DNA of 64,000 bases from assembly GCF_007741495.1 (NCBI RefSeq), contig NZ_CP036262.1, positions 744,001 to 808,000 on the forward strand, in the 5' to 3' direction. The DNA is from Roseimaritima multifibrata (GTDB lineage Bacteria > Planctomycetota > Planctomycetia > Pirellulales > Pirellulaceae). Shown here piece after piece: positions 1 to 64,000 of this stretch. Below the pieces are notes generated by a model. That model did no database searches and was not told where the DNA came from. It saw only the letters and a list, made by a program, of their open reading frames with translations. How positions within the stretch are numbered: the stretch's first letter is position 1; every line of letters begins with the position of its first letter. The position numbers were made by a program, and so were the translations under genes.

Positions 1-731
1 TCGGGAGTCACGAAATTGCCGGTGCCCGTTTCAGAAATGCCGTGCGCGTACAGCACGATGATCTCTCGATTCTTTGCGGCTCGTTCAAACGCTCCGTCTA
101 TCTGCGCGTACGTGCGATCGGGCTGCGATGGCGTGTGGTCGATGCCCTTGCCGTAAAGGCACCCACGTTCAGCGATTTCTGCTGCCGGGACAAAAAATGT
201 GTTGTCTTCACTTAAGCGTTTGTCGGCAGCGATATTCTTGCCCGTTCGCAAGTGCCGAAACACTTTCAGCAGTGCCTCGTCCGTCGCGGCATTGTTGCGG
301 CTCATCGGATATGCAAACGATACCGGAGCGACGTCTGCTGCCTTGAATTCTTTCAGCTGCGGATGGATTTCACGATGTAGAAAAGCTTCCGGCGAGGCCT
401 CTTTGAAATACTCAACCGCTTTTAGATGATTGACACTGTGCGACCCGATCGCATGCCCGTGATCCCTCAGTTGTTGAATCGTGTCTCGGGCTCGGGCATC
501 GATTGTACCGCTGATGAAGAACGTCGCTTTGACTCCATATTCGTCGAACAATGGCAACGCCTTGATCCAGTCCTTGAAGTTGCGGTCATCGAAGGTCATC
601 ACGACACCCCCTTCGGTTAACGTCTTTGGCGTACGCGAAAGACGTTGATTCGATGTCGGCGGCGCATCGTCGCCTGCATAGGCAGGCGTCGATAGAACGG
701 CCACTACCAGAGCCCAAGCGAATCGATGCAC
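1..731 (-). CDS. Polysaccharide deacetylase (NodB-type), 3' end outside window
   Basis: The reading frame is open from a GTG at 731 to the window edge, so the C-terminus is missing. The start is preceded by AAGGA seven bases away. It opens with a signal peptide (hydrophobic stretch ending A-Y-A-G), so the product is exported. Then comes the NodB motif VVMTFDDRNFKDW, the region VKATFFISG and IGSHSVNHL, which supply the metal-binding Asp and His pair of carbohydrate esterase family 4. The second Asp of the usual TFDDG is present, with R in place of G. The family removes acetyl or related N-linked groups from polysaccharides; the substrate cannot be read here. It follows the DUF3500 gene by 19 bases on the same strand, so the two are probably co-transcribed. 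Confidence 0.85.
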   Translation of the reverse strand, partial: MHRFAWALVVAVLSTPAYAGDDAPPTSNQRLSRTPKTLTEGGVVMTFDDRNFKDWIKALPLFDEYGVKATFFISGTIDARARDTIQQLRDHGHAIGSHSVNHLKAVEYFKEASPEAFLHREIHPQLKEFKAADVAPVSFAYPMSRNNAATDEALLKVFRHLRTGKNIAADKRLSEDNTFFVPAAEIAERGCLYGKGIDHTPSQPDRTYAQIDGAFERAAKNREIIVLYAHGISETGTGNFVTP

Positions 732-750
732 CAGGATGTCCTTCAACGGT

Positions 751-1734
751 TTACGACTTCACGCCGATGTTGATATAAGCGTGAACGTGCGGGGCGCCGC
801 GGAAATGCCAAACCAATGACGGGCCTTCGACTCGCCAAATATCCCAGACGCGGTCATCGTCGATGTCCTCTTCTTGATAGAAGGCCATGTGCAGCTGATC
901 CATTCCTCCACTGCTTTTCAGGATCTCCATCACCTCATCCACGTCGTCTTCTCGATAGGGCGCCAGCAAGACCTTTAGAGTCGATTCGACCAGCTCTTTT
1001 TGGTCACTGGCAAGTTTGTTGACGGCGATCCCTGGAAAATGGCCGCTAGGTCCTTGCAGTTGCACGGCCGATTCTTTGGGAGCCTTCGTTTGCAGTGCCA
1101 GTTTGGCTTGATCGGCATCCAGAGCCTGGAAAACTTTATTCGTCTGCTGGGTTTGGTAATAGAAGAGGTTGTCAGACGGAACTTCTTCGCCATGCCCATA
1201 AACAATCGGGCCGCCGAAGGCCGCTTTGTCGACTCGGTTGCCGTCGGCTCGCATCGTGAGGTGCCGTCCGGTCATTTCAAATTGGAACTGGTCGGTGCCC
1301 GGTTCGCCAAACAAGGCGAAGCTGTAGTTTTCCATACCGGCGTCGTCTTCATCCATCTGTCGGATCAAACGTTGGTAACCATCTGCGGAAGTGATGTTGC
1401 GCACGATCTGGTCGATCAGCGTTCGCTGTTGCTTGGAGAAAAGATCGTCCCCAATGGTCGCTTTGGTGATGTGCCAGTTCGGATTGATTTTACGACGGTC
1501 GGCATGATCAAACGGTCGCCAGACGATTTCTTTCTGTTTATCTGAGAGCGAGCCGTACAGTTCTGCGACGAAGGTCTCGGCTGAGGTTTCAGGCGATCCT
1601 GCGGAATGAGCAAACCGAGCGTCGAAGAGGCCGACTGAGGCAACCCCCGCGGCGACGGTTCCACCAAGTTTAACAAAGTCTCGCCGAGCAACTCGCTGGC
1701 CATCGGGACGATTCATGTTCATCGTAAAGCTCAT
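751..1734 (-). CDS. DUF3500 protein with twin-arginine signal
   Basis: 327 aa. The N-terminus carries a twin-arginine signal (R-R-D-F-V-K followed by a hydrophobic Ala/Gly/Val stretch and an A-H-S-A cleavage region), so the protein is exported folded through Tat. The C-terminal W-H-F-R-G-A-P-H-V-H-A-Y-I-N-I block and the long acidic middle match the DUF3500 family, which is common in planctomycetes and has no settled function. The start at 1734 has no clear Shine-Dalgarno; ATGs at 1722 and 1716 would still leave the RR motif intact. It lies directly upstream of the deacetylase gene on the same strand, which suggests a joint extracytoplasmic role, but that is inference. Confidence 0.8.
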   Translation of the reverse strand: MSFTMNMNRPDGQRVARRDFVKLGGTVAAGVASVGLFDARFAHSAGSPETSAETFVAELYGSLSDKQKEIVWRPFDHADRRKINPNWHITKATIGDDLFSKQQRTLIDQIVRNITSADGYQRLIRQMDEDDAGMENYSFALFGEPGTDQFQFEMTGRHLTMRADGNRVDKAAFGGPIVYGHGEEVPSDNLFYYQTQQTNKVFQALDADQAKLALQTKAPKESAVQLQGPSGHFPGIAVNKLASDQKELVESTLKVLLAPYREDDVDEVMEILKSSGGMDQLHMAFYQEEDIDDDRVWDIWRVEGPSLVWHFRGAPHVHAYINIGVKS

Positions 1735-2271
1735 AGAGGGAGTGAGGGAGGATCATGGCGGGCACCGCCAAAAAGTAACGGTCGAATCACTCCAACTTAC
1801 CAAATCCGCCAGCAGCACACACGATTTTGCAGATTTCGGGTCGACCGGAGGCTGCTGTTAGGTAGGAGGCCGCTATCGTAGGCCAGCGTCTGGATTGGGG
1901 AGCCGCAAGGAGGTTAGCCGGCCGACGCGGGTTTTGATGTTGCGCTTTTGGGAGTTGGCTACTTAGCTTCCGCCGGGCTTGTCCCGGTCTGGGGCAACAC
2001 CTGGCAGCTACCCCCATGCCTCTTTGCGATTTGGGGCTGCGGAGAAGCGGCCATGGTCCGGGAAAGTTTTTAAGTTCACCGCCTTTGTGTTTCTCTTGGC
2101 ATTTATGGCTAAAAAAACACATGCCTGGCCAGTGTTGCGTTTTAAAGCGATCGCAATAAGCAATGACAGAAAACGTGACCGATGGGTCTTCCTTTCCCCT
2201 CTTCTTGATTTAGGGGCTTGGGTCCGTCACATTAGGGGACTCTTCTTCGCTGCGCTACAGGGGCTGTTCGT
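1735..2271. other. Intergenic region, no gene seen
   Basis: This 537-base stretch separates the divergent DUF3500 gene and comM. Short reading frames are present on both strands but show no recognisable motif and no ribosome-binding site. Promoters for both flanking genes must lie here, but I cannot place a convincing -10/-35 pair. Confidence 0.5.
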
Positions 2272-2940
2272 ATGCTGGCTAGACTTAAAACTTACACGTT
2301 GCTGGGGATCGAGGCGATTCCGGTGGATGTGGAGGTCGATCTCTCTCCGGCCGCATTGCCAAAAACGATCCTGGTCGGCTTGCCAGATGCCGCGGTCAAA
2401 GAAAGTGCTCATCGCGTGGAGCGGGCCTTGGTGAACAGCGGTTTTGTTCGGCCTCAGGATCGAGTGGTTATCAACCTTGCTCCGGGTGACTTGCAGAAAC
2501 AAGCAGCTGGTTTTGATCTGCCGATATCCTTGGGCGTCCTGGCTGGCAGCGGGCAATTGCAATCGGATCTGTTTGATGACTATGCGGTGATCGGTGAGCT
2601 TGCACTGGAGGGTCACACGAGACCTGTCAAAGGAGCTTTGTCGGTCGCGATCGAAGCGGCGAAGCAGGCAGGGCTGCGAGGGTTGGTTGTCCCTACCGCA
2701 AACGCATCGGAAGCGGCGGTGGTAGAAGACATCGATGTGATTGCCGTCGACACACTGGCCCAAGCGGTCGGGTTCTTTTCGGGTGAATTGCCGCTCGATC
2801 CAACTCCAAGTCGAATCCAGCAGTTGTTCGCGGAACTCTCGCAGTACGATCTCGATTTCGGTGACGTCCGAGGCCAAGAGATGGGTAAGCGAGCCCTCAC
2901 GCTAGCCGCCGCTGGAAGGCACAATTTATTGATGTTGTAG
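2272..2940 (+). pseudogene. comM: comM 5' piece (N-terminal domain), interrupted by element 1
   Basis: Encodes the N-terminal 221 residues of a ComM/YifB-type Mg-chelatase-like protein: the opening V-D-L-S-P-A-A-L-P-K-T and L-V-G-L-P-D-A-A-V-K-E-S segments, and the G-D-L-Q-K domain typical of the family (substrate-binding S5-like fold). The true gene sequence ends at 2934 inside the N-L-L-M of the Walker A lead-in. The next codons (L, stop) belong to element 1, so the present product would be a 222-aa protein without the ATPase. The frame is otherwise intact, and the ATG at 2272 fits the usual family start. ComM is a hexameric helicase that helps extend recombination during natural transformation. 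Confidence 0.95.
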
Positions 2941-2950
2941 CCAGTTTGCC
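2921..2950. other. attL of element 1
   Basis: The comM sequence up to 2934 (core TGATG, 2930-2934) is joined to the element arm 2934-2950 (GTTGTAGCCAGTTTGCC). This arm is the inverted complement, 16 of 17 bases, of the arm 13263-13279 at the other end. The codon phase agrees: 2932-2934 is the Met codon of N-L-L-M. Confidence 0.85.
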
Positions 2951-2954
2951 TTCG

Positions 2955-3833
2955 CTAGCGGAGGTCGTGTATCTTGTACCAGACGCCAACTGTCTGCAAT
3001 AATGCTTTAATTTCTCCTACTGCAGTCGCCGACTCAGGCATAGAATGCCCCGCAACCTCAAAAATGTAAAAGTCTGCTTCATTCACTCGTCGTACATCAA
3101 AGACATTAGGGTGTTTCTTAAGGCGATTCATCAAGGCAAGCCGTTTTGTTTTGCTAACTTTCGTAAGATCAACTTCAAACTGACAATAGGGTTTGGTCGA
3201 TGTCATTTCATCGTGTTCAATTGACATGCCTAATGCACTTGCAAGTGTGGCAGGCCGGTTTACCTTAGCGTCCGAAAGTTTCCGTATCATCTGTAGCATT
3301 TCATCGATTTTGTCTTCCTCAGTTCGTTCAGGTGGGCTGACTTCTTCGTCAGGCTTGCTTGGCACTGCCTTGATTTGCACTTCCAATTTTTTCCACCAAA
3401 TTTCAAACGCGTCTCTTAGCCGCTCGGGTTCTAAACCGGTTCCGTCCGGCAGTTCATTATTTATCGTCTGCACTAGTGAAAGCGTATCTTCTCTCGTTGA
3501 GTTTGTGTGTTGAAATTGTCCTAGCGGCTGTGAAATATCTGACGGTTCTAATTCGTGCAGGTAGGTGCAAACGTATGCGGATGACAATTTCGACAATGCG
3601 CCTGCCTCAAATAAAATCCAGGGTGCATTCAAATTCTCCGGTGTTAAACAAATGATGCCCACGGCTGCCGTCTCAAGTTCTTTAGCTATCTGCACGTTGC
3701 CCCGCGCCCCCTTCAAAATGTCCTGGGATGATATAAACGGACTCACAGATTGGATTACGCTCGGCAACCAATCTCGTAGGGCCGTAGCAATATGTTTGCT
3801 CCGTGCTCCAGACCAACTAATAAAGATTTTCAC
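2955..3833 (-). CDS. TIR-domain protein (element 1 cargo)
   Basis: About 292 aa. The GTG at 3833 gives M-K-I-F-I-S-W-S-G and has GGAG eight bases upstream, so it is preferred over the upstream TTG at 3866. The first ~150 residues are a bacterial TIR domain: I-S-W-S-G (strand A), the S-S-Q-D-I-x-K-G loop, G-I-I-C-L-T-x-E-N-L, and P-W-I-L-F-E-A-G-A-L, whose Glu is the expected catalytic residue. TIR domains of this type hydrolyse NAD or make cyclic ADP-ribose signals in anti-phage systems. The C-terminal ~80 residues form an unrecognised alpha/beta domain that may sense the trigger. No obvious partner (Sir2, SLOG, SAVED) is adjacent. The gene ends 20 bases from the attachment core, a typical cargo position. 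Confidence 0.85.
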   Translation of the reverse strand: MKIFISWSGARSKHIATALRDWLPSVIQSVSPFISSQDILKGARGNVQIAKELETAAVGIICLTPENLNAPWILFEAGALSKLSSAYVCTYLHELEPSDISQPLGQFQHTNSTREDTLSLVQTINNELPDGTGLEPERLRDAFEIWWKKLEVQIKAVPSKPDEEVSPPERTEEDKIDEMLQMIRKLSDAKVNRPATLASALGMSIEHDEMTSTKPYCQFEVDLTKVSKTKRLALMNRLKKHPNVFDVRRVNEADFYIFEVAGHSMPESATAVGEIKALLQTVGVWYKIHDLR

Positions 3834-3904
3834 TCTTGTTACTCCAGGTGGTGTGTGATTGTTCAACTATAGCACACCAATATCTGACAAATTACTGTAT
3901 TTCT

Positions 3905-5827
3905 TCAATTGCTTCCTGCTTTAAACTCCTCCCAAAGACCATTCAGGTCCGGCAACGTCCGCTCCACCGACATGCCCTTGCCGTCCTCGCCCCGCAGCAC
4001 AGCTTTGCCGGTCGCAAGGCTGCCAGGTGGCACCAGGTCCTGTCTCTCGCCCGTCCTAAACCGCACCCGGCAAAACCGGCCCTCCCGCGACATGCGACGG
4101 CCCAGGACGTACTGCGCAAACCCCTTGGCTTGCTTGCGTGGCTTCAAGTCCAGCTCGTCTATCAATTCACCAATCCTGTCCACCTCGTCCCAGTCTGTGG
4201 AGCGTCGCGCATGTTGGCGACGGGGGCCGCGTGGCCCGTCCGTTACCTCGCCAGGCACCATGCCGCCATGCAGGCCTTTGTCGTAGGCAGCGGCAAAGCC
4301 GACGGGATAGATGGTGATTGTGTCGACAAATTCCCTCAGGTGGGCGTTTAGTTTAGCCCGTACGTCAGTTGCGTCGTCTGGCGCAATTGCAGCCCGCAAG
4401 GTGGCAATGTCTGCCTGCCACCGCTTTAGCGTCGTGGCGGTAGCGGTCAGGCGGTCTAACGCTGCCTTGTCGGTCGCAATCTGCGTTTCTATGACCGATT
4501 GCTCCGTCTCTAGTGCCACGGCCCTTTCCTCGTATTTATCACGCATCGTCTGGGACGGCGTGCGGGCAATTTGTTCGACCAAATTGTCTAATTGCTGCTT
4601 GGACTCGCCAAGTTTTGCCTGTCCAGCACTGATTCGCTGCTGCAGTGCCTTTGACTCCGACGACTTGGCCTTGTTGTCTGGCAGCACGTCAGCAGGTCGC
4701 AGCAGGTGGCAGTTGTCCAGCACGCACGTCAGCACCTCGTCATAGCGGACGCTATGGTAAGGGCAGCCCAGTTGCCGCCGTGCCCCGTCACAAACCAGCC
4801 CAGGTTTGGACCGCTTGCCCTTGTCCGTGTAGTGCATGGCACGGCCGCAATAGCCGCAGACAACAAGGTGCCGTAGTACGTTGCTAAACCGTCCTGTCCG
4901 TCCACCTTTCCCACGATTAGTGTCAAGTTTCTTCTTGACCGCAAAGAAAAGCTCCTCGCTCACTACCGCTGGGTAATACCCCTTTATTGGTTCGCCGACC
5001 GGCTTGCGGGGGCCGTCTCGCTTCACATGCGGCTGGTACTCGCCAATCACTGCCCGGTTGTTAAGTATCTTTTTGATGTAGCTGCTGCGCCAGCCGTTCC
5101 CCTGCTTGCCTGCTGCCTGGTCTGCGCGACGTACGGGTGGTGGTGACCATGTCGCGGTTTTGTTCATCTGCCGTTCTATTTCACCATTGCCTAGCCCGTC
5201 TCGCTTCATCTCAAAAATGCGTTCAATGGTCTTCGCTGCCTCGGGGATTAATGCAAACCTCGTCCCGTTGTCCGCAGTTGTCAGCCAAGCGGGGGCGCGC
5301 GACGTGACCATTTTCCCAGTCTGCCTGGCGTCGTCAAACGCCCGGTTCCGCGACGCCTGGATCAGGTCTGACTTGCGTTTCGACTCCGCTTGTCCGCGCT
5401 GGATGCCAAACAGCAATTTTATCCATGCAATATCGTCCTTGTTGCCTGGCGCAAAAGTGTCCTCAGGTTCAATTGTTTGCAGCGTAATCCCGTTGTCCCA
5501 TAACTTAAAGCAGATCTCCTTCAGCACCTTGTCTGTTTCCTCGCGGCTCAAGCGGTCAATATTCTCGACCAATAGGATGCTTCCCCGTGGCACTTTGCCC
5601 GCTTCGATGTCATGCAAGAAACGTCCTAAGTGCCCTTTTTTTCGGTGGGTTCCGCTGTAACCAGATAGCCCTCGGTCAGTTTGCGTTTCGTATAGTGTCA
5701 GCTTGTTTCGTGCTAGCCAGCTTGCAGCCAGCTGCTCCTGGCGTTTTTCGCTGCTGCCAAACTCCTGCTCTGGCGTGCTGAACCGTAAGTAGCTGTAGAC
5801 GCGCGGCTTGGCCTTAGATGCTGCCAT
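3905..5827 (-). CDS. Large serine recombinase, probable integrase of element 1
   Basis: 640 aa from the ATG at 5827; GTG and TTG codons just upstream are less likely. N-terminal resolvase domain: Y-S-Y-L-R-F-S-T-P-E-Q with the catalytic Ser, and V-E-N-I-D-R-L-S-R-E. Then the recombinase domain around residues 170-300, a zinc ribbon (C-G-Y-C-G-R-A-M ... L-V-C-D ... G-C-P-Y-H) and a coiled coil (repeated Q, L, E from about 390 to 480). This is the complete architecture of large serine integrases. It is the only large recombinase in element 1, so it should make the TGATG crossover. The C-terminal ~130 residues are basic and unassigned. Its gene lies just inside the TIR gene at the left end. Confidence 0.92.
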   Translation of the reverse strand: MAASKAKPRVYSYLRFSTPEQEFGSSEKRQEQLAASWLARNKLTLYETQTDRGLSGYSGTHRKKGHLGRFLHDIEAGKVPRGSILLVENIDRLSREETDKVLKEICFKLWDNGITLQTIEPEDTFAPGNKDDIAWIKLLFGIQRGQAESKRKSDLIQASRNRAFDDARQTGKMVTSRAPAWLTTADNGTRFALIPEAAKTIERIFEMKRDGLGNGEIERQMNKTATWSPPPVRRADQAAGKQGNGWRSSYIKKILNNRAVIGEYQPHVKRDGPRKPVGEPIKGYYPAVVSEELFFAVKKKLDTNRGKGGRTGRFSNVLRHLVVCGYCGRAMHYTDKGKRSKPGLVCDGARRQLGCPYHSVRYDEVLTCVLDNCHLLRPADVLPDNKAKSSESKALQQRISAGQAKLGESKQQLDNLVEQIARTPSQTMRDKYEERAVALETEQSVIETQIATDKAALDRLTATATTLKRWQADIATLRAAIAPDDATDVRAKLNAHLREFVDTITIYPVGFAAAYDKGLHGGMVPGEVTDGPRGPRRQHARRSTDWDEVDRIGELIDELDLKPRKQAKGFAQYVLGRRMSREGRFCRVRFRTGERQDLVPPGSLATGKAVLRGEDGKGMSVERTLPDLNGLWEEFKAGSN

Positions 5828-5830
5828 CAA

Positions 5831-5857
5831 TGTCACCCTGTCAAAAAAGTGTCACCC
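5831..5857 (-). promoter_or_regulatory. Direct repeat TGTCACCC before recombinase gene
   Basis: TGTCACCC occurs at 5831-5838 and 5850-5857, 19 bases apart (about two helical turns), directly upstream of the ATG at 5827. An inverted copy (GGGTGAC) lies near 5891. The spacing suggests a repressor site on the integrase gene, but no regulator can be named. Confidence 0.35.
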
Positions 5858-5907
5858 GTTAAGAAGTAGAAGGGGGCGGCTGGCCTGTCCGGGTGACGGG
5901 CAGTAAA

Positions 5908-5938
5908 CGGCCCCACGCGGGTAATTAGTCCGCGTGGT
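5908..5938. promoter_or_regulatory. Conserved TAATTA motif with hairpin, copy 1
   Basis: GCGGGTAATTAGTCCGCG at 5917-5934 sits 89 bases upstream of the recombinase start. Here it lies inside a strong inverted repeat: CCACGCGG (5913-5920) and CCGCGTGG (5930-5937), extendable by three more pairs after one mismatch. The same core recurs at 15363 and 24080. It also follows the end of the DUF2213 gene (5963), so the hairpin could end that transcript. Confidence 0.55.
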
Positions 5939-5962
5939 GCCGCCCCCAGGGCTACAGGCGTG

Positions 5963-6964
5963 TTAGCCTGTCTGCGTCCAGTCGATCGCTGCCATAACCA
6001 ACGGTCCGTCGTCGCGGCTGTGCTGGGCTGCCTGCTGGCTGTTGTGGACTTGGCCAGCGTCGGCATGCCCGTAGCCCCAGTCTGGCAGCAGCAGCGGTGC
6101 CTCGTCCGACTGGCCGCGTACGTTGGCAACCACCTCGTCTAGCTCGCCTGCTGCGTCTGCATGCCCATCGGCTCGCATTGCATAGGCAGCCCCTTCCAGG
6201 TAGTCAGCAACCAGGGGCGTGCTGCTGCCCAGGTTGCCGTGTGGCTGCGGTTGCTGTTGCGGCCAGCTGCTTGGTGCGACAACGGGCATCGCGTCGTGGC
6301 TGGCCCCCTGGTGGCTGCTGCAGCCACAGCCGTTGTTGGTCGGTGGACCAAAATCCATCGTTGGCATCAGTAGCGGGCTTTCGTCGTAGTCCATTTCGCT
6401 TTCCTTGTTCATCTGTAAAAGGCCGCAACCGTCAACAACCGCACACGCGCCCTTGCCTGTTACCAGCAGGGCTAGGTGGTCGGGTCGAAAGTTGGTGGCC
6501 ACTTTGGTAAAACCAGCGTTCCCCTGTCCGCCATAGTTGGCTGAGGGGGCTGGTACGTTGTCTGTAAACAGACCAGTGCTCACTTCCATAGGCTTGCCTT
6601 GCTCCAATGCCGTCAGTACCGACGGGGCAAGCTGCCGTAGTCGCTCAACCTCCAGCCAGGCCTCCGCACGCAACTTCCGGTGGTCCCAGTGGGCGTTTCG
6701 GATCATGCCCACGGTTTGGGACGTTCCTACCTCAGCAACCGCCACCGGCACGCCACCTATTGCTGGGTGGCCGACCGTCACTGGCACGCCGTTCCACTGC
6801 CCCGGTCGCTTGGCAAGTTCTTCCTTGGTGTAAAGCAGCGCGCCGCCGCTGCCCTTGTGGACGCCAGGCACCAACATTGCCACCGGGGCAACCAGGTAAT
6901 CCTTGCCGCCTTCGGTCGCTTGACGGACGTATTGGTTGTGGACGTTGTGGGTGATGGTTTCCAT
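5963..6964 (-). CDS. DUF2213-like phage prohead/protease protein
   Basis: 333 aa. The N-terminal ~170 residues resemble the DUF2213 prohead family: T-K-E-E-L-A-K-R-P-G-Q-W-N-G-V-P-V-T-V-G-H-P, then the E-V-S-T-G block and R-P-D-H-L-A-L-L-V, followed by G-A-C-A-V-V-D-G-C-G. In tailed phages this gene lies next to the portal and capsid genes and acts in head assembly. Here neither neighbour is present. The C-terminal half is low-complexity, rich in Gly, His, Gln and Asp, and unrecognised. Start at 6964 with AAGG about ten bases upstream. Same strand and order as the terminase genes, so probably one packaging operon. Confidence 0.7.
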   Translation of the reverse strand: METITHNVHNQYVRQATEGGKDYLVAPVAMLVPGVHKGSGGALLYTKEELAKRPGQWNGVPVTVGHPAIGGVPVAVAEVGTSQTVGMIRNAHWDHRKLRAEAWLEVERLRQLAPSVLTALEQGKPMEVSTGLFTDNVPAPSANYGGQGNAGFTKVATNFRPDHLALLVTGKGACAVVDGCGLLQMNKESEMDYDESPLLMPTMDFGPPTNNGCGCSSHQGASHDAMPVVAPSSWPQQQPQPHGNLGSSTPLVADYLEGAAYAMRADGHADAAGELDEVVANVRGQSDEAPLLLPDWGYGHADAGQVHNSQQAAQHSRDDGPLVMAAIDWTQTG

Positions 6965-6984
6965 CTGCTTGGCCTTGGGTTGGT

Positions 6985-7488
6985 TTAGACTTTGATGTTA
7001 GATAGTTCGGTCTTGTAGGCCTCTTCTGCGGCTGCCCGCTTTGCCTCTGCTTTGGCCTGTTCTGCTGCGTCGGCCCGCGTCATGCCTCTGGCTGCCAAGT
7101 CCGCGTCCTCTAGCGCCACCTCAGCAGCCGCAAGTGCCTTATTGCTCGCCCGCACCGCATCCCTGGCAGCGGTCAACCTGGCAATGTTGTCAGCTGGGTC
7201 AGGGTGCGTGCCTGGGTTGTGGGTAAGCGACTCCTTCAGGTCATCAAACGCTTGCGTCTGGCGCTTGACGGCCAGGCGGTGGTATTGGCAAATGTTGGCG
7301 TAGCGCTCGCGGTCGTCCTCGGGTGGCGGTTCCATTTGTCCAAATCCGTAACGCTCATATTCCCGCCTTGCCCCCGTCGCGTAATAAAGCCACGTTCCCC
7401 CGCCATCAACTGGTTTGCCATTTTCCTGTTCAAACCATTCGATTCGTGCCTGTGCTTGGGCCTGGGCTGGGTTTTGGTTTGGCAACAT
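6985..7488 (-). CDS. Small coiled-coil protein in packaging operon
   Basis: 167 aa, not recognised. The N-terminus is Gln/Ala-rich, the middle holds a Trp/Tyr-rich segment (G-T-W-L-Y-Y-A-T-G-A-R-R-E-Y), and the last ~70 residues are Ala/Glu/Lys-rich and should be helical. The start at 7488 has a good ribosome-binding site (AAAGGTGA). It lies between the terminase large subunit and the DUF2213 gene, where full phages carry a portal gene, but it is far too short to be a portal. It may be a scaffold or adaptor protein; that is only inferred from position. Confidence 0.6.
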   Translation of the reverse strand: MLPNQNPAQAQAQARIEWFEQENGKPVDGGGTWLYYATGARREYERYGFGQMEPPPEDDRERYANICQYHRLAVKRQTQAFDDLKESLTHNPGTHPDPADNIARLTAARDAVRASNKALAAAEVALEDADLAARGMTRADAAEQAKAEAKRAAAEEAYKTELSNIKV

Positions 7489-7520
7489 CTCATTTCACCT
7501 TTGGTTAATTGATCTTCGGT

Positions 7521-8924
7521 CTAAAACATCGCGCCGACTAGGCGTACTGGCTTACTGGTCACAGCGGCAACGCCTGCCACCACGTTTGCTAGGTCGTCGT
7601 GGCCGCCGCGTGGGTGGTCAATAATGTCTTTCCCGCCAGCACGCGTCCGGCGTTCCAGGCTGGCCAGTTGGTCCAGCAACTTCGCTTGGTCCAACAGCTC
7701 AACGCAACCACTGCAAAGCAGCGGCAGCAGCTCGGTGTAAAGACCTGACTTCGGCTGCTCGGCGCGTTTGTAGCGGATGCCGTTACGGGTAAAGGCGGAC
7801 GACACAAACTCCGCAGCGTAATTGTCACCTGTGACGCGCCTGCAGCCGTAGCGGCGTAGGTCTACGGCCATTGCGTCAACGACTGCCGACGGGTTAAAGG
7901 GTGGAGACCAGCTGCGTGCATAATCAATCACCACGTTCTGCTGTTCTTTGTGGGCAATCGCTAAAGCGGCGTCATCACCACGCCCACCAGACATATCAAC
8001 AAAGGCCGTGTATTTCGTGCCCTTTCTAGGCATCCGCTCACTGCAGCCCTCGATTACCAGTGGGTCTAGTACGGCCCTGGTAATGTAGTCCGCAACATCA
8101 TCTCGCCATTCGCCTAAGTACTCGCTCCGTGCTGCGTGCTTATCCTCAGCAAGGGCCGTTACCACCACGTGCTCGGGCAGTGTCGGGTTCATCGTCCGGC
8201 TGCTTGCGTTCCATACCAACACCTGCCCCTTCGGGTTTGCATGGTGGCGGACGTACTGTTGCCAACACCACCCTTTGCGTGCGTATGGGCTGCTAATGCA
8301 GACCAGTTTGCCCCCGGTGGTTGCCAAGGCAGGCCGGATCGCTCGCATCAGCTCCGTATCCGTTCTGCTGCGTGTCTCGGCATCAGTGCCAAAAAAACAA
8401 GCCTCATCAACCACCGCAGCTAGTAGCGTGTACCCGCGTATCGTTCGGTAGTCGCCCGCCAAGATTTCGATGCGTGTGCCGCACCGCAAGGAGAAGCCGC
8501 TTTTTGTCTCCCTCTCCAGTTCCCGCTTAAACAGCGGCGTTTCAAATATCGCCCGGCAGTAGTCGCGCACGATGCGACCCTGGGCCATCGTCGGTGCCAC
8601 CACCGGCACAACCCCACGTTCCCCGGGTGCCAGTCGCGTGTAGTGACCAGCCAGCACCGCCTCGTATGCCGCCACCGTGGCGGCTATGCGGGACTTGCCG
8701 CTACGTCGGCCTGTTAAAAACAGGGCCGCATCGAAGCCACCAGGCGGCAGCGTGTTGACGTTGCGCCCCGTGCAGTCGGCAACAATGTGGCGTGCGGTCC
8801 TGTTGACGACCGGCAGGCCGTACAGCGTCCGCAGGGCGGCCAGCCAAGGCTGCCAGCTGGCCAAGTCCGTACCGATAAAGCTGCCAAGCAGTTGCGGGTC
8901 TTTGATTGCCTCGATGATGTTCAT
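7521..8924 (-). CDS. Terminase large subunit (DNA packaging ATPase/nuclease)
   Basis: 467 aa, full length for the family. ATPase: G-R-R-S-G-K-S (Walker A, near residue 90) and A-A-V-V-D-E-A-C-F-F (Walker B with catalytic Glu), then C-I-S-S-P motif III. Nuclease: F-V-D-M-S-G-G-R-G-D-D-A, a conserved Asp in the V-T-G-D-N-Y segment, and H-D-D-L-A-N near the C-terminus, the three acidic positions of the RNase H-like fold. It cuts and pumps DNA into a prohead. The start overlaps the preceding gene by four bases (ATGA), so the two are translationally coupled. Without portal or capsid genes in the element, it would need a helper phage's proheads. Confidence 0.88.
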   Translation of the reverse strand: MNIIEAIKDPQLLGSFIGTDLASWQPWLAALRTLYGLPVVNRTARHIVADCTGRNVNTLPPGGFDAALFLTGRRSGKSRIAATVAAYEAVLAGHYTRLAPGERGVVPVVAPTMAQGRIVRDYCRAIFETPLFKRELERETKSGFSLRCGTRIEILAGDYRTIRGYTLLAAVVDEACFFGTDAETRSRTDTELMRAIRPALATTGGKLVCISSPYARKGWCWQQYVRHHANPKGQVLVWNASSRTMNPTLPEHVVVTALAEDKHAARSEYLGEWRDDVADYITRAVLDPLVIEGCSERMPRKGTKYTAFVDMSGGRGDDAALAIAHKEQQNVVIDYARSWSPPFNPSAVVDAMAVDLRRYGCRRVTGDNYAAEFVSSAFTRNGIRYKRAEQPKSGLYTELLPLLCSGCVELLDQAKLLDQLASLERRTRAGGKDIIDHPRGGHDDLANVVAGVAAVTSKPVRLVGAMF

Positions 8925-9286
8925 GCTTGGCGCTCGGCAAGGTAGGTTTGCAAGTCGGTGGTGTCCTTAATGACGCGTTCCAGGCCCAGGGTTCGCAGCA
9001 GCCCCAGCAAGGCGTTCGACATTTGGGTATACACGCCGTGGTCAAAGGCCCCGGTCTCCGCTGCCGTGCATTCCATCGTTTCAAGTTGTACGCTCATAAA
9101 CACAGCCCGCTGGCATAGTAACTCCTTCTGGTAGCTGTCGGCCCCGGTGTCGTCCGCCAGCGTCTGGTAACGGTGGCGTACCTCCTTCGCAATGCCCGTG
9201 CGACCATCAATCATTTCCCAAAAACGTGGGACGAAAGTGGCCGGGACAGCAATCTCTTTCAGTCGTTCCGGTCGGCGTTTGGCCAT
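8921..9286 (-). CDS. Probable terminase small subunit
   Basis: 121 aa from the ATG at 9286 (M-A-K-R-R-P-E-R-L-K). No family motif is firmly recognised. The call rests on size, the basic N-terminus, the helical composition and the four-base overlap with the terminase large subunit gene, which is the usual TerS-TerL arrangement. The protein would recognise the packaging start site. An upstream start would add 28 residues of Pro/Thr-rich sequence and is less likely. Confidence 0.55.
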   Translation of the reverse strand: MAKRRPERLKEIAVPATFVPRFWEMIDGRTGIAKEVRHRYQTLADDTGADSYQKELLCQRAVFMSVQLETMECTAAETGAFDHGVYTQMSNALLGLLRTLGLERVIKDTTDLQTYLAERQA

Positions 9287-9419
9287 GGTGTCTTGGTGGT
9301 GTCGTGGTGTAACTGGGTGGCAGTTGGTCGGTAGTCGTAGTGTGACCAGGGGCGTTCTAGGCGAAGTCACGGGGGAAGGTCAAACCTCTCAGGACCTGAT
9401 TCCGGGCATTTAGGCAAAA

Positions 9420-10010
9420 CTATTTTGTAGCAGCCAAGTATCGGGCCACCGTGGCCCGTGACACGCCCATAGCAGCGGCCACCTCGTGCTGCGTTAGCCC
9501 TTTGTTGCTTAGCCGCCTGGCCTTGGTGGGGCTGGCTTTGCGGTGGCCTGGCTTGGTCCCCTTGTACTTACCTTGGGCCTTGGCAACCTGGATGCCCGCT
9601 GCCTGCCGTTCGCGTCGTAGCTCCTGCTCCATCTGCGCGACACCAAGCAGCACAGCTGCAATCATTTGTCCCACCGTGCCGCTAAAGTCCAGCTGCTGGC
9701 CGACGGACACTAACCGTATGCCTGCCTTGGCCCAGTCGGTGATGGTGTCTATGCCGTCACGCATGGACCGACTTAGCCTGTCCAGCTTGTAGACCACCAC
9801 CGTGCCCACCGTGCCGCTAAACACGTCCTGCTGCAGCTGCTTAAAGCCGGGCCGGTCCAGGTGGTCGCCTGTGTCCTGGTCGACGTACCAGCGCACAGCG
9901 TCCGCGTGGTGGCCGTGGTTGTTTAGCCACTGTTGGACCACGGCGCGCTGGCCCGCTTCGTTTTGGCCTGTGGTCGATACGCGGATGTAGACTGCGATTA
10001 GTTTTGCCAT
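9420..10010 (-). CDS. Small serine recombinase (resolvase/invertase type)
   Basis: 196 aa from the ATG at 10010, with GAGGA upstream. Catalytic domain: Y-I-R-V-S-T-T-G-Q (catalytic Ser), V-Y-K-L-D-R-L-S-R-S-M-R-D, and the long E helix with E-R-Q-A-A-G-I. The C-terminal helix-turn-helix is L-T-Q-H-E-V-A-A-A-M-G-V-S-R-A-T-V. This is the complete layout of Tn3-type resolvases and Pin/Hin invertases. It may resolve multimers or invert a segment. The non-coding stretch just upstream (10011-10547) would be the natural place for its target site. Too small to be the element's integrase. Confidence 0.88.
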   Translation of the reverse strand: MAKLIAVYIRVSTTGQNEAGQRAVVQQWLNNHGHHADAVRWYVDQDTGDHLDRPGFKQLQQDVFSGTVGTVVVYKLDRLSRSMRDGIDTITDWAKAGIRLVSVGQQLDFSGTVGQMIAAVLLGVAQMEQELRRERQAAGIQVAKAQGKYKGTKPGHRKASPTKARRLSNKGLTQHEVAAAMGVSRATVARYLAATK

Positions 10011-10547
10011 TGCTCTTGTCCTCTGGGGCAGGTGTTTGTTCGCGACGTGACCAAACAGGGTACAGCTCAGATGCAACAAGAAGCTAGCCCTCCGGGGCCC
10101 TGGTATTTGCTAGGGTTTTGCAGGTCCTGGGCGTCTGGGTGCAGGGCGACCCTATTTGCTACCAGGGCAGGTGGTGGGCTGCTGTCGGTGGCAGGCATTT
10201 GCGGGTAGGGGCAAAAACCGCATCAAGGGCGGGGGCTGTTCCTCGGGCCCCTCTGGGCCCCTGTGTTGCTTGTCGCCTGTTACCCGTGACGGGATGTGGG
10301 TGGTGCTAGGGGTTACCAGCTACGCATTGGCGGGTGTGCTACGTGGTGGCAGTTGGATTTGTTGCCGCCTATTCATCGCGTGTTGTGCGCTGCTAGCTAC
10401 GCGTTGGTGGTGGTGCCTGTTACTGGTGGCGCGTGTGCAGTCATTGCGGGGCAAGTTCCAATCGGTGATAATCCGCTGCAACCGTTATCGCCCGTTATCC
10501 CTGCGGCGGTGGGGACAGTTACCATTTATGCCAACGAAGGAACTTGA
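10011..10547. other. Divergent non-coding region with short direct repeats
   Basis: Lies between the resolvase gene (minus) and a plus-strand gene, so it should hold two divergent promoters. It is G/T-rich, with two copies of GGGCCCCT and two of GCTACGCRTTGG (10319-10330 and 10396-10407). A third copy of the 11-base core lies at 10980-10990, past the plus-strand gene. Reading frames here have no recognisable motif. It may contain the resolvase target site. Confidence 0.4.
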
Positions 10548-10958
10548 ATGACAAACCCGGCCAGAGCGTCAACACAATACGGTGATTGCGCTGGAACGAT
10601 TTGTGTGGATGGATTCAACGGACTTACTATCTTCGATCTAATCGAATCCTCGGCAGCACCAAAGGGCTACTGGCCGGTCGGACTTCGCATTTATGGATGG
10701 GGGACCGAAGGACGTGATAGGGATGGCCAACCACCGAAGCTTTCCGCAAAAGTACTCTGCGTTGACACAGACCAGGTCGGGACTGGCCCCGACAAAATCC
10801 TTAATTATTGTCGCAATAACCCGGAGCTTCATACGTTTGAATTCGACGCAGAGATTGACATTCTTAAACTCCTGTCGCAGCTAAAGCGATTGGACATCGT
10901 CCTGTTGTCCAGGGTTGTTGAGGATGCTGAAGTCAGGATCCAGCCGGTTCAAGATTAA
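10548..10958 (+). CDS. Unknown protein, only plus-strand gene in element 1
   Basis: 136 aa, not recognised. Start supported by GAAGGAACTTGA directly upstream of the ATG. The sequence reads as a compact soluble domain (T-I-C-V-D-G-F-N-G-L-T-I-F-D-L ... L-K-L-L-S-Q-L-K-R-L-D-I-V-L-L-S-R) without signal or membrane segment. It is more AT-rich than its neighbours and runs opposite to them. The direct repeats at 10396-10407 and 10980-10990 bracket it. These signs suggest a separately acquired cargo gene; function unknown. Confidence 0.6.
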   Translation: MTNPARASTQYGDCAGTICVDGFNGLTIFDLIESSAAPKGYWPVGLRIYGWGTEGRDRDGQPPKLSAKVLCVDTDQVGTGPDKILNYCRNNPELHTFEFDAEIDILKLLSQLKRLDIVLLSRVVEDAEVRIQPVQD

Positions 10959-11187
10959 CAGCGACGCGCACCGCTACCGGCTACGCGTTGCAGGCTGTGT
11001 ACCGGCAACCACGGCCGGGCTGCCGGCCGGCGGTCTAGCTATAGCCCTGTCTCGTTGCGCTCGACGCCGTCTCGCGGCCGTTCGGGGCTGCCCTGGTGTC
11101 ATCAGACCCTCGGGCTGCTTGGTGGCGTCCTGGGGCCAATAAAAAAACCGCGGCGGTGGTGGTCCGTTGCGGGGCGTGGTGGTGGCA

Positions 11188-11562
11188 TTATGCGTTGTTA
11201 AAAAAGTCCGCAAACCGGGCTTGGTTGTCACCGTAGGCCAACCGCTCCAACCAACGGGCCCTGGTGTTGGCGTACTGGACCCGGTCAATGTCAAATTCCA
11301 ACGCAGGCCCAATACCGCCCACGTAGTCGTCTCCCAGGTACATCAATAGGTAGTCGCCCTTGGCTGTCGCCTTGGTGTAGCGGGTGTGGTGGATGTGTCC
11401 CTGGTGCTCTGGGAACATTGGACACCACCGCAGGCTAGGGCCGTCGCCGTCGTCAGGTAGCCATTTTGCAGCGGCAAGCCAAAAGTCCCCGCTGACAGGC
11501 CGCAGCAGGCCCAGCACCGCGCCACCGTCTAGCAGCTTTGTTAGTAGTTCATCCGTATTCAT
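11188..11562 (-). CDS. Unknown protein, 124 aa (element 1)
   Basis: Not recognised. An acidic soluble protein that begins M-N-T-D-E-L-L-T-K-L-L-D-G-G and contains a Trp-rich middle and the segment Y-L-L-M-Y-L-G-D-D-Y-V-G. No membrane segment. Ribosome-binding site weak. It is the third gene of a minus-strand run from 12266, separated by about 100 bases from the gene before it. The stretch 10959-11187 after its end holds no gene that I can support. Confidence 0.5.
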   Translation of the reverse strand: MNTDELLTKLLDGGAVLGLLRPVSGDFWLAAAKWLPDDGDGPSLRWCPMFPEHQGHIHHTRYTKATAKGDYLLMYLGDDYVGGIGPALEFDIDRVQYANTRARWLERLAYGDNQARFADFFNNA

Positions 11563-11661
11563 TTGTTCTAGATTCCAATTGGTTGCAAGGTTGGCAAAAG
11601 TAAAAGCCCGCCCCGGTAGGTCCGGCGCGGGCTTGGTCGTGGTGTCGGTTGGTGGCGGCGG

Positions 11662-12102
11662 TTACGCGATGGCGTCGGCAGCCAGGCCCAAAAAGCCACG
11701 GGCAGCGTGGTGGGCGTTCTTTAAGCAAAACTTCGACTCCACCGGGTTTGGCTTCCCGTAGGCCGCATCCAGCTCCGCAACCATTGCGTCTGTAACGCCT
11801 GCCGCTAACCCGTGCTTGGCAACGACGACGCCCGCAAGGTAGGGCCGCGTCCGCATAGGTCGGACGCCGGGCAGGCTGGGTGGCCCTTCGTTGGGTGGTG
11901 TCTGCCTAGGTGCGGGGGCGGTGGTGTCGTCGGTCGTTGCGGCTACCTTGGGGTTTTTGCCAGCCTTGTCCTTGGCGGTGTAAAAGGCCTTGGCCGCGTG
12001 GGCGTCGTCAAAGGTTTTAGTACGTCGCTGCCCTTTGCTTCCCCAGTCGTAGCTCACGCTCACGGTGGGGTCTGGTGTCGCTAGTGGTTTCTTCTTTCCC
12101 AT
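11662..12102 (-). CDS. Unknown basic protein, 146 aa (element 1)
   Basis: Not recognised. Lys/Arg-rich N-terminus (M-G-K-K-K), a Pro/Thr-rich linker in the middle and a helical C-terminus with N-A-H-H-A-A-R-G-F-L-G-L-A-A. The start codon overlaps the stop of the preceding gene (ATGA at 12099-12102 in minus sense), so the two are translated together. The N-terminal segment with Y-D-W-G and K-A-F-Y-T-A-K-D could bind nucleic acid, but this is a guess from composition. Confidence 0.5.
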   Translation of the reverse strand: MGKKKPLATPDPTVSVSYDWGSKGQRRTKTFDDAHAAKAFYTAKDKAGKNPKVAATTDDTTAPAPRQTPPNEGPPSLPGVRPMRTRPYLAGVVVAKHGLAAGVTDAMVAELDAAYGKPNPVESKFCLKNAHHAARGFLGLAADAIA

Positions 12103-12266
12103 CAGTCTTGGTCCTTGGCAGGTGGTTTAACCTGGGCAGCTGGGTTGCTGTCCACTGCATTGACTCTAGACAGCATCTGGTGCGGGAGCAACTCGATGAA
12201 CCGGAGCAGGCGGCTGGTTTCTGGGATAAAGTTTTTGGGGGCGTGCGGCTGGTAAGGACGGGGCAT
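12102..12266 (-). CDS. Small protein, about 54 aa (element 1)
   Basis: Begins M-P-R-P-Y-Q-P-H-A-P-K-N-F-I-P-E. An earlier TTG start would read through the upstream tandem repeat as W-L-P-W-L-P, which looks like translated repeat rather than protein, so the ATG at 12266 is chosen. No ribosome-binding site is clear. Support is the ATGA overlap with the next gene. Confidence 0.4.
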   Translation of the reverse strand: MPRPYQPHAPKNFIPETSRLLRFIELLPHQMLSRVNAVDSNPAAQVKPPAKDQD

Positions 12267-12277
12267 GTGGCTAAGTA

Positions 12278-12311
12278 GCCAGGGCAGCCAGGGCAGCCAG
12301 GGCAGCCAGGA
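12278..12311. repeat. Tandem repeat of AGGGCAGCC
   Basis: About three and a half copies of the 9-base unit in a row, just upstream of the small gene that starts at 12266. It could be an iteron-like protein-binding array or a slippage product. Copy number is low and no matching array is seen elsewhere in the window. Confidence 0.6.
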
Positions 12312-12376
12312 CACTAGGGGTTTACACAATGCGCCCAACGTGCGGCTATTGGCGTTTCGCGTTGCAATTTACTGCA

Positions 12377-13090
12377 CTAATTGTGCTGGTGGCCCTCGGC
12401 GATAGGTGAAAATGGCGCACCCCAGCGACGGACCGTCGACTCTGGCTTTCCTAGCACCCTCGCAATTTGCCGGTTACCCATTCCAGCCAATCGCATCCAC
12501 CTTACCTTTGGCTCTGCCTCCAGTCGCTCACGTTTCTTGCTTCCTGGTTTCGATTTGCGTGGCCGCCCGCCGCTACCACCTTTCGCGGCTTGCCCAATTT
12601 GTGACAAATGGCGATTCTCTTCTTTTGCGCTAGCACGCGGCTCAAGGTGTGTGACCAGCGTGACGCCATCAGCTATGTGCATTAGACCCGCTAAAGTGTC
12701 TTCATCAGCTTGGACGTGCTGGCAGGTACGCGCGCCAAAGCCAGGCTGGCGTACAAACCGGTTTGGTGTGACAGCCAGTAACACAGCGTCATGGTGCTTT
12801 GCCAGTGCAACCGACGAGCGTAACGACGACAGGTCCACGCCGCTGCCAATGCGTTTGTCTACGGCAACAACCTTGCCGCCCACCGTAGTGACTTGTGCGC
12901 GCAGATAGGTTTCGTGGTCGTCCAGGTGGCTCTTCTGTCCAGCGGTGCTGACCCGCAAACGCAATACAACCTGCATGCCGGGTTGGATAAAAGTAAACGG
13001 TTTAATCGGCGTGCTAGCAGCCCTCGCCAGTAGAGCACGCTGGCGTCGTGCAGGGTTGCGGCGTCCGCGTTTCGGTTTGATTGTATTCAT
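12377..13090 (-). CDS. Divergent serine-recombinase-like protein
   Basis: 237 aa from the ATG at 13090. After a basic N-terminal tail (P-K-R-G-R-R-N-P-A-R-R-Q-R) comes a resolvase-type opening V-L-R-L-R-V-S-T-A-G-Q, which keeps the catalytic Ser and the Arg two before it. The usual D-R-L-x-R block is replaced by T-P-N-R-F-V-R-Q, and one central segment is reduced. The C-terminus ends in a helix-turn-helix (M-G-N-R-Q-I-A-R-V-L-G-K-P-E-S-T-V-R-R-W). Whether it still recombines is uncertain; it may act as a DNA-binding directionality factor or repressor. It is the first gene from the right end of element 1, next to a strong inverted repeat. Confidence 0.7.
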   Translation of the reverse strand: MNTIKPKRGRRNPARRQRALLARAASTPIKPFTFIQPGMQVVLRLRVSTAGQKSHLDDHETYLRAQVTTVGGKVVAVDKRIGSGVDLSSLRSSVALAKHHDAVLLAVTPNRFVRQPGFGARTCQHVQADEDTLAGLMHIADGVTLVTHLEPRASAKEENRHLSQIGQAAKGGSGGRPRKSKPGSKKRERLEAEPKVRWMRLAGMGNRQIARVLGKPESTVRRWGAPFSPIAEGHQHN

Positions 13091-13119
13091 AAATTCCCAA
13101 TGTGTTGCGACTTGGGCAG

Positions 13120-13160
13120 CCCCGGCCGTCCGGCGCATTGGGACACGCGGACGGCCGGGG
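13120..13160. promoter_or_regulatory. 13-bp perfect inverted repeat near right end of element 1
   Basis: CCCCGGCCGTCCG (13120-13132) and its exact complement (13148-13160) are separated by 15 bases. It lies 30 bases upstream of the recombinase-like gene start and about 100 bases inside attR. An operator or a recombination accessory site is more likely than a terminator, as there is no T-run on either side. Confidence 0.6.
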
Positions 13161-13262
13161 CAAGGTGGGGGATCAGTCCCACAAACCCATAGTCGGTCAG
13201 TATTAGCTATCGTCGGTAATTGTCAATTCAATGGGGGCATGACTGGGGCCAAAGCCGGTGCA

Positions 13263-13291
13263 GGCAAACTGGCGACAACCTGCTGATGATC
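13263..13291. other. attR of element 1
   Basis: The element arm 13263-13279 (GGCAAACTGGCGACAAC) is followed by CTGCTGATG, and comM resumes at 13289 (ATC, Ile of [10 protein letters not shown]). In the excised circle the two arms would flank the 8-base centre CTGCTGAT, so the shared TGATG core starts at the dyad centre, as expected for a serine integrase site. Confidence 0.85.
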
Positions 13292-13659
13292 GGGCCGCCA
13301 GGGAGCGGAAAAACGATGTTGGCGAAGCGATTGCCGACGGTTCTGCCGGAATTGGTAGCCGGTGAGTCGATCGAAACGACTCGAATCTATAGTGCGATTG
13401 GGCAGTTGCCCGCCGGTCAGCCGTTGCTTGCCAGACGGCCCTTCCGCAGCCCTCATCATACGATCAGTGATGCCGGCTTGGTCGGCGGAGGCAGTCCACC
13501 ATCGCCGGGAGAAATATCGAAAGCGCACAACGGGATCCTTTTCTTGGATGAACTACCCGAATTTAACCGCAAGACGTTGGAGGTGATGCGTCAGCCTTTA
13601 GAGGATGGAGTCGTTACGATCAGTCGAGCGCTTCGAAGCACGACGTTCCCAAAGGACTT
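13289..13659 (+). pseudogene. comM: comM middle piece (Walker A and B), between elements 1 and 2
   Basis: These 371 bases continue comM in the same frame. They encode I-G-P-P-G-S-G-K-T (Walker A), [36 protein letters not shown] (Walker B) and L-R-Q-P-L-E-D-G-type residues, ending at F-P-K-D. The frame is open, but the upstream codons (13220-13288) and downstream codons (13660-13795) belong to the elements, so no functional product is expected. No stop or indel has accumulated, which argues that the insertions are recent or that comM is periodically restored. Confidence 0.95.
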
Positions 13660-15281
13660 GCCAACTCTTGCGATACAGGAACCGCCCACGCTGGGAACGA
13701 TTCGGCACGGAAGTAAATCACCCCGCCCCGTAGCTTGTGCGACGACCGCTTGCCGCATGGAACCCGCTCGATGTCAACGTCAACCCGCTCGATAAACTGC
13801 CCTAGCATCTCGGCCAATACAGGGGGATCGTATTCGGTGCCCACGATGGCCTCCAGTCGATCAAGCCAACGGATAGCGGAATCAATGCGTTCCTCTGCCC
13901 GTGCAATCTGCTCTGCGGCTGGGGCGGTTGTTTTTGCCAGTCGGTCGGTCAGCGTGTCGCGTTCGTCTTGGATCGTCCTAACCCGCTTCTCGACCAATGG
14001 TCGCAAGTCTTCGGACGTCGATAACATCGCGTTGACTGCCTGCTCAAGCTCGCCCTCTGTCTCTGCCAGTCTTTGCCGGTCGGCTGCGCGGTTGCGCTCA
14101 ATGTCCCCGCTGCCTTCTAGCAAGATTTCCCGCATCTGGTCTTTGATGGCTTCACGCTCAGCGGAGCCGAAAAACTTATCAATGAACTCGGTACGGATCG
14201 CTTTAAGGATTTCCCCTAAAACCAAATCCTCCTTAACGGTTCGCCGCTCGCATGTCCCCCGACTGTTCTGGTAGTCGATGCAGATATAGCGTTTCACATT
14301 CTCGCCCTTGGCAGACGTACCGCAAAGACGCGAGCCGCAATTCTTGCAAAACAGCAACCCGGTCAGTGCGTAACGGTTTTTCGACTTCGGGCCGGTCATG
14401 TTCTTGTTCTTGGCTTTGCGTTGATGGCATCGGTCGAATAACTCTTGGCTTACCAATGGCTCGTGACAATTCGTGATAACCGACCACTCGCTTTCCGGTC
14501 GGTTGATGCGGTCCCCACTAGGGGAGCCGTACGGCAGATACTTCGATGCGGTCGACTTTCCGTAGGCGAGATGTCCCCGGTAAACAACATTGTTCACGGT
14601 GTGCCGTATGGACTGCTGCTGCCAGTTGTTCCCCCGTCGCGTCTTGACTCCCTGCGATGTCAACCACGCCGCGATTTCACGATAGGATTTCCCTGCCGCG
14701 TATTGCTCGAAAATGGCCTTCAATATTCGGACTTCCGATGGCTTGGCGGGAATCAGCTTGCCGGTCTCGCTGTCGACTTCATAGCCAAACGGAGCAAAGC
14801 CACGGGTCCAGCGTCCCAGTTTCTCAACTCGGTCTTGTCCACGGCGGACGTTTGCGGATAAGTCGCGTAGATACTGCGCCTTGCCCATCTGGCTTGCCAT
14901 GTAGCCAAGTTGCCCCGTCAACGTCGTCCAGTCGATGGCCCCGGCGGTGGTTGTGACAAGGCTAACTCCTGCGCTGCGTAGCGGCTCGATCCACTTACCG
15001 GCTTCAATAAGATCGAACCGGCCGAACCTGTCTTGGTCCCAGCATAGGATAGCTTCAAACTTTCGCGTTGAACCGTCCGCAATCATGCGACGGAAACCGG
15101 CCCGCTTCTCGGTATTATTGCCACTTACCCCCAAGTCCTCGTAAGTCGCAACGATTTCATAACCATGCTCGATGGCAAGTTTCGCGATTGCTTCACGCTG
15201 CTGCTCTGGGCTCGTTTCCTGCTTGTCCGTTGACATGCGGACGTAAGACGCTGCCGGTGTTTGCTTCGGCTTTGCGACCAT
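13620..15281 (-). CDS. Large serine recombinase, probable integrase of element 2
   Basis: 553 aa. Resolvase domain: [10 protein letters not shown] with the catalytic Ser, D-L-G-V-S-G, and [11 protein letters not shown]. Recombinase domain with [12 protein letters not shown] near residue 210, zinc ribbon ([12 protein letters not shown] ... Y-I-C-I-D-Y ... G-T-C-E-R-R), then a coiled coil rich in Glu, Arg and Leu. It belongs to a different subfamily from the recombinase of element 1. The last ~12 codons and the stop (13620-13658) are comM DNA read on the other strand, so integration replaces its C-terminal tail. In the excised circle the frame would continue for about 25 other residues to a stop at 24162-24164. 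Confidence 0.92.
13655..13666. other. attL of element 2
   Basis: The core GACTT continues into the element as GACTTGCCAACT. This is the exact complement of AGTTGGCAAGTC at 24220-24231 near the other end. To the left is comM (T-T-F-P-K-D). Confidence 0.85.
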
Positions 15282-15362
15282 GCGACACTCACTTTCTCGG
15301 TAGTGGTGATTGATTCTCGAAAATTAAATAGGGCAACCAGTCGAGAAACTGGCTTTCGGCAT

Positions 15363-15378
15363 GGGTAATTAGTCCGCG
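15363..15378. promoter_or_regulatory. Conserved TAATTA motif, copy 2
   Basis: GGGTAATTAGTCCGCG, identical over 16 bases to the copy upstream of the element 1 recombinase, and 81 bases upstream of the element 2 recombinase start on the same strand. The flanking hairpin of copy 1 is absent here, so the core itself is what is conserved. Confidence 0.55.
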
Positions 15379-15520
15379 CCTAGCCCAGCTTTAGTTATCG
15401 CTAAGCCGGGCGTAAAAAGCAAGTAAAGCAACCGCCTGTCTAGGCACTAGCGGAGCCAGTGTCAACTTCTCAGGCCGATGAAAACAACGGGAGTCGCACA
15501 GAAGGGGCATCGGGACCATA

Positions 15521-15550
15521 AAAAAAGCCAAGCTTTCGAAAGCTTGGCTT
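15521..15550 (-). terminator. Rho-independent terminator of the cargo operon
   Basis: A perfect palindrome, GCCAAGCTTTCGAAAGCTTGGC, preceded on the plus strand by a run of six A (a T-run on the minus strand). It lies 119 bases after the end of the minus-strand gene at 15669 and should end transcription of the three-gene cargo before the recombinase gene. Between it and the recombinase (15282-15520) only the conserved motif and a small repeat are seen. Confidence 0.8.
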
Positions 15551-15668
15551 TGGATCGAACGTGACTGCAACCAAAAAGGCTGTAGTTAAAGTGTGCGCAC
15601 ATTTGATTGCCCTTGACCGCGTCTCAATCGTCGCACGTGATGTTCAGCATGGCGTAGATAATCCGTCG

Positions 15669-16058
15669 TCAGAGAGCGTCCCCCCAACGACGAACTACCT
15701 CTGAGCAATCCAAAAGTGCGTACGCCCTCACCCGCTTCGATTTGTTGGATGCAGGGTCCGGGGTGACGTTGAGATGGGCTTTAATCCCATCTTCCTCAAC
15801 GAACCTTGCTTGAAAGCCGCTATTTTTAACATCTTGATAAAGCAGCCTTATTATCCCATATGGCTGCGGCCCCCACTTTTTGCTCGCATACTCAAGTGCT
15901 GCATCCGCATCGTGTTTACGCTCCAAGAAAGCAGAGAACGGATTTTTCTTGTAGTAGTTGGAGGCAGCATTATTTCGATCCTTAGACCAAAAGTTGGAAT
16001 TGGTAACTATCCAAATCAGATGATCTTTAAGATCAGGCTCCTCTCCCTGGACGCACAC
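15669..16058 (-). CDS. Unknown protein, third gene of cargo operon
   Basis: 129 aa, start GTG at 16058, four bases after the stop of the preceding gene, so translation is probably coupled. Not recognised. Soluble; it has L-K-D-H-L-I-W-I-V-T-N-S near the start, aromatic residues in the middle (K-W-G-P-Q-P-Y-G-I-I-R-L-L-Y) and a basic C-terminal part. Lower GC than the rest of element 2. Its pairing with the next gene upstream suggests the two products act together. Confidence 0.6.
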   Translation of the reverse strand: MCVQGEEPDLKDHLIWIVTNSNFWSKDRNNAASNYYKKNPFSAFLERKHDADAALEYASKKWGPQPYGIIRLLYQDVKNSGFQARFVEEDGIKAHLNVTPDPASNKSKRVRAYALLDCSEVVRRWGDAL

Positions 16059-16062
16059 TCAG

Positions 16063-16503
16063 TCACCGCCCCGTTACCCAAGAAATTAGCGAATTCACCT
16101 TCTGGTCATCTTCAATCGTAATCTCGCCTTCAACAGGCTCAGCCCCATTTCGATCCCAGCAAATATAAACCGGCTGGCCGTTAGCTATGTCGAATTCAAT
16201 CTCAAGGCTTCGGTCGTCAACGTGCCACTCGAGCTGGACGCCCCCGTCAGAGGTTGGATTCGCTTTTGGCACGGGATAGCTCACAGAGCGTCGGCAAAAC
16301 ATCTTAGCGTAGCTAATGCAGTCACTATTCACTGCGGAAGCGCCCTGGCCATCCCAGTTTTCATCCATTGCCTGGATTTCATCTAGCCGCCTTGCAAGCT
16401 CTTCTTCTGCGCATTGGTCATAAAAGCTACCGCCCGACAACCAATTTGGTTCAGCCGCTTGCGGGGCAGTCTGGGTAATTCTTTCGGTGGTTGTTTCTGG
16501 CAT
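16063..16503 (-). CDS. Unknown protein with N-W-D-G-Q-G-A motif, second cargo gene
   Basis: 146 aa. Ribosome-binding site AAGGGA upstream of the ATG at 16503. The segment A-M-D-E-N-W-D-G-Q-G-A followed by helices, then S-D-G-G-V-Q-L-E-W-H-V and L-E-I-E-F-D-I, is a pattern I have met in uncharacterised accessory proteins of many bacteria, usually with a small partner gene downstream as here. No catalytic motif is visible. A paired-gene defence or toxin-antitoxin role is possible but unproven. Confidence 0.65.
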   Translation of the reverse strand: MPETTTERITQTAPQAAEPNWLSGGSFYDQCAEEELARRLDEIQAMDENWDGQGASAVNSDCISYAKMFCRRSVSYPVPKANPTSDGGVQLEWHVDDRSLEIEFDIANGQPVYICWDRNGAEPVEGEITIEDDQKVNSLISWVTGR

Positions 16504-16533
16504 ATATGTGGTCCCTTTGTTTCTGCACTTTCT

Positions 16534-17124
16534 CTATTTAAACTCAAGAGTCCAAGCTTCTTCGAGAAGTGTCCTTAATTCTAAAACTGCGTTCGGAAAA
16601 TACTCTGCAGCATCGGCAAGCATTCTTGCGTCCGTGCCTAGCACTTCGCGATTTCCAGTCGCTTTAGTCATTCTATCAAACTGTTCCAAGCCAATTGTCT
16701 GGCTTATCCCTTCACCAACTTCGAATTTAAGTCCGATTGTTCTTTTTGCGACTTTCTTCCCCCCCACATCAGAAGGAAGTTTTCTTAAAGGAGGGATACT
16801 GCCTTCAGCAATAGTGCTTTGATAGCCCACGTTTGCGCCCATCGCAAAAACAGGCGTCTCCGGGAGTGTACGCAAAATCTTCGCAAGCACGTTACCGCAG
16901 TTAAAATCTGAATCATGAGTGGAAACCTCGATCCGATGAGGTTCGAGCGTCAACCACGCCCCCCCCAAGTTTACTCGGAAGCCGGGGCGAGCAAGCGCAA
17001 ATTCAATGTTCCCTGGCTCTTTCTTTGCAACGCCACACCGCACTATCCAAGGAGGAGTGAAAATGTGAATATTGAAAGTGCCGATAGCCACCGCATTCGC
17101 AGAATCAAAGACGAACGGGTTCAC
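16534..17124 (-). CDS. Unknown protein, first gene of cargo operon
   Basis: 196 aa from a GTG at 17124. Not firmly recognised. The first 100 residues look like beta strands (F-N-I-H-I-F-T-P-P-W, N-V-G-Y-Q near 105), the last 60 are helical. It recalls the sporadically distributed TIGR04255-like proteins, but I cannot confirm this by eye. It is followed after 30 bases by the second cargo gene. The whole three-gene block is AT-richer than its surroundings, a sign of separate acquisition. Confidence 0.6.
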   Translation of the reverse strand: MNPFVFDSANAVAIGTFNIHIFTPPWIVRCGVAKKEPGNIEFALARPGFRVNLGGAWLTLEPHRIEVSTHDSDFNCGNVLAKILRTLPETPVFAMGANVGYQSTIAEGSIPPLRKLPSDVGGKKVAKRTIGLKFEVGEGISQTIGLEQFDRMTKATGNREVLGTDARMLADAAEYFPNAVLELRTLLEEAWTLEFK

Positions 17125-17810
17125 GATCTTGCCAAGCTTTGTGATTGGGGATGGAAACTAGTGTGGGTATCCCGGAATAGGATAGACCATGTTCATGCCA
17201 ACGGGTTCACTCTGCGAATTTTTGCAAATGTTACGAAAAATGCAAGGCAGCGCCAATCGGATTCCGCTGGGAGGTGCAACCGGATAAGTGTCGCTTGTGT
17301 GGGAACTACCCTCTGGTTATCGGCGTAGTTCCTACCGAAGTTCTTGCTAAAACAGTCATTCATTCTACTTAAAGCAAAAAGCAGTGACGGTTCTGTCATA
17401 AATGAGTTACTTTTACTGGCATATTGGTAAAGTTTCCCCTAGTCGGAGGAACTCTCAATCTAGTTACCATCCAGCCAAATGCCAGAAACTTGCCCCGGTA
17501 TCTTGCTCGACACTGAGTTCGTTTGAGTCTGCTTAGAATCTCTTTTGTCTCACAGGCTTTTCTATCTCGACTGTTTTTTTGGCAGGCAGCTAGCAAATTG
17601 GCGACGCTCGGGATTTTCAATAGTCATGCTCGACTCAGTTCCCGACAGCCAGCGACTTGTGTGGAGCGGACTTAAGTGACCCTGAACCAACGTGAAGGGC
17701 AATGAAAAAACAGCCGATCCAAAACGATAGCCAGGGGGCAGGCTGACCTACGAATCAAAACCGGCTGCATTATCCAGTCTAACGGGGGGATGGATGCGAA
17801 TGCAAACCTA
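17125..17810. other. Non-coding or decayed stretch, AT-rich
   Basis: No reading frame in these 686 bases shows a known motif, a plausible composition or a ribosome-binding site. The minus-strand promoter of the cargo operon should be in the part next to 17124. Confidence 0.45.
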
Positions 17811-18029
17811 TTAATCGCAATCGTCTGTATCGGTGTCGACAACGGGAACGGCAACCGGGGCTGCATACGATACGCGAGAACCGCCGCACCATCGCCTAGC
17901 ACGCTCCGACTCGGTCCAGGTCGCCCTAATAGCTGCGGCTCGTTCTGCGATCTCCTCGGGCGTCGGAACTTTCGCCGGGGTGAAATCGCGGCGGTGCCCC
18001 TTCTGCTCGGTCGATGATTCGCTTGCCAA
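17811..18029 (-). CDS. Small protein with I-A-E-R-A-A-x-I-R helix (element 2)
   Basis: About 72 aa; the start is uncertain (a TTG at 18029 is used; in-frame ATGs lie at 18152 and 18194, inside the gene before it). The credible part is F-T-P-A-K-V-P-T-P-E-E-I-A-E-R-A-A-A-I-R followed by T-W-T-E-S-E-R-A-R-R, a helical segment I associate with small proteins of planctomycete islands, and an acidic tail D-T-D-T-D-D-C-D. It is the last gene of the element 2 operon. Confidence 0.45.
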   Translation of the reverse strand: MASESSTEQKGHRRDFTPAKVPTPEEIAERAAAIRATWTESERARRWCGGSRVSYAAPVAVPVVDTDTDDCD

Positions 18030-18117
18030 CTTGAATACCAGCCTTGCGGAAATAAGAAAAGGCAACCGGCCCGCCGCCCCAAGGGGATTAGCACGACGGA
18101 CCAGCCACCGGGTAGGA

Positions 18118-18825
18118 TCACTCTGCCAACGCCTTAGCCTGGATGGCCTCATCGTTCTTCGTGAGTCTCTGGATTTCAGCTTGGCATGCGGCATGGACGA
18201 ATTGCCAGTCTCCGAGCTTCACCGTCGCGATCGATTTATCTTCGGCGGCTGGAATCCTGCGGCGAATGTGATCCTCTGCAAGCGATAGATTGTGTGCGTT
18301 TATATCGACGCACCGCTTTGCTTCTGCTAGAGCGATTTGCGCTGCCTTCATTTGCAGCGAATTTAATAGCCGTGCTTGCCGCGTCTTAGCGGAAGCTAGG
18401 TCAACCAACTTGCTCTTGTCGGCGGCGGTCAACGCAACCGCCATCGTGATTGCTGAGATCTGCTTTGCTATTGGCCGCTTGGAACGCTTGTTGGCTTCGC
18501 AACGGATTTCAAGTTGTGTGTTCAAGTCCGCCAACGCCTGCAAAATCTCGCCTCTCCGCTGCATCGCCTTACTTGTCGATGTCTTGCCAATCAGCAATGC
18601 GTCAACGTGCTGTTCGTCCAGCTTGTCCAGTTCGCTTTGCAATTCATCAGCGGCGGCGGAATGCTCGGCGGCGGCTGCGTCGCTGTCTGCATCAAGCCTC
18701 TTGGCAATATCTTCAAGTTCGCGAAGTCGTTCCTTCTTAACCTCGGTTTCGGCAAGTTTTCGCTTTAGCTCCTGGCGATGTGCTTCGCGACGTTCTTCGT
18801 CGATTGTGTATAGATTGGCGTTCAT
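18118..18825 (-). CDS. Coiled-coil protein, 235 aa (element 2)
   Basis: Nearly all helical. Residues 10-110 are a dense Glu/Arg/Lys/Leu coiled coil, and the second half is Ala/Lys-rich with a further helical region. No membrane segment or enzyme motif. The start codon overlaps the stop of the HExGH gene by four bases (ATGA), so the two are coupled. Function unknown; a structural or DNA-associated role would fit but is not shown. Confidence 0.65.
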   Translation of the reverse strand: MNANLYTIDEERREAHRQELKRKLAETEVKKERLRELEDIAKRLDADSDAAAAEHSAAADELQSELDKLDEQHVDALLIGKTSTSKAMQRRGEILQALADLNTQLEIRCEANKRSKRPIAKQISAITMAVALTAADKSKLVDLASAKTRQARLLNSLQMKAAQIALAEAKRCVDINAHNLSLAEDHIRRRIPAAEDKSIATVKLGDWQFVHAACQAEIQRLTKNDEAIQAKALAE

Positions 18826-19367
18826 TCTTGTCCTCTCATTAGTTGTTTGATTTCGTCGCCCGTGACTCTTCCATGAATAAATAGACGCTTTGCAATCCGA
18901 ACGATTGCGGCTTCGTGATCCCGAACGATTTCAGCAGCAACTCGGCGGGCAAGTTTGATTCGCCGTTCCCATTGCTCTGGGTACTGTTCCACGCCACCGA
19001 TAGCCCATTCTGCTAGCGATCGGTCGTCGCTTTTTGCCGTGCGCAACCCGCCTTCCACGTCAGCGAAACCACACGACCAGACGAAACTCCGGTCTGTGCC
19101 CTCGGGAAATTCGGCGGTTGCGATGTCCTGATAGCTCGCCTGCGGTGTGTCGGGCGCTTCGTGATCTGCTGCCAACGACTCCGCTGCTGGTCCTGCGGCA
19201 ACCATGAAGGCGTGAGAATCCGGCGACAACTCATCGACGTGAGCCAAGCCGCCATCCGCTACTAGCAAGATTCCACCGACGCGACCGCCAAGGATAATCC
19301 CCGCTGTTCCATGCCCAGACTCGTGGAGGCAGATGGTGAATCGTTCGTCACTACGGTTGATAGTCAT
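18822..19367 (-). CDS. Zincin-like protein with H-E-S-G-H motif
   Basis: 181 aa from the ATG at 19367 (M-T-I-N-R-S-D-E-R-F). Residues C-L-H-E-S-G-H-G-T-A-G-I match the HExGH zinc site of M41/FtsH-type peptidase domains, followed by a region with G-G-L-A-H-V-D and V-A-A-G-P-A-A-E-S-L-A, which recalls the 'm.l.G..AE' helix supplying the third ligand in that family. No AAA+ domain is present, so it is a stand-alone protease-like domain. It overlaps the preceding gene by 17 bases. A protease that removes a repressor at induction would fit an integrative element, but that is inference. Confidence 0.7.
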   Translation of the reverse strand: MTINRSDERFTICLHESGHGTAGIILGGRVGGILLVADGGLAHVDELSPDSHAFMVAAGPAAESLAADHEAPDTPQASYQDIATAEFPEGTDRSFVWSCGFADVEGGLRTAKSDDRSLAEWAIGGVEQYPEQWERRIKLARRVAAEIVRDHEAAIVRIAKRLFIHGRVTGDEIKQLMRGQE

Positions 19368-19761
19368 AATCGCAATCGTCCTCCCAAGGTTTGTTTTGTT
19401 CGCGCTCGGCGGCGGCTGCGGCGGTGTCATTCATCCTGTTAAAGAATGCGTCCCAATCGAACTCCTCTTCTGGCTCGACGGGGGCAAACTGCGATTCGCG
19501 ATTCCGTAGATACTCGATGCCTTGGGCCGTAAGTGGCTCGCCGCCCATACCGATGTCTGCCTTGATTTTGGCCTTTGCGGGTGCGTGAATCTCAACCGTC
19601 CCGCTTCCGCCTTGAACGTGCTTGATTGGCGGGTAGTGGCCGTTGACCGCCTTAAACTGCTCGGGGGACTGCAAGGTTGATGTCCCGTTAAGCTTCTCGG
19701 GCGGCTGTGCCTGGGCGTCTCCGGTGATTCCGCGAATCTTGTTTTTCAGTCGTTGAAACAT
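19351..19761 (-). CDS. Unknown acidic protein, 136 aa (element 2)
   Basis: Start ATG at 19761 with AAAGGAAG upstream. Not recognised. It begins M-F-Q-R-L-K-N-K-I-R, has T-A-Q-G-I-E-Y-L-R-N-R-E in the middle and an acidic C-terminus (E-E-E-F-D-W-D-A-F-F ... D-D-C-D-Y-D-Y-Q-P). The acidic tail resembles that of the 72-aa protein at the end of the operon. Soluble. Confidence 0.55.
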   Translation of the reverse strand: MFQRLKNKIRGITGDAQAQPPEKLNGTSTLQSPEQFKAVNGHYPPIKHVQGGSGTVEIHAPAKAKIKADIGMGGEPLTAQGIEYLRNRESQFAPVEPEEEFDWDAFFNRMNDTAAAAAEREQNKPWEDDCDYDYQP

Positions 19762-19808
19762 CTGTCTTCCTTTCGTGTTTGAAACTCGGGTGTAATATAG
19801 TGACCGCG

Positions 19809-20033
19809 CTACCTGTTCCTGCCAAATCCTGGCAAAGCATCCTCTGGCGGCTCGATCGAAGCTATAAATCTGCCACTGCATGACCTGCAGACGCATCTGC
19901 GTGTAACGCTCCCATCACCTTCGGCTTGCGAGCGAATGATAATCGGCTTGGTCGTCAAGCAGTTTGGGCAAGCGACCGCTTGCACGAACACGATTGGACA
20001 TTCCGACCAACCTGGCGTTGTGTTGTTTTTCAT
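19809..20033 (-). CDS. Zinc-ribbon small protein (element 2)
   Basis: 74 aa. The pairs C-P-N-C and C-R-S-C, 24 residues apart, flank a short beta-rich segment, a zinc-ribbon layout, with one extra Cys before each pair (A-V-A-C and R-C-V-C). Such ribbons bind nucleic acid or partner proteins. Start at 20033 next to the stop of the HTH gene (20043), same operon. Confidence 0.6.
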   Translation of the reverse strand: MKNNTTPGWSECPIVFVQAVACPNCLTTKPIIIRSQAEGDGSVTRRCVCRSCSGRFIASIEPPEDALPGFGRNR

Positions 20034-20042
20034 CGTGTTGCC

Positions 20043-20369
20043 TTAGCGGTTGATGGATTCGCGAAGTAGATCGTCGATGTACTTTTGGGATCGCCACGGA
20101 CCAAGCGTTAAAAGCCAACGAGTAATTCGCTTGTAGCAGTAGCTCCCGTCGCTGCCCGGCATACCCTTTCGGATCCAATCGGATACGGTGCTGCGCTCGA
20201 CTCCAAACGCCCTTGCAACATCGGCTTGTGTGCTCAGGCGAAACCTGTCGTCTGTGGAGCCCTCAGCGGTCGCCTGTCGCGTCGTGGCGGGCTTCGGGCG
20301 TTCGGTCTTTGGTGATGCCTTGCGCGCCGTCCTGGGGGCGGTGCGGGGCTTGTTTGGCTTGGCTGTCAT
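20043..20369 (-). CDS. Helix-turn-helix protein, excisionase/Nu1-like
   Basis: 108 aa from the ATG at 20369. A basic, Pro/Thr/Lys-rich N-terminal tail of ~45 residues precedes T-Q-A-D-V-A-R-A-F-G-V-E-R-S-T-V-S-D-W-I-R-K-G-M-P-G written here in single residues: a winged-helix motif of the kind seen in phage Nu1 and excisionase proteins. In an integrative element this is the best candidate for a recombination directionality factor. An alternative is a small terminase subunit, but no large subunit lies in element 2. Confidence 0.65.
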   Translation of the reverse strand: MTAKPNKPRTAPRTARKASPKTERPKPATTRQATAEGSTDDRFRLSTQADVARAFGVERSTVSDWIRKGMPGSDGSYCYKRITRWLLTLGPWRSQKYIDDLLRESINR

Positions 20370-20534
20370 GTTGTTGTGTTGGTCCGGATCAAATAGCTGG
20401 TGTGTAAAAGTATTGGAGTGGGTAGGTTGGCACCTGCGTAAATAGCTTTTTCCTAGGACCCGCATGTGGGGGATAGGTACGGCATGGACTAGCCTCCTGT
20501 CGCCCTGCCTAACGCATTGTCTGCCGTCCGCGAC

Positions 20535-20744
20535 TCAGTTGTCGCCGCCACTCCGTTGCGTGCGTGTGCGTGGCTGTGCGTCGCTGCTCGGTTCTGTCTT
20601 AGGCGTGGTCTCGATGTTAATGCAGGTCAAGTGGTAGCCTCGAAGCGCTGCCTTCAGCCATCTGCGAAGTCCTCTCAAAGTCTTCTTGTGATCGGCCCCC
20701 TGTTCTGGCCTCAAGTGAATGATGTAAGTGATTCTGTCGTCCAT
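20535..20744 (-). CDS. Small conserved island protein, 69 aa
   Basis: M-D-D-R-I-T-Y-I-I-H-L-R-P, then L-R-R-W-L-K-A-A-L-R-G-Y-H-L-T-C-I-N-I. This 'H-L-R-P ... LK.aLR..gL.C' layout is familiar from small proteins next to DUF3987 genes in islands and phages, where its function is unknown. It lies 72 bases after the DUF3987 gene. The C-terminal tail is polar and low-complexity. Confidence 0.6.
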   Translation of the reverse strand: MDDRITYIIHLRPEQGADHKKTLRGLRRWLKAALRGYHLTCINIETTPKTEPSSDAQPRTRTQRSGGDN

Positions 20745-20816
20745 GGGTCTGTCCTTTTTCCTGTGTTCTTTATGTCAACGTCTACACAACCTCTTAAATC
20801 CCTGGTTTTTTGGGGG

Positions 20817-22409
20817 TTATGTAGACGTAGACGCCTGACCGACTCGTAAAACTCGCTTTGGTGCTCCGCCTTGTTCGCCCGGCTCGTAGGTATGCCATGC
20901 CGCTATCCTCGCCCGCACCATTTGGGTTCCGATCTCATTCGCTGCGTCAGTGTTCACAATTGAACGCTGTCCTTGAACCAGTTCTCGCATGGTGCATTCC
21001 CCGTTCTTGGTGCGAGTGATCCAGTCGGCCAGCGCTCGGAGCTCCCTGGTTGCATCGTCGTCGTCGATCGTGGCGTATAGACGCGACGCTTCGAATTTGA
21101 ACCATTCCACCAACCCGATAGCGTCCTGCATCGTCGAAGCGTCTACCGCAACCTCGATGTCATCGCCAGCGTTTACCTGTTTGACGATATGAATCAACAG
21201 CGCCAGTCGTGGAACGTATCCCAGCAGTTTCGACCATGCGGCTGCAGAGTCTCCGGTAAGCTCCGATTGCTCTTGATGGTGGTAATTGAAGAACGTGATG
21301 AACTCTCGCTTTGCAGTCGCATCCAAGCCGATGTAATGCGGTTCCGATACGCCGTCTGCAAACTGGATCCCTTGCAACGAAAGGAACAAACGGTCAACCG
21401 CCTGCTGTGTCGACTCGCTGACTTCTTCGTCCGTCCAGAACTGCGACTTTCTTGGCGGGGAAGCGATAAGAAAACGACTTGCCATCCCTGACGCGCGATG
21501 TTCTCGCCCCATCGCTTTCGCCAAGACGGACGGCTGAATCCCGCCGGTGATCGAAACCAAAGCCGTCTCGACAAACGTCGGTCGTGTTCCCTCGCCCTTT
21601 CGGTCAACGGTCATCGACTCGCCGTCGAACATGCTCAACCAGTGCGCTTCGTCCGCACCCTGCGACGACTTGTAAGCGTTGAATCCTCCAAGCCATCCTG
21701 ACAGTTCATCCCGCTGCAACAGTAGCCCTCTCGGGTTCTGCTGTAACAACGGTGCAAGTGCCTCGACGGTCGTATCGCTTACCACCACTCGCTCCGGCTG
21801 CGGATATTCCGGCTGCTCTGGTGGCGGTTCGCTCGACTTTGAACGCTTGTGTTCCTTGATAGCTGCGTCGTACTGCTGTTTCTCTTGTTCGTAGCCATCC
21901 AACGCGACCGAATGTTCGTCAAGCATCGCCTTTTGTTGTCGCTGAATCGGTCCCTTCGCGACCTTGAACGCCGGGGACTTTGCGGTCCCGCTCTCACCGA
22001 CAATCATGGTCCAGATACAGGCAGGAGGCGTCCAACCTTTTTTGACTACGATTCTCGCTGTGTTGCCGATCGTCGCGCCGACACAGCTTAGAAGCGGCAG
22101 TGCAACGAAAGACTCATCGCAACCGATCGCCTTTGCCCCCTCGGTCACCAATTCACGCAAGGGGCTCGGCAGCTTGTGGGCCGGGAAAAGCTGGTAAGCG
22201 TCTCGCTGCACGGCAGGCTCCGGTTCAGGTTCATCAAAGGAACCATCGCGAAGGTACCGCTTGATAGGTTCGGCATGCGGCTTTAGCTTTCGGTGCCAAT
22301 CTTCCGCTATGCTGCCACCCAGCTTCAATGCTTTACCATCCAACTCGAACGTCACTCCGTCCGCCTCTGCCGCGTTCATTGCAGCCATCGCTTTCCTTAT
22401 AGCGTCCAT
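20817..22409 (-). CDS. DUF3987 primase/helicase-like ATPase
   Basis: 530 aa. The ATG at 22409 has AGGAGG eight bases upstream. N-terminal ~75 residues resemble the small TubC-like domain often fused to these proteins (L-K-L-G-G-S-I-A-E-D-W). The DUF3987 core follows: M-I-V-G-E-S-G-T-A-K-S-P (Walker A), L-L-L-Q-R-D-E-L-S-G-W-L (Walker B), and A-S-R-F-L-I-A-S-P-P-R. This family is replicative helicase-like and is carried by many islands and phages; it probably drives replication of element 2 after excision. The long insert at 170-205 is charged. It overlaps the preceding gene by 13 bases. Confidence 0.85.
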   Translation of the reverse strand: MDAIRKAMAAMNAAEADGVTFELDGKALKLGGSIAEDWHRKLKPHAEPIKRYLRDGSFDEPEPEPAVQRDAYQLFPAHKLPSPLRELVTEGAKAIGCDESFVALPLLSCVGATIGNTARIVVKKGWTPPACIWTMIVGESGTAKSPAFKVAKGPIQRQQKAMLDEHSVALDGYEQEKQQYDAAIKEHKRSKSSEPPPEQPEYPQPERVVVSDTTVEALAPLLQQNPRGLLLQRDELSGWLGGFNAYKSSQGADEAHWLSMFDGESMTVDRKGEGTRPTFVETALVSITGGIQPSVLAKAMGREHRASGMASRFLIASPPRKSQFWTDEEVSESTQQAVDRLFLSLQGIQFADGVSEPHYIGLDATAKREFITFFNYHHQEQSELTGDSAAAWSKLLGYVPRLALLIHIVKQVNAGDDIEVAVDASTMQDAIGLVEWFKFEASRLYATIDDDDATRELRALADWITRTKNGECTMRELVQGQRSIVNTDAANEIGTQMVRARIAAWHTYEPGEQGGAPKRVLRVGQASTST

Positions 22410-22759
22410 GTGGGAGCCTCCTGCGTCATCGAATTAGCGGCTCGCAGCATCGACAGGTTTATCTGTCGGACGGCAAGGTCTGCTGGACGGATCTCTTCGA
22501 CAGTCCCGGTCTTTCGCAGCATGCCGGGGAAATAGATGTCCCTGTATGGCATTGGCAGAGAGAGCTCTAGAAAGTCCTCGGCAGTGATCTCGCCAGCGAC
22601 ATTAGATGTGGCGGTCATGTTGGCGATGTGAACGTCGATGTTCTCGCCGAAAACCTCGATGTATCTATCGGCATGGGTGACAATCAAAACTTTTTGTCGT
22701 TGCTGACGTTTGGGTGCAAGCCAATTTTTCGGCTTGCCTGCCTGCGTTCGATCGTCCAT
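22397..22759 (-). CDS. Unknown protein upstream of DUF3987, 120 aa
   Basis: Starts at the ATG at 22759 with AAGGA upstream and overlaps the DUF3987 gene start. The N-terminal segment is basic (K-P-K-N-W-L-A-P-K-R-Q-Q-R-Q-K), then V-L-I-V-T-H-A-D-R-Y-I-E-V-F-G, a beta strand pair, and a helical C-terminus. Not recognised. Tight overlap suggests it works with the primase/helicase. Confidence 0.6.
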   Translation of the reverse strand: MDDRTQAGKPKNWLAPKRQQRQKVLIVTHADRYIEVFGENIDVHIANMTATSNVAGEITAEDFLELSLPMPYRDIYFPGMLRKTGTVEEIRPADLAVRQINLSMLRAANSMTQEAPTWTL

Positions 22760-22842
22760 AATCTCTGTGTTCCTTGTCTGTCTGACTTGTGAAAAATGAT
22801 GCCGGTTGTCGTCGGCTGAAAACTCGAAAGCGTCCTCAGTTA

Positions 22843-22950
22843 CTAGCTGCAGGGCGTTTTTCGTTGTGCGGCTGTCGCAAGGCTTGGCCCTCTCGCGGCT
22901 GCTTCGGTCAGTAGCCTGCGGATGCTCTCCGCTGTGGTAGGCGATGTCAT
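22843..22950 (-). CDS. Tiny gene C, 35 aa (element 2)
   Basis: M-T-S-P-T-T-A-E-S-I-R-R-L-L-T-E-A-A-A-R. Its ATG overlaps the stop of tiny gene B (ATGA). Helical, Ala/Arg-rich. Supported only by the overlap chain and position. Confidence 0.4.
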   Translation of the reverse strand: MTSPTTAESIRRLLTEAAARGPSLATAAQRKTPCS

Positions 22951-23033
22951 TTACTCACCTCCGTCTCTTGCGGAAGTGACAGCAACAACACCGCGATTGC
23001 TCGGGCCTGTTCTTTGGTGATGGCTCCGCTCAT
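22947..23033 (-). CDS. Tiny gene B, 28 aa (element 2)
   Basis: M-S-G-A-I-T-K-E-Q-A-R-A-I-A-V-L-L-L-S-L. The ATG overlaps the stop of gene A (ATGA) and its stop overlaps the start of gene C. A single amphipathic helix; function unknown. Confidence 0.4.
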   Translation of the reverse strand: MSGAITKEQARAIAVLLLSLPQETEVSK

Positions 23034-23197
23034 TTCGGTCCCCCGTTTGGCTTGGTCGGCCTAGTGAACCGAATAACGATGCCAAACTGCTTTTCAAGCA
23101 GCCGCTTTGTCGATTCAAGCAGCGGCTTATCGCCAGCGACATGGGCAGCGTTCGCCACAGCAACTAGCGAACTTGGTGAAGTGTTTCCTTGTGACAT
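23030..23197 (-). CDS. Tiny gene A, 55 aa (element 2)
   Basis: Starts at the ATG at 23197 with a GGAGG ribosome-binding site. Sequence M-S-Q-G-N-T-S-P-S-S-L-V-A-V-A-N-A-A, then L-L-E-S-T-K-R-L-L-E-K-Q-F-G-I-V-I-R-F-T-R-P. The strong ribosome-binding site and the chain of four-base overlaps make it the most credible of the three. First gene after the operator region. Confidence 0.55.
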   Translation of the reverse strand: MSQGNTSPSSLVAVANAAHVAGDKPLLESTKRLLEKQFGIVIRFTRPTKPNGGPK

Positions 23198-23227
23198 TGC
23201 AACCTCCTATTGGTTACTAATGCACCG

Positions 23228-23254
23228 AACCGGACATGCAACCGGACATGTCCG
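23228..23254. promoter_or_regulatory. Operator-like repeats upstream of the small-gene operon
   Basis: Direct repeat AACCGGACATG at 23228-23238 and 23240-23250; the second copy extends into a perfect 12-base palindrome CGGACATGTCCG (23243-23254). It lies 30-57 bases upstream of the start at 23197. A repressor or activator dimer site is likely; the HTH protein encoded just upstream (23324-24010) is a candidate ligand. Confidence 0.55.
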
Positions 23255-23259
23255 CGCAT

Positions 23260-23290
23260 AAAAAAACCGTTTCCTCTAGAGAAAACAGTT
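23260..23290 (-). terminator. Terminator after the first gene of element 2
   Basis: An imperfect hairpin centred on CTCTAGAG with arms of nine more bases (two mismatches), followed in minus sense by seven T. It lies 34 bases after the stop of the HTH gene at 23324. A plus-strand T-run follows on the other side, so it may act in both directions. Confidence 0.6.
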
Positions 23291-23323
23291 AAAAAGTTTT
23301 TTTAGGGGTGACAGTGTGCGCCG

Positions 23324-24010
23324 CTATGTCCGCTTTTCGCGAAGGCTTTTTTTCGCTTCTTCCTTGGCAGATTGCAGCGCTTTCCACGTTGCTAATCGCC
23401 TGACAGTCCGTTCGTTGACATCAAGCAACTCAGCCCATTCCTTTGCCGTAAATTCCCTCCGTCGCGGATCTGCGTCCAGTAAAACCAGCATGCGTTCATC
23501 CGCCGTGCCGAAGGTGCCTTCCGTCTCCTTTTCATCGTCCCCGTTCGGGTAGCCGCCCCTGGTGCTTTCGTTAGCCCGTCTCGCAATCGCCCATGACTTG
23601 ATCGACTCAGCCACCCGATTGTAATCGGCGAGGCTGAGCGACTCACCTACATTTGCTCCGCTCGCGAGCGCGGCGGCTCGCCACTCGGTGTGATGACCAA
23701 GCGGCGGCAGTCCCGTCAGCGCGGTCCACTCTCTATTCTGCCTTCGGTGTAGGTCAGCAAGCCTTGGGTCGCTCGCCATCGTGCCGTTCATGTAGTCGCC
23801 ATGACTGGTGATGAACTTCAGTTGTGATTCCTGTGATTCAAGGGGGTCGTTTTTCGCCAGTCCAGCGAAAGCTTTAATTTCCTCAGTGATCCAGGGGAAA
23901 ACATCGCGGAAGATTTCTAGTCGTTTTCGCCAGATTGCTTTACTTTGCGTTCGATACAATTCTGTGTACTGGGCCTGCTGCTGGTCCGTTGCTTTCTGCC
24001 GCTCTTTCAT
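23324..24010 (-). CDS. HTH protein, first gene of element 2
   Basis: 228 aa from the ATG at 24010 (AAAGGTGAG upstream). N-terminal ~60 residues are a charged helix (K-A-T-D-Q-Q-Q-A-Q-Y), the middle is unassigned with W-T-A-L-T-G-L-P-P-L-G-H-H, and the C-terminus holds F-T-A-K-E-W-A-E-L-L-D-V-N-E-R-T-V-R-R-L, a helix-turn-helix. Its position at the right end, the conserved motif 69 bases upstream and the operator just past its terminator make it the likely regulator of the element. Confidence 0.65.
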   Translation of the reverse strand: MKERQKATDQQQAQYTELYRTQSKAIWRKRLEIFRDVFPWITEEIKAFAGLAKNDPLESQESQLKFITSHGDYMNGTMASDPRLADLHRRQNREWTALTGLPPLGHHTEWRAAALASGANVGESLSLADYNRVAESIKSWAIARRANESTRGGYPNGDDEKETEGTFGTADERMLVLLDADPRRREFTAKEWAELLDVNERTVRRLATWKALQSAKEEAKKSLREKRT

Positions 24011-24079
24011 CGTCTCACCTTTCGAAAAACGGGGTTCGGTCCGACCGTCGCGGTGAGATGCGAAAGCCGAACCGAACGC

Positions 24080-24096
24080 GCGGGTAATTAATCCGC
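24080..24096. promoter_or_regulatory. Conserved TAATTA motif, copy 3
   Basis: GCGGGTAATTAATCCGC, one base different from copies 1 and 2 in the shared core, 69 bases upstream of the first gene of element 2 and in the same orientation relative to it. Confidence 0.55.
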
Positions 24097-24219
24097 TCCC
24101 GGTGTTGATGGCTGACAACTCGCCAGCCTATGAACCCAATAGTAAGTCTACGATGCAACCGTTAGGCTGCCAACGCTACGGTAAACCGTATAGCAAATGC
24201 TGGTTTGCTGTGTTCGTTA

Positions 24220-24246
24220 AGTTGGCAAGTCGGCACCTGCTGACTT
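24220..24246. other. attR of element 2
   Basis: AGTTGGCAAGTC (24220-24231), ten bases, then the core GACTT, after which comM resumes (C-ATG-TTA). In the excised circle the two 12-base arms face each other across ten bases; the core lies within the right arm, not at the dyad centre. A small palindrome TACGGTAAACCGTA lies about 40 bases further inside (24177-24190). Confidence 0.8.
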
Positions 24247-24751
24247 CATGTTAATCGCCGCTGCGAATCCGTGTCCCTGCGGGTACCGAAGTGATCCAAG
24301 GCGGAGTTGTAATTGCACTCCGCCTCAGATTGAACGCTACATGGGAAAGATCTCGGGACCGCTCATGGACCGGATCGATATCCATATTGAAGTCCCTGCG
24401 GTTCCTTTTGAAGAATTGTCCAATGGTTCAAAAGGGACGGACAGCGAAACGATGCGAGTCCAAGTCAATCAAGCGCGCGAGATTCAGGCGGAGCGGTTTA
24501 ATAAATCGGTGACGCGTTACAACGCGCTGATGAGTAGCCGTGATGTGCGGCGGCACTGTGCGCTTGACCGGACATGCCAAAATCTGCTGCGGCATTCCGT
24601 CGAAGAGATGGGCTTAAGTGCAAGAGCCCATGACAAGATCCTCCGAGTCGCTCGGACCATCGCTGATATGGAAGCAAGCGAAGCGATCACAGAGCCTCAC
24701 CTGCAAGAAGCCGTCAACTATCGAACGCTCGACCGCGATCTTTGGACGTAG
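24247..24751 (+). pseudogene. comM: comM 3' piece (C-terminal ATPase half), after element 2
   Basis: The last 168 codons plus the stop of comM. The first base completes the F codon split by element 2 (TT at 13658-13659, C at 24247). Motifs: M-L-I-A-A-A-N-P-C-P-C-G, R-R-S-C-N-C-T-P, R-Y-x-x-K-I-S-G-P-L-M-D-R-I-D-I-H-I-E-V, and the final Mg_chelatase C-terminal helical domain with A-R-A-H-D-K-I-L-R-V-A-R-T-I-A-D-M. Joined to the other two pieces it gives a 512-aa ComM, close to the usual family length. An ATG at 24248 could drive a separate C-terminal fragment, but I see no convincing ribosome-binding site. Confidence 0.95.
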
Positions 24752-25146
24752 GGACGAGCGGTATTTGAGTGTCGTCCTTCGCTCCGCGAAAGTAGCGCAT
24801 GGGCGCGTTCTTTCGTTGGGGGCGTGCGATTTACAAGCGGAAGGTTTGCAAGCGAGGGCAGGCCCCATGCCAGCTTGTCTGGCATGAAGCCAAGATTTGA
24901 AATTAGTTCGCATGCCCTCAAAAGCACGCAACCGGATCGAATTGCCGCCGCAGGCGGCAATTCGATCCGGTTGCGATAGCCTGGGGGTAACCTACCTCTA
25001 ATCTCAAATCTTGCGTTCCTGTCGGGCGAGCCGCCGAGGGGGCGTGGTGTTCGGACGTCAGCACGGCTGCCAGTTGCAGCCTCCCGCGGCAAGCCTGGAA
25101 ACGAAACTTGCGGTATCGAAACCGGTTGCTGCTTACGTCGTGGCGA
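24752..25146. other. Intergenic region with long palindrome
   Basis: Separates the convergent comM and cyclopropane synthase genes. A perfect 22-base inverted repeat with a 3-base loop lies at 24928-24949 and 24953-24974 (arm begins GCAACCGGATCG). Near 24778-24790 is a short palindrome TTCGCTCCGCGAAAG, also present at 36472. No gene is seen. Confidence 0.6.
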
Positions 25147-26505
25147 CTAAGCGGCTCTTCTTTGGTTGGCGCTGTAGTGCTGGTTGTCTTGGTAAAGATG
25201 TTCGCGGGTTGGGGGCATGCCGGAGGGTTCTTTCTTGGCCTGCTTTTCTACTAGGACTTGGTAGAGTCGAGCTCCTCCGTTTTTGAAGGCTAGCGAACAA
25301 CCGGTTAGGTAAAGCAACCACATGCGGTACTTCTCTTCGCCCACGAATCCGATCGCCTCTTCACGGCGTTCGTGCAGGCGTTGGCTCCATAGTTTGCAGG
25401 TTTGCATGTAATGGTTTCGCCAGCCTTCGACGTCGGCGACTTCGAATCCGTTGCACTCCAGCGACTGGATCATGTGTCCCACGTGGTCCAGTTCACCACC
25501 CGGGAAGATGTACTTGTTTAGCAGTCGGCGTTCGGCGTTTTGGCGGCGGAACTTTTTCATTGTTTCCTTCGCCGGTCTGGTGATTCCATGCAGCATGAAG
25601 AGCCCGTGTTTGGGCATCAAGCTGTTGACTCGCTGCACGAAGCCGTTGAGGTTGTCGATGCCGATGTGTTCGTACATGCCAATCGATGCGACTTTGTCGA
25701 ACTGCCCTTCCAGGTCTGCGTAGTCTTTCAGTTCGACCGTGACTTGTCTTTCAAGACCTTGTTCACGAATCTTGTTTTCGGTGTAGCTGACTTGGTTTTC
25801 CGCTAGGGTGACTCCGTGCGCCTTTACGCCGTAGTGTTTCGCGGCGTGGCAGAGCAGGCTTCCCCAGCCGAAGCCGATGTCCAGAAAAGTCTCGCCCGGT
25901 TTTAGCTGCAGCTTGCGACAGATCATGTCCAGTTTGTCGAACTGCGCTTGCTCCAGCGAGTTGTCCCAGTCGGTGAAGTAGCCGCAGGTGTAAACCATTT
26001 CTTTGTCGAGGAACAATTCGTAAAAATCGTTGCTGACGTCGTAATGGAATTGAATGAAGTCCTTGTTTTCGGCTTTTTCTCGTTTTCGGCCGGTGATGTC
26101 CCCTTGGTACTCGTGGTCGACATCGACGTTCTTGGCCGATTCAAACAGAAACGGAAGCAGCGAACGAAAAAGCGTTGACTTGCGAATGTTCCTCGAACGT
26201 TTGCGGGAATCGCGAACGTAGAGCGCTTCGATGAATGTATGTAGGTCCGCACCGTGGAAGCCGATGTGGCCTCGGGCGTAATGCTTTAGCAGGTTTTCGG
26301 GCGTGGGGCGGCGGACGAGTGATCCGATCACTCCCGGACCACTGATTGAGAGATGCAGGTTCGGGTCGACGTTTTCTCCCAATGGGATCATTCGGCCGTC
26401 CCATAGTTTGACCGAGACGCGACTGTTCAATTGACCGGCGAGTTGTTCGATCAAGTGCTGTGCGGCTGAGAGTTGTTTTTCGCTGCGACGGTCGCGTCCG
26501 AACAT
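25147..26505 (-). CDS. cfa: Cyclopropane-fatty-acid-phospholipid synthase
   Basis: 452 aa from the ATG at 26505 (M-F-G-R-D-R-R). An earlier start would add over 140 residues that do not fit the family and overlap the tetR promoter. The N-terminal lipid-binding domain is followed by the SAM methyltransferase core: F-H-Y-D-V-S-N-D-F-Y, M-V-Y-T-C-G-Y-F, F-L-D-I-G-F-G-W-G-S-L (SAM loop), V-A-S-I-G-M-Y-E-H-I-G. It methylates cis double bonds of phospholipid acyl chains at the inner membrane surface, using SAM. Divergent from the TetR gene, with which it may share a promoter region. Confidence 0.88.
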   Translation of the reverse strand: MFGRDRRSEKQLSAAQHLIEQLAGQLNSRVSVKLWDGRMIPLGENVDPNLHLSISGPGVIGSLVRRPTPENLLKHYARGHIGFHGADLHTFIEALYVRDSRKRSRNIRKSTLFRSLLPFLFESAKNVDVDHEYQGDITGRKREKAENKDFIQFHYDVSNDFYELFLDKEMVYTCGYFTDWDNSLEQAQFDKLDMICRKLQLKPGETFLDIGFGWGSLLCHAAKHYGVKAHGVTLAENQVSYTENKIREQGLERQVTVELKDYADLEGQFDKVASIGMYEHIGIDNLNGFVQRVNSLMPKHGLFMLHGITRPAKETMKKFRRQNAERRLLNKYIFPGGELDHVGHMIQSLECNGFEVADVEGWRNHYMQTCKLWSQRLHERREEAIGFVGEEKYRMWLLYLTGCSLAFKNGGARLYQVLVEKQAKKEPSGMPPTREHLYQDNQHYSANQRRAA

Positions 26506-26719
26506 GGTGAGGTTCCGTGTGTCTGACCGCTTTGGCAGTCGCTGGGAATGTTGGCCGGGAAAATTTCCAGGGGTTTCTTCTTCTCGATTGGTGGAAATCG
26601 ATGGATTCCCCTCCTTTAGCAGGGGGCGGCGGCAGAACGCAATATCGATTCTGAATCCCAGGTTTTTGAAAAGAATCGAAATTAAGCCGTAGACAGTTAT
26701 CCCGAAACGAAGTTTAATG

Positions 26720-26742
26720 TTTATCGACCGATGGTCGATAAA
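26720..26742. promoter_or_regulatory. TetR-type operator
   Basis: A perfect 10-base inverted repeat, TTTATCGACC / GGTCGATAAA, with a 3-base spacer, 52 bases upstream of the tetR start and in the gap to the divergent cfa gene. Its size and place fit autoregulation by the TetR protein. Confidence 0.65.
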
Positions 26743-26794
26743 TAGCCGACCGGTGGTTGGTAATCCTTTGAGCTGTTGTGGAGAAAGGAAAATC

Positions 26795-27454
26795 ATGGGG
26801 TGGCAGCGAGCCAGGCAACCGGAGCAAAAGAACGCGCGGATCGCAAGTATTTTGCTAGCTGCGGGCGAATTGTTTGATGAGCGCGAGGTGACGGAGGTTT
26901 CGATGCGGGACATCGCAGCACGCGCCGGCATGGGGAAAGCCAGCCTGTACCACTATTTCAAGACAAAGGAAGAGGTTTTCCTTGCGATGCATGGCGACGA
27001 GCTAGTCCTCTGGCTAGAGAGCCTGGAGCGTCGTCTGGGCCGAATGCGATCTCCGACGCCTAAGCGAGTCGCCGCGGCACTTGTCAAAGAGCTGCGGGAT
27101 CGGCCTCGGTTTTGTCGGCTGATGGCGATCCTTTCGTCGGTTCTGGAACGGAACTTGTCCGATCAGGCGATCGCGGATTTCAAAGAATCGTTGCTGATAC
27201 CAAAAGAGCGATTTGTGGCTGGGATCCAGCAGGCCTTGCCTGCCCTAACGGATCGTGAAGCACGAGATTTTCTCTTTCAACACCATGCCGTCGTCGCGGG
27301 AATGCGGCCCATTGCCTATCCAACCGAGCAGATGGCGGCGGTTCTAGAAGAGCCAGAATACAAAGATTTTCGGATCGATTTTTTTGGTTTGCTGGAGCAA
27401 ACATTTATGAAATTGTTACAGGGATCTGTGGAGGATTCGGTTCGTGGAAAATAA
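26795..27454 (+). CDS. TetR-family transcriptional regulator
   Basis: 219 aa. The ATG at 26795 follows AAAGGA; an ATG further upstream at 26717 would start inside the operator. N-terminal HTH: I-L-L-A-A-G-E-L-F, V-S-M-R-D-I-A-A-R-A-G-M-G-K-A-S-L-Y-H-Y-F-K-T-K-E-E. The C-terminal ligand-binding domain is helical. It heads an efflux operon: its last 11 bases overlap the membrane fusion gene. It probably represses the operon until an exported compound binds. Confidence 0.88.
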   Translation: MGWQRARQPEQKNARIASILLAAGELFDEREVTEVSMRDIAARAGMGKASLYHYFKTKEEVFLAMHGDELVLWLESLERRLGRMRSPTPKRVAAALVKELRDRPRFCRLMAILSSVLERNLSDQAIADFKESLLIPKERFVAGIQQALPALTDREARDFLFQHHAVVAGMRPIAYPTEQMAAVLEEPEYKDFRIDFFGLLEQTFMKLLQGSVEDSVRGK

Positions 27455-29195
27455 ACATCGAAAACAAGTCCGATCAGGCATGGTTCATGGACTGTGGATT
27501 CCCATTTTGGGTGGGTTGCTGGCGCAAAGTATCGGGTGCAGTAAACCGGTGCGTGAATTCCCGCCGAAGGCTCCACAACCTGTGACGGTGATGTCATTGG
27601 AAAAACGTTTGCCGCCGGTCTCCTATTTCGCTTCGGGAAGCGTCAAATCGTGGAAGAACGAAAAGATCGGCTTCGAGGTATCCGGACGGGTTCAATGGGT
27701 TTTGGAGCCTGGTCAGGACATCGACGGCCGAGTCTATGACGCGGACAAAAATCTGATTCAGAAGGGGACTCCTCTGGCTCAGATCGATCCGGCCCACTAC
27801 GTCATCGCGGTGAAATCGGCCAAGGCGAATCTTGAGATGGCCGAAGCGAAACGGGATTCGCTGAAAATCCGCCTCGAAGAGTCTTTGGTAGCTGACGTGC
27901 AATCGGCCGAAGCCGAACTGGAGCTTGCAGGAATTGAATTCGAGCGAGTCAAAGGACTGAAGGAGCAAAACGCGATTTCACAGGCTCAGTTCGACCAAGC
28001 CCGGATCCTGCAGAAGACTCGTCAGGCGGCTTTGCGTTCATTGGATGCGAGCAAGCGGCAAACAGAGACGGAACTGAAGTCGGCGGCAGCCGAAATCGAG
28101 GCTGCCAAACAAGCTTTGCTGGATGCGGAACGGGATGTGGAAAACACCACCTTGTATGGTTCCTATCAGGGACAGATATCCGAGGTGATGGTCGTTCCCG
28201 GGAGCGTGGTGAATGCCGGGGACCCTATCTTAACTTTGCAGATGACCAATCCCATTAAGGTTGAGGTGGAGTTGTCGTCGCAGCAGTCTAGGCAGCTTCG
28301 TCGCCGTCGTGGTTTGCCGGCCTCTTTCCGGTTGCCCGATGGATCGATGCGGCACGAAAATGCGTTTGTGTACAGCATGGATTCAAGTGCGGATCCGACC
28401 ACGCGGACATTCACGATGACTCTGCTGATGCTGAATGAGAAATCGAGCACTTTAGGATCGACGGCGGAGGCTCCTATGGGAGCCGTTTACTCCGAGGATA
28501 TTTGGCCCCTGAAATTGAATCGCATGATGGGGACCCCTGAAAATGTGGTCCTGGTCGAGGAGCAATCGATTGTGCATGAAGGGGACCAGACCTTCGTTTA
28601 CTTGGTGACCAATACGACGCGGAGGGATCTGTTTCCGGAGGTCTTGAAAGTTCGCAAGCAGATGTTGGAGGAGTTAGATCTGCGTGTGCCGTTTCTTGGT
28701 AACTGGTTTTTCCGATCGGTCCAATTCAAAGACGATGATGGGAAAACGATGCCGGTCGACGAGGACTGGATCTATGTCGGCACCTTGGAGGGAGGCGAAG
28801 AGACACTGGCACATTGGGACGGCGAATCGGTGGTCTTGAACAGCCACGCCCAGTGGATGCACCGCCCCGGAGATTTGGTTGCCGTGAATTTGGCAAGCGA
28901 CCAAGCTGAGGAAGGTTTTTACGTCCCTATTGAAGCGATTTACGAAGAAGCCGAACAATGCTACGTGTTCGCGATCCAAGATGGGAAAGTAAAACGTTTG
29001 CGAGTCGATCGCCAAGGGACCAAGAATTTGGATGCGGGAGCTTTGTTTGAAATTCGGTCCCCGGAACTGGTCAGCGGAATGGAGATCGTTGTTGGCGGAA
29101 TCCACTTTTTGCGCGATGACCAACCGGTGCGAGTGATCGCCAAATTCGACGCGAGTTCGCTGGAGCCTACCCAAGTCGCTACGGAGGCACTGTAA
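27444..29195 (+). CDS. RND efflux membrane fusion protein
   Basis: 583 aa, starting at a GTG at 27444 with GGAGG upstream. The N-terminus has a signal with a possible lipobox (Q-S-I-G-C), so it may be a lipoprotein. Then a lipoyl/barrel-sandwich half (G-R-V-Q-W-V-L-E-P-G-Q), a long coiled-coil hairpin (residues 120-240, Ala/Glu/Arg-rich), and the second half I-S-E-V-M-V-V-P-G-S-V-V-N-A-G-D-P. The region after residue 360 is longer than usual for HlyD/AcrA-type adaptors and unassigned. It links the inner-membrane pump to the outer membrane; no TolC-like gene is adjacent. Confidence 0.85.
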   Translation: MENKHRKQVRSGMVHGLWIPILGGLLAQSIGCSKPVREFPPKAPQPVTVMSLEKRLPPVSYFASGSVKSWKNEKIGFEVSGRVQWVLEPGQDIDGRVYDADKNLIQKGTPLAQIDPAHYVIAVKSAKANLEMAEAKRDSLKIRLEESLVADVQSAEAELELAGIEFERVKGLKEQNAISQAQFDQARILQKTRQAALRSLDASKRQTETELKSAAAEIEAAKQALLDAERDVENTTLYGSYQGQISEVMVVPGSVVNAGDPILTLQMTNPIKVEVELSSQQSRQLRRRRGLPASFRLPDGSMRHENAFVYSMDSSADPTTRTFTMTLLMLNEKSSTLGSTAEAPMGAVYSEDIWPLKLNRMMGTPENVVLVEEQSIVHEGDQTFVYLVTNTTRRDLFPEVLKVRKQMLEELDLRVPFLGNWFFRSVQFKDDDGKTMPVDEDWIYVGTLEGGEETLAHWDGESVVLNSHAQWMHRPGDLVAVNLASDQAEEGFYVPIEAIYEEAEQCYVFAIQDGKVKRLRVDRQGTKNLDAGALFEIRSPELVSGMEIVVGGIHFLRDDQPVRVIAKFDASSLEPTQVATEAL

Positions 29196-29199
29196 CGCA

Positions 29200-32100
29200 A
29201 TGTCCTTGCCCGCAATCGCAGTAAAGTATCGGCCCATTGTCCTTTCCGTCGTGGTCTTGGCCATGGTTTGGGGAGGGATCACCTATCTGACCATTTCACG
29301 GCGTGAAGATCCTGAATTCACGATCCGGGTTTGCGTCGTGTCGACCACGTGGCCGGGAGCTCCGGCCGAAACGGTCGAGGAATTGGTGACCGACAAGATC
29401 GAACAGGAACTGATCAGTATTGAAGAGGTCAAGTTGACTCGGTCGACGACGGTGACCGGTCAGTCAACGATCTTTGTCGAGCTGGAGGATAATGTTTCAC
29501 CGGCCGACATTCAGAACGTCTGGGACAAAGTTCGAGCTCGAGTCAATTTGGTCTCGATGCCGTCCAGTTCGGTTCGTCCGATTGTGAATGACGAGTTTGG
29601 GGATACGTCCGTTCTATTGTTGGCGGTCCATCAAACGCCTTCTCATCAGCGTGAGCAGATTCGCGAAGAAGATCTGTATGCACCCCGGCAGTTAGAAATT
29701 TATGCGGAAACCCTGCAAGATTCACTGCGTCTGTTGCCCGGGGTTGCCAAGGTGGAGATGTTTGGCGAGTTAAACGAAGCGATTTATATCGAAACCGATT
29801 TGGCGAACTGGTCGCAGCTGAAACTGACAACGGCTGAATTGGAATCTTTGGCTAGGGATCGCAACATCATTGAAGCGGGGGGCGAGCTGGATACAAAATC
29901 GGGCCATTATGCGGTGCAGATCGGCGGCGAATTTAATGCCGTGCGCGAGATCAATCAGATTGCCAGTACGGTCCGAACGGCGGGCGGAGACAACAGCGTT
30001 CCCCTTTCGGAACTGGGGCTGGCGGTGACTCGATCGGTAGAAAGCCCTGCCAGCTACATCTGCCGCTATGGAGAGACAACGGGTAGCACTCCCGCAGTGA
30101 TGCTGGGGATCACGATGAAGTCGGGTGCGAATATTATCGACGTTTGCCAAGCGGCTAGGGATCGCGTCAATGAACTGACCGAAGTGTCGCAGCAGTTGCC
30201 ACCCGATATCGCGGTGACGCCGGTTTCCGATCAATCCGAAAGCGTTGCGAAAAAGATTAGCGATGTGATTGTGAACGTGATTGAAGCGGTTCTGATTGTG
30301 GTGATCGTGGTCTACATCGTGGTCGGATTTAGGACCTCGTTTGTGATGGCTGCCAACATTCCAATTGTGGTGGTAATCGCGATCGGTATGATCACGATCG
30401 CCGGAGTTGAACTGGAGCAAATTTCACTGGCGGCATTGATCATTTCACTTGGTCTGTTGGTCGACAATGCGGTCCAGGTCTGTGATCAGGCTCGTACGAA
30501 TCAGATGGCTGGGATGAAGCCCTACGCAGCGGCAATCGAAGGAGCCAATACCTTGGCGATTCCGATGTTGGTGGGAACCCTGACAACGATGGCCGCTTTT
30601 GTGCCGATGTTGTTTGCCTTGGAGGGGGGCGGCAAGGAATACGTTTACAGTTTGCCGGTTACCGTTTCGACGACGTTGGCGCTCAGTTGGCTGTTGGCGA
30701 TGACCTTGTGTGTCATTCTTGCGGGGATGATCATTCGCGCACCTCGCGAGGGTCAGCATGGTTCGCCGGTTGTCGATTTGTTCTCGCGAATGGCGCGTCC
30801 GAAATTCTTGCCGCAAGCGTGGGGCCGCAGCAAAGGAACGGACGTTCATCACGAGAATCTTGCTTTCCGGATTTATGGTCGTTTAGGCCATCTTGCGGTT
30901 CGTTGGAAATGGGGGACTTTGGTGGCAACCCTCGGGTTGTTGGTTGCAATTATGACCCTGCCGGTCAGTTCCGAATTCTTTCCTGATGCGGATGGGACTC
31001 AGTTCGCTGTTAAGGTTGTGCTTCCTGAAACGGCAACCATTGAACAGACCGATCAGACGGCAAAGAAAGTCGAGGAGATTATTCGTCGTTTGAGTACCGA
31101 AGGCGACGGCGCGGAGCGACTGCGATGTTATCGAACGATGGTTGGAGGAGGCGCATCACGCTGGCATCTGGGCTGGGAACCTGAACCGAAGAATCGGGCC
31201 TTTGCGGAGATTCTTGTCGCCACGACCGGAACTGCGGTGACCAAAGAGTATGCCCAGCGCGTTCGAGAAGTGGCGGAACGCGGTGACCCCGAATTGGGCC
31301 TGAGCCCGATTGTGGGGGCTCGGGTCGTTCCTGTTCGATTGGCGCTTGGGCCACCCGCTGATCCATTGGTCTTTCGGATTTCGGGTTCTGGGTTCGCGGA
31401 CCCGGTGGTGCTTCGCTCGGCGGCAAAACGCCTGAAGCGGATCGTCAACGATCAACCCGAAACCTGGGATGTGAATGATTCCTGGGGAGGCGACGGGTTT
31501 CAGGTTCGTGTGCGTGTCGATCCTGATCGAGCGGTGTTGGCAGGGGTTACCAATTCTCAGGTCGCGAAGACCTTGCATTCGTACTATTCGGGCCTGCGTT
31601 TGACCACCTTTCGCGAAGGGGATCATGAAGTGCCGATCTATTTCCGCTTGAAGGAAAGTCAGCGGCAGACGGTTGGTGGGTTGCAGGAGTCCTTTGTTGA
31701 AGGGGATCGTGGCAAGGTTCCGTTGGCGTCCTTGGCCGATTTGGATGCAACCTTTCAACTGGCTCGGATCGAACGACGCAATATGAATCGAACCATTGAG
31801 GTCAGTTCGCAGATGGAGCCGGGAGTGACGGGGAATGATGTCGTCTCTCGAGTGCTGCGGTCGAACGAAATGAAATCGCTGGAGGACAATCTTCCCAACG
31901 GATACTGGATCGAACCGGGGGGTGCGTTCGAGGAGAGTGCGAAAGCGGGCGGGCAGATGATGACTTCGTTTGCGACCTCGTTTGTGTTGATCGTGTTGTG
32001 TCTGATCTTTCAGTACAACGGTTGGGCGAAGCCGTTAATCATTTTGTCGACGCTTCCGCTGGCACTTGTAGGTGCTTGGCTGGGATTGTTCTTGTTTGAC

Positions 32101-32523
32101 AAGTCCCTTGGATTTATGCCGCAGTTGGGGATTCTTGCTTTGTTCGGGATCGTTTTGAACACCGCGATTATCTTTGTTGAATTCGCCGACATTCTGATTG
32201 CTGAGCGAGTCGGTAAGAAAGCCGTTGAGGGGACGGCGGGCGGACCCTGCGGCGGTCTGACCGTTGGGGAGTTCCGAAGTTGTTTGATCGATGCAGGGAA
32301 GCAACGGATGTTGCCCATTTTTCTAACGACCGCAACCACCGTCGGTGGGCTGATTCCATTGGCCCTGAGTGGTGGGCCGCTCTGGGAAGGGCTGGCCTGG
32401 TGCATGATTGTCGGGTTACTGTTCACAACCGTTTTGACGCTGTTTGTTGTCCCTGTCTTCTACGCGATTCTGGTCGAGTCCTTGGGGGTCAGTCCGGTCG
32501 CGTTAAGCTCGGTGCATGACTAG
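29200..32523 (+). CDS. RND efflux permease (AcrB/HAE type)
   Basis: 1107 aa, typical length. Two repeats of a first membrane helix, a large periplasmic loop and a block of membrane helices: T-I-R-V-C-V-V-S-T-T-W-P-G-A-P-A-E-T-V-E near the start is the porter domain entry; L-I-I-S-L-G-L-L-V-D-N-A-V is the TM4 motif with the proton-relay Asp; the second half repeats with F-G-I-V-L-N-T-A-I-I-F-V-E. The adaptor gene ends four bases before it. Energised by proton entry, it exports drugs, solvents or metabolites; the substrate cannot be read. Confidence 0.92.
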   Translation: MSLPAIAVKYRPIVLSVVVLAMVWGGITYLTISRREDPEFTIRVCVVSTTWPGAPAETVEELVTDKIEQELISIEEVKLTRSTTVTGQSTIFVELEDNVSPADIQNVWDKVRARVNLVSMPSSSVRPIVNDEFGDTSVLLLAVHQTPSHQREQIREEDLYAPRQLEIYAETLQDSLRLLPGVAKVEMFGELNEAIYIETDLANWSQLKLTTAELESLARDRNIIEAGGELDTKSGHYAVQIGGEFNAVREINQIASTVRTAGGDNSVPLSELGLAVTRSVESPASYICRYGETTGSTPAVMLGITMKSGANIIDVCQAARDRVNELTEVSQQLPPDIAVTPVSDQSESVAKKISDVIVNVIEAVLIVVIVVYIVVGFRTSFVMAANIPIVVVIAIGMITIAGVELEQISLAALIISLGLLVDNAVQVCDQARTNQMAGMKPYAAAIEGANTLAIPMLVGTLTTMAAFVPMLFALEGGGKEYVYSLPVTVSTTLALSWLLAMTLCVILAGMIIRAPREGQHGSPVVDLFSRMARPKFLPQAWGRSKGTDVHHENLAFRIYGRLGHLAVRWKWGTLVATLGLLVAIMTLPVSSEFFPDADGTQFAVKVVLPETATIEQTDQTAKKVEEIIRRLSTEGDGAERLRCYRTMVGGGASRWHLGWEPEPKNRAFAEILVATTGTAVTKEYAQRVREVAERGDPELGLSPIVGARVVPVRLALGPPADPLVFRISGSGFADPVVLRSAAKRLKRIVNDQPETWDVNDSWGGDGFQVRVRVDPDRAVLAGVTNSQVAKTLHSYYSGLRLTTFREGDHEVPIYFRLKESQRQTVGGLQESFVEGDRGKVPLASLADLDATFQLARIERRNMNRTIEVSSQMEPGVTGNDVVSRVLRSNEMKSLEDNLPNGYWIEPGGAFEESAKAGGQMMTSFATSFVLIVLCLIFQYNGWAKPLIILSTLPLALVGAWLGLFLFDKSLGFMPQLGILALFGIVLNTAIIFVEFADILIAERVGKKAVEGTAGGPCGGLTVGEFRSCLIDAGKQRMLPIFLTTATTVGGLIPLALSGGPLWEGLAWCMIVGLLFTTVLTLFVVPVFYAILVESLGVSPVALSSVHD

Positions 32524-32687
32524 CCGTTTGTTCAGTGGATTTGGGGGAGGGATCTTAGTGGCGGGGCGAAAAACGGTTAGTTGAACGGGCGGGGGGTATG
32601 GACTATTCTGATTGGGAATGTGCGGGCTGGTATAACTAGGAAGTCTGCGAAGATTTAGTCCCGTCTGTGTCACAAGTAATTGGATCC

Positions 32688-34148
32688 ATGAAACGGAATA
32701 AGCAAATGAGACGTCGTCCACTACGTGCTGAAGCCCTGGAAAATCGCAACCTTTTGGCCGCTGGATTTGGCATCGAGCACAATTTCGTTGCCCCGGAAGA
32801 CGTTGATGGCAGTGGCGGAGTGACCCCTACGGACGCTCTTCGAGTCATCAACGGTTTGAACCAGCAGGTCCGTGGGGCTCAGGGTGAGTCGCTTGGAGAG
32901 GGCGGGATGATCGACGTGAATGCCGATGGCATGGCAACCCCGAGTGACGCATTGTCCGTCATTCAGTACCTGAATCGCTACGGCATCGACGCGGAAAGCT
33001 TCGCCAGTACGGTCAATCTTGGCGATCGAATTGAGCACTTAGAATCAGCGCTCGAATCGGCTAGTTTGCCCGTCTGGATGGGCCTTGAACGTGCACAGAG
33101 TGTTTTGGATGGATTGCGTGAAGGGATCCTTCCTGAATTGAACCAGTCGCTGCGCTCGGAGGTTTTGCAAGGGTTAAGAGTGGCTGGGGTGCAGGACGAA
33201 CTGGCTGGCGTGCTGTCTGCACTTGAGTCGGCAGGAATCGATCTTCCCGGGCTTCGTGATGCCATCACCGATTTAACTGGAGCTGTCTCCGGCGGAAGCA
33301 GTGGTTCGGATGACTCAGCCGGTAGCTCGGATTACCCAGCCGATGGTGAGGGGTATCCAATCGGTAGTGATCATCCTGGCTGGGGGATTGTGTATTGTTT
33401 GAAGACTGGGAATCCGGTTGCACCTGATGTTGGGGGGGACACTGGTTCTGGATCCGAAGATTCCGGCTCGAGTGATTCCGGGGATCAGGGTTCCAGTGAT
33501 GAAGGAAGCCAGGATGACAGTTCCAGCAACCCACTCGATTTGAATGAGATTCTATCTGGCAGTTTGTCGAAAGCTCTGAGTGCCATCGAAGGGGCCATTG
33601 GGGGAAGTGTTCTTGGTCAGTTGGAAGGTTTGGTAAATCGTTTGGGTTCAGTTGCCGGCTCTTCCAGCCCGATCGATTCGGCTTTGGATCAGATTTTTGG
33701 CGACAATGATTCGGTCCAAGAAGTCCTGTCATCCCTTCCTGATAGTTTGGACCGGATCGGCGATCAGATCGCCGACGCGGTGGATCAAGGAATCTTCAGC
33801 AACCTAGACGACGTCGTCGATCAGGTGGCCGCAGCAAACGCTCGAACCGAGGCTATTTTGCAATCGGTCGGCAGCTTAACCGGCGACATTGGATCGGTAT
33901 TGGATTTCGATCTGGATGATTTGATTGCTTCGCTCCAAAATTCGGATTTGGATATTGACGATTTGGTGGCGGAAGCCGAATCGCTATACGGCCAGTTCAT
34001 TGATTTCTTGGAAAACGCAGGCGTTTCATCGGAAACGATCCAAGTCGTTACCAATAGCCTGGAAAATGCTCTAGAGCATTTGGCCGGTCAGCTTCCCTAT
34101 GGTTTGCTTGATCAGATCTTGGGTAATCAATCGCCGCAAACCGCGTAG
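32688..34148 (+). CDS. Exported dockerin-domain protein
   Basis: 486 aa from the ATG at 32688 (M-K-R-N-K-Q-M-R-R-R). The R-A-E-A-L-E-N-R-N-L-L-A motif is the planctomycete export/surface signature. Next are two dockerin type I repeats with calcium-loop spacing: D-V-D-G-S-G-G-V-T-P-T-D-A and D-V-N-A-D-G-M-A-T-P-S-D-A. The middle has a Gly/Ser/Asp-rich linker (residues 205-290), and the C-terminal half is a set of helical, Asp/Leu/Ile-rich segments with repeated D-x-L-x-D-x-I patterns. Likely a cell-surface or extracellular matrix protein; partner unknown. Confidence 0.82.
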   Translation: MKRNKQMRRRPLRAEALENRNLLAAGFGIEHNFVAPEDVDGSGGVTPTDALRVINGLNQQVRGAQGESLGEGGMIDVNADGMATPSDALSVIQYLNRYGIDAESFASTVNLGDRIEHLESALESASLPVWMGLERAQSVLDGLREGILPELNQSLRSEVLQGLRVAGVQDELAGVLSALESAGIDLPGLRDAITDLTGAVSGGSSGSDDSAGSSDYPADGEGYPIGSDHPGWGIVYCLKTGNPVAPDVGGDTGSGSEDSGSSDSGDQGSSDEGSQDDSSSNPLDLNEILSGSLSKALSAIEGAIGGSVLGQLEGLVNRLGSVAGSSSPIDSALDQIFGDNDSVQEVLSSLPDSLDRIGDQIADAVDQGIFSNLDDVVDQVAAANARTEAILQSVGSLTGDIGSVLDFDLDDLIASLQNSDLDIDDLVAEAESLYGQFIDFLENAGVSSETIQVVTNSLENALEHLAGQLPYGLLDQILGNQSPQTA

Positions 34149-34182
34149 GCGATTTTAAGTAGAGTGGTTTTTCCATATGAAA

Positions 34183-34216
34183 AATGAGGGCTTGCACCAA
34201 AGTGCAAGCCCTCATT
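34183..34216. terminator. Bidirectional terminator
   Basis: Perfect 15-base stem (AATGAGGGCTTGCAC and its complement) with a 4-base loop, between the convergent dockerin gene and ABC permease gene. Confidence 0.7.
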
Positions 34217-34253
34217 CGTTGAATCACCCATTTGCGCGCCGTTTGGGTAGCCG

Positions 34254-35672
34254 TTACGCGTTTAGGTTTTCCGTCACGTTGGTGCGGTAGGCGGCGACGG
34301 CTGGTAGCAGTCCAGCCATTGCCGCGAGGCCCAAGATAAGCGGCAGGATGTATAGCTCGTAGGTTGACGTCGTAAATAGTCCGGGACGAACGCCGGTTTG
34401 GGCTTCGATGGTGCCCCCAGCAATCCAGATCCCTACGTGGGCAAGCAGCCATCCGCAGGCACCACCGATGGTTGCGATCAGTAAGCTTTCCACCAAGATG
34501 ACTCCGGTAACGGTGTCACGTCTGGCTCCCAGAGCCCGCATGACCGCGATATCTTTTTTGCGGTCATTCATCGAATTGTAGATGCTGACCAGAACGCCTA
34601 CGGCGGCAACCACGCAGGTGATGATGGTAATAACCATCAGGGCTTTCAGCAGCGGCGCGACGATCAGTTCCATCAGTTTCGTGATCTCGGCGATCGGTGC
34701 AGCGGCTTGGGCATAGATATCTTCGTTGATTAGGTTCTGCATTTGGGGGCCGTAGAGCGGCATGCCCGTTCGGACCAGAATGCTTGTTACTTCTCGGTTG
34801 CGGATGGGGAGCGGTTTGAATTTTGGAGTGCCTTCGGTAACAACTTCTTCGCCGTCGGCCACCACGACTTCCTGGTCTTTGGAATCGTCGACGGCTGCGA
34901 CCACTTCGGCTTCCGCTTCGTCCTCTTCCATTGGCTTGGCATGTCCGTCCATCAGGTAGAAACCTTCTAGGTTGACAAAAGCCGCCCGGTCGTTGGGGGT
35001 GCCCGTCGGTTTCATGACTCCGACGATGGTGAAGCCCAGATCGTGTCCGTGCCCGCTTGGGTCACCGTGTGTAGGGAAGAATTGGTCGCCGACACCGACT
35101 TTCATTTCTTCTGCAACGCGTGAGCCGACAACCGCTTCGAAGTAGCCATTTTCTTCCGAGTTGTATTCGAAGGGGCGGCCTGCTTGGAATTCGAATTCTT
35201 GGTCAACGTCCAGGCCGTGCCGCAGGTCCGCAAAGAATTGTGGGGTGGTGCCGACGACTCGGAATTGACCGAAGTAATCTCCCAAGGCAAGCGGGATCGC
35301 GAACCCACCACGCACATAAGCGCTGAAGGCTCCGTCTCGCTCGCCAAGTTCAGCCGGCCCGCCGTAGAGTGCAACCTGTTCGGCCCGCTGTTCTTTGGTC
35401 ATGAATTCCATGTACTGCGTGTAGGGCAGATTTTCGATCGGTTGGCTGAGGTAGTAGACCGAATTGAGAGTTAGCTGCAGCGGGCTGCCTTCTGCGCCAA
35501 CGACCAGGTTGTAGCCGACCGATGCGTTCCTTTGGAACGCATCGGAAACGATCCCGTAGACCGCCAAGACGGCGACCGTCAACGCGACGCCAAGGGCGAG
35601 CGAGAGGGTGGTCAAAATGCTGGAAAGCGAGCGTTGCTGGAAATTACGCCAGGCGATTTGAAGAATATTCAT
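34254..35672 (-). CDS. ABC transporter permease, FtsX/MacB type
   Basis: 472 aa. N-terminal membrane helix (S-L-S-S-I-L-T-T-L-S-L-A-L-G-V-A), a large periplasmic domain with an acidic insert at ~265-285 (E-E-D-E-A-E-A-E-V), and three C-terminal membrane helices with the family motif R-K-K-D-I-A-V-M-R-A-L-G-A. Partner of the downstream-overlapping ATPase: its start overlaps that gene's stop by four bases. Such systems move lipoproteins or peptides, or act as mechanotransmission machines; the role here is open. Confidence 0.87.
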   Translation of the reverse strand: MNILQIAWRNFQQRSLSSILTTLSLALGVALTVAVLAVYGIVSDAFQRNASVGYNLVVGAEGSPLQLTLNSVYYLSQPIENLPYTQYMEFMTKEQRAEQVALYGGPAELGERDGAFSAYVRGGFAIPLALGDYFGQFRVVGTTPQFFADLRHGLDVDQEFEFQAGRPFEYNSEENGYFEAVVGSRVAEEMKVGVGDQFFPTHGDPSGHGHDLGFTIVGVMKPTGTPNDRAAFVNLEGFYLMDGHAKPMEEDEAEAEVVAAVDDSKDQEVVVADGEEVVTEGTPKFKPLPIRNREVTSILVRTGMPLYGPQMQNLINEDIYAQAAAPIAEITKLMELIVAPLLKALMVITIITCVVAAVGVLVSIYNSMNDRKKDIAVMRALGARRDTVTGVILVESLLIATIGGACGWLLAHVGIWIAGGTIEAQTGVRPGLFTTSTYELYILPLILGLAAMAGLLPAVAAYRTNVTENLNA

Positions 35673-36358
35673 GACTGAGATGCTCCGGTCGCTGCAGCGA
35701 ATGCAACGTTAATGTCAGCGAGATTTTCCACTCGATCAAATTGGTTGGCGACCTCCATCGAGTGGGTCACCAGCAGCAACGCGACCTCTTCGTCTTGGCA
35801 GGTCTGACGGATGAGGTCGATCACTTGTTGTTGGCTGGCGGGGTCGACGTTCGCGGTCGGTTCGTCAGCGAGCAGAAGTTTGGGTTTGGACGAGAGGGCT
35901 CGCGCGATTGCGACGCGTTGCTGTTGGCCAACGGATAATTGAGCCGGTCGATGGTTTTCTCTGTCGGACAAACCAACGCGATTGAGTAGTTCACGAGCGC
36001 GGCCGATGTCGTGTCGTCCGCTGGCGAACGACATTCCCAAGCGAACGTTTTCCAGCGCCGTAAAACCAGGTAGAAGATTGAAGGTTTGGAAAACGTAGCC
36101 CAACATCGCGGCGCGGTATCGATCACGTCCCGCTTCGCTTAACTCGGTCAGTTCGATATCGCCGACACGGACGGATCCTGCATCCGCGGTCGTCAGTCCT
36201 GCAATGACATGCAGCAGAGTCGTTTTGCCGCCGCCGCTACGTCCGATCAGGACCGCCTGTTCGGCTGCCGCGATCGCGTAATGAGGGATATCCAGCACTG
36301 GCATGCGACCACCGCCGGGTTGGTCAAACGACTTTTTAAGTCCGTTGATGTTGAGCAT
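35669..36358 (-). CDS. ABC transporter ATPase, LolD/MacB type
   Basis: 229 aa. Walker A G-R-S-G-G-G-K-T-T, Q-loop Y-V-F-Q-T-F-N-L-L-P, signature L-S-V-G-Q-Q-Q-R-V-A-I-A-R-A-L, Walker B L-L-L-A-D-E-P-T-A-N-V-D, H-loop V-T-H-S. The LolD-type F-N-L-L-P after the Q-loop places it with FtsX-type permeases, in agreement with the overlapping gene. Confidence 0.92.
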   Translation of the reverse strand: MLNINGLKKSFDQPGGGRMPVLDIPHYAIAAAEQAVLIGRSGGGKTTLLHVIAGLTTADAGSVRVGDIELTELSEAGRDRYRAAMLGYVFQTFNLLPGFTALENVRLGMSFASGRHDIGRARELLNRVGLSDRENHRPAQLSVGQQQRVAIARALSSKPKLLLADEPTANVDPASQQQVIDLIRQTCQDEEVALLLVTHSMEVANQFDRVENLADINVAFAAATGASQS

Positions 36359-36598
36359 CGGATCGATGGGAGTTTAGGTGGGGGGATGGTAGCGGCGAGA
36401 GGCCACTCGGTTAGGCGTTTCGTTTTTTCCGCGATGCCACTAGGTGGCTTGCGGCGTGTTGATTGTCGCCTTTCGCTCCGCGAAAGAACGCTCCCTTAAA
36501 GCTACTTTCGCGAAGCGAAAAGCGATAATCTTTCTCCGCTTTCGATTAAGTCAACAAGCCGCTTACGCGGTCCTGCTGGCAAGCAAATAAACGGCTGC

Positions 36599-37120
36599 CT
36601 ATCGCCGCCGCATTGCACGTTGGAGGCCCCGTTGGGTGTCTCGTTCTTTAATCGTTTGTCGTTTGTCGTGCAGTTGTTTCCCTTTGGCCAATCCCATCAC
36701 GCATTTCGCGATCCCACGTGCATTGAAGTACACACGCAGCGGAATCAGGGTAAGTCCTCGTTCTTTGGCTTTGACCGCAAAGGCTTCTCGTTCGCGGCTG
36801 TGAAGCAACAGTTTGCGTGGGCGACGCGGGTCGTGGTTCCACATTCCAGCGTTGGCATAGTGGCTGATGTCGGCGCCGATCAGCCACAGTTCATTTTTTT
36901 GGAAACGAATGTAGGCTTCATCCAGCGAAAGCTTGCCATCTCGCATCGCTTTAACCTCGCTGCCCATCAAGATCATCCCACATTCAAGGGAATCGATGAT
37001 CTCGTAGCGATGTCTCGCTTTTCGATTCTCCGAGACAATGGTGGTTGTCGGCTGCTGGCTGGAAGCCTTCCCTTTTTTGCCACTGGAAGCGGACTTCTTT
37101 GTGCGATTCTTTTTTGGCAT
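36599..37120 (-). CDS. smpB: SsrA-binding protein SmpB
   Basis: 173 aa from the ATG at 37120. A basic N-terminal extension (K-K-N-R-T-K-K-S-A-S) of ~30 residues precedes the core: E-N-R-K-A-R-H-R-Y-E-I, E-C-G-M-I-L-M-G-S-E-V-K-A-M-R, L-D-E-A-Y-I, R-P-R-K-L-L-L-H, and the C-terminal tail D-K-R-Q-T-I-K-E-R-D that enters the ribosome. It delivers tmRNA to stalled ribosomes. No tmRNA gene is seen nearby. Confidence 0.95.
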   Translation of the reverse strand: MPKKNRTKKSASSGKKGKASSQQPTTTIVSENRKARHRYEIIDSLECGMILMGSEVKAMRDGKLSLDEAYIRFQKNELWLIGADISHYANAGMWNHDPRRPRKLLLHSREREAFAVKAKERGLTLIPLRVYFNARGIAKCVMGLAKGKQLHDKRQTIKERDTQRGLQRAMRRR

Positions 37121-37382
37121 CGGGAGGAATGTCTGGAGCACGGATCAAAGGGACAAACAATCGATTGTAGCTGCCGTGGCACGGTTCGCCGACATCCCTC
37201 ACTACGGAGGCTTGTCGGGGGTGGTTCGGTTTTTCTTTAATCGGCCTGTTTTGGTGTTCCTTTGAGTTGCCCGGAGGCCCACCCTTCGAGTTTATGGTTT
37301 GGGAGGTTACACTTATGCTTAGGAAAATTGTTTAATTCCTGCTGATTTTTCTTTTGACTGCTCCTTTCACGCCGAGAAATCA

Positions 37383-38300
37383 ATGGCTTTTCGTTTGCCA
37401 GTGGTAGCCGAACCTGAAATGCCCGCCGGGACAACGACTTCCGCTTCCGGGCGGTTGCCGCGTTGGTTGAAACGCCCTGTTCCCAAAGGAAACCTGAATC
37501 ATAAAACGTCAGGTTTGCTGGAGGAATTGCGTTTGGAGACGGTGTGCGAGAACGCAAAATGCCCCAATCGGATGGAGTGTTACAGTCAGCAGACCGCCAC
37601 TTTCATGATTCTAGGCAACGTTTGCACGCGGCCATGTGGTTTTTGTGCCGTGCATCGTGGACGTCCTCCGCAGTTGCCTGAAGCGGACGAACCGGAACGG
37701 GTTGCCGAGGCCGCCTATCGACTGGGGCTGAAGCACGTCGTGATCACAAGTGTGACACGCGATGATTTGCCCGATGGGGGGGCTGAGCATTTTTACCAGT
37801 GCATTCTGGCGGTTCGTGAACGGACCGGAGCAAGCGTGGAAGTTTTGACTCCCGATTTCGTGCAGTGCAAACCCTCACTGGACCGCGTGATCGAAGCGGT
37901 TCCTGAAGTATTTAATCACAATATGGAAACCGTCCCCCGTCTATACCGTCGGGTTCGTGGCCCCAAGAGTGATTACGCCTGGACGCTGCGGATGTTGCAG
38001 CACGTTCGAGAATTGAATCCTGTTGTCAAAACCAAAAGCGGATTGATGCTGGGATTGGGAGAAGAACGAGGCGAATTGTTAGACGCTCTGGCTGATTTGC
38101 GAGAGAACAATGTCGATTTCCTGACGCTCGGACAATATTTGCAGCCCGGCGAGAAATATTTGCCAGTGGTTCGCTATGTTCCACCCGAAGAATTTGAAGA
38201 ACTAGGCGATATCGCCAAGCAAATGGGCTTCAAAAAGGTTGCGAGTGGGCCTTTTGTACGAAGCAGTTACCATGCTCGTGACATGGCGGAGACCGAGTAG
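37383..38300 (+). CDS. lipA: Lipoyl synthase LipA
   Basis: 305 aa. Auxiliary cluster C-E-N-A-K-C-P-N-R-M-E-C and radical SAM cluster C-T-R-P-C-G-F-C; later H-N-M-E-T-V-P-R-L-Y-R and G-L-M-L-G-L-G-E. It inserts two sulfurs into protein-bound octanoyl chains to form lipoate for 2-oxoacid dehydrogenases. The final R-S-S-Y-H-A segment contains the conserved Ser that ligates the auxiliary cluster. Confidence 0.96.
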   Translation: MAFRLPVVAEPEMPAGTTTSASGRLPRWLKRPVPKGNLNHKTSGLLEELRLETVCENAKCPNRMECYSQQTATFMILGNVCTRPCGFCAVHRGRPPQLPEADEPERVAEAAYRLGLKHVVITSVTRDDLPDGGAEHFYQCILAVRERTGASVEVLTPDFVQCKPSLDRVIEAVPEVFNHNMETVPRLYRRVRGPKSDYAWTLRMLQHVRELNPVVKTKSGLMLGLGEERGELLDALADLRENNVDFLTLGQYLQPGEKYLPVVRYVPPEEFEELGDIAKQMGFKKVASGPFVRSSYHARDMAETE

Positions 38301-38406
38301 CACAATTGCGCCGCTTCCCTTGAGTGCCCGGGCGGTTTATCCTAGCCGATTGGGCCTGTCAAGTTTTTTGTACGGTATTTTGTGTCGCGGCCCACCGGGA
38401 CTGGCG

Positions 38407-39966
38407 ATGAGCGAATTCCTTCTGCACTACAAACGGCCGGACCCAGCCACATGGGTCTACCTCTCGTCATTTCTGACGATTGGGCTGTTTTTCGTTTTCC
38501 ATCGCTTCTGGAGCATCCGTAATCTCGACATCTTGTTGCTGATCATGTTGGCACCAGGGTTGTTGATGGTTTATGGCGGACGCCGAGACGCCTTCCATGC
38601 CAGTGAACTGGTCGCCGCTGTGGAAGGATTGGAAGCCGGGCGTGAAGAGGCGGCGATGCTGCCGCCGGGGGAAACCCCGTTGAGGGAAGTGGATGATTTG
38701 GTCATCGCTTCCGAGTCCCAGGAGATGTCGGTTGAGCTGCCAGGGACCGAATCGCCAATGGTCGCCCCTCGCGGGACGATGCTTGAAAACGCAGAACGCG
38801 TGAGAGCCTTAAGCGATCAATTGGAATTGTTCGGTGAGCATGAAGCAGGAAACCGGCTGCAGCTGCGCGGATTTATTTGGCTGCTGGGAATCGAGATGCT
38901 GATCCTGCTGCGGTTGCTGCTTGATTCTGCAATGGTCCGGCGCCCTCTGCTGGCCCCTAATCTGACGACCGGCGGGTTGTTTTTTATCGGTGGATCGCTG
39001 CTGGTGTTTTTGATGGCCAACGTGGTCACAAGTACTGCTAGGCAGCAGCGGGAATTAGGCCCAGAGATGAGTCCCGCTGGTTATCCGCTGATCCAGGCGC
39101 TGCCAGCGCTTCCAATCCGAGCGGACGCTTATGAACGTTTGGACGCGCCGATCACTTCTGAGTTACTGGCGTCCAGCGAACCGCCCTCGATCTCTTCATC
39201 CGTGTTGGCTCGGGTGCTGGTGATCTTGGCCCATATTGCGGTTTTGGTAGGGATTGTGTTGATCGGCTATCGCCACTTCGGAAACCTACGTGCTGGAGCG
39301 GGGTGTGCGCTTTTGTATTTGCTGTTGCCTTATACCGCTCAGATGACCGGGAGGGTGGACCATGTCCTGCCGGCGGCAATGTTGGTTTGGGCGGTCTTGT
39401 TCTATCGGCGACCGCTTGTTGCTGGGATCTTTCTGGGGCTGGCTGCTGGCTTGGTTTATTACCCGCTGTTTCTCTTGCCGTTGTGGATCGGTTTCTATTG
39501 GCAACGTGGACGAAAGCGGTTCATTGGGGGCGTGGCGATAACGATCGGTTCGCTGATGTTATGTCTGACGCTGGGCGGATGGTCGGACCTTGGTGACCGA
39601 GTTCAACAGATGTTTGGGTTGTGGTTACCACGTAGTGAAAATCTGCTGGGCGTTTGGGGGCTGGGGTGGTTCCCGATCTGGCGACTACCGGTTCTGGTTG
39701 CGTTCTTGTTGCTGTCCGGTTTTTATGCCGTTTGGCCGGCTCAGAAGAATCTGGGGACGCTGATTAGTTGCTCGGCAGCGTTGATGGTGGCGTCCCAGTT
39801 TTGGCATGGTTATGGAGGAGGGATGTATATCGCTTGGTTCCTTCCCTTGTTGTTGCTGACAATCTTCCGTCCCAATTTGGAAGATCGAGTCGCCCTGAAA
39901 GTAATCGGTGGAGCAAGCGTTTCTAGCAATCGTCGAATATCAGACTCACAGATCGAGGCCGCGTAG
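38407..39966 (+). CDS. Polytopic membrane protein, unknown
   Basis: 519 aa from the ATG at 38407; an upstream start would overlap lipA. About ten membrane segments with a charged soluble insert at residues 65-145. The second half (L-L-L-P-Y-T-A-Q-M-T-G-R-V-D-H-V-L-P-A, then several helices with W-I-G-F-Y-W-Q-R-G) resembles the membrane part of PMT-type glycosyltransferases, but no catalytic D-E-x motif is clear. Its stop directly abuts the MutS-like gene. Confidence 0.75.
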   Translation: MSEFLLHYKRPDPATWVYLSSFLTIGLFFVFHRFWSIRNLDILLLIMLAPGLLMVYGGRRDAFHASELVAAVEGLEAGREEAAMLPPGETPLREVDDLVIASESQEMSVELPGTESPMVAPRGTMLENAERVRALSDQLELFGEHEAGNRLQLRGFIWLLGIEMLILLRLLLDSAMVRRPLLAPNLTTGGLFFIGGSLLVFLMANVVTSTARQQRELGPEMSPAGYPLIQALPALPIRADAYERLDAPITSELLASSEPPSISSSVLARVLVILAHIAVLVGIVLIGYRHFGNLRAGAGCALLYLLLPYTAQMTGRVDHVLPAAMLVWAVLFYRRPLVAGIFLGLAAGLVYYPLFLLPLWIGFYWQRGRKRFIGGVAITIGSLMLCLTLGGWSDLGDRVQQMFGLWLPRSENLLGVWGLGWFPIWRLPVLVAFLLLSGFYAVWPAQKNLGTLISCSAALMVASQFWHGYGGGMYIAWFLPLLLLTIFRPNLEDRVALKVIGGASVSSNRRISDSQIEAA

Positions 39967-41880
39967 GTGGACAACAAGGAAGTTTCTGCATCAGCTATTT
40001 CTGGCTGTCAGGCAGCCATGCAACGTTATGAAGACCGCTTGCAGGTCCTGCAGGAGTCGCGTGAAGCCTGTAAGCAGGTCGATCGCCGTTGGCATATCGC
40101 TCGTTTGTTGGCTTTCTTTTCGGCGCTGGGGTGCCTGTTTTTCGGGTATGTCAGCGAAGGCTTGGCCCCTTTGGTTTGGATCGGTTGGGGATCGGTGATC
40201 GCCTTCTTGGTCATCATCACCCTTCATCAACGGGTGCGTGATGAATTAGAAGAGATTCGTCGAGCTCGTTCGATTGTTCGGCGTTTGCTGTCGCGTTTGC
40301 AGCGTCGCTGGGATCGACTGCCTCTTTGGGAACCGAGCGAATCGTGGATGGAATCCCATGGCGTTTCGGCCGATGTCGCCGACGATTTGGACCTGTTCGG
40401 TCGAGGATCTCTGTTTCAATTGGCTTCGGTTGCATCGACGGGGCCGGGATTGCGCACCCTGGCGAAGTGGCTGGGCGGTCCGGCTGAAGGAGATTCTGCC
40501 GATGCACGCGCCGATGCTATCGAGGTTCTCGCGCCGCTGCGTGAGGAACGCCAGACTTTTTACCTGCTTGCCAAACGAGCCGCCGATGGAACGGCAGAGC
40601 CGGATCGATTTGTCGAATGGGCGGGGGGGGAAACCTTCCTTGATAGTCGACGCTGGATGCTCACCTGGGCTCGGCTTTCACCATTGGTCTTTGTTGGCGT
40701 GTTTATCGTCGCCGTTGCGATGGGAAGCTTGCCGGTGCTGCTGATTGGATGGGGAGCCGTTGTCGGTATCAACGTCCTTTTGACAGTGCTGCAGTTGGGA
40801 CCCGTTCAAGATATTTTTTCGGTCGCTTTAAGTGGTCGCGGGGACGTCGAAGGTTATTCGCAGTTGTTTGCCACCGCGGAACATTTGCCCGATTCACCGG
40901 AAAGTCTTGCTGCGATTCGCAAAACATTGGTTAGCGATCCAGACCGCAGTGCGGTTGCCGGAATGCGTCAGTTGCAGACGGCCGCATCGATGGCTTCCCT
41001 GCGGCATTCGGGGATCCTTTTTATTGCCTACGTGATCCTGCAAGCGGTCGCGCTGTGGGATGTGCATGTTCTGGCAGTGCTCGAAAAATGGCAGGCCAAG
41101 CATGGGCCGCAAGTGACAGATTGGTTCTCGGCTCTGGGGTCGATGGAAGCTTTCATGTCGCTGGCAGCACTCCGCGATGAGTATCCTGATTGGGGGCGAG
41201 CGACTTGGCTGGATGCGTCGCAGGCGGGGACGGTCGAAGCCGAACAACTTGGCCATCCTCTGTTGACCGATCAGGCGAGGGTTTCTAACGACGTTTCGAT
41301 CGGTCCACCTGGAACGGTTCTGTTGGTCACGGGATCGAATATGTCGGGCAAAAGCACAATGCTCCGCTCGGTCGGGTTGAACGTGATGCTTGCCTCGGCA
41401 GGAGCTCCGGTTTGTGCAAAAAAATTCCAGCTTCCGTCGCTTGAACTATCGACCAGCATTCGGGTTCGAGACAGCGTCCGCGAAGGTGTGTCGTTTTATA
41501 TGGCGGAACTGAAGCGGTTGCGGGCGGTGGTTGAACATGCCCGGCGGTTGCAGTCGATGCCCGAACGCAGGGTGCTGTATCTGTTGGATGAAATCCTTCA
41601 AGGGACCAATAATCGAGAGCGGCAGATTGCCGTTGCTCGGGTTTTAGGGCACTTGATCGATACCGGTGCGATCGGAGCGATCAGCACGCACGACCTTGAT
41701 TTGGCCGATGATCCACTTCTCCAGAGTGTGGCAGAACCGGTTCATTTTCGCGAAACGATCGAACAGGATGCAGAAGGACGCGATACGATGACGTTCGACT
41801 ACGTCATGCACCGCGGAGTCACTCCGACCACCAACGCTTTGCGTTTGTTGGAAATGGTCGGGCTGGGCGAGAAGAAATAG
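39967..41880 (+). CDS. MutS-family ATPase with membrane helices
   Basis: 637 aa, GTG start at 39967. The N-terminal ~100 residues hold two membrane helices (L-L-A-F-F-S-A-L-G-C-L-F-F-G, and I-A-F-L-V-I-I-T-L), with another pair near 230-290. The C-terminal third is a complete MutS ATPase: V-T-G-S-N-M-S-G-K-S-T-M-L (Walker A), L-L-D-E-I-L-Q-G-T-N-N-R-E-R (Walker B and signature), and I-S-T-H-D-L. The mismatch-binding domain is absent. It is a membrane-bound MutS-like group of unknown role, not a normal repair MutS. Confidence 0.8.
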   Translation: MDNKEVSASAISGCQAAMQRYEDRLQVLQESREACKQVDRRWHIARLLAFFSALGCLFFGYVSEGLAPLVWIGWGSVIAFLVIITLHQRVRDELEEIRRARSIVRRLLSRLQRRWDRLPLWEPSESWMESHGVSADVADDLDLFGRGSLFQLASVASTGPGLRTLAKWLGGPAEGDSADARADAIEVLAPLREERQTFYLLAKRAADGTAEPDRFVEWAGGETFLDSRRWMLTWARLSPLVFVGVFIVAVAMGSLPVLLIGWGAVVGINVLLTVLQLGPVQDIFSVALSGRGDVEGYSQLFATAEHLPDSPESLAAIRKTLVSDPDRSAVAGMRQLQTAASMASLRHSGILFIAYVILQAVALWDVHVLAVLEKWQAKHGPQVTDWFSALGSMEAFMSLAALRDEYPDWGRATWLDASQAGTVEAEQLGHPLLTDQARVSNDVSIGPPGTVLLVTGSNMSGKSTMLRSVGLNVMLASAGAPVCAKKFQLPSLELSTSIRVRDSVREGVSFYMAELKRLRAVVEHARRLQSMPERRVLYLLDEILQGTNNRERQIAVARVLGHLIDTGAIGAISTHDLDLADDPLLQSVAEPVHFRETIEQDAEGRDTMTFDYVMHRGVTPTTNALRLLEMVGLGEKK

Positions 41881-41925
41881 CCGACCGGAAAATGCCGGAT
41901 TCTTAGCGACTGGTGAGCGAACATC

Positions 41926-43290
41926 ATGATTTTTCATCGAATAGGCGTGTCTCTAAGACGTTTTCTAACTTCTCCGCTCGCCAGCCTGTCGGCAGGTTTG
42001 CTGTTCTGGATTGGGGCCTGCGGGCTGACCGCCCAGGCGGATGACTGGCCGCAGTGGATGGGGACGCATCGCGATAATGTTTGGCGAGAAAACAACATCG
42101 TTGAATCGTTTCCCGACGATGGACCGTCGGTCGTTTGGCGAATCCCCGTTGCAGGCGGGTATGCAGGCCCAGCGGTCGCGAATGGTCGGGTCTATGTGAC
42201 GGACTACGTTACCGCGGAAGATGTGCAGACCGATAACTTCAATCGTGAAACCTATTCAGGCACCGAAAGAGTACTCTGCCTGGATGAACGCGACGGGCGA
42301 TTGATTTGGAAGCATGAATACCCGGTGACGTACGGTATTTCGTATCCCGCCGGTCCACGCTGCACGCCAACGGTCGATGGCAACAACGTCTACACGTTGG
42401 GTGCGGAGGGAGATCTGTATTGTTTCGATGCGGCGACCGGAGAGGTTCTTTGGAATCGATCTTTGCCAACGGATTACGATGCAAAAACTCCGCTATGGGG
42501 ATACGCGGCACATCCGCTGATCGATGGCCCAAGATTGATCACGTTGGCCGGAGGGAAAGGCAGTCATGTGGTGGCACTGGACAAGCAGACCGGCAAAGAA
42601 ATCTGGCGACACGGAACGACTCGCGAACCGGGGTATTCCCCGCCAACGATTATTCAGGCAGGTGGAAAACGGCAGTTAATTTTGTTGCATCCCGAGGCGA
42701 TGGAATCGGTCGTTCCCGAATCGGGGCAACCTTATTGGTCGGTTCCCTACACGGCGGATAACGGATCGATCATTATGTCTCCGGTACAGTCGGGGGATCT
42801 GTTGTATGGCGGTGGATTCAGCCGCCGTAACTTGCTGGTCCGGTTATCCAAGGATGGACTGGCTGCTGAAACGGTTTGGCAGGACGAACGTAATAAAGGA
42901 TTGTCGCCGGTGAATGTACAGCCCTTCGCCGAGGATGGCATTTTGTACGGAGCCGATCAGGATGGCACGTTCTACGGGGTGCAAATCGAAACCGGTGAGC
43001 GATTATGGAAGTCGACCGCCCCCTTGGATGGTAAACGTCCGCTAAGGACCGGCACGGCAATCATGGTGCGCAATCAAGGACGAGTTTGGATGTTCAATGA
43101 GCGGGGAGAATTGGTCATCGCGAAAATGACTCCCGCGGGCTATGAAGAAATCGATCGCGCGAAAGTGATCGAACCAAGCAATACCGCCGCGGGGCGATCC
43201 GTGGTTTGGACCGCGCCGGCTTGGGCAAACCAAAGCGTTTTCATTCGCAATGACAAAGAGTGCATCCGGGTGGATTTGAGCGCCGACTAA
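41926..43290 (+). CDS. Exported PQQ-like beta-propeller protein (BamB-like)
   Basis: 454 aa with signal peptide (F-L-T-S-P-L-A-S-L-S-A-G-L-L ... T-A-Q-A). Repeated propeller blades with the PQQ-repeat signature A-x-D-x-x-T-G-x-x-x-W: C-L-D-E-R-D-G-R-L-I-W, C-F-D-A-A-T-G-E-V-L-W, A-L-D-K-Q-T-G-K-E-I-W. W-P-Q-W-M-G-T-H-R-D-N near residue 40 is the typical planctomycete opening. Probably periplasmic or surface; enzymatic or scaffolding role unknown. Confidence 0.85.
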   Translation: MIFHRIGVSLRRFLTSPLASLSAGLLFWIGACGLTAQADDWPQWMGTHRDNVWRENNIVESFPDDGPSVVWRIPVAGGYAGPAVANGRVYVTDYVTAEDVQTDNFNRETYSGTERVLCLDERDGRLIWKHEYPVTYGISYPAGPRCTPTVDGNNVYTLGAEGDLYCFDAATGEVLWNRSLPTDYDAKTPLWGYAAHPLIDGPRLITLAGGKGSHVVALDKQTGKEIWRHGTTREPGYSPPTIIQAGGKRQLILLHPEAMESVVPESGQPYWSVPYTADNGSIIMSPVQSGDLLYGGGFSRRNLLVRLSKDGLAAETVWQDERNKGLSPVNVQPFAEDGILYGADQDGTFYGVQIETGERLWKSTAPLDGKRPLRTGTAIMVRNQGRVWMFNERGELVIAKMTPAGYEEIDRAKVIEPSNTAAGRSVVWTAPAWANQSVFIRNDKECIRVDLSAD

Positions 43291-43494
43291 ATGCGGATGT
43301 CGGATGGTTGGAAAACGTGGCGAGCATTGGTCGTTTGTGAAGCCCATCAAGCGATGGCATCGGCGGCCGCCCAGCGGATTCAATCGAGACCGCGCTTCTG
43401 AAAAAAGTGAATTCTGCAGACGGCGTTCGTCCTTCCGCGTTGCTTGAATTTCGTAACTGAATGGTGGACCGATTCTCGTTTTAAGAAAGCCAAC

Positions 43495-44874
43495 GTGGTA
43501 ATTGCTCGCAGTGAATTCGATGTCGTAGTGATCGGCGCCGGTGCGGCCGGAATGATCGCCGCAGCGCGCGCCGCGGAAGCGATGCGTTCATCGCTGGCAT
43601 CTTCTTCTTCCGGCGATGCTTCGGTGCTGTTACTGGAGAAAAATCGCAAAGCGGGTGCCAAAATCTTGATGTCGGGTGGGACCCGCTGCAATTTGACCCA
43701 TGACTGTGGAAACGCAGGAATCATGGAAGCCTTTGGGAAATCGGGACGGTTTTTGCGGCAGGCCCTCGATCAATTATCACCTCAGGCAACGGTCAAAATG
43801 TTTCATGACCTGGGGGTCGCCACCAAAATCGAATCGACCGGTAAGGTCTTTCCCAAGAATGATCGCGCGGTGGAAGTCCGCGATGCGTTGCTCCGCGACG
43901 TACACGCTCAAGGCGTGCAGGTTCGGTTGGGGGCGGGCGTCCAAGGCCTCCAGCGTCAAGAAGGCTGCTGGGAAGTGCAAACGGATTCGGGAACCGTGTC
44001 TGCAAACAAAGTCATCGTAACGGCTGGTGGTCGCAGTTGGCCAGGCTGTGGGACGACTGGTGATGCTTACGAGTGGTTGTCGCAATTGGGGCATTCGATT
44101 GAACAGACTCGGCCCGCTTTGGTTCCGCTGACCGGTGGGGCCGATTGGTCCCGCGAGTTGAGCGGGCTAACATTGCCTGAAATCGGTTTGGAAGTCTGGG
44201 CGAGTGCGAAACCGCATTCATCGACCGGTAATGGCGGCCGACGTAGCGGGAAAAGGAAAAAGCCCTTGATTCGACGTGAAGGAGGATTCTTGTTCACGCA
44301 TCGCGGTTTTTCGGGACCGGCTGTTATGGATGTGAGCCGTTATTTGACGACACCCGATGGGGTAACCGATGACCGACTGGTCATCGATTTGTTACCAGCG
44401 ATGTCGACCGCTGCGGTCGAAGACTGGATCGCGGATATCAAACGCAAAGGGGGCGGTCAGACGCTTGCCAATGCATTGACCAAGCTCCTCCCCAGTCGGT
44501 TGGCTAGTGCGATTGCTCAGCTGGCCATTCAGGGAACCGATGTTCCGCGAGCGGGTGCGGCGGATCAGGTTTTCCCGCTTGCCGAATTGAAACGAGAAGT
44601 TTGGTTAAGGCTATCAGGGTTCTTGAAGCAGCACGAATTGCCGGTCCACGGTTCACGAGGATTCGAAAAAGCGGAAGTGACAGCCGGCGGGGTGCGGTTG
44701 TCCGAAGTCGATCCGCGGAGCATGCAAAGCCGTCTGGTGGATGGTTTATATATTGCTGGAGAAGTGCTTGATCTAGATGGATGGATTGGCGGGTATAACT
44801 TTCAGTCCGCGTTTAGTACTGGGGCTATGGCAGGTTTAGCGGCTGCGGAGTCGATTCGGAATGGAGAACATTGA
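43495..44874 (+). CDS. FAD-dependent oxidoreductase, HI0933/BaiN family
   Basis: 459 aa from the GTG at 43495; a TTG at 43444 would add 17 residues. FAD motif V-V-V-I-G-A-G-A-A-G-M-I-A-A, then G-T-R-C-N-L-T-H, G-G-R-S-W-P-G-C-G-T-T-G-D, and the end G-E-V-L-D-L-D-G-W-I-G-G-Y-N-F-Q-S-A-F. This full pattern defines the YhiN/HI0933 family, thought to reduce an unsaturated substrate. Its stop overlaps the start of the cyclase gene by one base. Confidence 0.87.
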   Translation: MVIARSEFDVVVIGAGAAGMIAAARAAEAMRSSLASSSSGDASVLLLEKNRKAGAKILMSGGTRCNLTHDCGNAGIMEAFGKSGRFLRQALDQLSPQATVKMFHDLGVATKIESTGKVFPKNDRAVEVRDALLRDVHAQGVQVRLGAGVQGLQRQEGCWEVQTDSGTVSANKVIVTAGGRSWPGCGTTGDAYEWLSQLGHSIEQTRPALVPLTGGADWSRELSGLTLPEIGLEVWASAKPHSSTGNGGRRSGKRKKPLIRREGGFLFTHRGFSGPAVMDVSRYLTTPDGVTDDRLVIDLLPAMSTAAVEDWIADIKRKGGGQTLANALTKLLPSRLASAIAQLAIQGTDVPRAGAADQVFPLAELKREVWLRLSGFLKQHELPVHGSRGFEKAEVTAGGVRLSEVDPRSMQSRLVDGLYIAGEVLDLDGWIGGYNFQSAFSTGAMAGLAAAESIRNGEH

Positions 44875-46706
44875 TGTTGGAATTGATCGCTCAAGGACCT
44901 CGCAGCAGTGATCGCTGGAGGCGTGGATTTCCCACCCCAAAAGACGGGAGCGGGTTGCCTGCAGCGGTAACCTTGGGACGTGTTGAAGGGACATGGAAAA
45001 CCGATTGGGACGATCGTATTTCGCGTCAGCATGCGGTTCTTGCGGTGCAAGCGGATGGCATGGTCAATGTTCAGAAGTTGCCGACCGCCCAGAATCCCAT
45101 CTTTTTTCGCGGTCAAGAACAGGATCGGTTTGCACTCTCTGCGGGCGAGCATTTTGTCATTGGGCGAACCACGTTCACGCTTGCTCGTCGCACGGCGGCC
45201 CGACCAGCGGCCGGACCGCTGGAAGTCACCGAGCATGCTTTTGATCGAGAAGCCCTTCGTCGTCAACGATTTCGGGACGCGCCTAAACGAATCGATATGC
45301 TCAGTCGCTTGCCCGATCTAATTTCGGGCAGCAATTCCGATTCGGAATTGTTTGTGCGCGTGGTGGGGATGATGCTGCAAGCGACTCCGGGCGCCACCAT
45401 GGTAGCAATCGTCTGCGTGGATGAAGATCTTGAGGGCGAATCGGACCAGGCCGACGTTCAGGTTCTTCATTACGATAGCCGATCAACGGTTGATCAGGCT
45501 CCAAATCCTAGTGCTCGCTTAGCCCGCTCCGCCGTCCAACGCGGTGAGAGTATTCTTCATCTGTGGGGCGGAGCCGGTCGGAGGGAAGGTCAGGCGGGCG
45601 CTTACACCGCTAGTGAGGATGTCGACTGGGCGTACTGTGTGCCGATTCTGGCAGAATCGTGCCGGGGTTGGGCGTTGTATGTAACCGGGCAGTTGGACGT
45701 GACCGGAGGGACATTCCTCGAGCAGTCTTTGATGGCGGCCCCTTTAGACCTGCAAGATGATGTGAAATTCACCGAATTGGTCGCTACCACGATGGGGAAC
45801 CTTCGTCAGGTCCGCTCGCTGCAACGTCGGCAGGCGGGGTTGCGACGATTTTTTGCTCCTGTCGTGATGGAGGCACTGGCAACACGGGATGCCGACCAGG
45901 TGCTGGAGCCGCGGGAAGCCGATGTTTCCGTTCTGTTTTGTGACCTGCGGGGATTTTCGCGTCGAAGCGAGGAAGCTTCGGACCATCTACTGGATTTATT
46001 GAATCGAGTGAGCGAAGCGTTGGGCGTGATGACGCGTCACATTTTGGATCGTGATGGGGTTGTCGGCGATTTCCATGGGGATGCGGCGATGGGGTTTTGG
46101 GGCTGGCCGCTTGATCAGGTCGATGCACCGGGGCGAGCCTGTCGTGCGGCGATCGCGATTTCGGAAGAATTCCTTGCGGCCGCTACCGGTGCAAATCGCC
46201 CGATGAGTGGTTTTCGGTGTGGTATTGGAATCGCCACCGGGCGAGCCGTGGCGGGACGTATCGGAACCATCGACCAAGTGAAAGTAACAGCGTTTGGTCC
46301 TGTCGTGAATCTGGCCAGTCGTCTGGAAGGGATGACCCGACCGTTAGCGGCAGAAATCCTGATCGATGAAGCGACGGCCGACTTCGTACGCAATTCGGTT
46401 CCGTCTAGTTTGGCGCGGGTCCGCAGGCTGGTGCGTGTCCGTCCGGCAGGATTTAGTGGAGCGATTGACGTCTGCCAATTGTTGCCCCCCGAAGGTCCGC
46501 AGTCGCCACTTGCAAACCGAGATCTATTGCAATATGAATCCGCTCTTGATGCACTCATTTTGGGACGTTGGGACGAGGCTTTTGCGGCTTTGCATGAAGT
46601 GCCGGCTGAGGATCGAGCCAAGGATTTTTTGACCGCGACGATCGCACGCCACGGGCGAGTCGCCCCCACCGGTTGGGACGGCGTGATCGATCTGCCAAAA
46701 GGATAA
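44874..46706 (+). CDS. Adenylate/guanylate cyclase with FHA and GAF-like domains
   Basis: 610 aa from the ATG at 44874. Residues 35-105 resemble an FHA domain (T-L-G-R-V-E, D-D-R-I-S-R-Q-H-A-V). The middle ~200 residues are GAF-like. The class III cyclase follows: V-L-F-C-D-L-R-G-F-S-R-R, G-V-V-G-D-F-H-G-D-A-A-M-G-F-W-G, A-F-G-P-V-V-N-L-A-S-R-L-E-G-M. The metal-binding Asp residues are both present. It should make a cyclic nucleotide in response to a phospho-peptide or small molecule; which nucleotide cannot be read by eye. Confidence 0.88.
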   Translation: MLELIAQGPRSSDRWRRGFPTPKDGSGLPAAVTLGRVEGTWKTDWDDRISRQHAVLAVQADGMVNVQKLPTAQNPIFFRGQEQDRFALSAGEHFVIGRTTFTLARRTAARPAAGPLEVTEHAFDREALRRQRFRDAPKRIDMLSRLPDLISGSNSDSELFVRVVGMMLQATPGATMVAIVCVDEDLEGESDQADVQVLHYDSRSTVDQAPNPSARLARSAVQRGESILHLWGGAGRREGQAGAYTASEDVDWAYCVPILAESCRGWALYVTGQLDVTGGTFLEQSLMAAPLDLQDDVKFTELVATTMGNLRQVRSLQRRQAGLRRFFAPVVMEALATRDADQVLEPREADVSVLFCDLRGFSRRSEEASDHLLDLLNRVSEALGVMTRHILDRDGVVGDFHGDAAMGFWGWPLDQVDAPGRACRAAIAISEEFLAAATGANRPMSGFRCGIGIATGRAVAGRIGTIDQVKVTAFGPVVNLASRLEGMTRPLAAEILIDEATADFVRNSVPSSLARVRRLVRVRPAGFSGAIDVCQLLPPEGPQSPLANRDLLQYESALDALILGRWDEAFAALHEVPAEDRAKDFLTATIARHGRVAPTGWDGVIDLPKG

Positions 46707-46711
46707 TCAGG

Positions 46712-47704
46712 ATGAAAGTATTGGTAACAGGATGCGGGGGGTTTTTGGGCTCCAATATTGTCCAGCAACTGCTTCGCCGCGGCGATCAGGTCAAAGGGCT
46801 TGGGCGAAGTGACTACCCCGAATTACAACGCGCTGGAGTCGATCTGGTGCAGGGCGATGTGCGCAACGCCGCGATCGTTCAACAGGCTTGCCAGGGGGTC
46901 GATGCGGTCATCCATACCGCTGCAAAAGCCGGGATTTGGGGGCCGTGGAAAACCTATCACGAAATCAACACGGTCGGAACCGAAAACGTGATTGCGGGCT
47001 GCCGGAAAGCCGGGGTTAAAGTGTTGGTGTATACCAGCAGCCCAAGCGTAACGTTTGACGGCGAAGATCAAACAGACGTCGATGAATCGGTTCCCTACCC
47101 CCAGCATTGGTTGTGCGCTTATCCACAGACCAAAGCATTGGGTGAGCAGGCCGTTTTGGCGGCTCATCAGCCTGGTGATCTGCACACCGCGGCTCTTCGT
47201 CCCCATTTGATTTGGGGTTTAGGGGATCCGCATCTGTTCCCGCGGTTGGTGGCACGCGCCAAAAGCGGGCGTTTGCGGATCGTTGGAGATGGCAACAATA
47301 TGATCGATACGGTGCATGTGACCAACGCTGCGGCCGCTCATTTAAATGCACTGGATCAATTGACGCAGTGGGATGATCCCGACGCGGGAGGCAAGGCGTT
47401 TTTTATCACTCAAGGAAAACCGGTCAATTGTTGGGAGTGGATCGCTAAGGTTTTAGAGGTTCATGGCGTGACGCCGCCGACAAAGCGGATCGGTTTCGAA
47501 TCCGCTTGGAAAGCGGGCGCCGCTTTTGAGAAATTCTACAAATTGTTTCGGATAAAGTCCGAGCCGCCGATGACGCGATTTGTCGCCGCACAGTTGGCGA
47601 AGGATCACAGTTTTGATATCTCGGCAGCTCGTAAATTGCTCCGTTATCAGCCGACCGTTAGCGACGAAGAAGGGCTGTTGGAAATCGCAAAAAGTTTGGC
47701 TTAG
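46712..47704 (+). CDS. NAD-dependent epimerase / 3-beta-HSD-type dehydrogenase
   Basis: 330 aa. The ATG at 46712 gives M-K-V-L-V-T-G-C-G-G-F-L-G-S, the Rossmann loop. Catalytic Y-P-Q-T-K-A-L-G-E (YxxxK) lies at ~145. The overall layout (I-H-T-A-A-K-A-G-I-W-G-P-W, R-P-H-L-I-W-G-L-G-D) resembles OleD-type ketoreductases of long-chain olefin synthesis, but no oleA/B/C neighbours are present. A role in sterol-like or fatty-chain reduction is possible. Confidence 0.85.
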   Translation: MKVLVTGCGGFLGSNIVQQLLRRGDQVKGLGRSDYPELQRAGVDLVQGDVRNAAIVQQACQGVDAVIHTAAKAGIWGPWKTYHEINTVGTENVIAGCRKAGVKVLVYTSSPSVTFDGEDQTDVDESVPYPQHWLCAYPQTKALGEQAVLAAHQPGDLHTAALRPHLIWGLGDPHLFPRLVARAKSGRLRIVGDGNNMIDTVHVTNAAAAHLNALDQLTQWDDPDAGGKAFFITQGKPVNCWEWIAKVLEVHGVTPPTKRIGFESAWKAGAAFEKFYKLFRIKSEPPMTRFVAAQLAKDHSFDISAARKLLRYQPTVSDEEGLLEIAKSLA

Positions 47705-47736
47705 ATCGGTTGCAAATGGGGTCCTTTCAGCGGGCA

Positions 47737-48153
47737 TCAAAGGAAGTAGTGGTAGATTCCTTTGCTGGCCCACCAAACGATGCTGGTCACGGTTAGCCCA
47801 CCAAAGACGAACAGTTCAGGAATGATTGTGCTGGTTGGTGGTCTTCCGATCTGAATCCGAATGCCTTGATAGATTCGGAGCGGAATCAGCAGCAGTAGGA
47901 ATGCGAAGGCCAGGGTTCCGGCGGGATGCATTGTCAACGCTTCCTGCCAGCGACCGTGTGCGGCCAGGATGAAACTGCGGGTCAAGCCACAGCCCGGGCA
48001 ATCGATTCCGAAATTGCGTTGCATGCCACAGGTTTCCGGAAGAGCCGTCTGCAGCCAAGGGAGACGAACAATCGCTGGCGGTTCGTATTGCAGGAGGGCT
48101 GCGGCTAGGACGATCATCGTCAATCCGACCAGCCATGCAATGACGGTGCTCAT
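47737..48153 (-). CDS. DUF2752 membrane protein
   Basis: 138 aa from the ATG at 48153; the start at 48177 overlaps the gene before. Three membrane segments; the motif C-G-M-Q-R-N-F-G-I-D-C-P-G-C-G-L-T-R-S (C-P-x-C-G-x-T-R) defines DUF2752. Function unknown. Same strand as the TPR gene and 23 bases after it. Confidence 0.85.
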   Translation of the reverse strand: MSTVIAWLVGLTMIVLAAALLQYEPPAIVRLPWLQTALPETCGMQRNFGIDCPGCGLTRSFILAAHGRWQEALTMHPAGTLAFAFLLLLIPLRIYQGIRIQIGRPPTSTIIPELFVFGGLTVTSIVWWASKGIYHYFL

Positions 48154-48176
48154 TGCGATTGGATTCGCCGCTCGCA

Positions 48177-50063
48177 CTATTCTGGATTCGTTTCGTTAGC
48201 GGCTTGAGCAGCCTTAAATTCGATCAGTTGGCTGATAAGGTCGGGATCGCCCAGCCCCAGAGCGACGGCCTTGGTCTGCACAGCAATCGCTTCTTTCAGT
48301 TCACCGACCGCAAAATGACAGCGAGCCAGTGTGTCCAAGTACATCGCACGGTCCGGTTGAAGTTCTAAAGATCGGAGGCTGTATCGTAACGCTTGTCGTT
48401 TATCGCCTGCGGTGTTGGCAACCAGCCATGCATACTGGTTTAACGCCGATGCCAAGTTTTCGCTGCTGGCAGCGTCGTTGTCTCTACGATGGTTATGTTC
48501 GCGGGACGCAACAAATTGTTCGTATGTTCGAGTCATTTTTTCGAGCTCGCGATTCACTTCCTTTTGCCACTCTTCGTCCCCCTGCAAGCGAAACATGGCG
48601 ATGACGATATCCGCATTCAGTTTCGACGAAAGCAGTGCTTTGCGGTATAAAGCCTGAGCTTCCTCTATCTTCTTTTCCTGGGTTGCCAGTTTTCCCTTTA
48701 GGAAATCGATCCGGCTATCTAACGCGGTTGGCCAGATTTCGACGCCTCGTAATTGCCGTTCGTATTCTTGGTCCTTCCGTAGACGTTCTTGAATGGGCAG
48801 CAGAGCATCGATCGCGGCTTTGTACTGCCCTAGTCCTTGGTGCATCCTGGACAGGTCATCCCGCGTCGTCGCCGAAACGATGATTTCGATGTTCAGTCTA
48901 TCAACGATGTGTTGGTATTCACGAATCGCCCATGGGAACTGTTGACGTGCTGCCAGCCAAATCGCGATCTCACGGTGGCGAAACGCGAGGTTTTCCTTAT
49001 CGTCCTGCGTCATCTTTTCAGATTCGATAGAATCCTTCAGTGGCAGAGGAGCAAGTTTCACAGCCCGTGCCGCGATGGCTTCTGCTTGGGAATCGTTTCC
49101 TCCGTTTTGATAGGCTTCCGCGGTTGCGTACAGCAACAGTGGTTCCTTCTCAAAGGGGACGGGCTTCTGTTGTTGCATCTGTTTCACGACTTCAAAGAAG
49201 CGATGGTCCAGGGCCCAGGTGACCGCATCGATCAAAGCGGTGCGGCCAGGTGGAATCAGGTCAAGCGATTGCAACGCTAAGCGGTTTGCTGTTTCGGTAT
49301 TGCCAGCAAGAAGAGCCCGCTGGGCACAGGTTCGGATCAGTTCTAGAACCGCATCGTTATCGGTCTGCAGGTCACGGCGCCCGTCGGCGAGGGTTCGTTC
49401 ACTTTCGATCAGCTGTTGCCATCGCTCCGCGTCATAGACGCCACGTCGCAGATCATCCGCGTAGGCTCGGAGCCATACCGACGGTGACCGTTGGTTGGCC
49501 CCTAAGATAGAGAGGATTGTGTTGGCAGCTTGGTTTCGATCGGATTCGCTGGCGTCTTCTTCCTGTTGCATCACCAACAGAGCGGCTTCGCGGCTGATCC
49601 GTTGATTGGATTCGAAACGAACAAATCGACAGAGAGCGGCCAAGCCCGCTCGATTGGGAATCTGAGCCACGCGTGTCAGCATGGTCTTCTGTTCGGCCTC
49701 GTTCTGAATGTTCCCGTAATCGGCCAGGATTTCGCGAACTTCAAGAGAATCCGAATCGGACGCCCAGCTCACTTGCAGGCTACTGACCAAGTGGCGTGCC
49801 GCGATAACGACTTCGCTGTCTTCATGGGCGCTCGCTTCGTGGAGCAGATCAAAAGCCATCAAGCCCATCCGGCGGAGCTCCGTTTCGGCTCGAGCACGTG
49901 CCGCGTAACTTTCGTCTCCCAGACGCTCGATCCATTGCCGGATTTCGTTTTGTTGGTCGGTTTCTGCCTGGACCGCCTCGGCGGAGGGCGAAAGATCTTG
50001 ACCCATCCCAGGGCCGATGGCGACCAGAAGTAGGGCTACAGGCAATCCGAAACGTGATAACAT
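48177..50063 (-). CDS. Exported TPR-repeat protein
   Basis: 628 aa with signal peptide (L-L-L-V-A-I-G-P-G-M-G-Q). The N-terminal third has HEAT-like helices with an R-L-G-D-E-S-Y-A-A-R-A-x-A-E-x-E-L motif common in planctomycete proteins; the rest is built of TPR-like helical pairs, ending with A-L-R-Y-S-L-R-S-L-E-L-Q-P-D. A periplasmic protein-interaction scaffold; partner unknown. Confidence 0.82.
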   Translation of the reverse strand: MLSRFGLPVALLLVAIGPGMGQDLSPSAEAVQAETDQQNEIRQWIERLGDESYAARARAETELRRMGLMAFDLLHEASAHEDSEVVIAARHLVSSLQVSWASDSDSLEVREILADYGNIQNEAEQKTMLTRVAQIPNRAGLAALCRFVRFESNQRISREAALLVMQQEEDASESDRNQAANTILSILGANQRSPSVWLRAYADDLRRGVYDAERWQQLIESERTLADGRRDLQTDNDAVLELIRTCAQRALLAGNTETANRLALQSLDLIPPGRTALIDAVTWALDHRFFEVVKQMQQQKPVPFEKEPLLLYATAEAYQNGGNDSQAEAIAARAVKLAPLPLKDSIESEKMTQDDKENLAFRHREIAIWLAARQQFPWAIREYQHIVDRLNIEIIVSATTRDDLSRMHQGLGQYKAAIDALLPIQERLRKDQEYERQLRGVEIWPTALDSRIDFLKGKLATQEKKIEEAQALYRKALLSSKLNADIVIAMFRLQGDEEWQKEVNRELEKMTRTYEQFVASREHNHRRDNDAASSENLASALNQYAWLVANTAGDKRQALRYSLRSLELQPDRAMYLDTLARCHFAVGELKEAIAVQTKAVALGLGDPDLISQLIEFKAAQAANETNPE

Positions 50064-50238
50064 CTTTTGTTTAAGCCTGGCTCACGAGCATAGAGGGTCC
50101 GAAGTGCCGCGCTATCCATCCGATTGAAAGCACCGGTCGCTTCGGGCATTCATCAGTATATCGTAAACCGGCATGTTGGCTGAAGTAAACTGACCTGTGT
50201 CGTCTGAATCCCCCTCCGTTTTCTACGTCTGGCATTCT

Positions 50239-52101
50239 ATGTTCCCAAGAATTCGAATCTCTGACTTGTTTTACCAACTTTCGAAGCCGCGCCGGCTATC
50301 GTCTGGGCAGGCGAGTCTTCTTCTGGGGGGCCTGGTTTTGGGGGCTGCCGTCGGTTTTTTTCCAGCCGTCGGTGAAGGTGCGGAGCCAGCAAATTCCCCA
50401 AATCCCCGAAGGGATGTGGCTGCGCTGCAGGATTTGTTGGACGAAGTTTGGGACGCCGAACTGGTTGCCGATCCGTTGCTGGCGACGGATGCGGCGGATC
50501 CACGCGGTCAGGATCATCTGGCCGATGATAGCGTGGAAGCGATTTCGGAGCGTACGACGCAGCGGGCCGAATTTCTGAAACGCTTGGATGGGTTGGACGC
50601 TCAGGCCTTGCCTGGACCGCAGAAGATCGAGCTGGAGATCTTAAAACGGAGGTTGCAAGGGCAGCTGGACCAAGTCCGGTTTTCGGCCCATTTGATTCCG
50701 ATTACCAACCGTGAAGGGTTCCACATTACCTTTCCCGAACTTCCTCGAATCATGCAGCCAAAATCCAAGTTGGATTTTGAAAACTATAATTCACGGCTTG
50801 CGGATTTTCGACGTTACGCGGAGCAACAGGTAGCGCTTCTGCGATTGGGGCTTGAGCGGGGCGTTACACTTCCAGCGGTCGTGCTTCGCGAGGTAGACGA
50901 TCAGATTTCGCCTCATGTTGTGGACGATCCCGCAGAGTCATTGTTGTACCAGCCCTACAAAGATCCGCGACCTGCCGGAATGAGCGAAACCGAGTGGGAC
51001 ACGCTTGCCGCACAGGCAATCGATGCGATCGAAACGAGCGTGGTTCCAGCCTATCGCGATTTTCAAAAATTCATGCGGGAGGATTATGTGCCCGGCTGTC
51101 GAGGGTCGATTGCGGCTCGGGCACTCCCCGAAGGGCAGGCCTATTACGCCAATCGAGTTCGCTGGTTCACCACGATCGATGTCTCGGCAGACGAAGTCCA
51201 TCAGATCGGGTTGCAGGAGGTCGCTAGGATCCGCGCCGAAATGGAAAGCGTTCGTGAATCGGTTTCGTTTGAAGGCGATTTGGATGCGTTCCTAACCTTT
51301 CTGCGAACCGATCCACAATTCTACGCAAAGACGCCTGGAGAGCTCCTGCGGGAGGTCGCTTACATCCTGAAAAAAGCGGACGGAAAGCTGCCCGAATTTT
51401 TCGGAAAACTGCCTCGGACTCCGTATGGGATTCGCGAAGTCCCCTCGTATGTGGCGCCGCAGACGACCAGTGCCTACTATTGGCCTTCGTCGGCAGACGG
51501 GAAGCGAGCTGGGTTTTACTACATCAATACCTACAACCTTTCCGCTCGGCCGCTGTATCAGTTGGAATCGCTTTCGATGCACGAAGCGGTTCCCGGGCAT
51601 CATCTTCAACTCGCTTTGCAGACGGAGATGCAGGACCTGCATCCGATCCGCCGTTACAGTGACTTCACCGCTTTCATCGAAGGGTGGGCGCTCTACTGTG
51701 AATGGTTGGGGAAAGAGATGGGATTTTACACCGACCCTTATCAAGAATTTGGACGGCTGAGTATGGAAGCTTGGCGGGCGTGTCGATTGGTTGTCGACAC
51801 GGGGATTCATCACAAAGGTTGGACCCGGAAGCAAGCGATCGATTTCATGACGGAGAATACCGCACTCAGTCGACATAACATCGTGGCGGAAGTCGACCGT
51901 TACATCGCTTGGCCAGGCCAGGCGCTGGGGTACAAAATGGGGGAATTAAAAATCCGTGAATTGAGAGCCAAAGCGGAGCAGGCACTGGGGGACGATTTTC
52001 AGATTCGTGATTTTCATGATCAAGTTCTCGCCGTTGGTTCCATCCCGCTGCCAGTTTTAGAGCAGCGAATCGATGCCTGGATCGCCGCACAAAAGCAGTA
52101 G
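50239..52101 (+). CDS. DUF885 exported metallopeptidase-like protein
   Basis: 620 aa from the ATG at 50239, with a signal sequence (S-L-L-L-G-G-L-V-L-G-A-A-V-G-F). The motif S-M-H-E-A-V-P-G-H-H-L-Q carries HExxxH residues that bind metal in DUF885, and E-G-W-A-L-Y-C-E-W-L-G follows. The family contains proteins annotated as carboxypeptidase-like; substrate unknown. Full length. Confidence 0.87.
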   Translation: MFPRIRISDLFYQLSKPRRLSSGQASLLLGGLVLGAAVGFFPAVGEGAEPANSPNPRRDVAALQDLLDEVWDAELVADPLLATDAADPRGQDHLADDSVEAISERTTQRAEFLKRLDGLDAQALPGPQKIELEILKRRLQGQLDQVRFSAHLIPITNREGFHITFPELPRIMQPKSKLDFENYNSRLADFRRYAEQQVALLRLGLERGVTLPAVVLREVDDQISPHVVDDPAESLLYQPYKDPRPAGMSETEWDTLAAQAIDAIETSVVPAYRDFQKFMREDYVPGCRGSIAARALPEGQAYYANRVRWFTTIDVSADEVHQIGLQEVARIRAEMESVRESVSFEGDLDAFLTFLRTDPQFYAKTPGELLREVAYILKKADGKLPEFFGKLPRTPYGIREVPSYVAPQTTSAYYWPSSADGKRAGFYYINTYNLSARPLYQLESLSMHEAVPGHHLQLALQTEMQDLHPIRRYSDFTAFIEGWALYCEWLGKEMGFYTDPYQEFGRLSMEAWRACRLVVDTGIHHKGWTRKQAIDFMTENTALSRHNIVAEVDRYIAWPGQALGYKMGELKIRELRAKAEQALGDDFQIRDFHDQVLAVGSIPLPVLEQRIDAWIAAQKQ

Positions 52102-52206
52102 CGACCCTCCGTTACAATGGACGCCGGCGATCTGCGTGGATGCCGCCCATTCACTTTGCCTGAGTACCCGTTTCGCGACCCCTTTGATAATAAGCTTGAA
52201 ATAATC

Positions 52207-52986
52207 ATGAGACGTACCCTGCCCTTCATTTTGTTGACTGCTGCGATGATATCGATTCCCACGGCTGCGATGGCTCAGAAAGCGAAAGAGCGTTTTGCTG
52301 CAAAGGAGTACAAAGATGCCGACGACAATCAGTTGTTGTATCGAATCCTGAAACCGCAAGATTACGATCCAAAGAAGTCTTACCCGCTGGTGATTTTTTG
52401 GCACGGTGCTGGTGAACGGGGCGATAATAATACCAGCCAGTTGGTCCATGGGATGGATGATTTTGCAACCGATGAAATGATGGCCAAGTATCCAGCGTTT
52501 GTCGTTGCGCCGCAGTGCCCTACCGGAGAACGCTGGGTAAACGTGTCGTGGGCCGCGGATTCTCACCAAATGGAAGAGAAACCCTCCGAATCGATGCGGA
52601 TGAGTTTCGAATTGATCGACGCACTGCAAAAAGAGTTTTCAATCGATGCCAATCGCATTTACGCGTGTGGGCTTTCGATGGGCGGGTTTGGAACTTGGGA
52701 TGCTTTGCAGCGACGGCCCAATCAATTTGCTGCGGCGATTCCCATCTGTGGAGGCGGAGATACTGCGGAAGCGGCAGAGTTGGTGAACACGCCGATCTGG
52801 GCGTTTCATGGCGGTGCCGATACGGTCGTCAAAACCCAACGGTCCCGAGATATGATCGAAGCGATCAAGGCTGCCGGAGGAAAACCGAAGTACACGGAAT
52901 ATCCAAACGTCGGACACAACTCCTGGGCGCAAACCTTCGCCAATCCCGAAGTCTATGATTGGTTGTTCGCACAGCATCGCGAATAA
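52207..52986 (+). CDS. Exported alpha/beta-hydrolase (esterase, PHB-depolymerase-like)
   Basis: 259 aa from the ATG at 52207, with signal peptide (L-L-T-A-A-M-I-S-I-P-T-A-A-M-A). H-G-A-G-E-R-G-D is the oxyanion region; G-L-S-M-G-G-F-G-T-W is the nucleophile elbow with the catalytic Ser; G-A-D-x-V and N-V-G-H-N-S supply Asp and His. Typical of LpqC/feruloyl-esterase-like planctomycete enzymes. The substrate is likely a plant or algal polymer ester, by family. Confidence 0.85.
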   Translation: MRRTLPFILLTAAMISIPTAAMAQKAKERFAAKEYKDADDNQLLYRILKPQDYDPKKSYPLVIFWHGAGERGDNNTSQLVHGMDDFATDEMMAKYPAFVVAPQCPTGERWVNVSWAADSHQMEEKPSESMRMSFELIDALQKEFSIDANRIYACGLSMGGFGTWDALQRRPNQFAAAIPICGGGDTAEAAELVNTPIWAFHGGADTVVKTQRSRDMIEAIKAAGGKPKYTEYPNVGHNSWAQTFANPEVYDWLFAQHRE

Positions 52987-53013
52987 GCTGTCGCACAGCC
53001 TGCCAGCCTGTGA

Positions 53014-53040
53014 ACAGCGTCCGTCCAGGACGGACGCTGT
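53014..53040. terminator. Hairpin between convergent esterase genes
   Basis: A perfect palindrome with 13-base arms (ACAGCGTCCGTCC and complement) around a single base. It follows the esterase gene at 52986 and precedes the convergent gene ending at 53118. A bidirectional terminator is likely, although no long T-run follows. Confidence 0.55.
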
Positions 53041-53117
53041 CTTTAAGATTTTCACTGTTCAAGTGAAAGCGATAGCGCCACCAACAAACTTTGAAGTTTG
53101 CAGGCAGGAAGCCTGCG

Positions 53118-55268
53118 TTACTTGATTTGTGTGATTGCGATCCCTTTGTTTTTTACTAGTGCCAACAGGGCTGGCATGTCGCCGTATTTGGCGGCGCCCG
53201 GTGTGAATTCTGGGTCCCGGTAAGATTTCAAGTTTGCAAAACGGAAGTCGTTGGCCTGTAGTTGCAACTCTTTCGCTTGTGAATCGCTGACCGCCAATGC
53301 GGCTGCGGCAATTGGTTCGGCGCCCGATGTGGCCGAGAGGATGACCTCTCCGGATCCCTGTGCGTAGGCCAATAGGGTTAGCACATCGTGGACGCGATGG
53401 ACAAACAGGGATGGGTTGTACGTAAACGTATAGCCTGCATATTGCCGTGGATTGGAGACCACGCGTTGTTGCTGCGTGGGATTCCCGTCCTCGGTAAATT
53501 CGCCCTGTCCTAGCAAGTCAGCCGCTAGGATGGTGGCTCCCTGGTCAAGCCACTGTTGGGCTTGCTGGCTTGGGGCACCTTGCTCGTTCAGCAAACTTGC
53601 TTTGCCGTTGCCGTCCAGCCACAGAACGGTGGTCCCGTTTGGCTTCGATTTTGTTGAACGTAATTTGACCACAGGGATCGATTCGTCTTGGGTGGTCAAT
53701 CGAACCAGCATCTTTTCAAGTTTGGCATCTTTCAGCGAAATCGTTTCGACAGCGTCCGATTCGATGGCATCCTTGTTGGGCAATTTGCGGCCGATGATGG
53801 TTTCCCAAGCTTTGCCGACCAACGCCTGGAAAGGCTCGGGGTTCTCCGCTGCATTTTTTAGTAGCGGCTGGATCTTCGCCTGGGCTTGTTCGGTAAGGAA
53901 ACGGGTAACCGCTTCTTCATGTTCCGGTCCACCGGCTGGTGCCGGGTGTTCATCGGTCCAGACGAGGGCCTCTTCTTCCGTAAGCCCTGGCCAGTCTTCT
54001 TCGACGATCGGTTCAGGAAGTTTCAGCTGGAGATGTTTATTCATCCAGTGGTACATCATCGCCCGCGAGACGTAATTGAAGTTATGCGGGAAGTAGGTGA
54101 AATCGCGGCACAGCACATTGTCCTTTTTGCCATACAGTTGGTAGACCTGCTGAAGTTCTGGATAGCCATCGGTCATCATGTCGATGGTCCAGTCGTCGGC
54201 CGCTGTCATCGCTTGAGGACGCGGGGCCATCAGGGCGGCTAGTTCAACGTTGCCGGATCCGACTCGCAGCAGCGAGCAGTTTTCGCAGGTGCATCCACCT
54301 TGCATCGAAACGCTAACCATCCCATTCGGAAAGGAAACAATCGGACGTTCATCAAGGGCGCCCAGTAGAATCGTTTGGGTTCCTCCGCCACTGTTGCCGG
54401 TAACCGCTAGGCGTTTTGGATCGACTTCGGGTAGTTGTTCAAGGAAATCGAGAGAGCGGATGGCGTTCCAAGTTTGCATTCCCATGATCGATTGCAAACG
54501 GGATTCGGCTTGAACAGTGAAAAATCCCCAGCCCCCGTCTTCGCTAGTTTTTCCGCCTGCATAGCGGTCGCGAGGTTCTCCGTAGCGATGGGCCAGGTCA
54601 TAGGAGAGCTGTTGGCTGTCGGCGTACCCAATCATGTCGAAGATGAAAACAACGCAACCCATACGAGCGAGTTGGGCACAGCGAGCCAATTTCGGACTGC
54701 GACCGGAATCTTCGAATCGCTCTTGTCCTAGCGTGATCTTCCTGCGGACATCTTCGACGCTGTACATGTGCATTCGCCCACCATGTCCGTGGGGGCAAAG
54801 GATTCCCGGGACCTGTCCGTTAATGGTTTCAGGACGGAAGAGGAATCCGGAGACAAAGTGTCCGGGGATGCTTTCGAAGTAAACTTTTTCGATCGAAAAA
54901 CCATCGCGAGCGACCGCCCCGTGGATGACGGGATTTAATGGCGTCCGCTCTGGCATCGGCCATAGGCCGGTTGCGATTTGTACCTGTGTGCGAAGATCTT
55001 CCGCACGCGCTTCCCAGGCTTCCAGCGTTTTCGGGGGATCAAAGTGAAAATGACCGTTCAGGTCGGTCAATGGTTGACTGCGACTGTCTTTGTGGACCGC
55101 ATCGCCAGAGACAACTTGTGTTTTTTGAAAAGCGGGCGTTTCCCGAGCCGATTTGGTTGCTTCCTGCGCCATCGCCAAGTGGGCGGGGGCTGTCAATGCA
55201 ATTGCGGTTGGCAAGAGAAGAGCCGCTAAGGGATATCGAAGTTGCGGCGGCCAAGACAGTCGTTTCAT
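53118..55268 (-). CDS. Exported acetyl-xylan-esterase-like hydrolase
   Basis: 716 aa from the ATG at 55268. Signal peptide with A-L-L-L-P-T-A-I-A-L-T-A-P-A. The alpha/beta-hydrolase part has L-C-P-H-G-H-G-G, M-I-G-Y-A-D-S, and V-T-G-N-S-G-G-G-T-Q around the nucleophile Ser, as in the planctomycete acetyl xylan esterase (AXE1/CE7-type) proteins. The C-terminal ~250 residues form a second hydrolase-like domain lacking a clear nucleophile. Convergent with the other esterase; both may act on polysaccharide side groups. Confidence 0.8.
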   Translation of the reverse strand: MKRLSWPPQLRYPLAALLLPTAIALTAPAHLAMAQEATKSARETPAFQKTQVVSGDAVHKDSRSQPLTDLNGHFHFDPPKTLEAWEARAEDLRTQVQIATGLWPMPERTPLNPVIHGAVARDGFSIEKVYFESIPGHFVSGFLFRPETINGQVPGILCPHGHGGRMHMYSVEDVRRKITLGQERFEDSGRSPKLARCAQLARMGCVVFIFDMIGYADSQQLSYDLAHRYGEPRDRYAGGKTSEDGGWGFFTVQAESRLQSIMGMQTWNAIRSLDFLEQLPEVDPKRLAVTGNSGGGTQTILLGALDERPIVSFPNGMVSVSMQGGCTCENCSLLRVGSGNVELAALMAPRPQAMTAADDWTIDMMTDGYPELQQVYQLYGKKDNVLCRDFTYFPHNFNYVSRAMMYHWMNKHLQLKLPEPIVEEDWPGLTEEEALVWTDEHPAPAGGPEHEEAVTRFLTEQAQAKIQPLLKNAAENPEPFQALVGKAWETIIGRKLPNKDAIESDAVETISLKDAKLEKMLVRLTTQDESIPVVKLRSTKSKPNGTTVLWLDGNGKASLLNEQGAPSQQAQQWLDQGATILAADLLGQGEFTEDGNPTQQQRVVSNPRQYAGYTFTYNPSLFVHRVHDVLTLLAYAQGSGEVILSATSGAEPIAAAALAVSDSQAKELQLQANDFRFANLKSYRDPEFTPGAAKYGDMPALLALVKNKGIAITQIK

Positions 55269-55360
55269 TGTTGGTTTCCTGAAGGGGAGGAACTTAGGAG
55301 GGATTCCTATTGTATCCTTCAAAAAACCAAGCGGGGGCGTTTGGGGGATCTGGCCGATTC

Positions 55361-56494
55361 TCAGCGTTGGCTGATCAGTTGGTCCAGTTCCTTTTTCAGT
55401 TGGGGCAGGATTTCGTCGTACCCAAATGCACCAATCGATTCAGGCCCTCGCTTTAGATTGACGACTTTAGGGCCACACCACAGCCCGAGATCTGCGTCGT
55501 CGGTTTCGCCCGGACCGTTGACCCGGCAACCCATCACGGCGATCGTGATCGCGTATTGTTGTGCGTAGCGGGTCATCTCTTTGACGTCGGCGGCCAGTTC
55601 AACAAACGCTTCGTTTTCGACTCGGCTGCAGCTTGGACAGCTGATGATGTTCAGCTCGTTGGGATTCAGCTGCACGACGCTGCGAACGCGACCGGCGGCA
55701 ATATCGTCCAGGATCCCCTGCCCTGCGGCGATTTCTTCCGGTTTGCGATTGTTGGGGACGGTCAGCGAAACGCGAACCGTATCGCCGATGCCCGTTCCAA
55801 TTAACTGCTCAAAGGCAATCCTGGTTTTGATGATACCGTCGGGAGGCAGCCCTGCTTCGGTGACGCCAAGATGCAGTGGGATATCGGGGCGTGCTTCGGC
55901 AAATCGGCGGTTGACGTCAACCACTTTCGAGGGATCGCTGTCCTTCAGGGAGACGACATAGCGGTCGAATCCAAGGGAGTCGACGAAGGCACAATGTTCC
56001 AGAGCACTTTCCAGCATGGGCGTGATCGAATCGTCCGCGTCGTATTTTTCCTTTTTGGCAGGGTCGACGCTTCCGCAGTTCACTCCAATCCGAATGGCAC
56101 AGTCATGGGCTTTCGCTTGGTTGATGATGAATTCAACCTTTTCCTGCCAGGGACGGTCTTTTTGGTGATGGTAAAGATGCCCAGGGTTGTAGCGAATCTT
56201 GTTGACGTGAGGTGCCACCAATTCGGCCAACCGGAAATTCTCTTGCAGGTCGACTGCGAGGTTGGCCTTCGTTAGTTTGCGAATTTCCGCCAGGGCTTCT
56301 GCATCCTTGGGGCTGTCGACCGCGATTCGTACGACGCCTGCTCCCGCTTCATACAGGGCGTTTGCCTGAGCTGCCGTCGCTGCGACGTCTTGGGTCTTGG
56401 TGGCCGTCATGCTTTGCACGGCGATCGGATGACCTGCACCGACTGCAATGGTGCCGATACGGACGGAGCGAGTCGGATTGCGTTCGATGGTCAT
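55361..56494 (-). CDS. ispG: 4-hydroxy-3-methylbut-2-enyl diphosphate synthase (IspG)
   Basis: 377 aa from the ATG at 56494. Begins [11 protein letters not shown], with [15 protein letters not shown]-barrel motif [10 protein letters not shown]-terminal [4Fe-4S] cluster C-P-S-C-S-R and [11 protein letters not shown]. It carries out the penultimate step of the MEP isoprenoid pathway. Confidence 0.96.
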
Positions 56495-56584
56495 GCGTCG
56501 TTGGGGAAAAAGTAGAGTCAATGGTTGCCGGACGGAGGATGCCACCCAGTGCAAAGCAGGTTGAAGGCTATTCTAGATGGATCG

Positions 56585-57718
56585 TCATTTTTTGGAAACG
56601 TGACCGCCGTTTGACTTGCGAAGTCGCTGGCTGATTCGATCAAGGACTTTGCGATCCTCTTTGGGAAGCTGGCTGTAGCTGGTTTGCTGTAAGCGATCCA
56701 GGATTTCGTCCAAGCGGTCTGCATCGACCGCTTCGAGGATCTCTTCCTCGTGCGCCGCTTGCAGTTTTCGGCGGTTCTTCCAGTCCTGCCACGATTGGCG
56801 AATGGAGACTTCTTTCGAAAGGTCGCCAAGGGTTTCCAACGGTTTCGAGCCGTTGCCGGGATCGGCAGGGCAAGCGAGAAGCGTGTGGCTGATGTTTGCT
56901 GGGAGCGGGGCACGGCGGCCGGCCCAGCAAGCGATTCCGATAAAAATCGGCCATGGCCAGCTTGCGATTGGCTGTGAAACGGCGGTGGTGTCGGCTGCCG
57001 AAGTGAATTGCCACAGCAGCATAAATAGCCCTGCCATGATCCAAAAAATCGCAAAAATCCCAAGCGTTTGCCGGACGGTTCGTGTTCGCGACCATGTGGG
57101 ATGCCGCTGGACGAACAGGTCGACCACCGCGATCAATGCTTCTCGGCCGTGGCAGCCCAGCAGGGGAAGCGTCTGAGCCGTCGCATGAATTGTCAAAACC
57201 CAAATGCAGGCGATCAAAACGGCCGCTGCATTCAGATTCCCTGTCAATTCCGGTGGAAGCAAGCTAATTCCCTGCCAGCCGATTCCGTGAGGAGGCATCA
57301 CGGCTAGACCGACGGCCAGACACATCGTCAGGGCGGGAATCGCAATTCCCAGCTGCAAACGGAGCAATGCAGGGGCGTTGATGACTCCCCAGCCGCCGAG
57401 TGCGTGCAACGAAACCTCTGCCGGAGTGACTCCAAAGGCTTTCGCAATCCAGACTCGCAAAGCGGCCTGGAAGCAGGCGCTGCCAACAATCGCGGCGGCG
57501 ACGATCCCAGCTAAAACCGGTAGATCACCATCCCCTGGGCGGCTTCCGAACCACCAGCCGCCGACCAATACGGCCAAGCAGGTCAGCACAAGGCTCCAGC
57601 TGACGCGGACGCGGACTGCACCCCAGTGCCCAGCAGGCAGGGGACGCACCCAGTTTTCAAGACGCTTCGTGGTTGGCCGTTTGTGGGGGGGATCCGATCG
57701 GTTGGTCACGCCTGGCAT
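56585..57718 (-). CDS. Degenerate site-2 protease-like membrane protein
   Basis: 377 aa from the ATG at 57718. The layout is that of a planctomycete site-2 protease: several membrane helices, a V-R-V-S-W-S-L opening, then a soluble C-terminal helical domain ending L-D-E-I-L-D-R-L-Q-Q-T-S-Y-S-Q-L, as in rhomboid and S2P relatives. But where HExxH is expected the sequence reads A-C-F-Q-A-A-L-R-V-W, and the second ligand motif N-x-x-P-x-x-x-D-G is L-P-L-L-G-C-H-G. The zinc ligands are missing, so it is probably a non-catalytic relative. It lies between ispG and rlmN on the same strand. Confidence 0.7.
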   Translation of the reverse strand: MPGVTNRSDPPHKRPTTKRLENWVRPLPAGHWGAVRVRVSWSLVLTCLAVLVGGWWFGSRPGDGDLPVLAGIVAAAIVGSACFQAALRVWIAKAFGVTPAEVSLHALGGWGVINAPALLRLQLGIAIPALTMCLAVGLAVMPPHGIGWQGISLLPPELTGNLNAAAVLIACIWVLTIHATAQTLPLLGCHGREALIAVVDLFVQRHPTWSRTRTVRQTLGIFAIFWIMAGLFMLLWQFTSAADTTAVSQPIASWPWPIFIGIACWAGRRAPLPANISHTLLACPADPGNGSKPLETLGDLSKEVSIRQSWQDWKNRRKLQAAHEEEILEAVDADRLDEILDRLQQTSYSQLPKEDRKVLDRISQRLRKSNGGHVSKK

Positions 57719-57772
57719 CAAGCTCGACTCGCGGAGTGAAAGGAAGCGGTGGTTGCTTCCATTCTACGCAGG

Positions 57773-58873
57773 TTAAGCGGACTCTGTTTGCCGATTGCGG
57801 CGTAATTGTCCACATGCCGCATTGATCTCGCTTCCCTTTCTTTGTCGGAAGTGCACGTTGACCCCCGCTTTTTCCAGCGTTTCCCTGAAAATTCGAGTCT
57901 GTTTGCTTGTCGGCGTCTTGTAGGGTAACCCCGCGACCGGGTTGTAGGGGATCACGTTTAGTAAAACGGGGCGTCCTCGCATTAGGCGGGACAGTTGTTC
58001 GGCACACCGAACACTATCATTAATTCCGCCCAGCAAAACGTATTCGAACGTCAGCCGACGACCACTCGATTCGAAATAACGGTCCGCGGCATCCATCACC
58101 GGACGGACTCCGATTTTGCGGTTCACTGGGACCAGTTGAGTGCGGAGTTCATCGGTCGGGGCATGCAGGCTGACGGCCAAATTGTAGGGGACCCCCTGTT
58201 TCGCCAGTCGGTCGATGGCCGGTGGAAGGCCGACGGTGCTGATCGTGATGCGTCGCGGACTGATTCCCAGGCCGTCTTGGCTGCGAGCCCAATCGAGTGC
58301 GGGGAGGACTCGGTCGAGGTTGGCGAGCGGTTCTCCCATTCCCATCATCACGATATGGCTAAGCCGTTCGTCGTCGGGCAATCGAGCCTGCAGGCGAAGC
58401 ATCTGCTCCAGTATCTCGCCGTGCGTCAGATTGCGGTCGACGCCGTCCAGCCCGCTGGCACAAAAAACACAGCCCATTGCACAGCCCACCTGGCTGCTGA
58501 CGCAGATGCTGCGGCGAATTCCGTCCATCAGCAGGACGCATTCGATTTCTCCGCCATCGGCCAGCCGTACCAGTAGTTTTTCGGTTCCGTCCGGCGAGAT
58601 CTCTTCTTTGGCGATACTTCCGCGAAAGATAACGAATTGGCTATCCAAAGCCGTGCGAAGAGCCGCTGGCAGGTCGGTCATGCTGTCGAAATCGGTGGCT
58701 CGTTTCTGGAAAATCCAATTCCAGATCTGGCGGCCGCGAAAGGGTTTGTGCCCCTGCTCGGAAAGCCATGCACCCAGTTGTTCACTGGTCCAATTCAGTA
58801 AATGCTCACGACCGTCCGCGGTAGAGGAAGGGCGTGAGACGTCGGATGGGTCAGCAATGGGAAGCGATGGCAT
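57773..58873 (-). CDS. rlmN: 23S rRNA A2503 / tRNA A37 methyltransferase RlmN
   Basis: 366 aa. Radical SAM motif C-A-M-G-C-V-F-C-A-S-G preceded by S-S-Q-V-G, then G-M-G-E-P-L-A-N, S-T-V-G-L, and V-S-L-H-A-P. The conserved Cys near the C-terminus lies in A-A-C-G-Q-L. It methylates C2 of adenosine in 23S rRNA and some tRNAs. Divergent from the M20 peptidase gene. Confidence 0.95.
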   Translation of the reverse strand: MPSLPIADPSDVSRPSSTADGREHLLNWTSEQLGAWLSEQGHKPFRGRQIWNWIFQKRATDFDSMTDLPAALRTALDSQFVIFRGSIAKEEISPDGTEKLLVRLADGGEIECVLLMDGIRRSICVSSQVGCAMGCVFCASGLDGVDRNLTHGEILEQMLRLQARLPDDERLSHIVMMGMGEPLANLDRVLPALDWARSQDGLGISPRRITISTVGLPPAIDRLAKQGVPYNLAVSLHAPTDELRTQLVPVNRKIGVRPVMDAADRYFESSGRRLTFEYVLLGGINDSVRCAEQLSRLMRGRPVLLNVIPYNPVAGLPYKTPTSKQTRIFRETLEKAGVNVHFRQRKGSEINAACGQLRRNRQTESA

Positions 58874-58966
58874 CGGTTGGCAGCATAAAAGAGGAGGATG
58901 CTCTAAAATGTATCGTTTGCTGTTACCTTACGTCACCCTGAAAATCTTCTGCAGGAATTCTGCCTG

Positions 58967-60151
58967 ATGCCAACTTCGTTCGATCAGACCGCCGCACTGG
59001 ACCGTTTCCTTCAACTGACGGCTATCGAAGGGGCCAGTTGCAATGAGAAGCAGGTGGCAATGGAAATTGTCCGGAGGCTGAAAGCTGCTGGAGTCCCGGA
59101 TCAGGCGATTCAGTTTGATGATGCTCATCAGAAAACGCGGCGGTTGGGGCAGGTTGGGAATTTGATTGTTCACCTGCCGGGGACCGGACCCGGACCGACC
59201 ACCCTGTTGACCGCTCATCTAGATACCGTTCCGGTTTGTGTTGGAAGCCAGCCAACGGTCGACGGCGACGAGGTTTATAGTGCCGCCCCCGGGACAGGTC
59301 TAGGAGCCGACAATCGAGCTGGCTGTGCTGTGATTTTGACCGCGGCGCTGGCTCATCTGGCAAGTGAAACCCCCGTCCCTCCGCTGACGCTCTGCTGGTT
59401 TGTGCAGGAAGAAATCGGCTTGGAAGGATCGCGGAACATGGATGCCACCAAAATTGGGGCTCATGATCGCGCGATTAATTTTGACGGGGGAACGGTCGAA
59501 AAATTGACCATCGGCGCTATCGGAGGGGAACGAATGGCGATCGAATTTCGCGGTATCGCTTCTCATGCCGGCGTCGCCCCAGCCGACGGCGCAAGCGCGA
59601 TCGTGATGGCCAGCAAAGCGATTGCCAGCTTGTATGACGAGGGGTGGCTGGGACAGGTGGAACGCCCCGACGGCGGCCAGGGCCGTTCAAACATCGGAGT
59701 TTTTCAGGGGGGAGACGCAACCAATGTCGTGACGCCCAAAGTGCTGCTTCGCGCTGAAGCCCGCAGCCATGATCCCACCGTCCGAAACGCCATCGTTGCC
59801 GCGATCCGGCATGCCTGCGAAAAAGCGGCTGCAGAGGTTTGTAACGCTGCCGGAGAATCGGGCAGTGTCGAATTCGAATCGCATGTCGATTATGAAGCGT
59901 TTAAGCTGGACGAATCGGCGGCGTCGGTTCGTGCTGCCCGATCGGCGCTGGAGGCGGTTGGTCGTTCGCCGCAACTGACCATTTCCAACGGAGGGCTGGA
60001 TGCCAACTGGATGTTCTTGCACGGTATTCAAGCCGTCACGCTGGGGTGCGGCCAGCGAAATGTCCATACCGAAAAAGAACGGTTAGATATTCCAGACTAT
60101 TTGGACGGTTGCCGGATCGCAATCGCTTTGGCAACGGGGAATTATGCATGA
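58967..60151 (+). CDS. M20-family peptidase (PepT-like)
   Basis: 394 aa. Metal-site residues: T-A-H-L-D-T-V (His and Asp), G-A-D-N-R-A-G (bridging Asp), F-V-Q-E-E-I-G (catalytic Glu pair) and N-F-D-G-G. R-G-I-A-S-H-A-G belongs to the lid domain. C-G-Q-R-N-V-H-T-E-K-E-R-L is the final ligand. Closest to PepT-type tripeptidases. The following gene starts four bases before its end. Confidence 0.88.
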   Translation: MPTSFDQTAALDRFLQLTAIEGASCNEKQVAMEIVRRLKAAGVPDQAIQFDDAHQKTRRLGQVGNLIVHLPGTGPGPTTLLTAHLDTVPVCVGSQPTVDGDEVYSAAPGTGLGADNRAGCAVILTAALAHLASETPVPPLTLCWFVQEEIGLEGSRNMDATKIGAHDRAINFDGGTVEKLTIGAIGGERMAIEFRGIASHAGVAPADGASAIVMASKAIASLYDEGWLGQVERPDGGQGRSNIGVFQGGDATNVVTPKVLLRAEARSHDPTVRNAIVAAIRHACEKAAAEVCNAAGESGSVEFESHVDYEAFKLDESAASVRAARSALEAVGRSPQLTISNGGLDANWMFLHGIQAVTLGCGQRNVHTEKERLDIPDYLDGCRIAIALATGNYA

Positions 60152-60402
60152 TGAAAGATGACGACGAGCTGTGCCTCTGCTTTCATGTCAGCAAGCGAAA
60201 AGTGGTCAACTATATTCGTTTGCATAAGCCCAAGGTAGCAAGTCAGCTGAGCGAATGTTTCGGAGCCGGCACCGGTTGTGGCTGGTGTCGTCCCTTCTTG
60301 CGAAAGTTGATGCAGGATGCTGCACCGGAGACGGTGGAGCTGCCCGATTCAGAAGCCTACGCCCAGTCACGTAAAACCTACCGAAAGCAAGATTCAGAGT
60401 AA
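60148..60402 (+). CDS. BFD-type [2Fe-2S]-binding protein
   Basis: 84 aa. The ATG at 60148 overlaps the stop of the peptidase gene (ATGA). C-L-C-F and G-T-G-C-G-W-C give the four Cys (C-x-C...C-x-x-C) of the BFD-like [2Fe-2S] domain known from bacterioferritin-associated ferredoxin. It probably transfers electrons or regulates iron release; its coupling with a peptidase gene is unusual. Confidence 0.82.
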   Translation: MMKDDDELCLCFHVSKRKVVNYIRLHKPKVASQLSECFGAGTGCGWCRPFLRKLMQDAAPETVELPDSEAYAQSRKTYRKQDSE

Positions 60403-60530
60403 CGGGGCATAAAAGCGCGCAGGTGCAAACAGAGTTCCCAGACACGCAAGCAAAGAGGCACCATCAAACCTGAAAACCTCAATATTTCTTGAATTGTACA
60501 GCAAGGACTGCTATCGTCAGGAAACAACAG

Positions 60531-60598
60531 CTCTCCGTGTCTCCGTGTCTCCGTGTCTCCCACCTCCCACCTCCCAACTCAAAACTCCCAACTCAAAA
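60531..60598. repeat. Tandem short repeats in front of DUF1501 gene
   Basis: Three copies of TCTCCGTG, two of CCCACCT and two of CCCAACTCAAAA stand in a row up to the ATG at 60599. Slippage-prone; no ribosome-binding site is visible between them and the start. Confidence 0.6.
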
Positions 60599-61990
60599 AT
60601 GCCCGATCCTGCTCGAGAAAGTTTGCGACGTGACTTTCTCGCTCGAGCGGGTGGTGGAGCGGGGATGTTGGCGCTGGCGACGCTGGCGGATGCCAAACCG
60701 AAACCGGTTCTTCGGCAGCCTCGCGCCAAACGTGTGATTTGGTTGTTCATGCATGGTGGCCCCAGCCACGTCGATCTGTTTGATCCGAAGCCGGCGTTGA
60801 TCAAGCACAGCGGCAAACCGTTGCCTGACAGTTTTGGCAATGTGATGACCCGCCGCAATGTCGCCAAGAATCCGTTGTTGGCACCTTTGCGTCCGTTTCG
60901 GCCGCGTGGCAAATCGGGGCTGGAAATTAGCGATTTTTTACCGCATACCGCCGAACATGCGGATGATCTGTGTGTGGTTCGTTCGCTGCATGGCGAGAGC
61001 GTGAACCATCCGCAGGCGGTTTATCAAATGAACACCGGCAGCGTCCTGATGGGCAACCCTAGTGTGGGGAGCTGGGTCGCTTACGGTTTGGGTTCCGAAA
61101 ATGAAAACATGCCAGCGTTTATCGTTCTGCCTGATCCAGGGGGCGGTCTGAAAGGAGGGCCGCCGGCTTGGGGAAGCGGGTATTTGTCGGCTGCCTACCA
61201 GGGCGTCACGATGCGTCCGGGGAGAACTCCGATTCTGGATCTTCGCCCGCAGCCGGGCGTTCAACCGGAACAGCAGCGAATCGACCTGCAACTGATCGAT
61301 TCATTGAACAAAAGGCATTTGCAGAATCGAGATTTCGATGATCAATTGGCCTCGCGGGTCAAAGCCTACGAACTGGCTTTCCAGATGCAGGCCGAAGCGC
61401 CGCAGCTGGTTGACCTTGCGGACGAAACCCAGTCGACGCATCAGATGTACGGAATCGACCGGCCTGAAACGAAGGAATTCGGTCAACGTTGCTTGTTGGC
61501 TCGCCGGATGATTGAAAGTGGGGTTCGGTTTGTGCAGCTGTATTCGGGGGACACCAATGGATGGGACGCTCACGCCGACGTCGATAAAAATCATTCCGAG
61601 TACTGCCAGAAGACCGACAAACCGATCGCTGGATTATTGGCCGACTTGAAACAACGCGGACTGTTCGAAGATACGTTGGTGATCTGGGGCGGCGAGTTCG
61701 GACGGATGCCGATGAGTGAGCAGGGAAAGGGACGAGACCACAATCCATGGGGCTATTGTGCTTGGCTGGCAGGCGCCGGAATCCAAGGGGGACGTGCTTA
61801 CGGTGCGACCGACGATATTGGATTGCGAGCTGTTACCGACAAAGTTCCTGTGCGTGATTTTCACGCGACGTTGCTCCATTTGCTGGGAGTAGATCATTAC
61901 GATCTGACCTTCTTGCACAACGGACTGGATAAGCGTCTGACCGGGCCTAGTGATGCGGAAGTGGTTCATGCTTTGATAGGAAATTCCTGA
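60599..61990 (+). CDS. DUF1501 exported protein
   Basis: 463 aa from the ATG at 60599. A Tat-like N-terminus (S-L-R-R-D-F-L-A-R-A-G-G-G-A-G). The family signature is clear: V-I-W-L-F-M-H-G-G-P-S-H-V-D-L-F-D-P-K-P, L-V-I-W-G-G-E-F-G-R-M-P, H-N-P-W-G. DUF1501 is a sulfatase-fold family abundant in planctomycetes and almost always paired with DUF1549/DUF1553, as here; the stop overlaps the start of the next gene. Confidence 0.88.
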   Translation: MPDPARESLRRDFLARAGGGAGMLALATLADAKPKPVLRQPRAKRVIWLFMHGGPSHVDLFDPKPALIKHSGKPLPDSFGNVMTRRNVAKNPLLAPLRPFRPRGKSGLEISDFLPHTAEHADDLCVVRSLHGESVNHPQAVYQMNTGSVLMGNPSVGSWVAYGLGSENENMPAFIVLPDPGGGLKGGPPAWGSGYLSAAYQGVTMRPGRTPILDLRPQPGVQPEQQRIDLQLIDSLNKRHLQNRDFDDQLASRVKAYELAFQMQAEAPQLVDLADETQSTHQMYGIDRPETKEFGQRCLLARRMIESGVRFVQLYSGDTNGWDAHADVDKNHSEYCQKTDKPIAGLLADLKQRGLFEDTLVIWGGEFGRMPMSEQGKGRDHNPWGYCAWLAGAGIQGGRAYGATDDIGLRAVTDKVPVRDFHATLLHLLGVDHYDLTFLHNGLDKRLTGPSDAEVVHALIGNS

Positions 61991-63909
61991 TGGCCGGTTG
62001 TGCGATTCCGCGTTTTTGGGCGTGCGGTTTTCTGTGCAGCCTGTTTGCCCTTTTTTCGGGTATTGGATTTGCGGAAGAACCGGCGACCGAACCTGACTAC
62101 GTTGAACTTCCGATCACGGCCGAGGACCGAGAGCACTGGGCCTTTTTGCCTCGGCTGAAAGTCGACCTTTCCGGACATCCTCGCCATCCTTGGGCGATTA
62201 ATGAGATTGATGACCTTGTCTATCGAGAACTGGAGCGAGCTGAATTAATGCCTCAGCCCGCGGCGACGAAACGGGATTTGATTCGTCGCTTGAGCTACGA
62301 CCTTACGGGGCTGCCGCCGACGGCGGAGGAAATCGAAGCTTTCGTAACCGATCCGCATCCAGCGGCTTATCTGCGTTTGGTTGATCGTCTGTTGGGGTCG
62401 CCTCGATACGGTGAACGCTGGGCGCAGCATTGGCTTGATCTGGCACGGTTTGCCGAAACCGATGGATTTGAACATGACAAAGTCCGCGGCGAAGCTTGGA
62501 AGTATCGTGACTGGGTGGTTTCGGCGTTGAACGCGGACATGCCCTACGACGAATTCTTGACGTTGCAGTTGGCTGGAGACGAGATTTCGCCGGACGATGA
62601 TTCCGCGGTCACGGCGACGCGGTTTTGTTTGTCGGGGCCCGATATGCCAGATATCAATTTGACCGAAGAACGGATGCATACGGTCTTAAACGAAATGGTC
62701 TCGACGGTTGGTGAAGTGATTTTGGGTTTGCAGGTCGGCTGTGCACAGTGTCACGACCACAAATTCGATTCGATTAGCCAGGCTGATTTTTATCGATTGC
62801 GAGCGATTTTTCGGCCTGCGATTCGCTTGAAAAAGAACGTGTCGCTTTCGGTGTTTCAAGAGGACCCCGCTTTCGCAAAACCAAGTCATTTAATGTTGCG
62901 AGGGGATTTCCGCCGCCCTGGCCCCAAAGTCCAACCGGGCGTGTTGAGAGTGATCGCCGAAGACCTTGCGGATTTTCAGCCTACGGTAACCGACAAGAGC
63001 AAGGGGCTGCGGACCGAGTTCGCAAAGTGGCTTGTCGATAGCAGGAATCCGCTGACCGCGCGAGTGATCGTCAATCGTGTTTGGCTGTACCATTTCGGAC
63101 AGGGGATCGTGACCACGCCAAGCGACTTTGGGGTCACCGGTGAGTACCCCAGCCACGATGAATTGCTTGACTGGTTGGCTGACTATTTGATCGAGCAGGA
63201 TTGGAGTCTGAAGGCTCTTCATAAAAAGATTGTGACCTCGGCAACCTACCGACAGCGAAGTTTTTTGCCGGCGGACCGATCGGATGTGGAACTGGCAACT
63301 TGGCAGCGGTCACTTGAACGGGATCCATCCGGTGCGTTGCTTTCGCGGTATACGCGATGGCGACTGGAGGGGGAAGCGATTCGAGACGCGATGTTGTTTT
63401 CCGCGGGCGGTTTGTCCTTCGATACGGGGGGCCCGGGCGTGCGGCCTCCGCTGCCCCAGGAATTGCTCGAAACCTTGCTTAAGAAACAGTGGGATGTGAC
63501 GGAAGATGTGGGCGAACATCAGCGGCGCAGCTTGTATGTTTTTGCCCGTCGTAATCTGCGTTACCCCATTTTCGAAGTTTTCGATCGTCCCAGTGCAAAT
63601 GTCAGTTGCCCTCAGCGGGGAAAATCAACCACCGCACCTCAATCGCTGCATCTGCTGAATTCAAGCTTCTCGTTTGAAATAGCCAATCAACTTGCCGCAT
63701 CGATCGCGGCGGAACAGGAGGAGCCTCGCGAGCAAATTGCTGTCGCGTTCCAGCGAATCTTGGGGCGTCAACCAACTCTGGCAGATTATGATGATGTGGA
63801 TCTTTTTTGGAATCAGCATCATCCGTTGGCTGGAAACGACCCCAATCTTCCGCTCGCTCATCTCTGCTTGGCGTTGTTCAATTGCAATGAGTTTGTGTTT
63901 GTTGACTGA
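61990..63909 (+). CDS. DUF1549/DUF1553 exported protein
   Basis: 639 aa. Signal peptide (F-L-C-S-L-F-A-L-F-S-G-I-G-F-A). DUF1549 follows with R-R-L-S-Y-D-L-T-G-L-P-P-T, Y-G-E-R-W-A-Q-H-W-L-D-L-A-R, and the haem-like C-A-Q-C-H-D-H-K-F-D; DUF1553 follows with S-R-N-P-L-T-A-R-V-I-V-N-R-V-W and L-N-S-S-F. No separate N-terminal cytochrome c domain, unlike many relatives. Works with the DUF1501 partner; function unsettled, perhaps polysaccharide or sulfated-polymer metabolism. Confidence 0.9.
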   Translation: MAGCAIPRFWACGFLCSLFALFSGIGFAEEPATEPDYVELPITAEDREHWAFLPRLKVDLSGHPRHPWAINEIDDLVYRELERAELMPQPAATKRDLIRRLSYDLTGLPPTAEEIEAFVTDPHPAAYLRLVDRLLGSPRYGERWAQHWLDLARFAETDGFEHDKVRGEAWKYRDWVVSALNADMPYDEFLTLQLAGDEISPDDDSAVTATRFCLSGPDMPDINLTEERMHTVLNEMVSTVGEVILGLQVGCAQCHDHKFDSISQADFYRLRAIFRPAIRLKKNVSLSVFQEDPAFAKPSHLMLRGDFRRPGPKVQPGVLRVIAEDLADFQPTVTDKSKGLRTEFAKWLVDSRNPLTARVIVNRVWLYHFGQGIVTTPSDFGVTGEYPSHDELLDWLADYLIEQDWSLKALHKKIVTSATYRQRSFLPADRSDVELATWQRSLERDPSGALLSRYTRWRLEGEAIRDAMLFSAGGLSFDTGGPGVRPPLPQELLETLLKKQWDVTEDVGEHQRRSLYVFARRNLRYPIFEVFDRPSANVSCPQRGKSTTAPQSLHLLNSSFSFEIANQLAASIAAEQEEPREQIAVAFQRILGRQPTLADYDDVDLFWNQHHPLAGNDPNLPLAHLCLALFNCNEFVFVD

Positions 63910-64000
63910 TTGTTTGCCAAGCCTTTCCTTTTGACCATGATTTTTTCGACGCCCATGTTTTCATTGAATGTTTGTCATCGGCTGAGCGAATCCTCCCCAT
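63910..64000. other. Window end, no gene seen
   Basis: Only the downstream flank of the DUF1553 gene; no motif or start is supported. Confidence 0.4.

Follow-up and report, generated by a model that had tools for sequence, protein, structure and literature searches.

Phage satellites, as they are described in PMC10690885, either borrow the motor of a helper phage, some of them contributing a small terminase subunit (TerS), or carry both a motor and a shell. Some SaPIs carry TerS, and PICIs and SaPIs otherwise use the terminase of the helper, whereas cf-PICIs are integrated satellites with TerS, a large terminase (TerL) and a head maturation protease of their own, and the Streptomyces phage satellites Mulch and Flayer bring their own terminases together with portal, major capsid and scaffold (PMC10690885). 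Anti-phage cargo has been reported for P4-like satellites (PMC9122126), and Tycheposons, VEIMEs and PICMIs are satellite families of environmental bacteria that have been named recently (PMC11389934). Here we consider an element in a stretch of 64,000 nucleotides of Roseimaritima multifibrata DNA (contig NZ_CP036262.1, positions 744,001 to 808,000; hereafter the window), designated element 1 (Table 1), whose gene content suggests to us, with a probability of roughly three in four, a phage satellite that would package itself with its own motor into the heads of a helper.

Table 1. Features of element 1 and of the interrupted comM gene, in window coordinates
Feature	Coordinates	Strand	Basis
comM, 5' part	2272..2934	+	alignment with comM of relatives
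Element 1	2935..13274	.	~10.34 kb, interrupting comM
TIR-domain protein, candidate anti-phage cargo	2955..3866	-	PADLOC TIR-TM, E 1.2e-65
Large serine recombinase (integrase)	3905..5836	-	Pfam Resolvase, Recombinase, Zn_ribbon_recom; phrog_95 integrase, 9.6e-66
DUF2213 / prohead-protease-like protein	5963..6964	-	phrog_760, E 3.7e-13
p167, coiled-coil protein of 167 aa	6985..7488	-	homologues after TerL in sister elements
Large terminase (TerL)	7521..8924	-	phrog_2, E 1.6e-25; invariant positions
TerS-like protein, 149 aa	8921..9370	-	overlap with TerL, fold, synteny; start may be 9286
Small serine resolvase	9420..10079	-	Pfam Resolvase, 1.1e-31; synteny upstream of TerS
Small ORF, no family assigned	11188..11562	-	nothing at E <0.2 (Pfam, PHROGs)
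Small ORF, no family assigned	11662..12102	-	weak matches only (Pfam, PHROGs)
Helix-turn-helix protein with weak serine-recombinase N-terminus, far element end	12377..13138	-	Pfam
comM, middle part, flanked by elements 1 and 2	13275..13650	+	comM alignment
comM, 3' part	24236..24751	+	comM alignment

The interrupted gene, comM, which we take to encode an Mg-chelatase-like ATPase, runs as an uninterrupted frame of 512-532 aa in three relatives (G001-G003). When comM of these relatives was aligned to the window, the DNA of G002 matched up to 2934 and again from 13275; the breakpoints given by G001 differ from these by a few bp and the left one given by G003 lies ~10 bp earlier, and because the two comM ends share a short similar sequence, the borders of the element are uncertain by ~10 bp. 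With borders defined to this extent and a large serine recombinase of its own, element 1 appears to be a discrete mobile element. Its TIR protein, which also matches phrog_13899 (E 1.8e-66) and, just under the cut-off, Pfam TIR_2 (1.3e-5), is probably anti-phage cargo. The helix-turn-helix protein at the opposite end, for which both Pfam matches are under the cut-off (HTH_23, 1.4e-4; Resolvase, 0.012), has homologues in five sister elements (L003, L016-L019). No replication gene (primase or helicase) was recognised when 13 ORFs of the element were scanned with Pfam and PHROGs.

For the segment 5963-9286 the coordinates and frames given in the first-pass annotation are right, the start at 9286 being an internal methionine (Met29) of a TerS-like ORF that reaches 9370. 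TerL matches a further terminase family (phrog_9, E 1.5e-13) and reaches just E 0.037, under the cut-off, with Pfam Terminase_6N. Its residues G72, R74, G76-K77-S78, D173-E174, D310, D367 and D443-D444 are invariant in an alignment of 11 sequences, and as we take these positions to be the ATPase and nuclease motifs, the Walker and nuclease motifs are intact, as had been claimed. In the phage records the closest TerLs (10 matching records) are at most 29.1% identical, so that no phage there has a closely related motor. The preceding ORF does overlap TerL, by 4 bp, and homologues of it stand before TerL in other loci; its best family match in Pfam and PHROGs is merely E 0.08. Its AlphaFold model (pLDDT 79) ranked terminase small subunits first and third in a viral library, where the best E was 0.025 and none was 0.001 or better, and among re-aligned PDB candidates HK97 TerS took ranks 2 and 3 at Z 7.3 (8pop_B, rmsd 3.4 over 94 aligned residues; 6z6e_C, rmsd 2.7 over 79), an unrelated chain scoring Z 7.5. 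Fold, position and synteny together make it likely that the protein is TerS-like, the fold match being modest for a helical protein.

The DUF2213-like gene reported to follow TerL is indeed present downstream, but not directly, as the p167 gene separates the two. Against head maturation protease PHROGs the window protein reaches just E 0.015 and 0.13, while the copy in L017 matches three such families at 7.1e-10 to 1.2e-8 and PF09979/DUF2213 at E 5.2e-9. When eight element and three phage copies were aligned, His66, Ser129 and Asp162-His163 proved invariant in all 11 rows. The window protein consists of a conserved N-terminal domain and an unrelated tail, the protease part being without the long C-terminal region found in phage DUF2213 proteins. 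It would appear to be kin to the prohead proteases, with the active-site His and Ser kept, from which we infer a catalytic role.

The intervening protein, p167, was modelled by AlphaFold (pLDDT 89.6) with helices at residues 59-90, 98-133 and 138-163, and gave no Foldseek match at E <= 0.001 in the PDB or the viral library BFVD. A likeness to ABC transporters, which led a re-alignment via their coiled-coil stretches (top Z 8.4), was rejected as a common arrangement, and a weak match of the L016 copy to a tape-measure family (E 0.045) was judged to be coiled-coil noise. The window p167, used as the one query, matched nothing in 50,697 phage records, and a single-protein scan of IMG/VR gave no relative. 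The p167 gene could serve as a marker for finding further such elements; its E-values are too favourable for genomes with rows in alignment A2, and we set aside matches within frames of 1,162-1,264 aa (G188, G255, G530) and a weak pair in G499.

The first-pass annotation saw no portal, capsid or tail gene here, and profile searches agree. Ten of the 13 ORFs of element 1 were compared with Pfam and PHROGs and three with PHROGs only, other small overlapping frames lying outside the scan, and none had a credible match to a portal, capsid, connector or tail family; the PHROG matches of this kind were a connector over 34 residues in the TIR protein (E 0.27) and, on the large serine recombinase, tape-measure and virion families at E 0.25 and 0.56. 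Nor was a credible structural family seen, among the matches listed, when 77 ORFs from eight sister elements were scanned, the list for 76 of them comprising the best 25 of 40 PHROG families and the remainder being at E 1.6e-5 or weaker. These 77 are ORFs other than the assigned recombinase, TerS, TerL, p167 and DUF2213 genes and small overlapping frames. In L179, three ORFs were scanned in Pfam and the others with profiles built in this analysis. Element 1 would thus hold genes that steer packaging without a complete set of virion genes. It might be argued that the satellite is self-sufficient, a very divergent capsid or portal being among the unassigned genes, since several ORFs have no family and p167 occupies the position of the portal in the gene order of related phages. 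We consider this improbable, as the p167 model, with its long coiled coils, found no structural counterpart at the threshold above and as the genes found in common among the sister elements, besides recombinases, are TerS, TerL, p167 and DUF2213.

These sister elements bear most directly on the question of origin. The order TerS-TerL-p167 occurs in ten planctomycete elements (that of the window and nine further ones, L003, L016-L019, L026, L143, L144 and L179), so that the same gene set does recur in other planctomycetes, with no structural gene credibly recognised in the eight sister elements scanned. Ahead of TerS lies a resolvase in nine elements; the tenth, L144, has an integrase-profile match in that place. 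DUF2213 follows p167 in six (the window, L016-L019 and L026), lies elsewhere on the opposite strand in L143 and L144, and was not recognised in two of the ten, and is therefore dispensable. In a tree of 72 rows a single branch sets nine related TerLs with p167 after them, from the window, L003, L016-L019, L026 and the short contigs L002 and L004, apart from portal-bearing phages, with support of 100/100 and in all 200 bootstrap trees; L002, 3.2 kb long, belongs to a MAG named Wenzhouxiangella, where it may have been placed by a binning error. The TerLs of L143 and L144 (phrog_9-type) and of L179 (another type, TerL_ATPase) are distant and stand outside the tree, each with the same p167. Six TerLs of the clade are 41-69% identical with dN of 0.28-0.64, dS being 3.1 in one of the 15 pairs and beyond calculation in the remaining 14, that is, with saturated synonymous sites, and there were no stop codons in the 24 genes compared; at the level of sequence, this pattern of divergence indicates constraint. 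Borders were mapped for two elements, that of the window (10.34 kb) and L017 (10.43 kb, in G014), the latter enclosed by a 23-bp tRNA-Pro repeat whose copies are 10,430 bp apart. Left out of the counts are a TerL fragment with a stop codon (G544), the distant TerLs of G152, G302, G363 and G377 and a DUF2213 match with two stops (G597). L039, L043, L047 and L051, which were considered as wider members on account of a related TerL and a tape-measure gene, were also left outside; as L043 also matches tail-fibre, some of them may be prophage pieces.

Could the element be what remains of an ordinary phage that lost its structural genes and kept terminase and protease by chance? The gene order is part of a phage morphogenesis block, as in L146, a prophage from that bacterial family with the order TerL-portal-head morphogenesis-DUF2213-head decoration-virion structural protein, and the lack of a recognised replication gene would fit. 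Yet the same reduced block recurs in ten elements, nine related TerLs form a single clade, dS is saturated with dN modest, the recombinases are intact and the mapped sizes are 10.34 and 10.43 kb; independent decay is unlikely to have spared the same genes together with p167, for which the one query gave no match in the phage records, and the identities of the six TerLs oppose one recent insertion copied between genomes. We regard decay as very improbable, and the earlier argument from unbroken frames is borne out by intact genes, a recurring block, one clade and constrained divergence, none of which would mark the homologous regions as remnants of full prophages. The sister elements suggest instead a stable lineage, which probably takes its shells from infecting phages.

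Two of these elements, L018 and L019, share one genome and are 90-99% identical at 8,001-9,250 and 11,001-11,500 and 44-62% identical at 9,251-11,000, which is most of TerS-TerL. Identity also falls in p167-DUF2213 (53-81% in several windows of the comparison), in the cargo and in the recombinase, so that TerS-TerL is not the sole diverged part. Such putative satellites, living side by side in one genome with different TerS-TerL, provide a natural experiment for the study of packaging specificity. Cargo elsewhere includes a TIR effector in L018 and putAbiC beside the L016 block; L143 has a DUF3631 protein and L179 a DUF3854 protein, presumably of replication-associated families. The cargo, with the TIR-TM protein of the window, raises the thought that TerS, TerL, p167 and the protease mainly sabotage the heads of incoming phages, the element moving by another route, and a protease part without the long C-terminal region of its phage counterparts would suit such a role. 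However, sabotage needs neither the conservation of both ATPase and nuclease positions in TerL nor the joint divergence of TerS and TerL as a block, and we think it unlikely as the main function. Sabotage and satellite functions are compatible with each other. Another thought is that the terminase now serves the DNA of the cell or of a plasmid, for instance by processing multimers with the neighbouring resolvase; nine of the ten elements do have the resolvase upstream of TerS, and the block also occurs on plasmids. This leaves unexplained the adjoining prohead-protease-like gene and the kinship with full phages whose head operons hold the same families, and there is little chance that it is correct.

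The packaging satellite put forward as a possibility in the first-pass annotation is therefore supported, neither credible structural genes among the ORFs scanned nor homologous regions resembling full-prophage remnants having come to light. If element 1 is such a satellite, its large serine recombinase would excise it upon helper infection or induction and, as no replication gene was recognised, its DNA would be replicated by host or helper enzymes; its own TerS would then select this DNA and its own TerL would drive it through the portal of a prohead made by the helper, the assembly, size or maturation of which might be modified by p167 and the short protease, and the small resolvase would resolve multimers to monomers. 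With respect to helpers, PF04860, PF05065 and PF06381 have no match in G000, which therefore has no resident helper of those types, and G164 has none to PF04860 or PF05065; capsid matches over the cut-off occur in G002, G014 and G614, and the surroundings of L148-L150 gave just capsid and integrase matches with the profiles built in this analysis.

The first-pass annotation knew of no described planctomycete satellite of this kind, and our searches of open-access papers gave no planctomycete satellite. A related arrangement outside the planctomycetes is on the Komagataeibacter nataicola plasmid pKNA06, which has a recombinase-TerS-TerL-DUF2213 block, a VapE-type protein and ParA; neither its annotated products nor the six ORFs scanned include a shell gene. 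In contrast to element 1 it is not integrated, its TerL is 39% identical, and the gene after DUF2213 is unlike p167, its 226-aa protein showing no similarity to p167. It is tempting to speculate, although we would put this at somewhat less than even odds, that all these belong to a new class of satellites with their own TerS-TerL and a scaffold-less maturation protease, a shell and portal from the helper, and a p167 that docks the motor or resizes the prohead, a class in which TerS-TerL is swapped between satellites as one cassette, thereby making helper switching possible, and which may span planctomycetes, where it is integrated, and Alphaproteobacteria, where it is on plasmids without p167. 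It will be interesting to learn how a foreign TerL docks to a helper portal, and what a prohead protease does without a scaffold.

Set beside the satellites of PMC10690885 as that source presents them, element 1 is like the cf-PICIs in having a TerS-like gene, TerL and a protease-like gene, TerS being assigned by fold and position and the protease by homology; it differs in that the major capsid, portal and connectors of cf-PICIs were not recognised, among the matches listed, in nine elements here. It shares an own terminase with Mulch and Flayer, whose portal, capsid and scaffold were not recognised in element 1. To the extent that PICIs, SaPIs and P4-like satellites are characterised in the sources cited, they too are small integrated islands, and they redirect helper packaging as element 1 is predicted to do, but element 1 differs from them in its own TerS-TerL pair, its protease-like gene and its large serine recombinase. 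A stable lineage with a motor and a protease-like gene, and with shell and portal unrecognised, would be an intermediate between the satellite types described in that literature.

Two elements divide a comM-like gene of Roseimaritima multifibrata (G000, a single 7.2 Mb contig; window G000:C1:744001-808000) into three parts, and because the gene is uninterrupted in the relatives G001, G002 and G003 when these are compared with the window, the borders of element 1 could be placed (table). Read along the minus strand from its right end, element 1 begins with an HTH gene whose N-terminus weakly resembles a recombinase, followed by small ORFs, a small resolvase, the TerS-like (small terminase) gene, TerL (large terminase), p167 (a 167-aa coiled-coil protein) and a prohead-protease-like DUF2213 gene, and it ends with the genes for a large serine recombinase and a TIR protein. 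Among the 13 element 1 ORFs scanned, no credible match to portal, capsid, connector or tail families was found. The findings on element 1 and its relatives fit a satellite that has its own motor and protease and borrows the remainder: it would excise after integration, its DNA would be replicated and packaged into helper heads, and p167 and the protease may both have a role in the packaging scheme. Searches of open-access papers for planctomycete satellites turned up none. What counts against a satellite is that no replication gene was recognised in element 1 and that no phage TerL close to its own was found in phage records. A second element lies in the middle of the same gene.

Features of the window
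Feature	Position	Note
comM-like gene, first part	2272-2934	
element 1	~2935 to ~13274	
DUF2213 gene of element 1	5963-6964	minus strand
comM-like gene, second part	13275-13650	
second element	13651-24235	~10.6 kb
its own large serine recombinase	13620-15281	
its DUF3987 protein	20817-22409	E 2.5e-74
comM-like gene, third part	24236-24751	

The element 1 TerL matches the terminase families phrog_2 and phrog_9, and the residues that we take to be its P-loop and nuclease motifs (the latter as candidate aspartates) are, like a DE pair, invariant among 11 aligned relatives. In Pfam and PHROG searches, the strongest family match of the TerS-like protein reaches only E 0.08. When its AlphaFold model (pLDDT 79) was used as the query, terminase small subunits took ranks 1 and 3 in a viral structure library (best E 0.025), and HK97 TerS was among the leading group in a PDB re-alignment (Z 7.3); for a helical bundle such a match is only suggestive of TerS identity, and its modest quality counts against the satellite reading.

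TerS-TerL-p167 is common to ten elements read gene by gene: that of the window, L003, L016 (genome G002), L017 (G014), L018, L019 and L179 (all G164), L026 (G614), L143 (G485) and L144 (G617). In six of them p167 is followed by DUF2213; L143 and L144 have their DUF2213 gene at another place and on the other strand, and in L003 and L179 none was found. G164 holds three satellite-like elements, and L018 and L019 each have a tandem pair of p167-like genes. L180 (G499:C551), an 8.9 kb contig on which no TerL was recognised, also has two such genes in tandem, with a resolvase and a small terminase of the Terminase_2 family (E 5.4e-19) close by. Counting G000, the TerL search matched 3/60 relatives, 6/392 phylum genomes and 5/241 family genomes, matches of mixed kinds; a p167 profile matched 4/392 and 8/241 of the latter two sets, some spuriously, and DUF2213 matched 8/241 family genomes. 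L016 is surrounded by tRNA genes, and L017 is flanked by a 23-bp tRNA-Pro repeat (copies 10,430 bp apart) that encloses an integrase gene (phrog_1). As cargo, L018 carries a TIR effector and L026 a nuclease, and putAbiC, which lies beside the L016 block, may be cargo as well. Across eight sisters (L003, L016-L019, L026, L143, L144), 76 further ORFs matched 21 Pfam families, none of them structural, and no structural family is among the 25 listed of the 40 PHROG families matched; a 77th ORF is a transposase.

A TerL tree of 72 rows has a single branch (100/100; 200/200 bootstrap trees) that sets apart the nine TerLs with p167 behind them, those of the window, L003, L016-L019, L026 and two short contigs, L002 and L004; the tree leaves out L143, L144 (phrog_9 type) and L179 (TerL_ATPase), where distant TerLs adjoin p167. 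Six TerLs of this group share 41-69% pairwise identity with dN of 0.28-0.64, and dS is too high to be measured in all but one of the 15 pairs, for which it is 3.1, a saturation at which dN/dS is not computable; divergence of this kind points to long-term constraint on the sequences. IMG/VR holds 65 TerL relatives, at 33-47% over the best segment. The portal cluster (PF06381/phrog_146) occurs in 25 of the 87 loci compared, and no p167 element is among these 25.

Compared in 250-bp windows, L018 and L019 are 90-99% identical across the resolvase (8,001-9,250) and again at the TerL end and just beyond (11,001-11,500), but only 44-62% over 9,251-11,000, where most of TerS and TerL lies. Cargo, recombinase and, in part, p167 and DUF2213 differ as well. 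Taken with the other TerL types found beside p167, this pattern makes packaging specificity look like a part that is exchanged.

The DUF2213 copy of L017 matches PF09979 and three head maturation protease families, and His66, Ser129 and Asp162-His163 are common to eight element and three phage copies. Element copies are 189-333 aa long as against 461-549 aa in phages (412 aa in L146, a prophage) and are without the long C-terminal part of the phage copies, which is presumably the scaffold. Relatives occur in 251 phage records; annotations among the 20 listed include prohead serine protease and coat or capsid protein. Fusion of DUF2213 to PF06381, the portal family of related phages, in a single protein is reported in an earlier paper (PMC8770471). 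The p167 model, a high-confidence one (pLDDT 89.6, from five sequences), is helical and partly coiled-coil and had no Foldseek match at E <= 0.001; a single query found no p167 relatives in 50,697 phage records.

Related arrangements extend beyond planctomycetes. The Komagataeibacter nataicola plasmid pKNA06 carries recombinase-TerS-TerL-DUF2213, plus a VapE-type protein and ParA; its DUF2213 strongly matches PF09979 and head maturation protease, and no structural family was found in six other ORFs scanned, the VapE protein among them. pKNA06 is partly duplicated, its second TerL copy broken into two frames. A 9.7 kb Roseomonas plasmid encodes a DUF5906 protein, a recombinase, a TerS homologue and, at the record end, a partial TerL. 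Packaging genes were noticed at further loci too. On two IMG/VR contigs, L034 and L042 (15.0 and 17.1 kb), the clusters present are those of integrase, TerS, TerL, protease, major head protein and tape measure protein, with no portal among the ORFs scanned; these contigs may be capsid-forming satellites that also carry a tape measure gene. In the 15.9 kb plasmid pDJL3 of Rhodococcus qingshengii, an integrase, a terminase and a tape measure protein are annotated and neither a capsid nor a portal is, and Salinibacter ruber plasmid pSR11 (11.2 kb) has a P4-family primase, a terminase family protein and ParA.

The phage counterpart is prophage L146 in G023, of the same bacterial family, which runs TerL-portal-head morphogenesis-DUF2213-head decoration-virion structural protein; a gene for a tape measure protein comes farther along. 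In the satellite elements, p167 occupies the position that the portal and head morphogenesis genes hold in L146.
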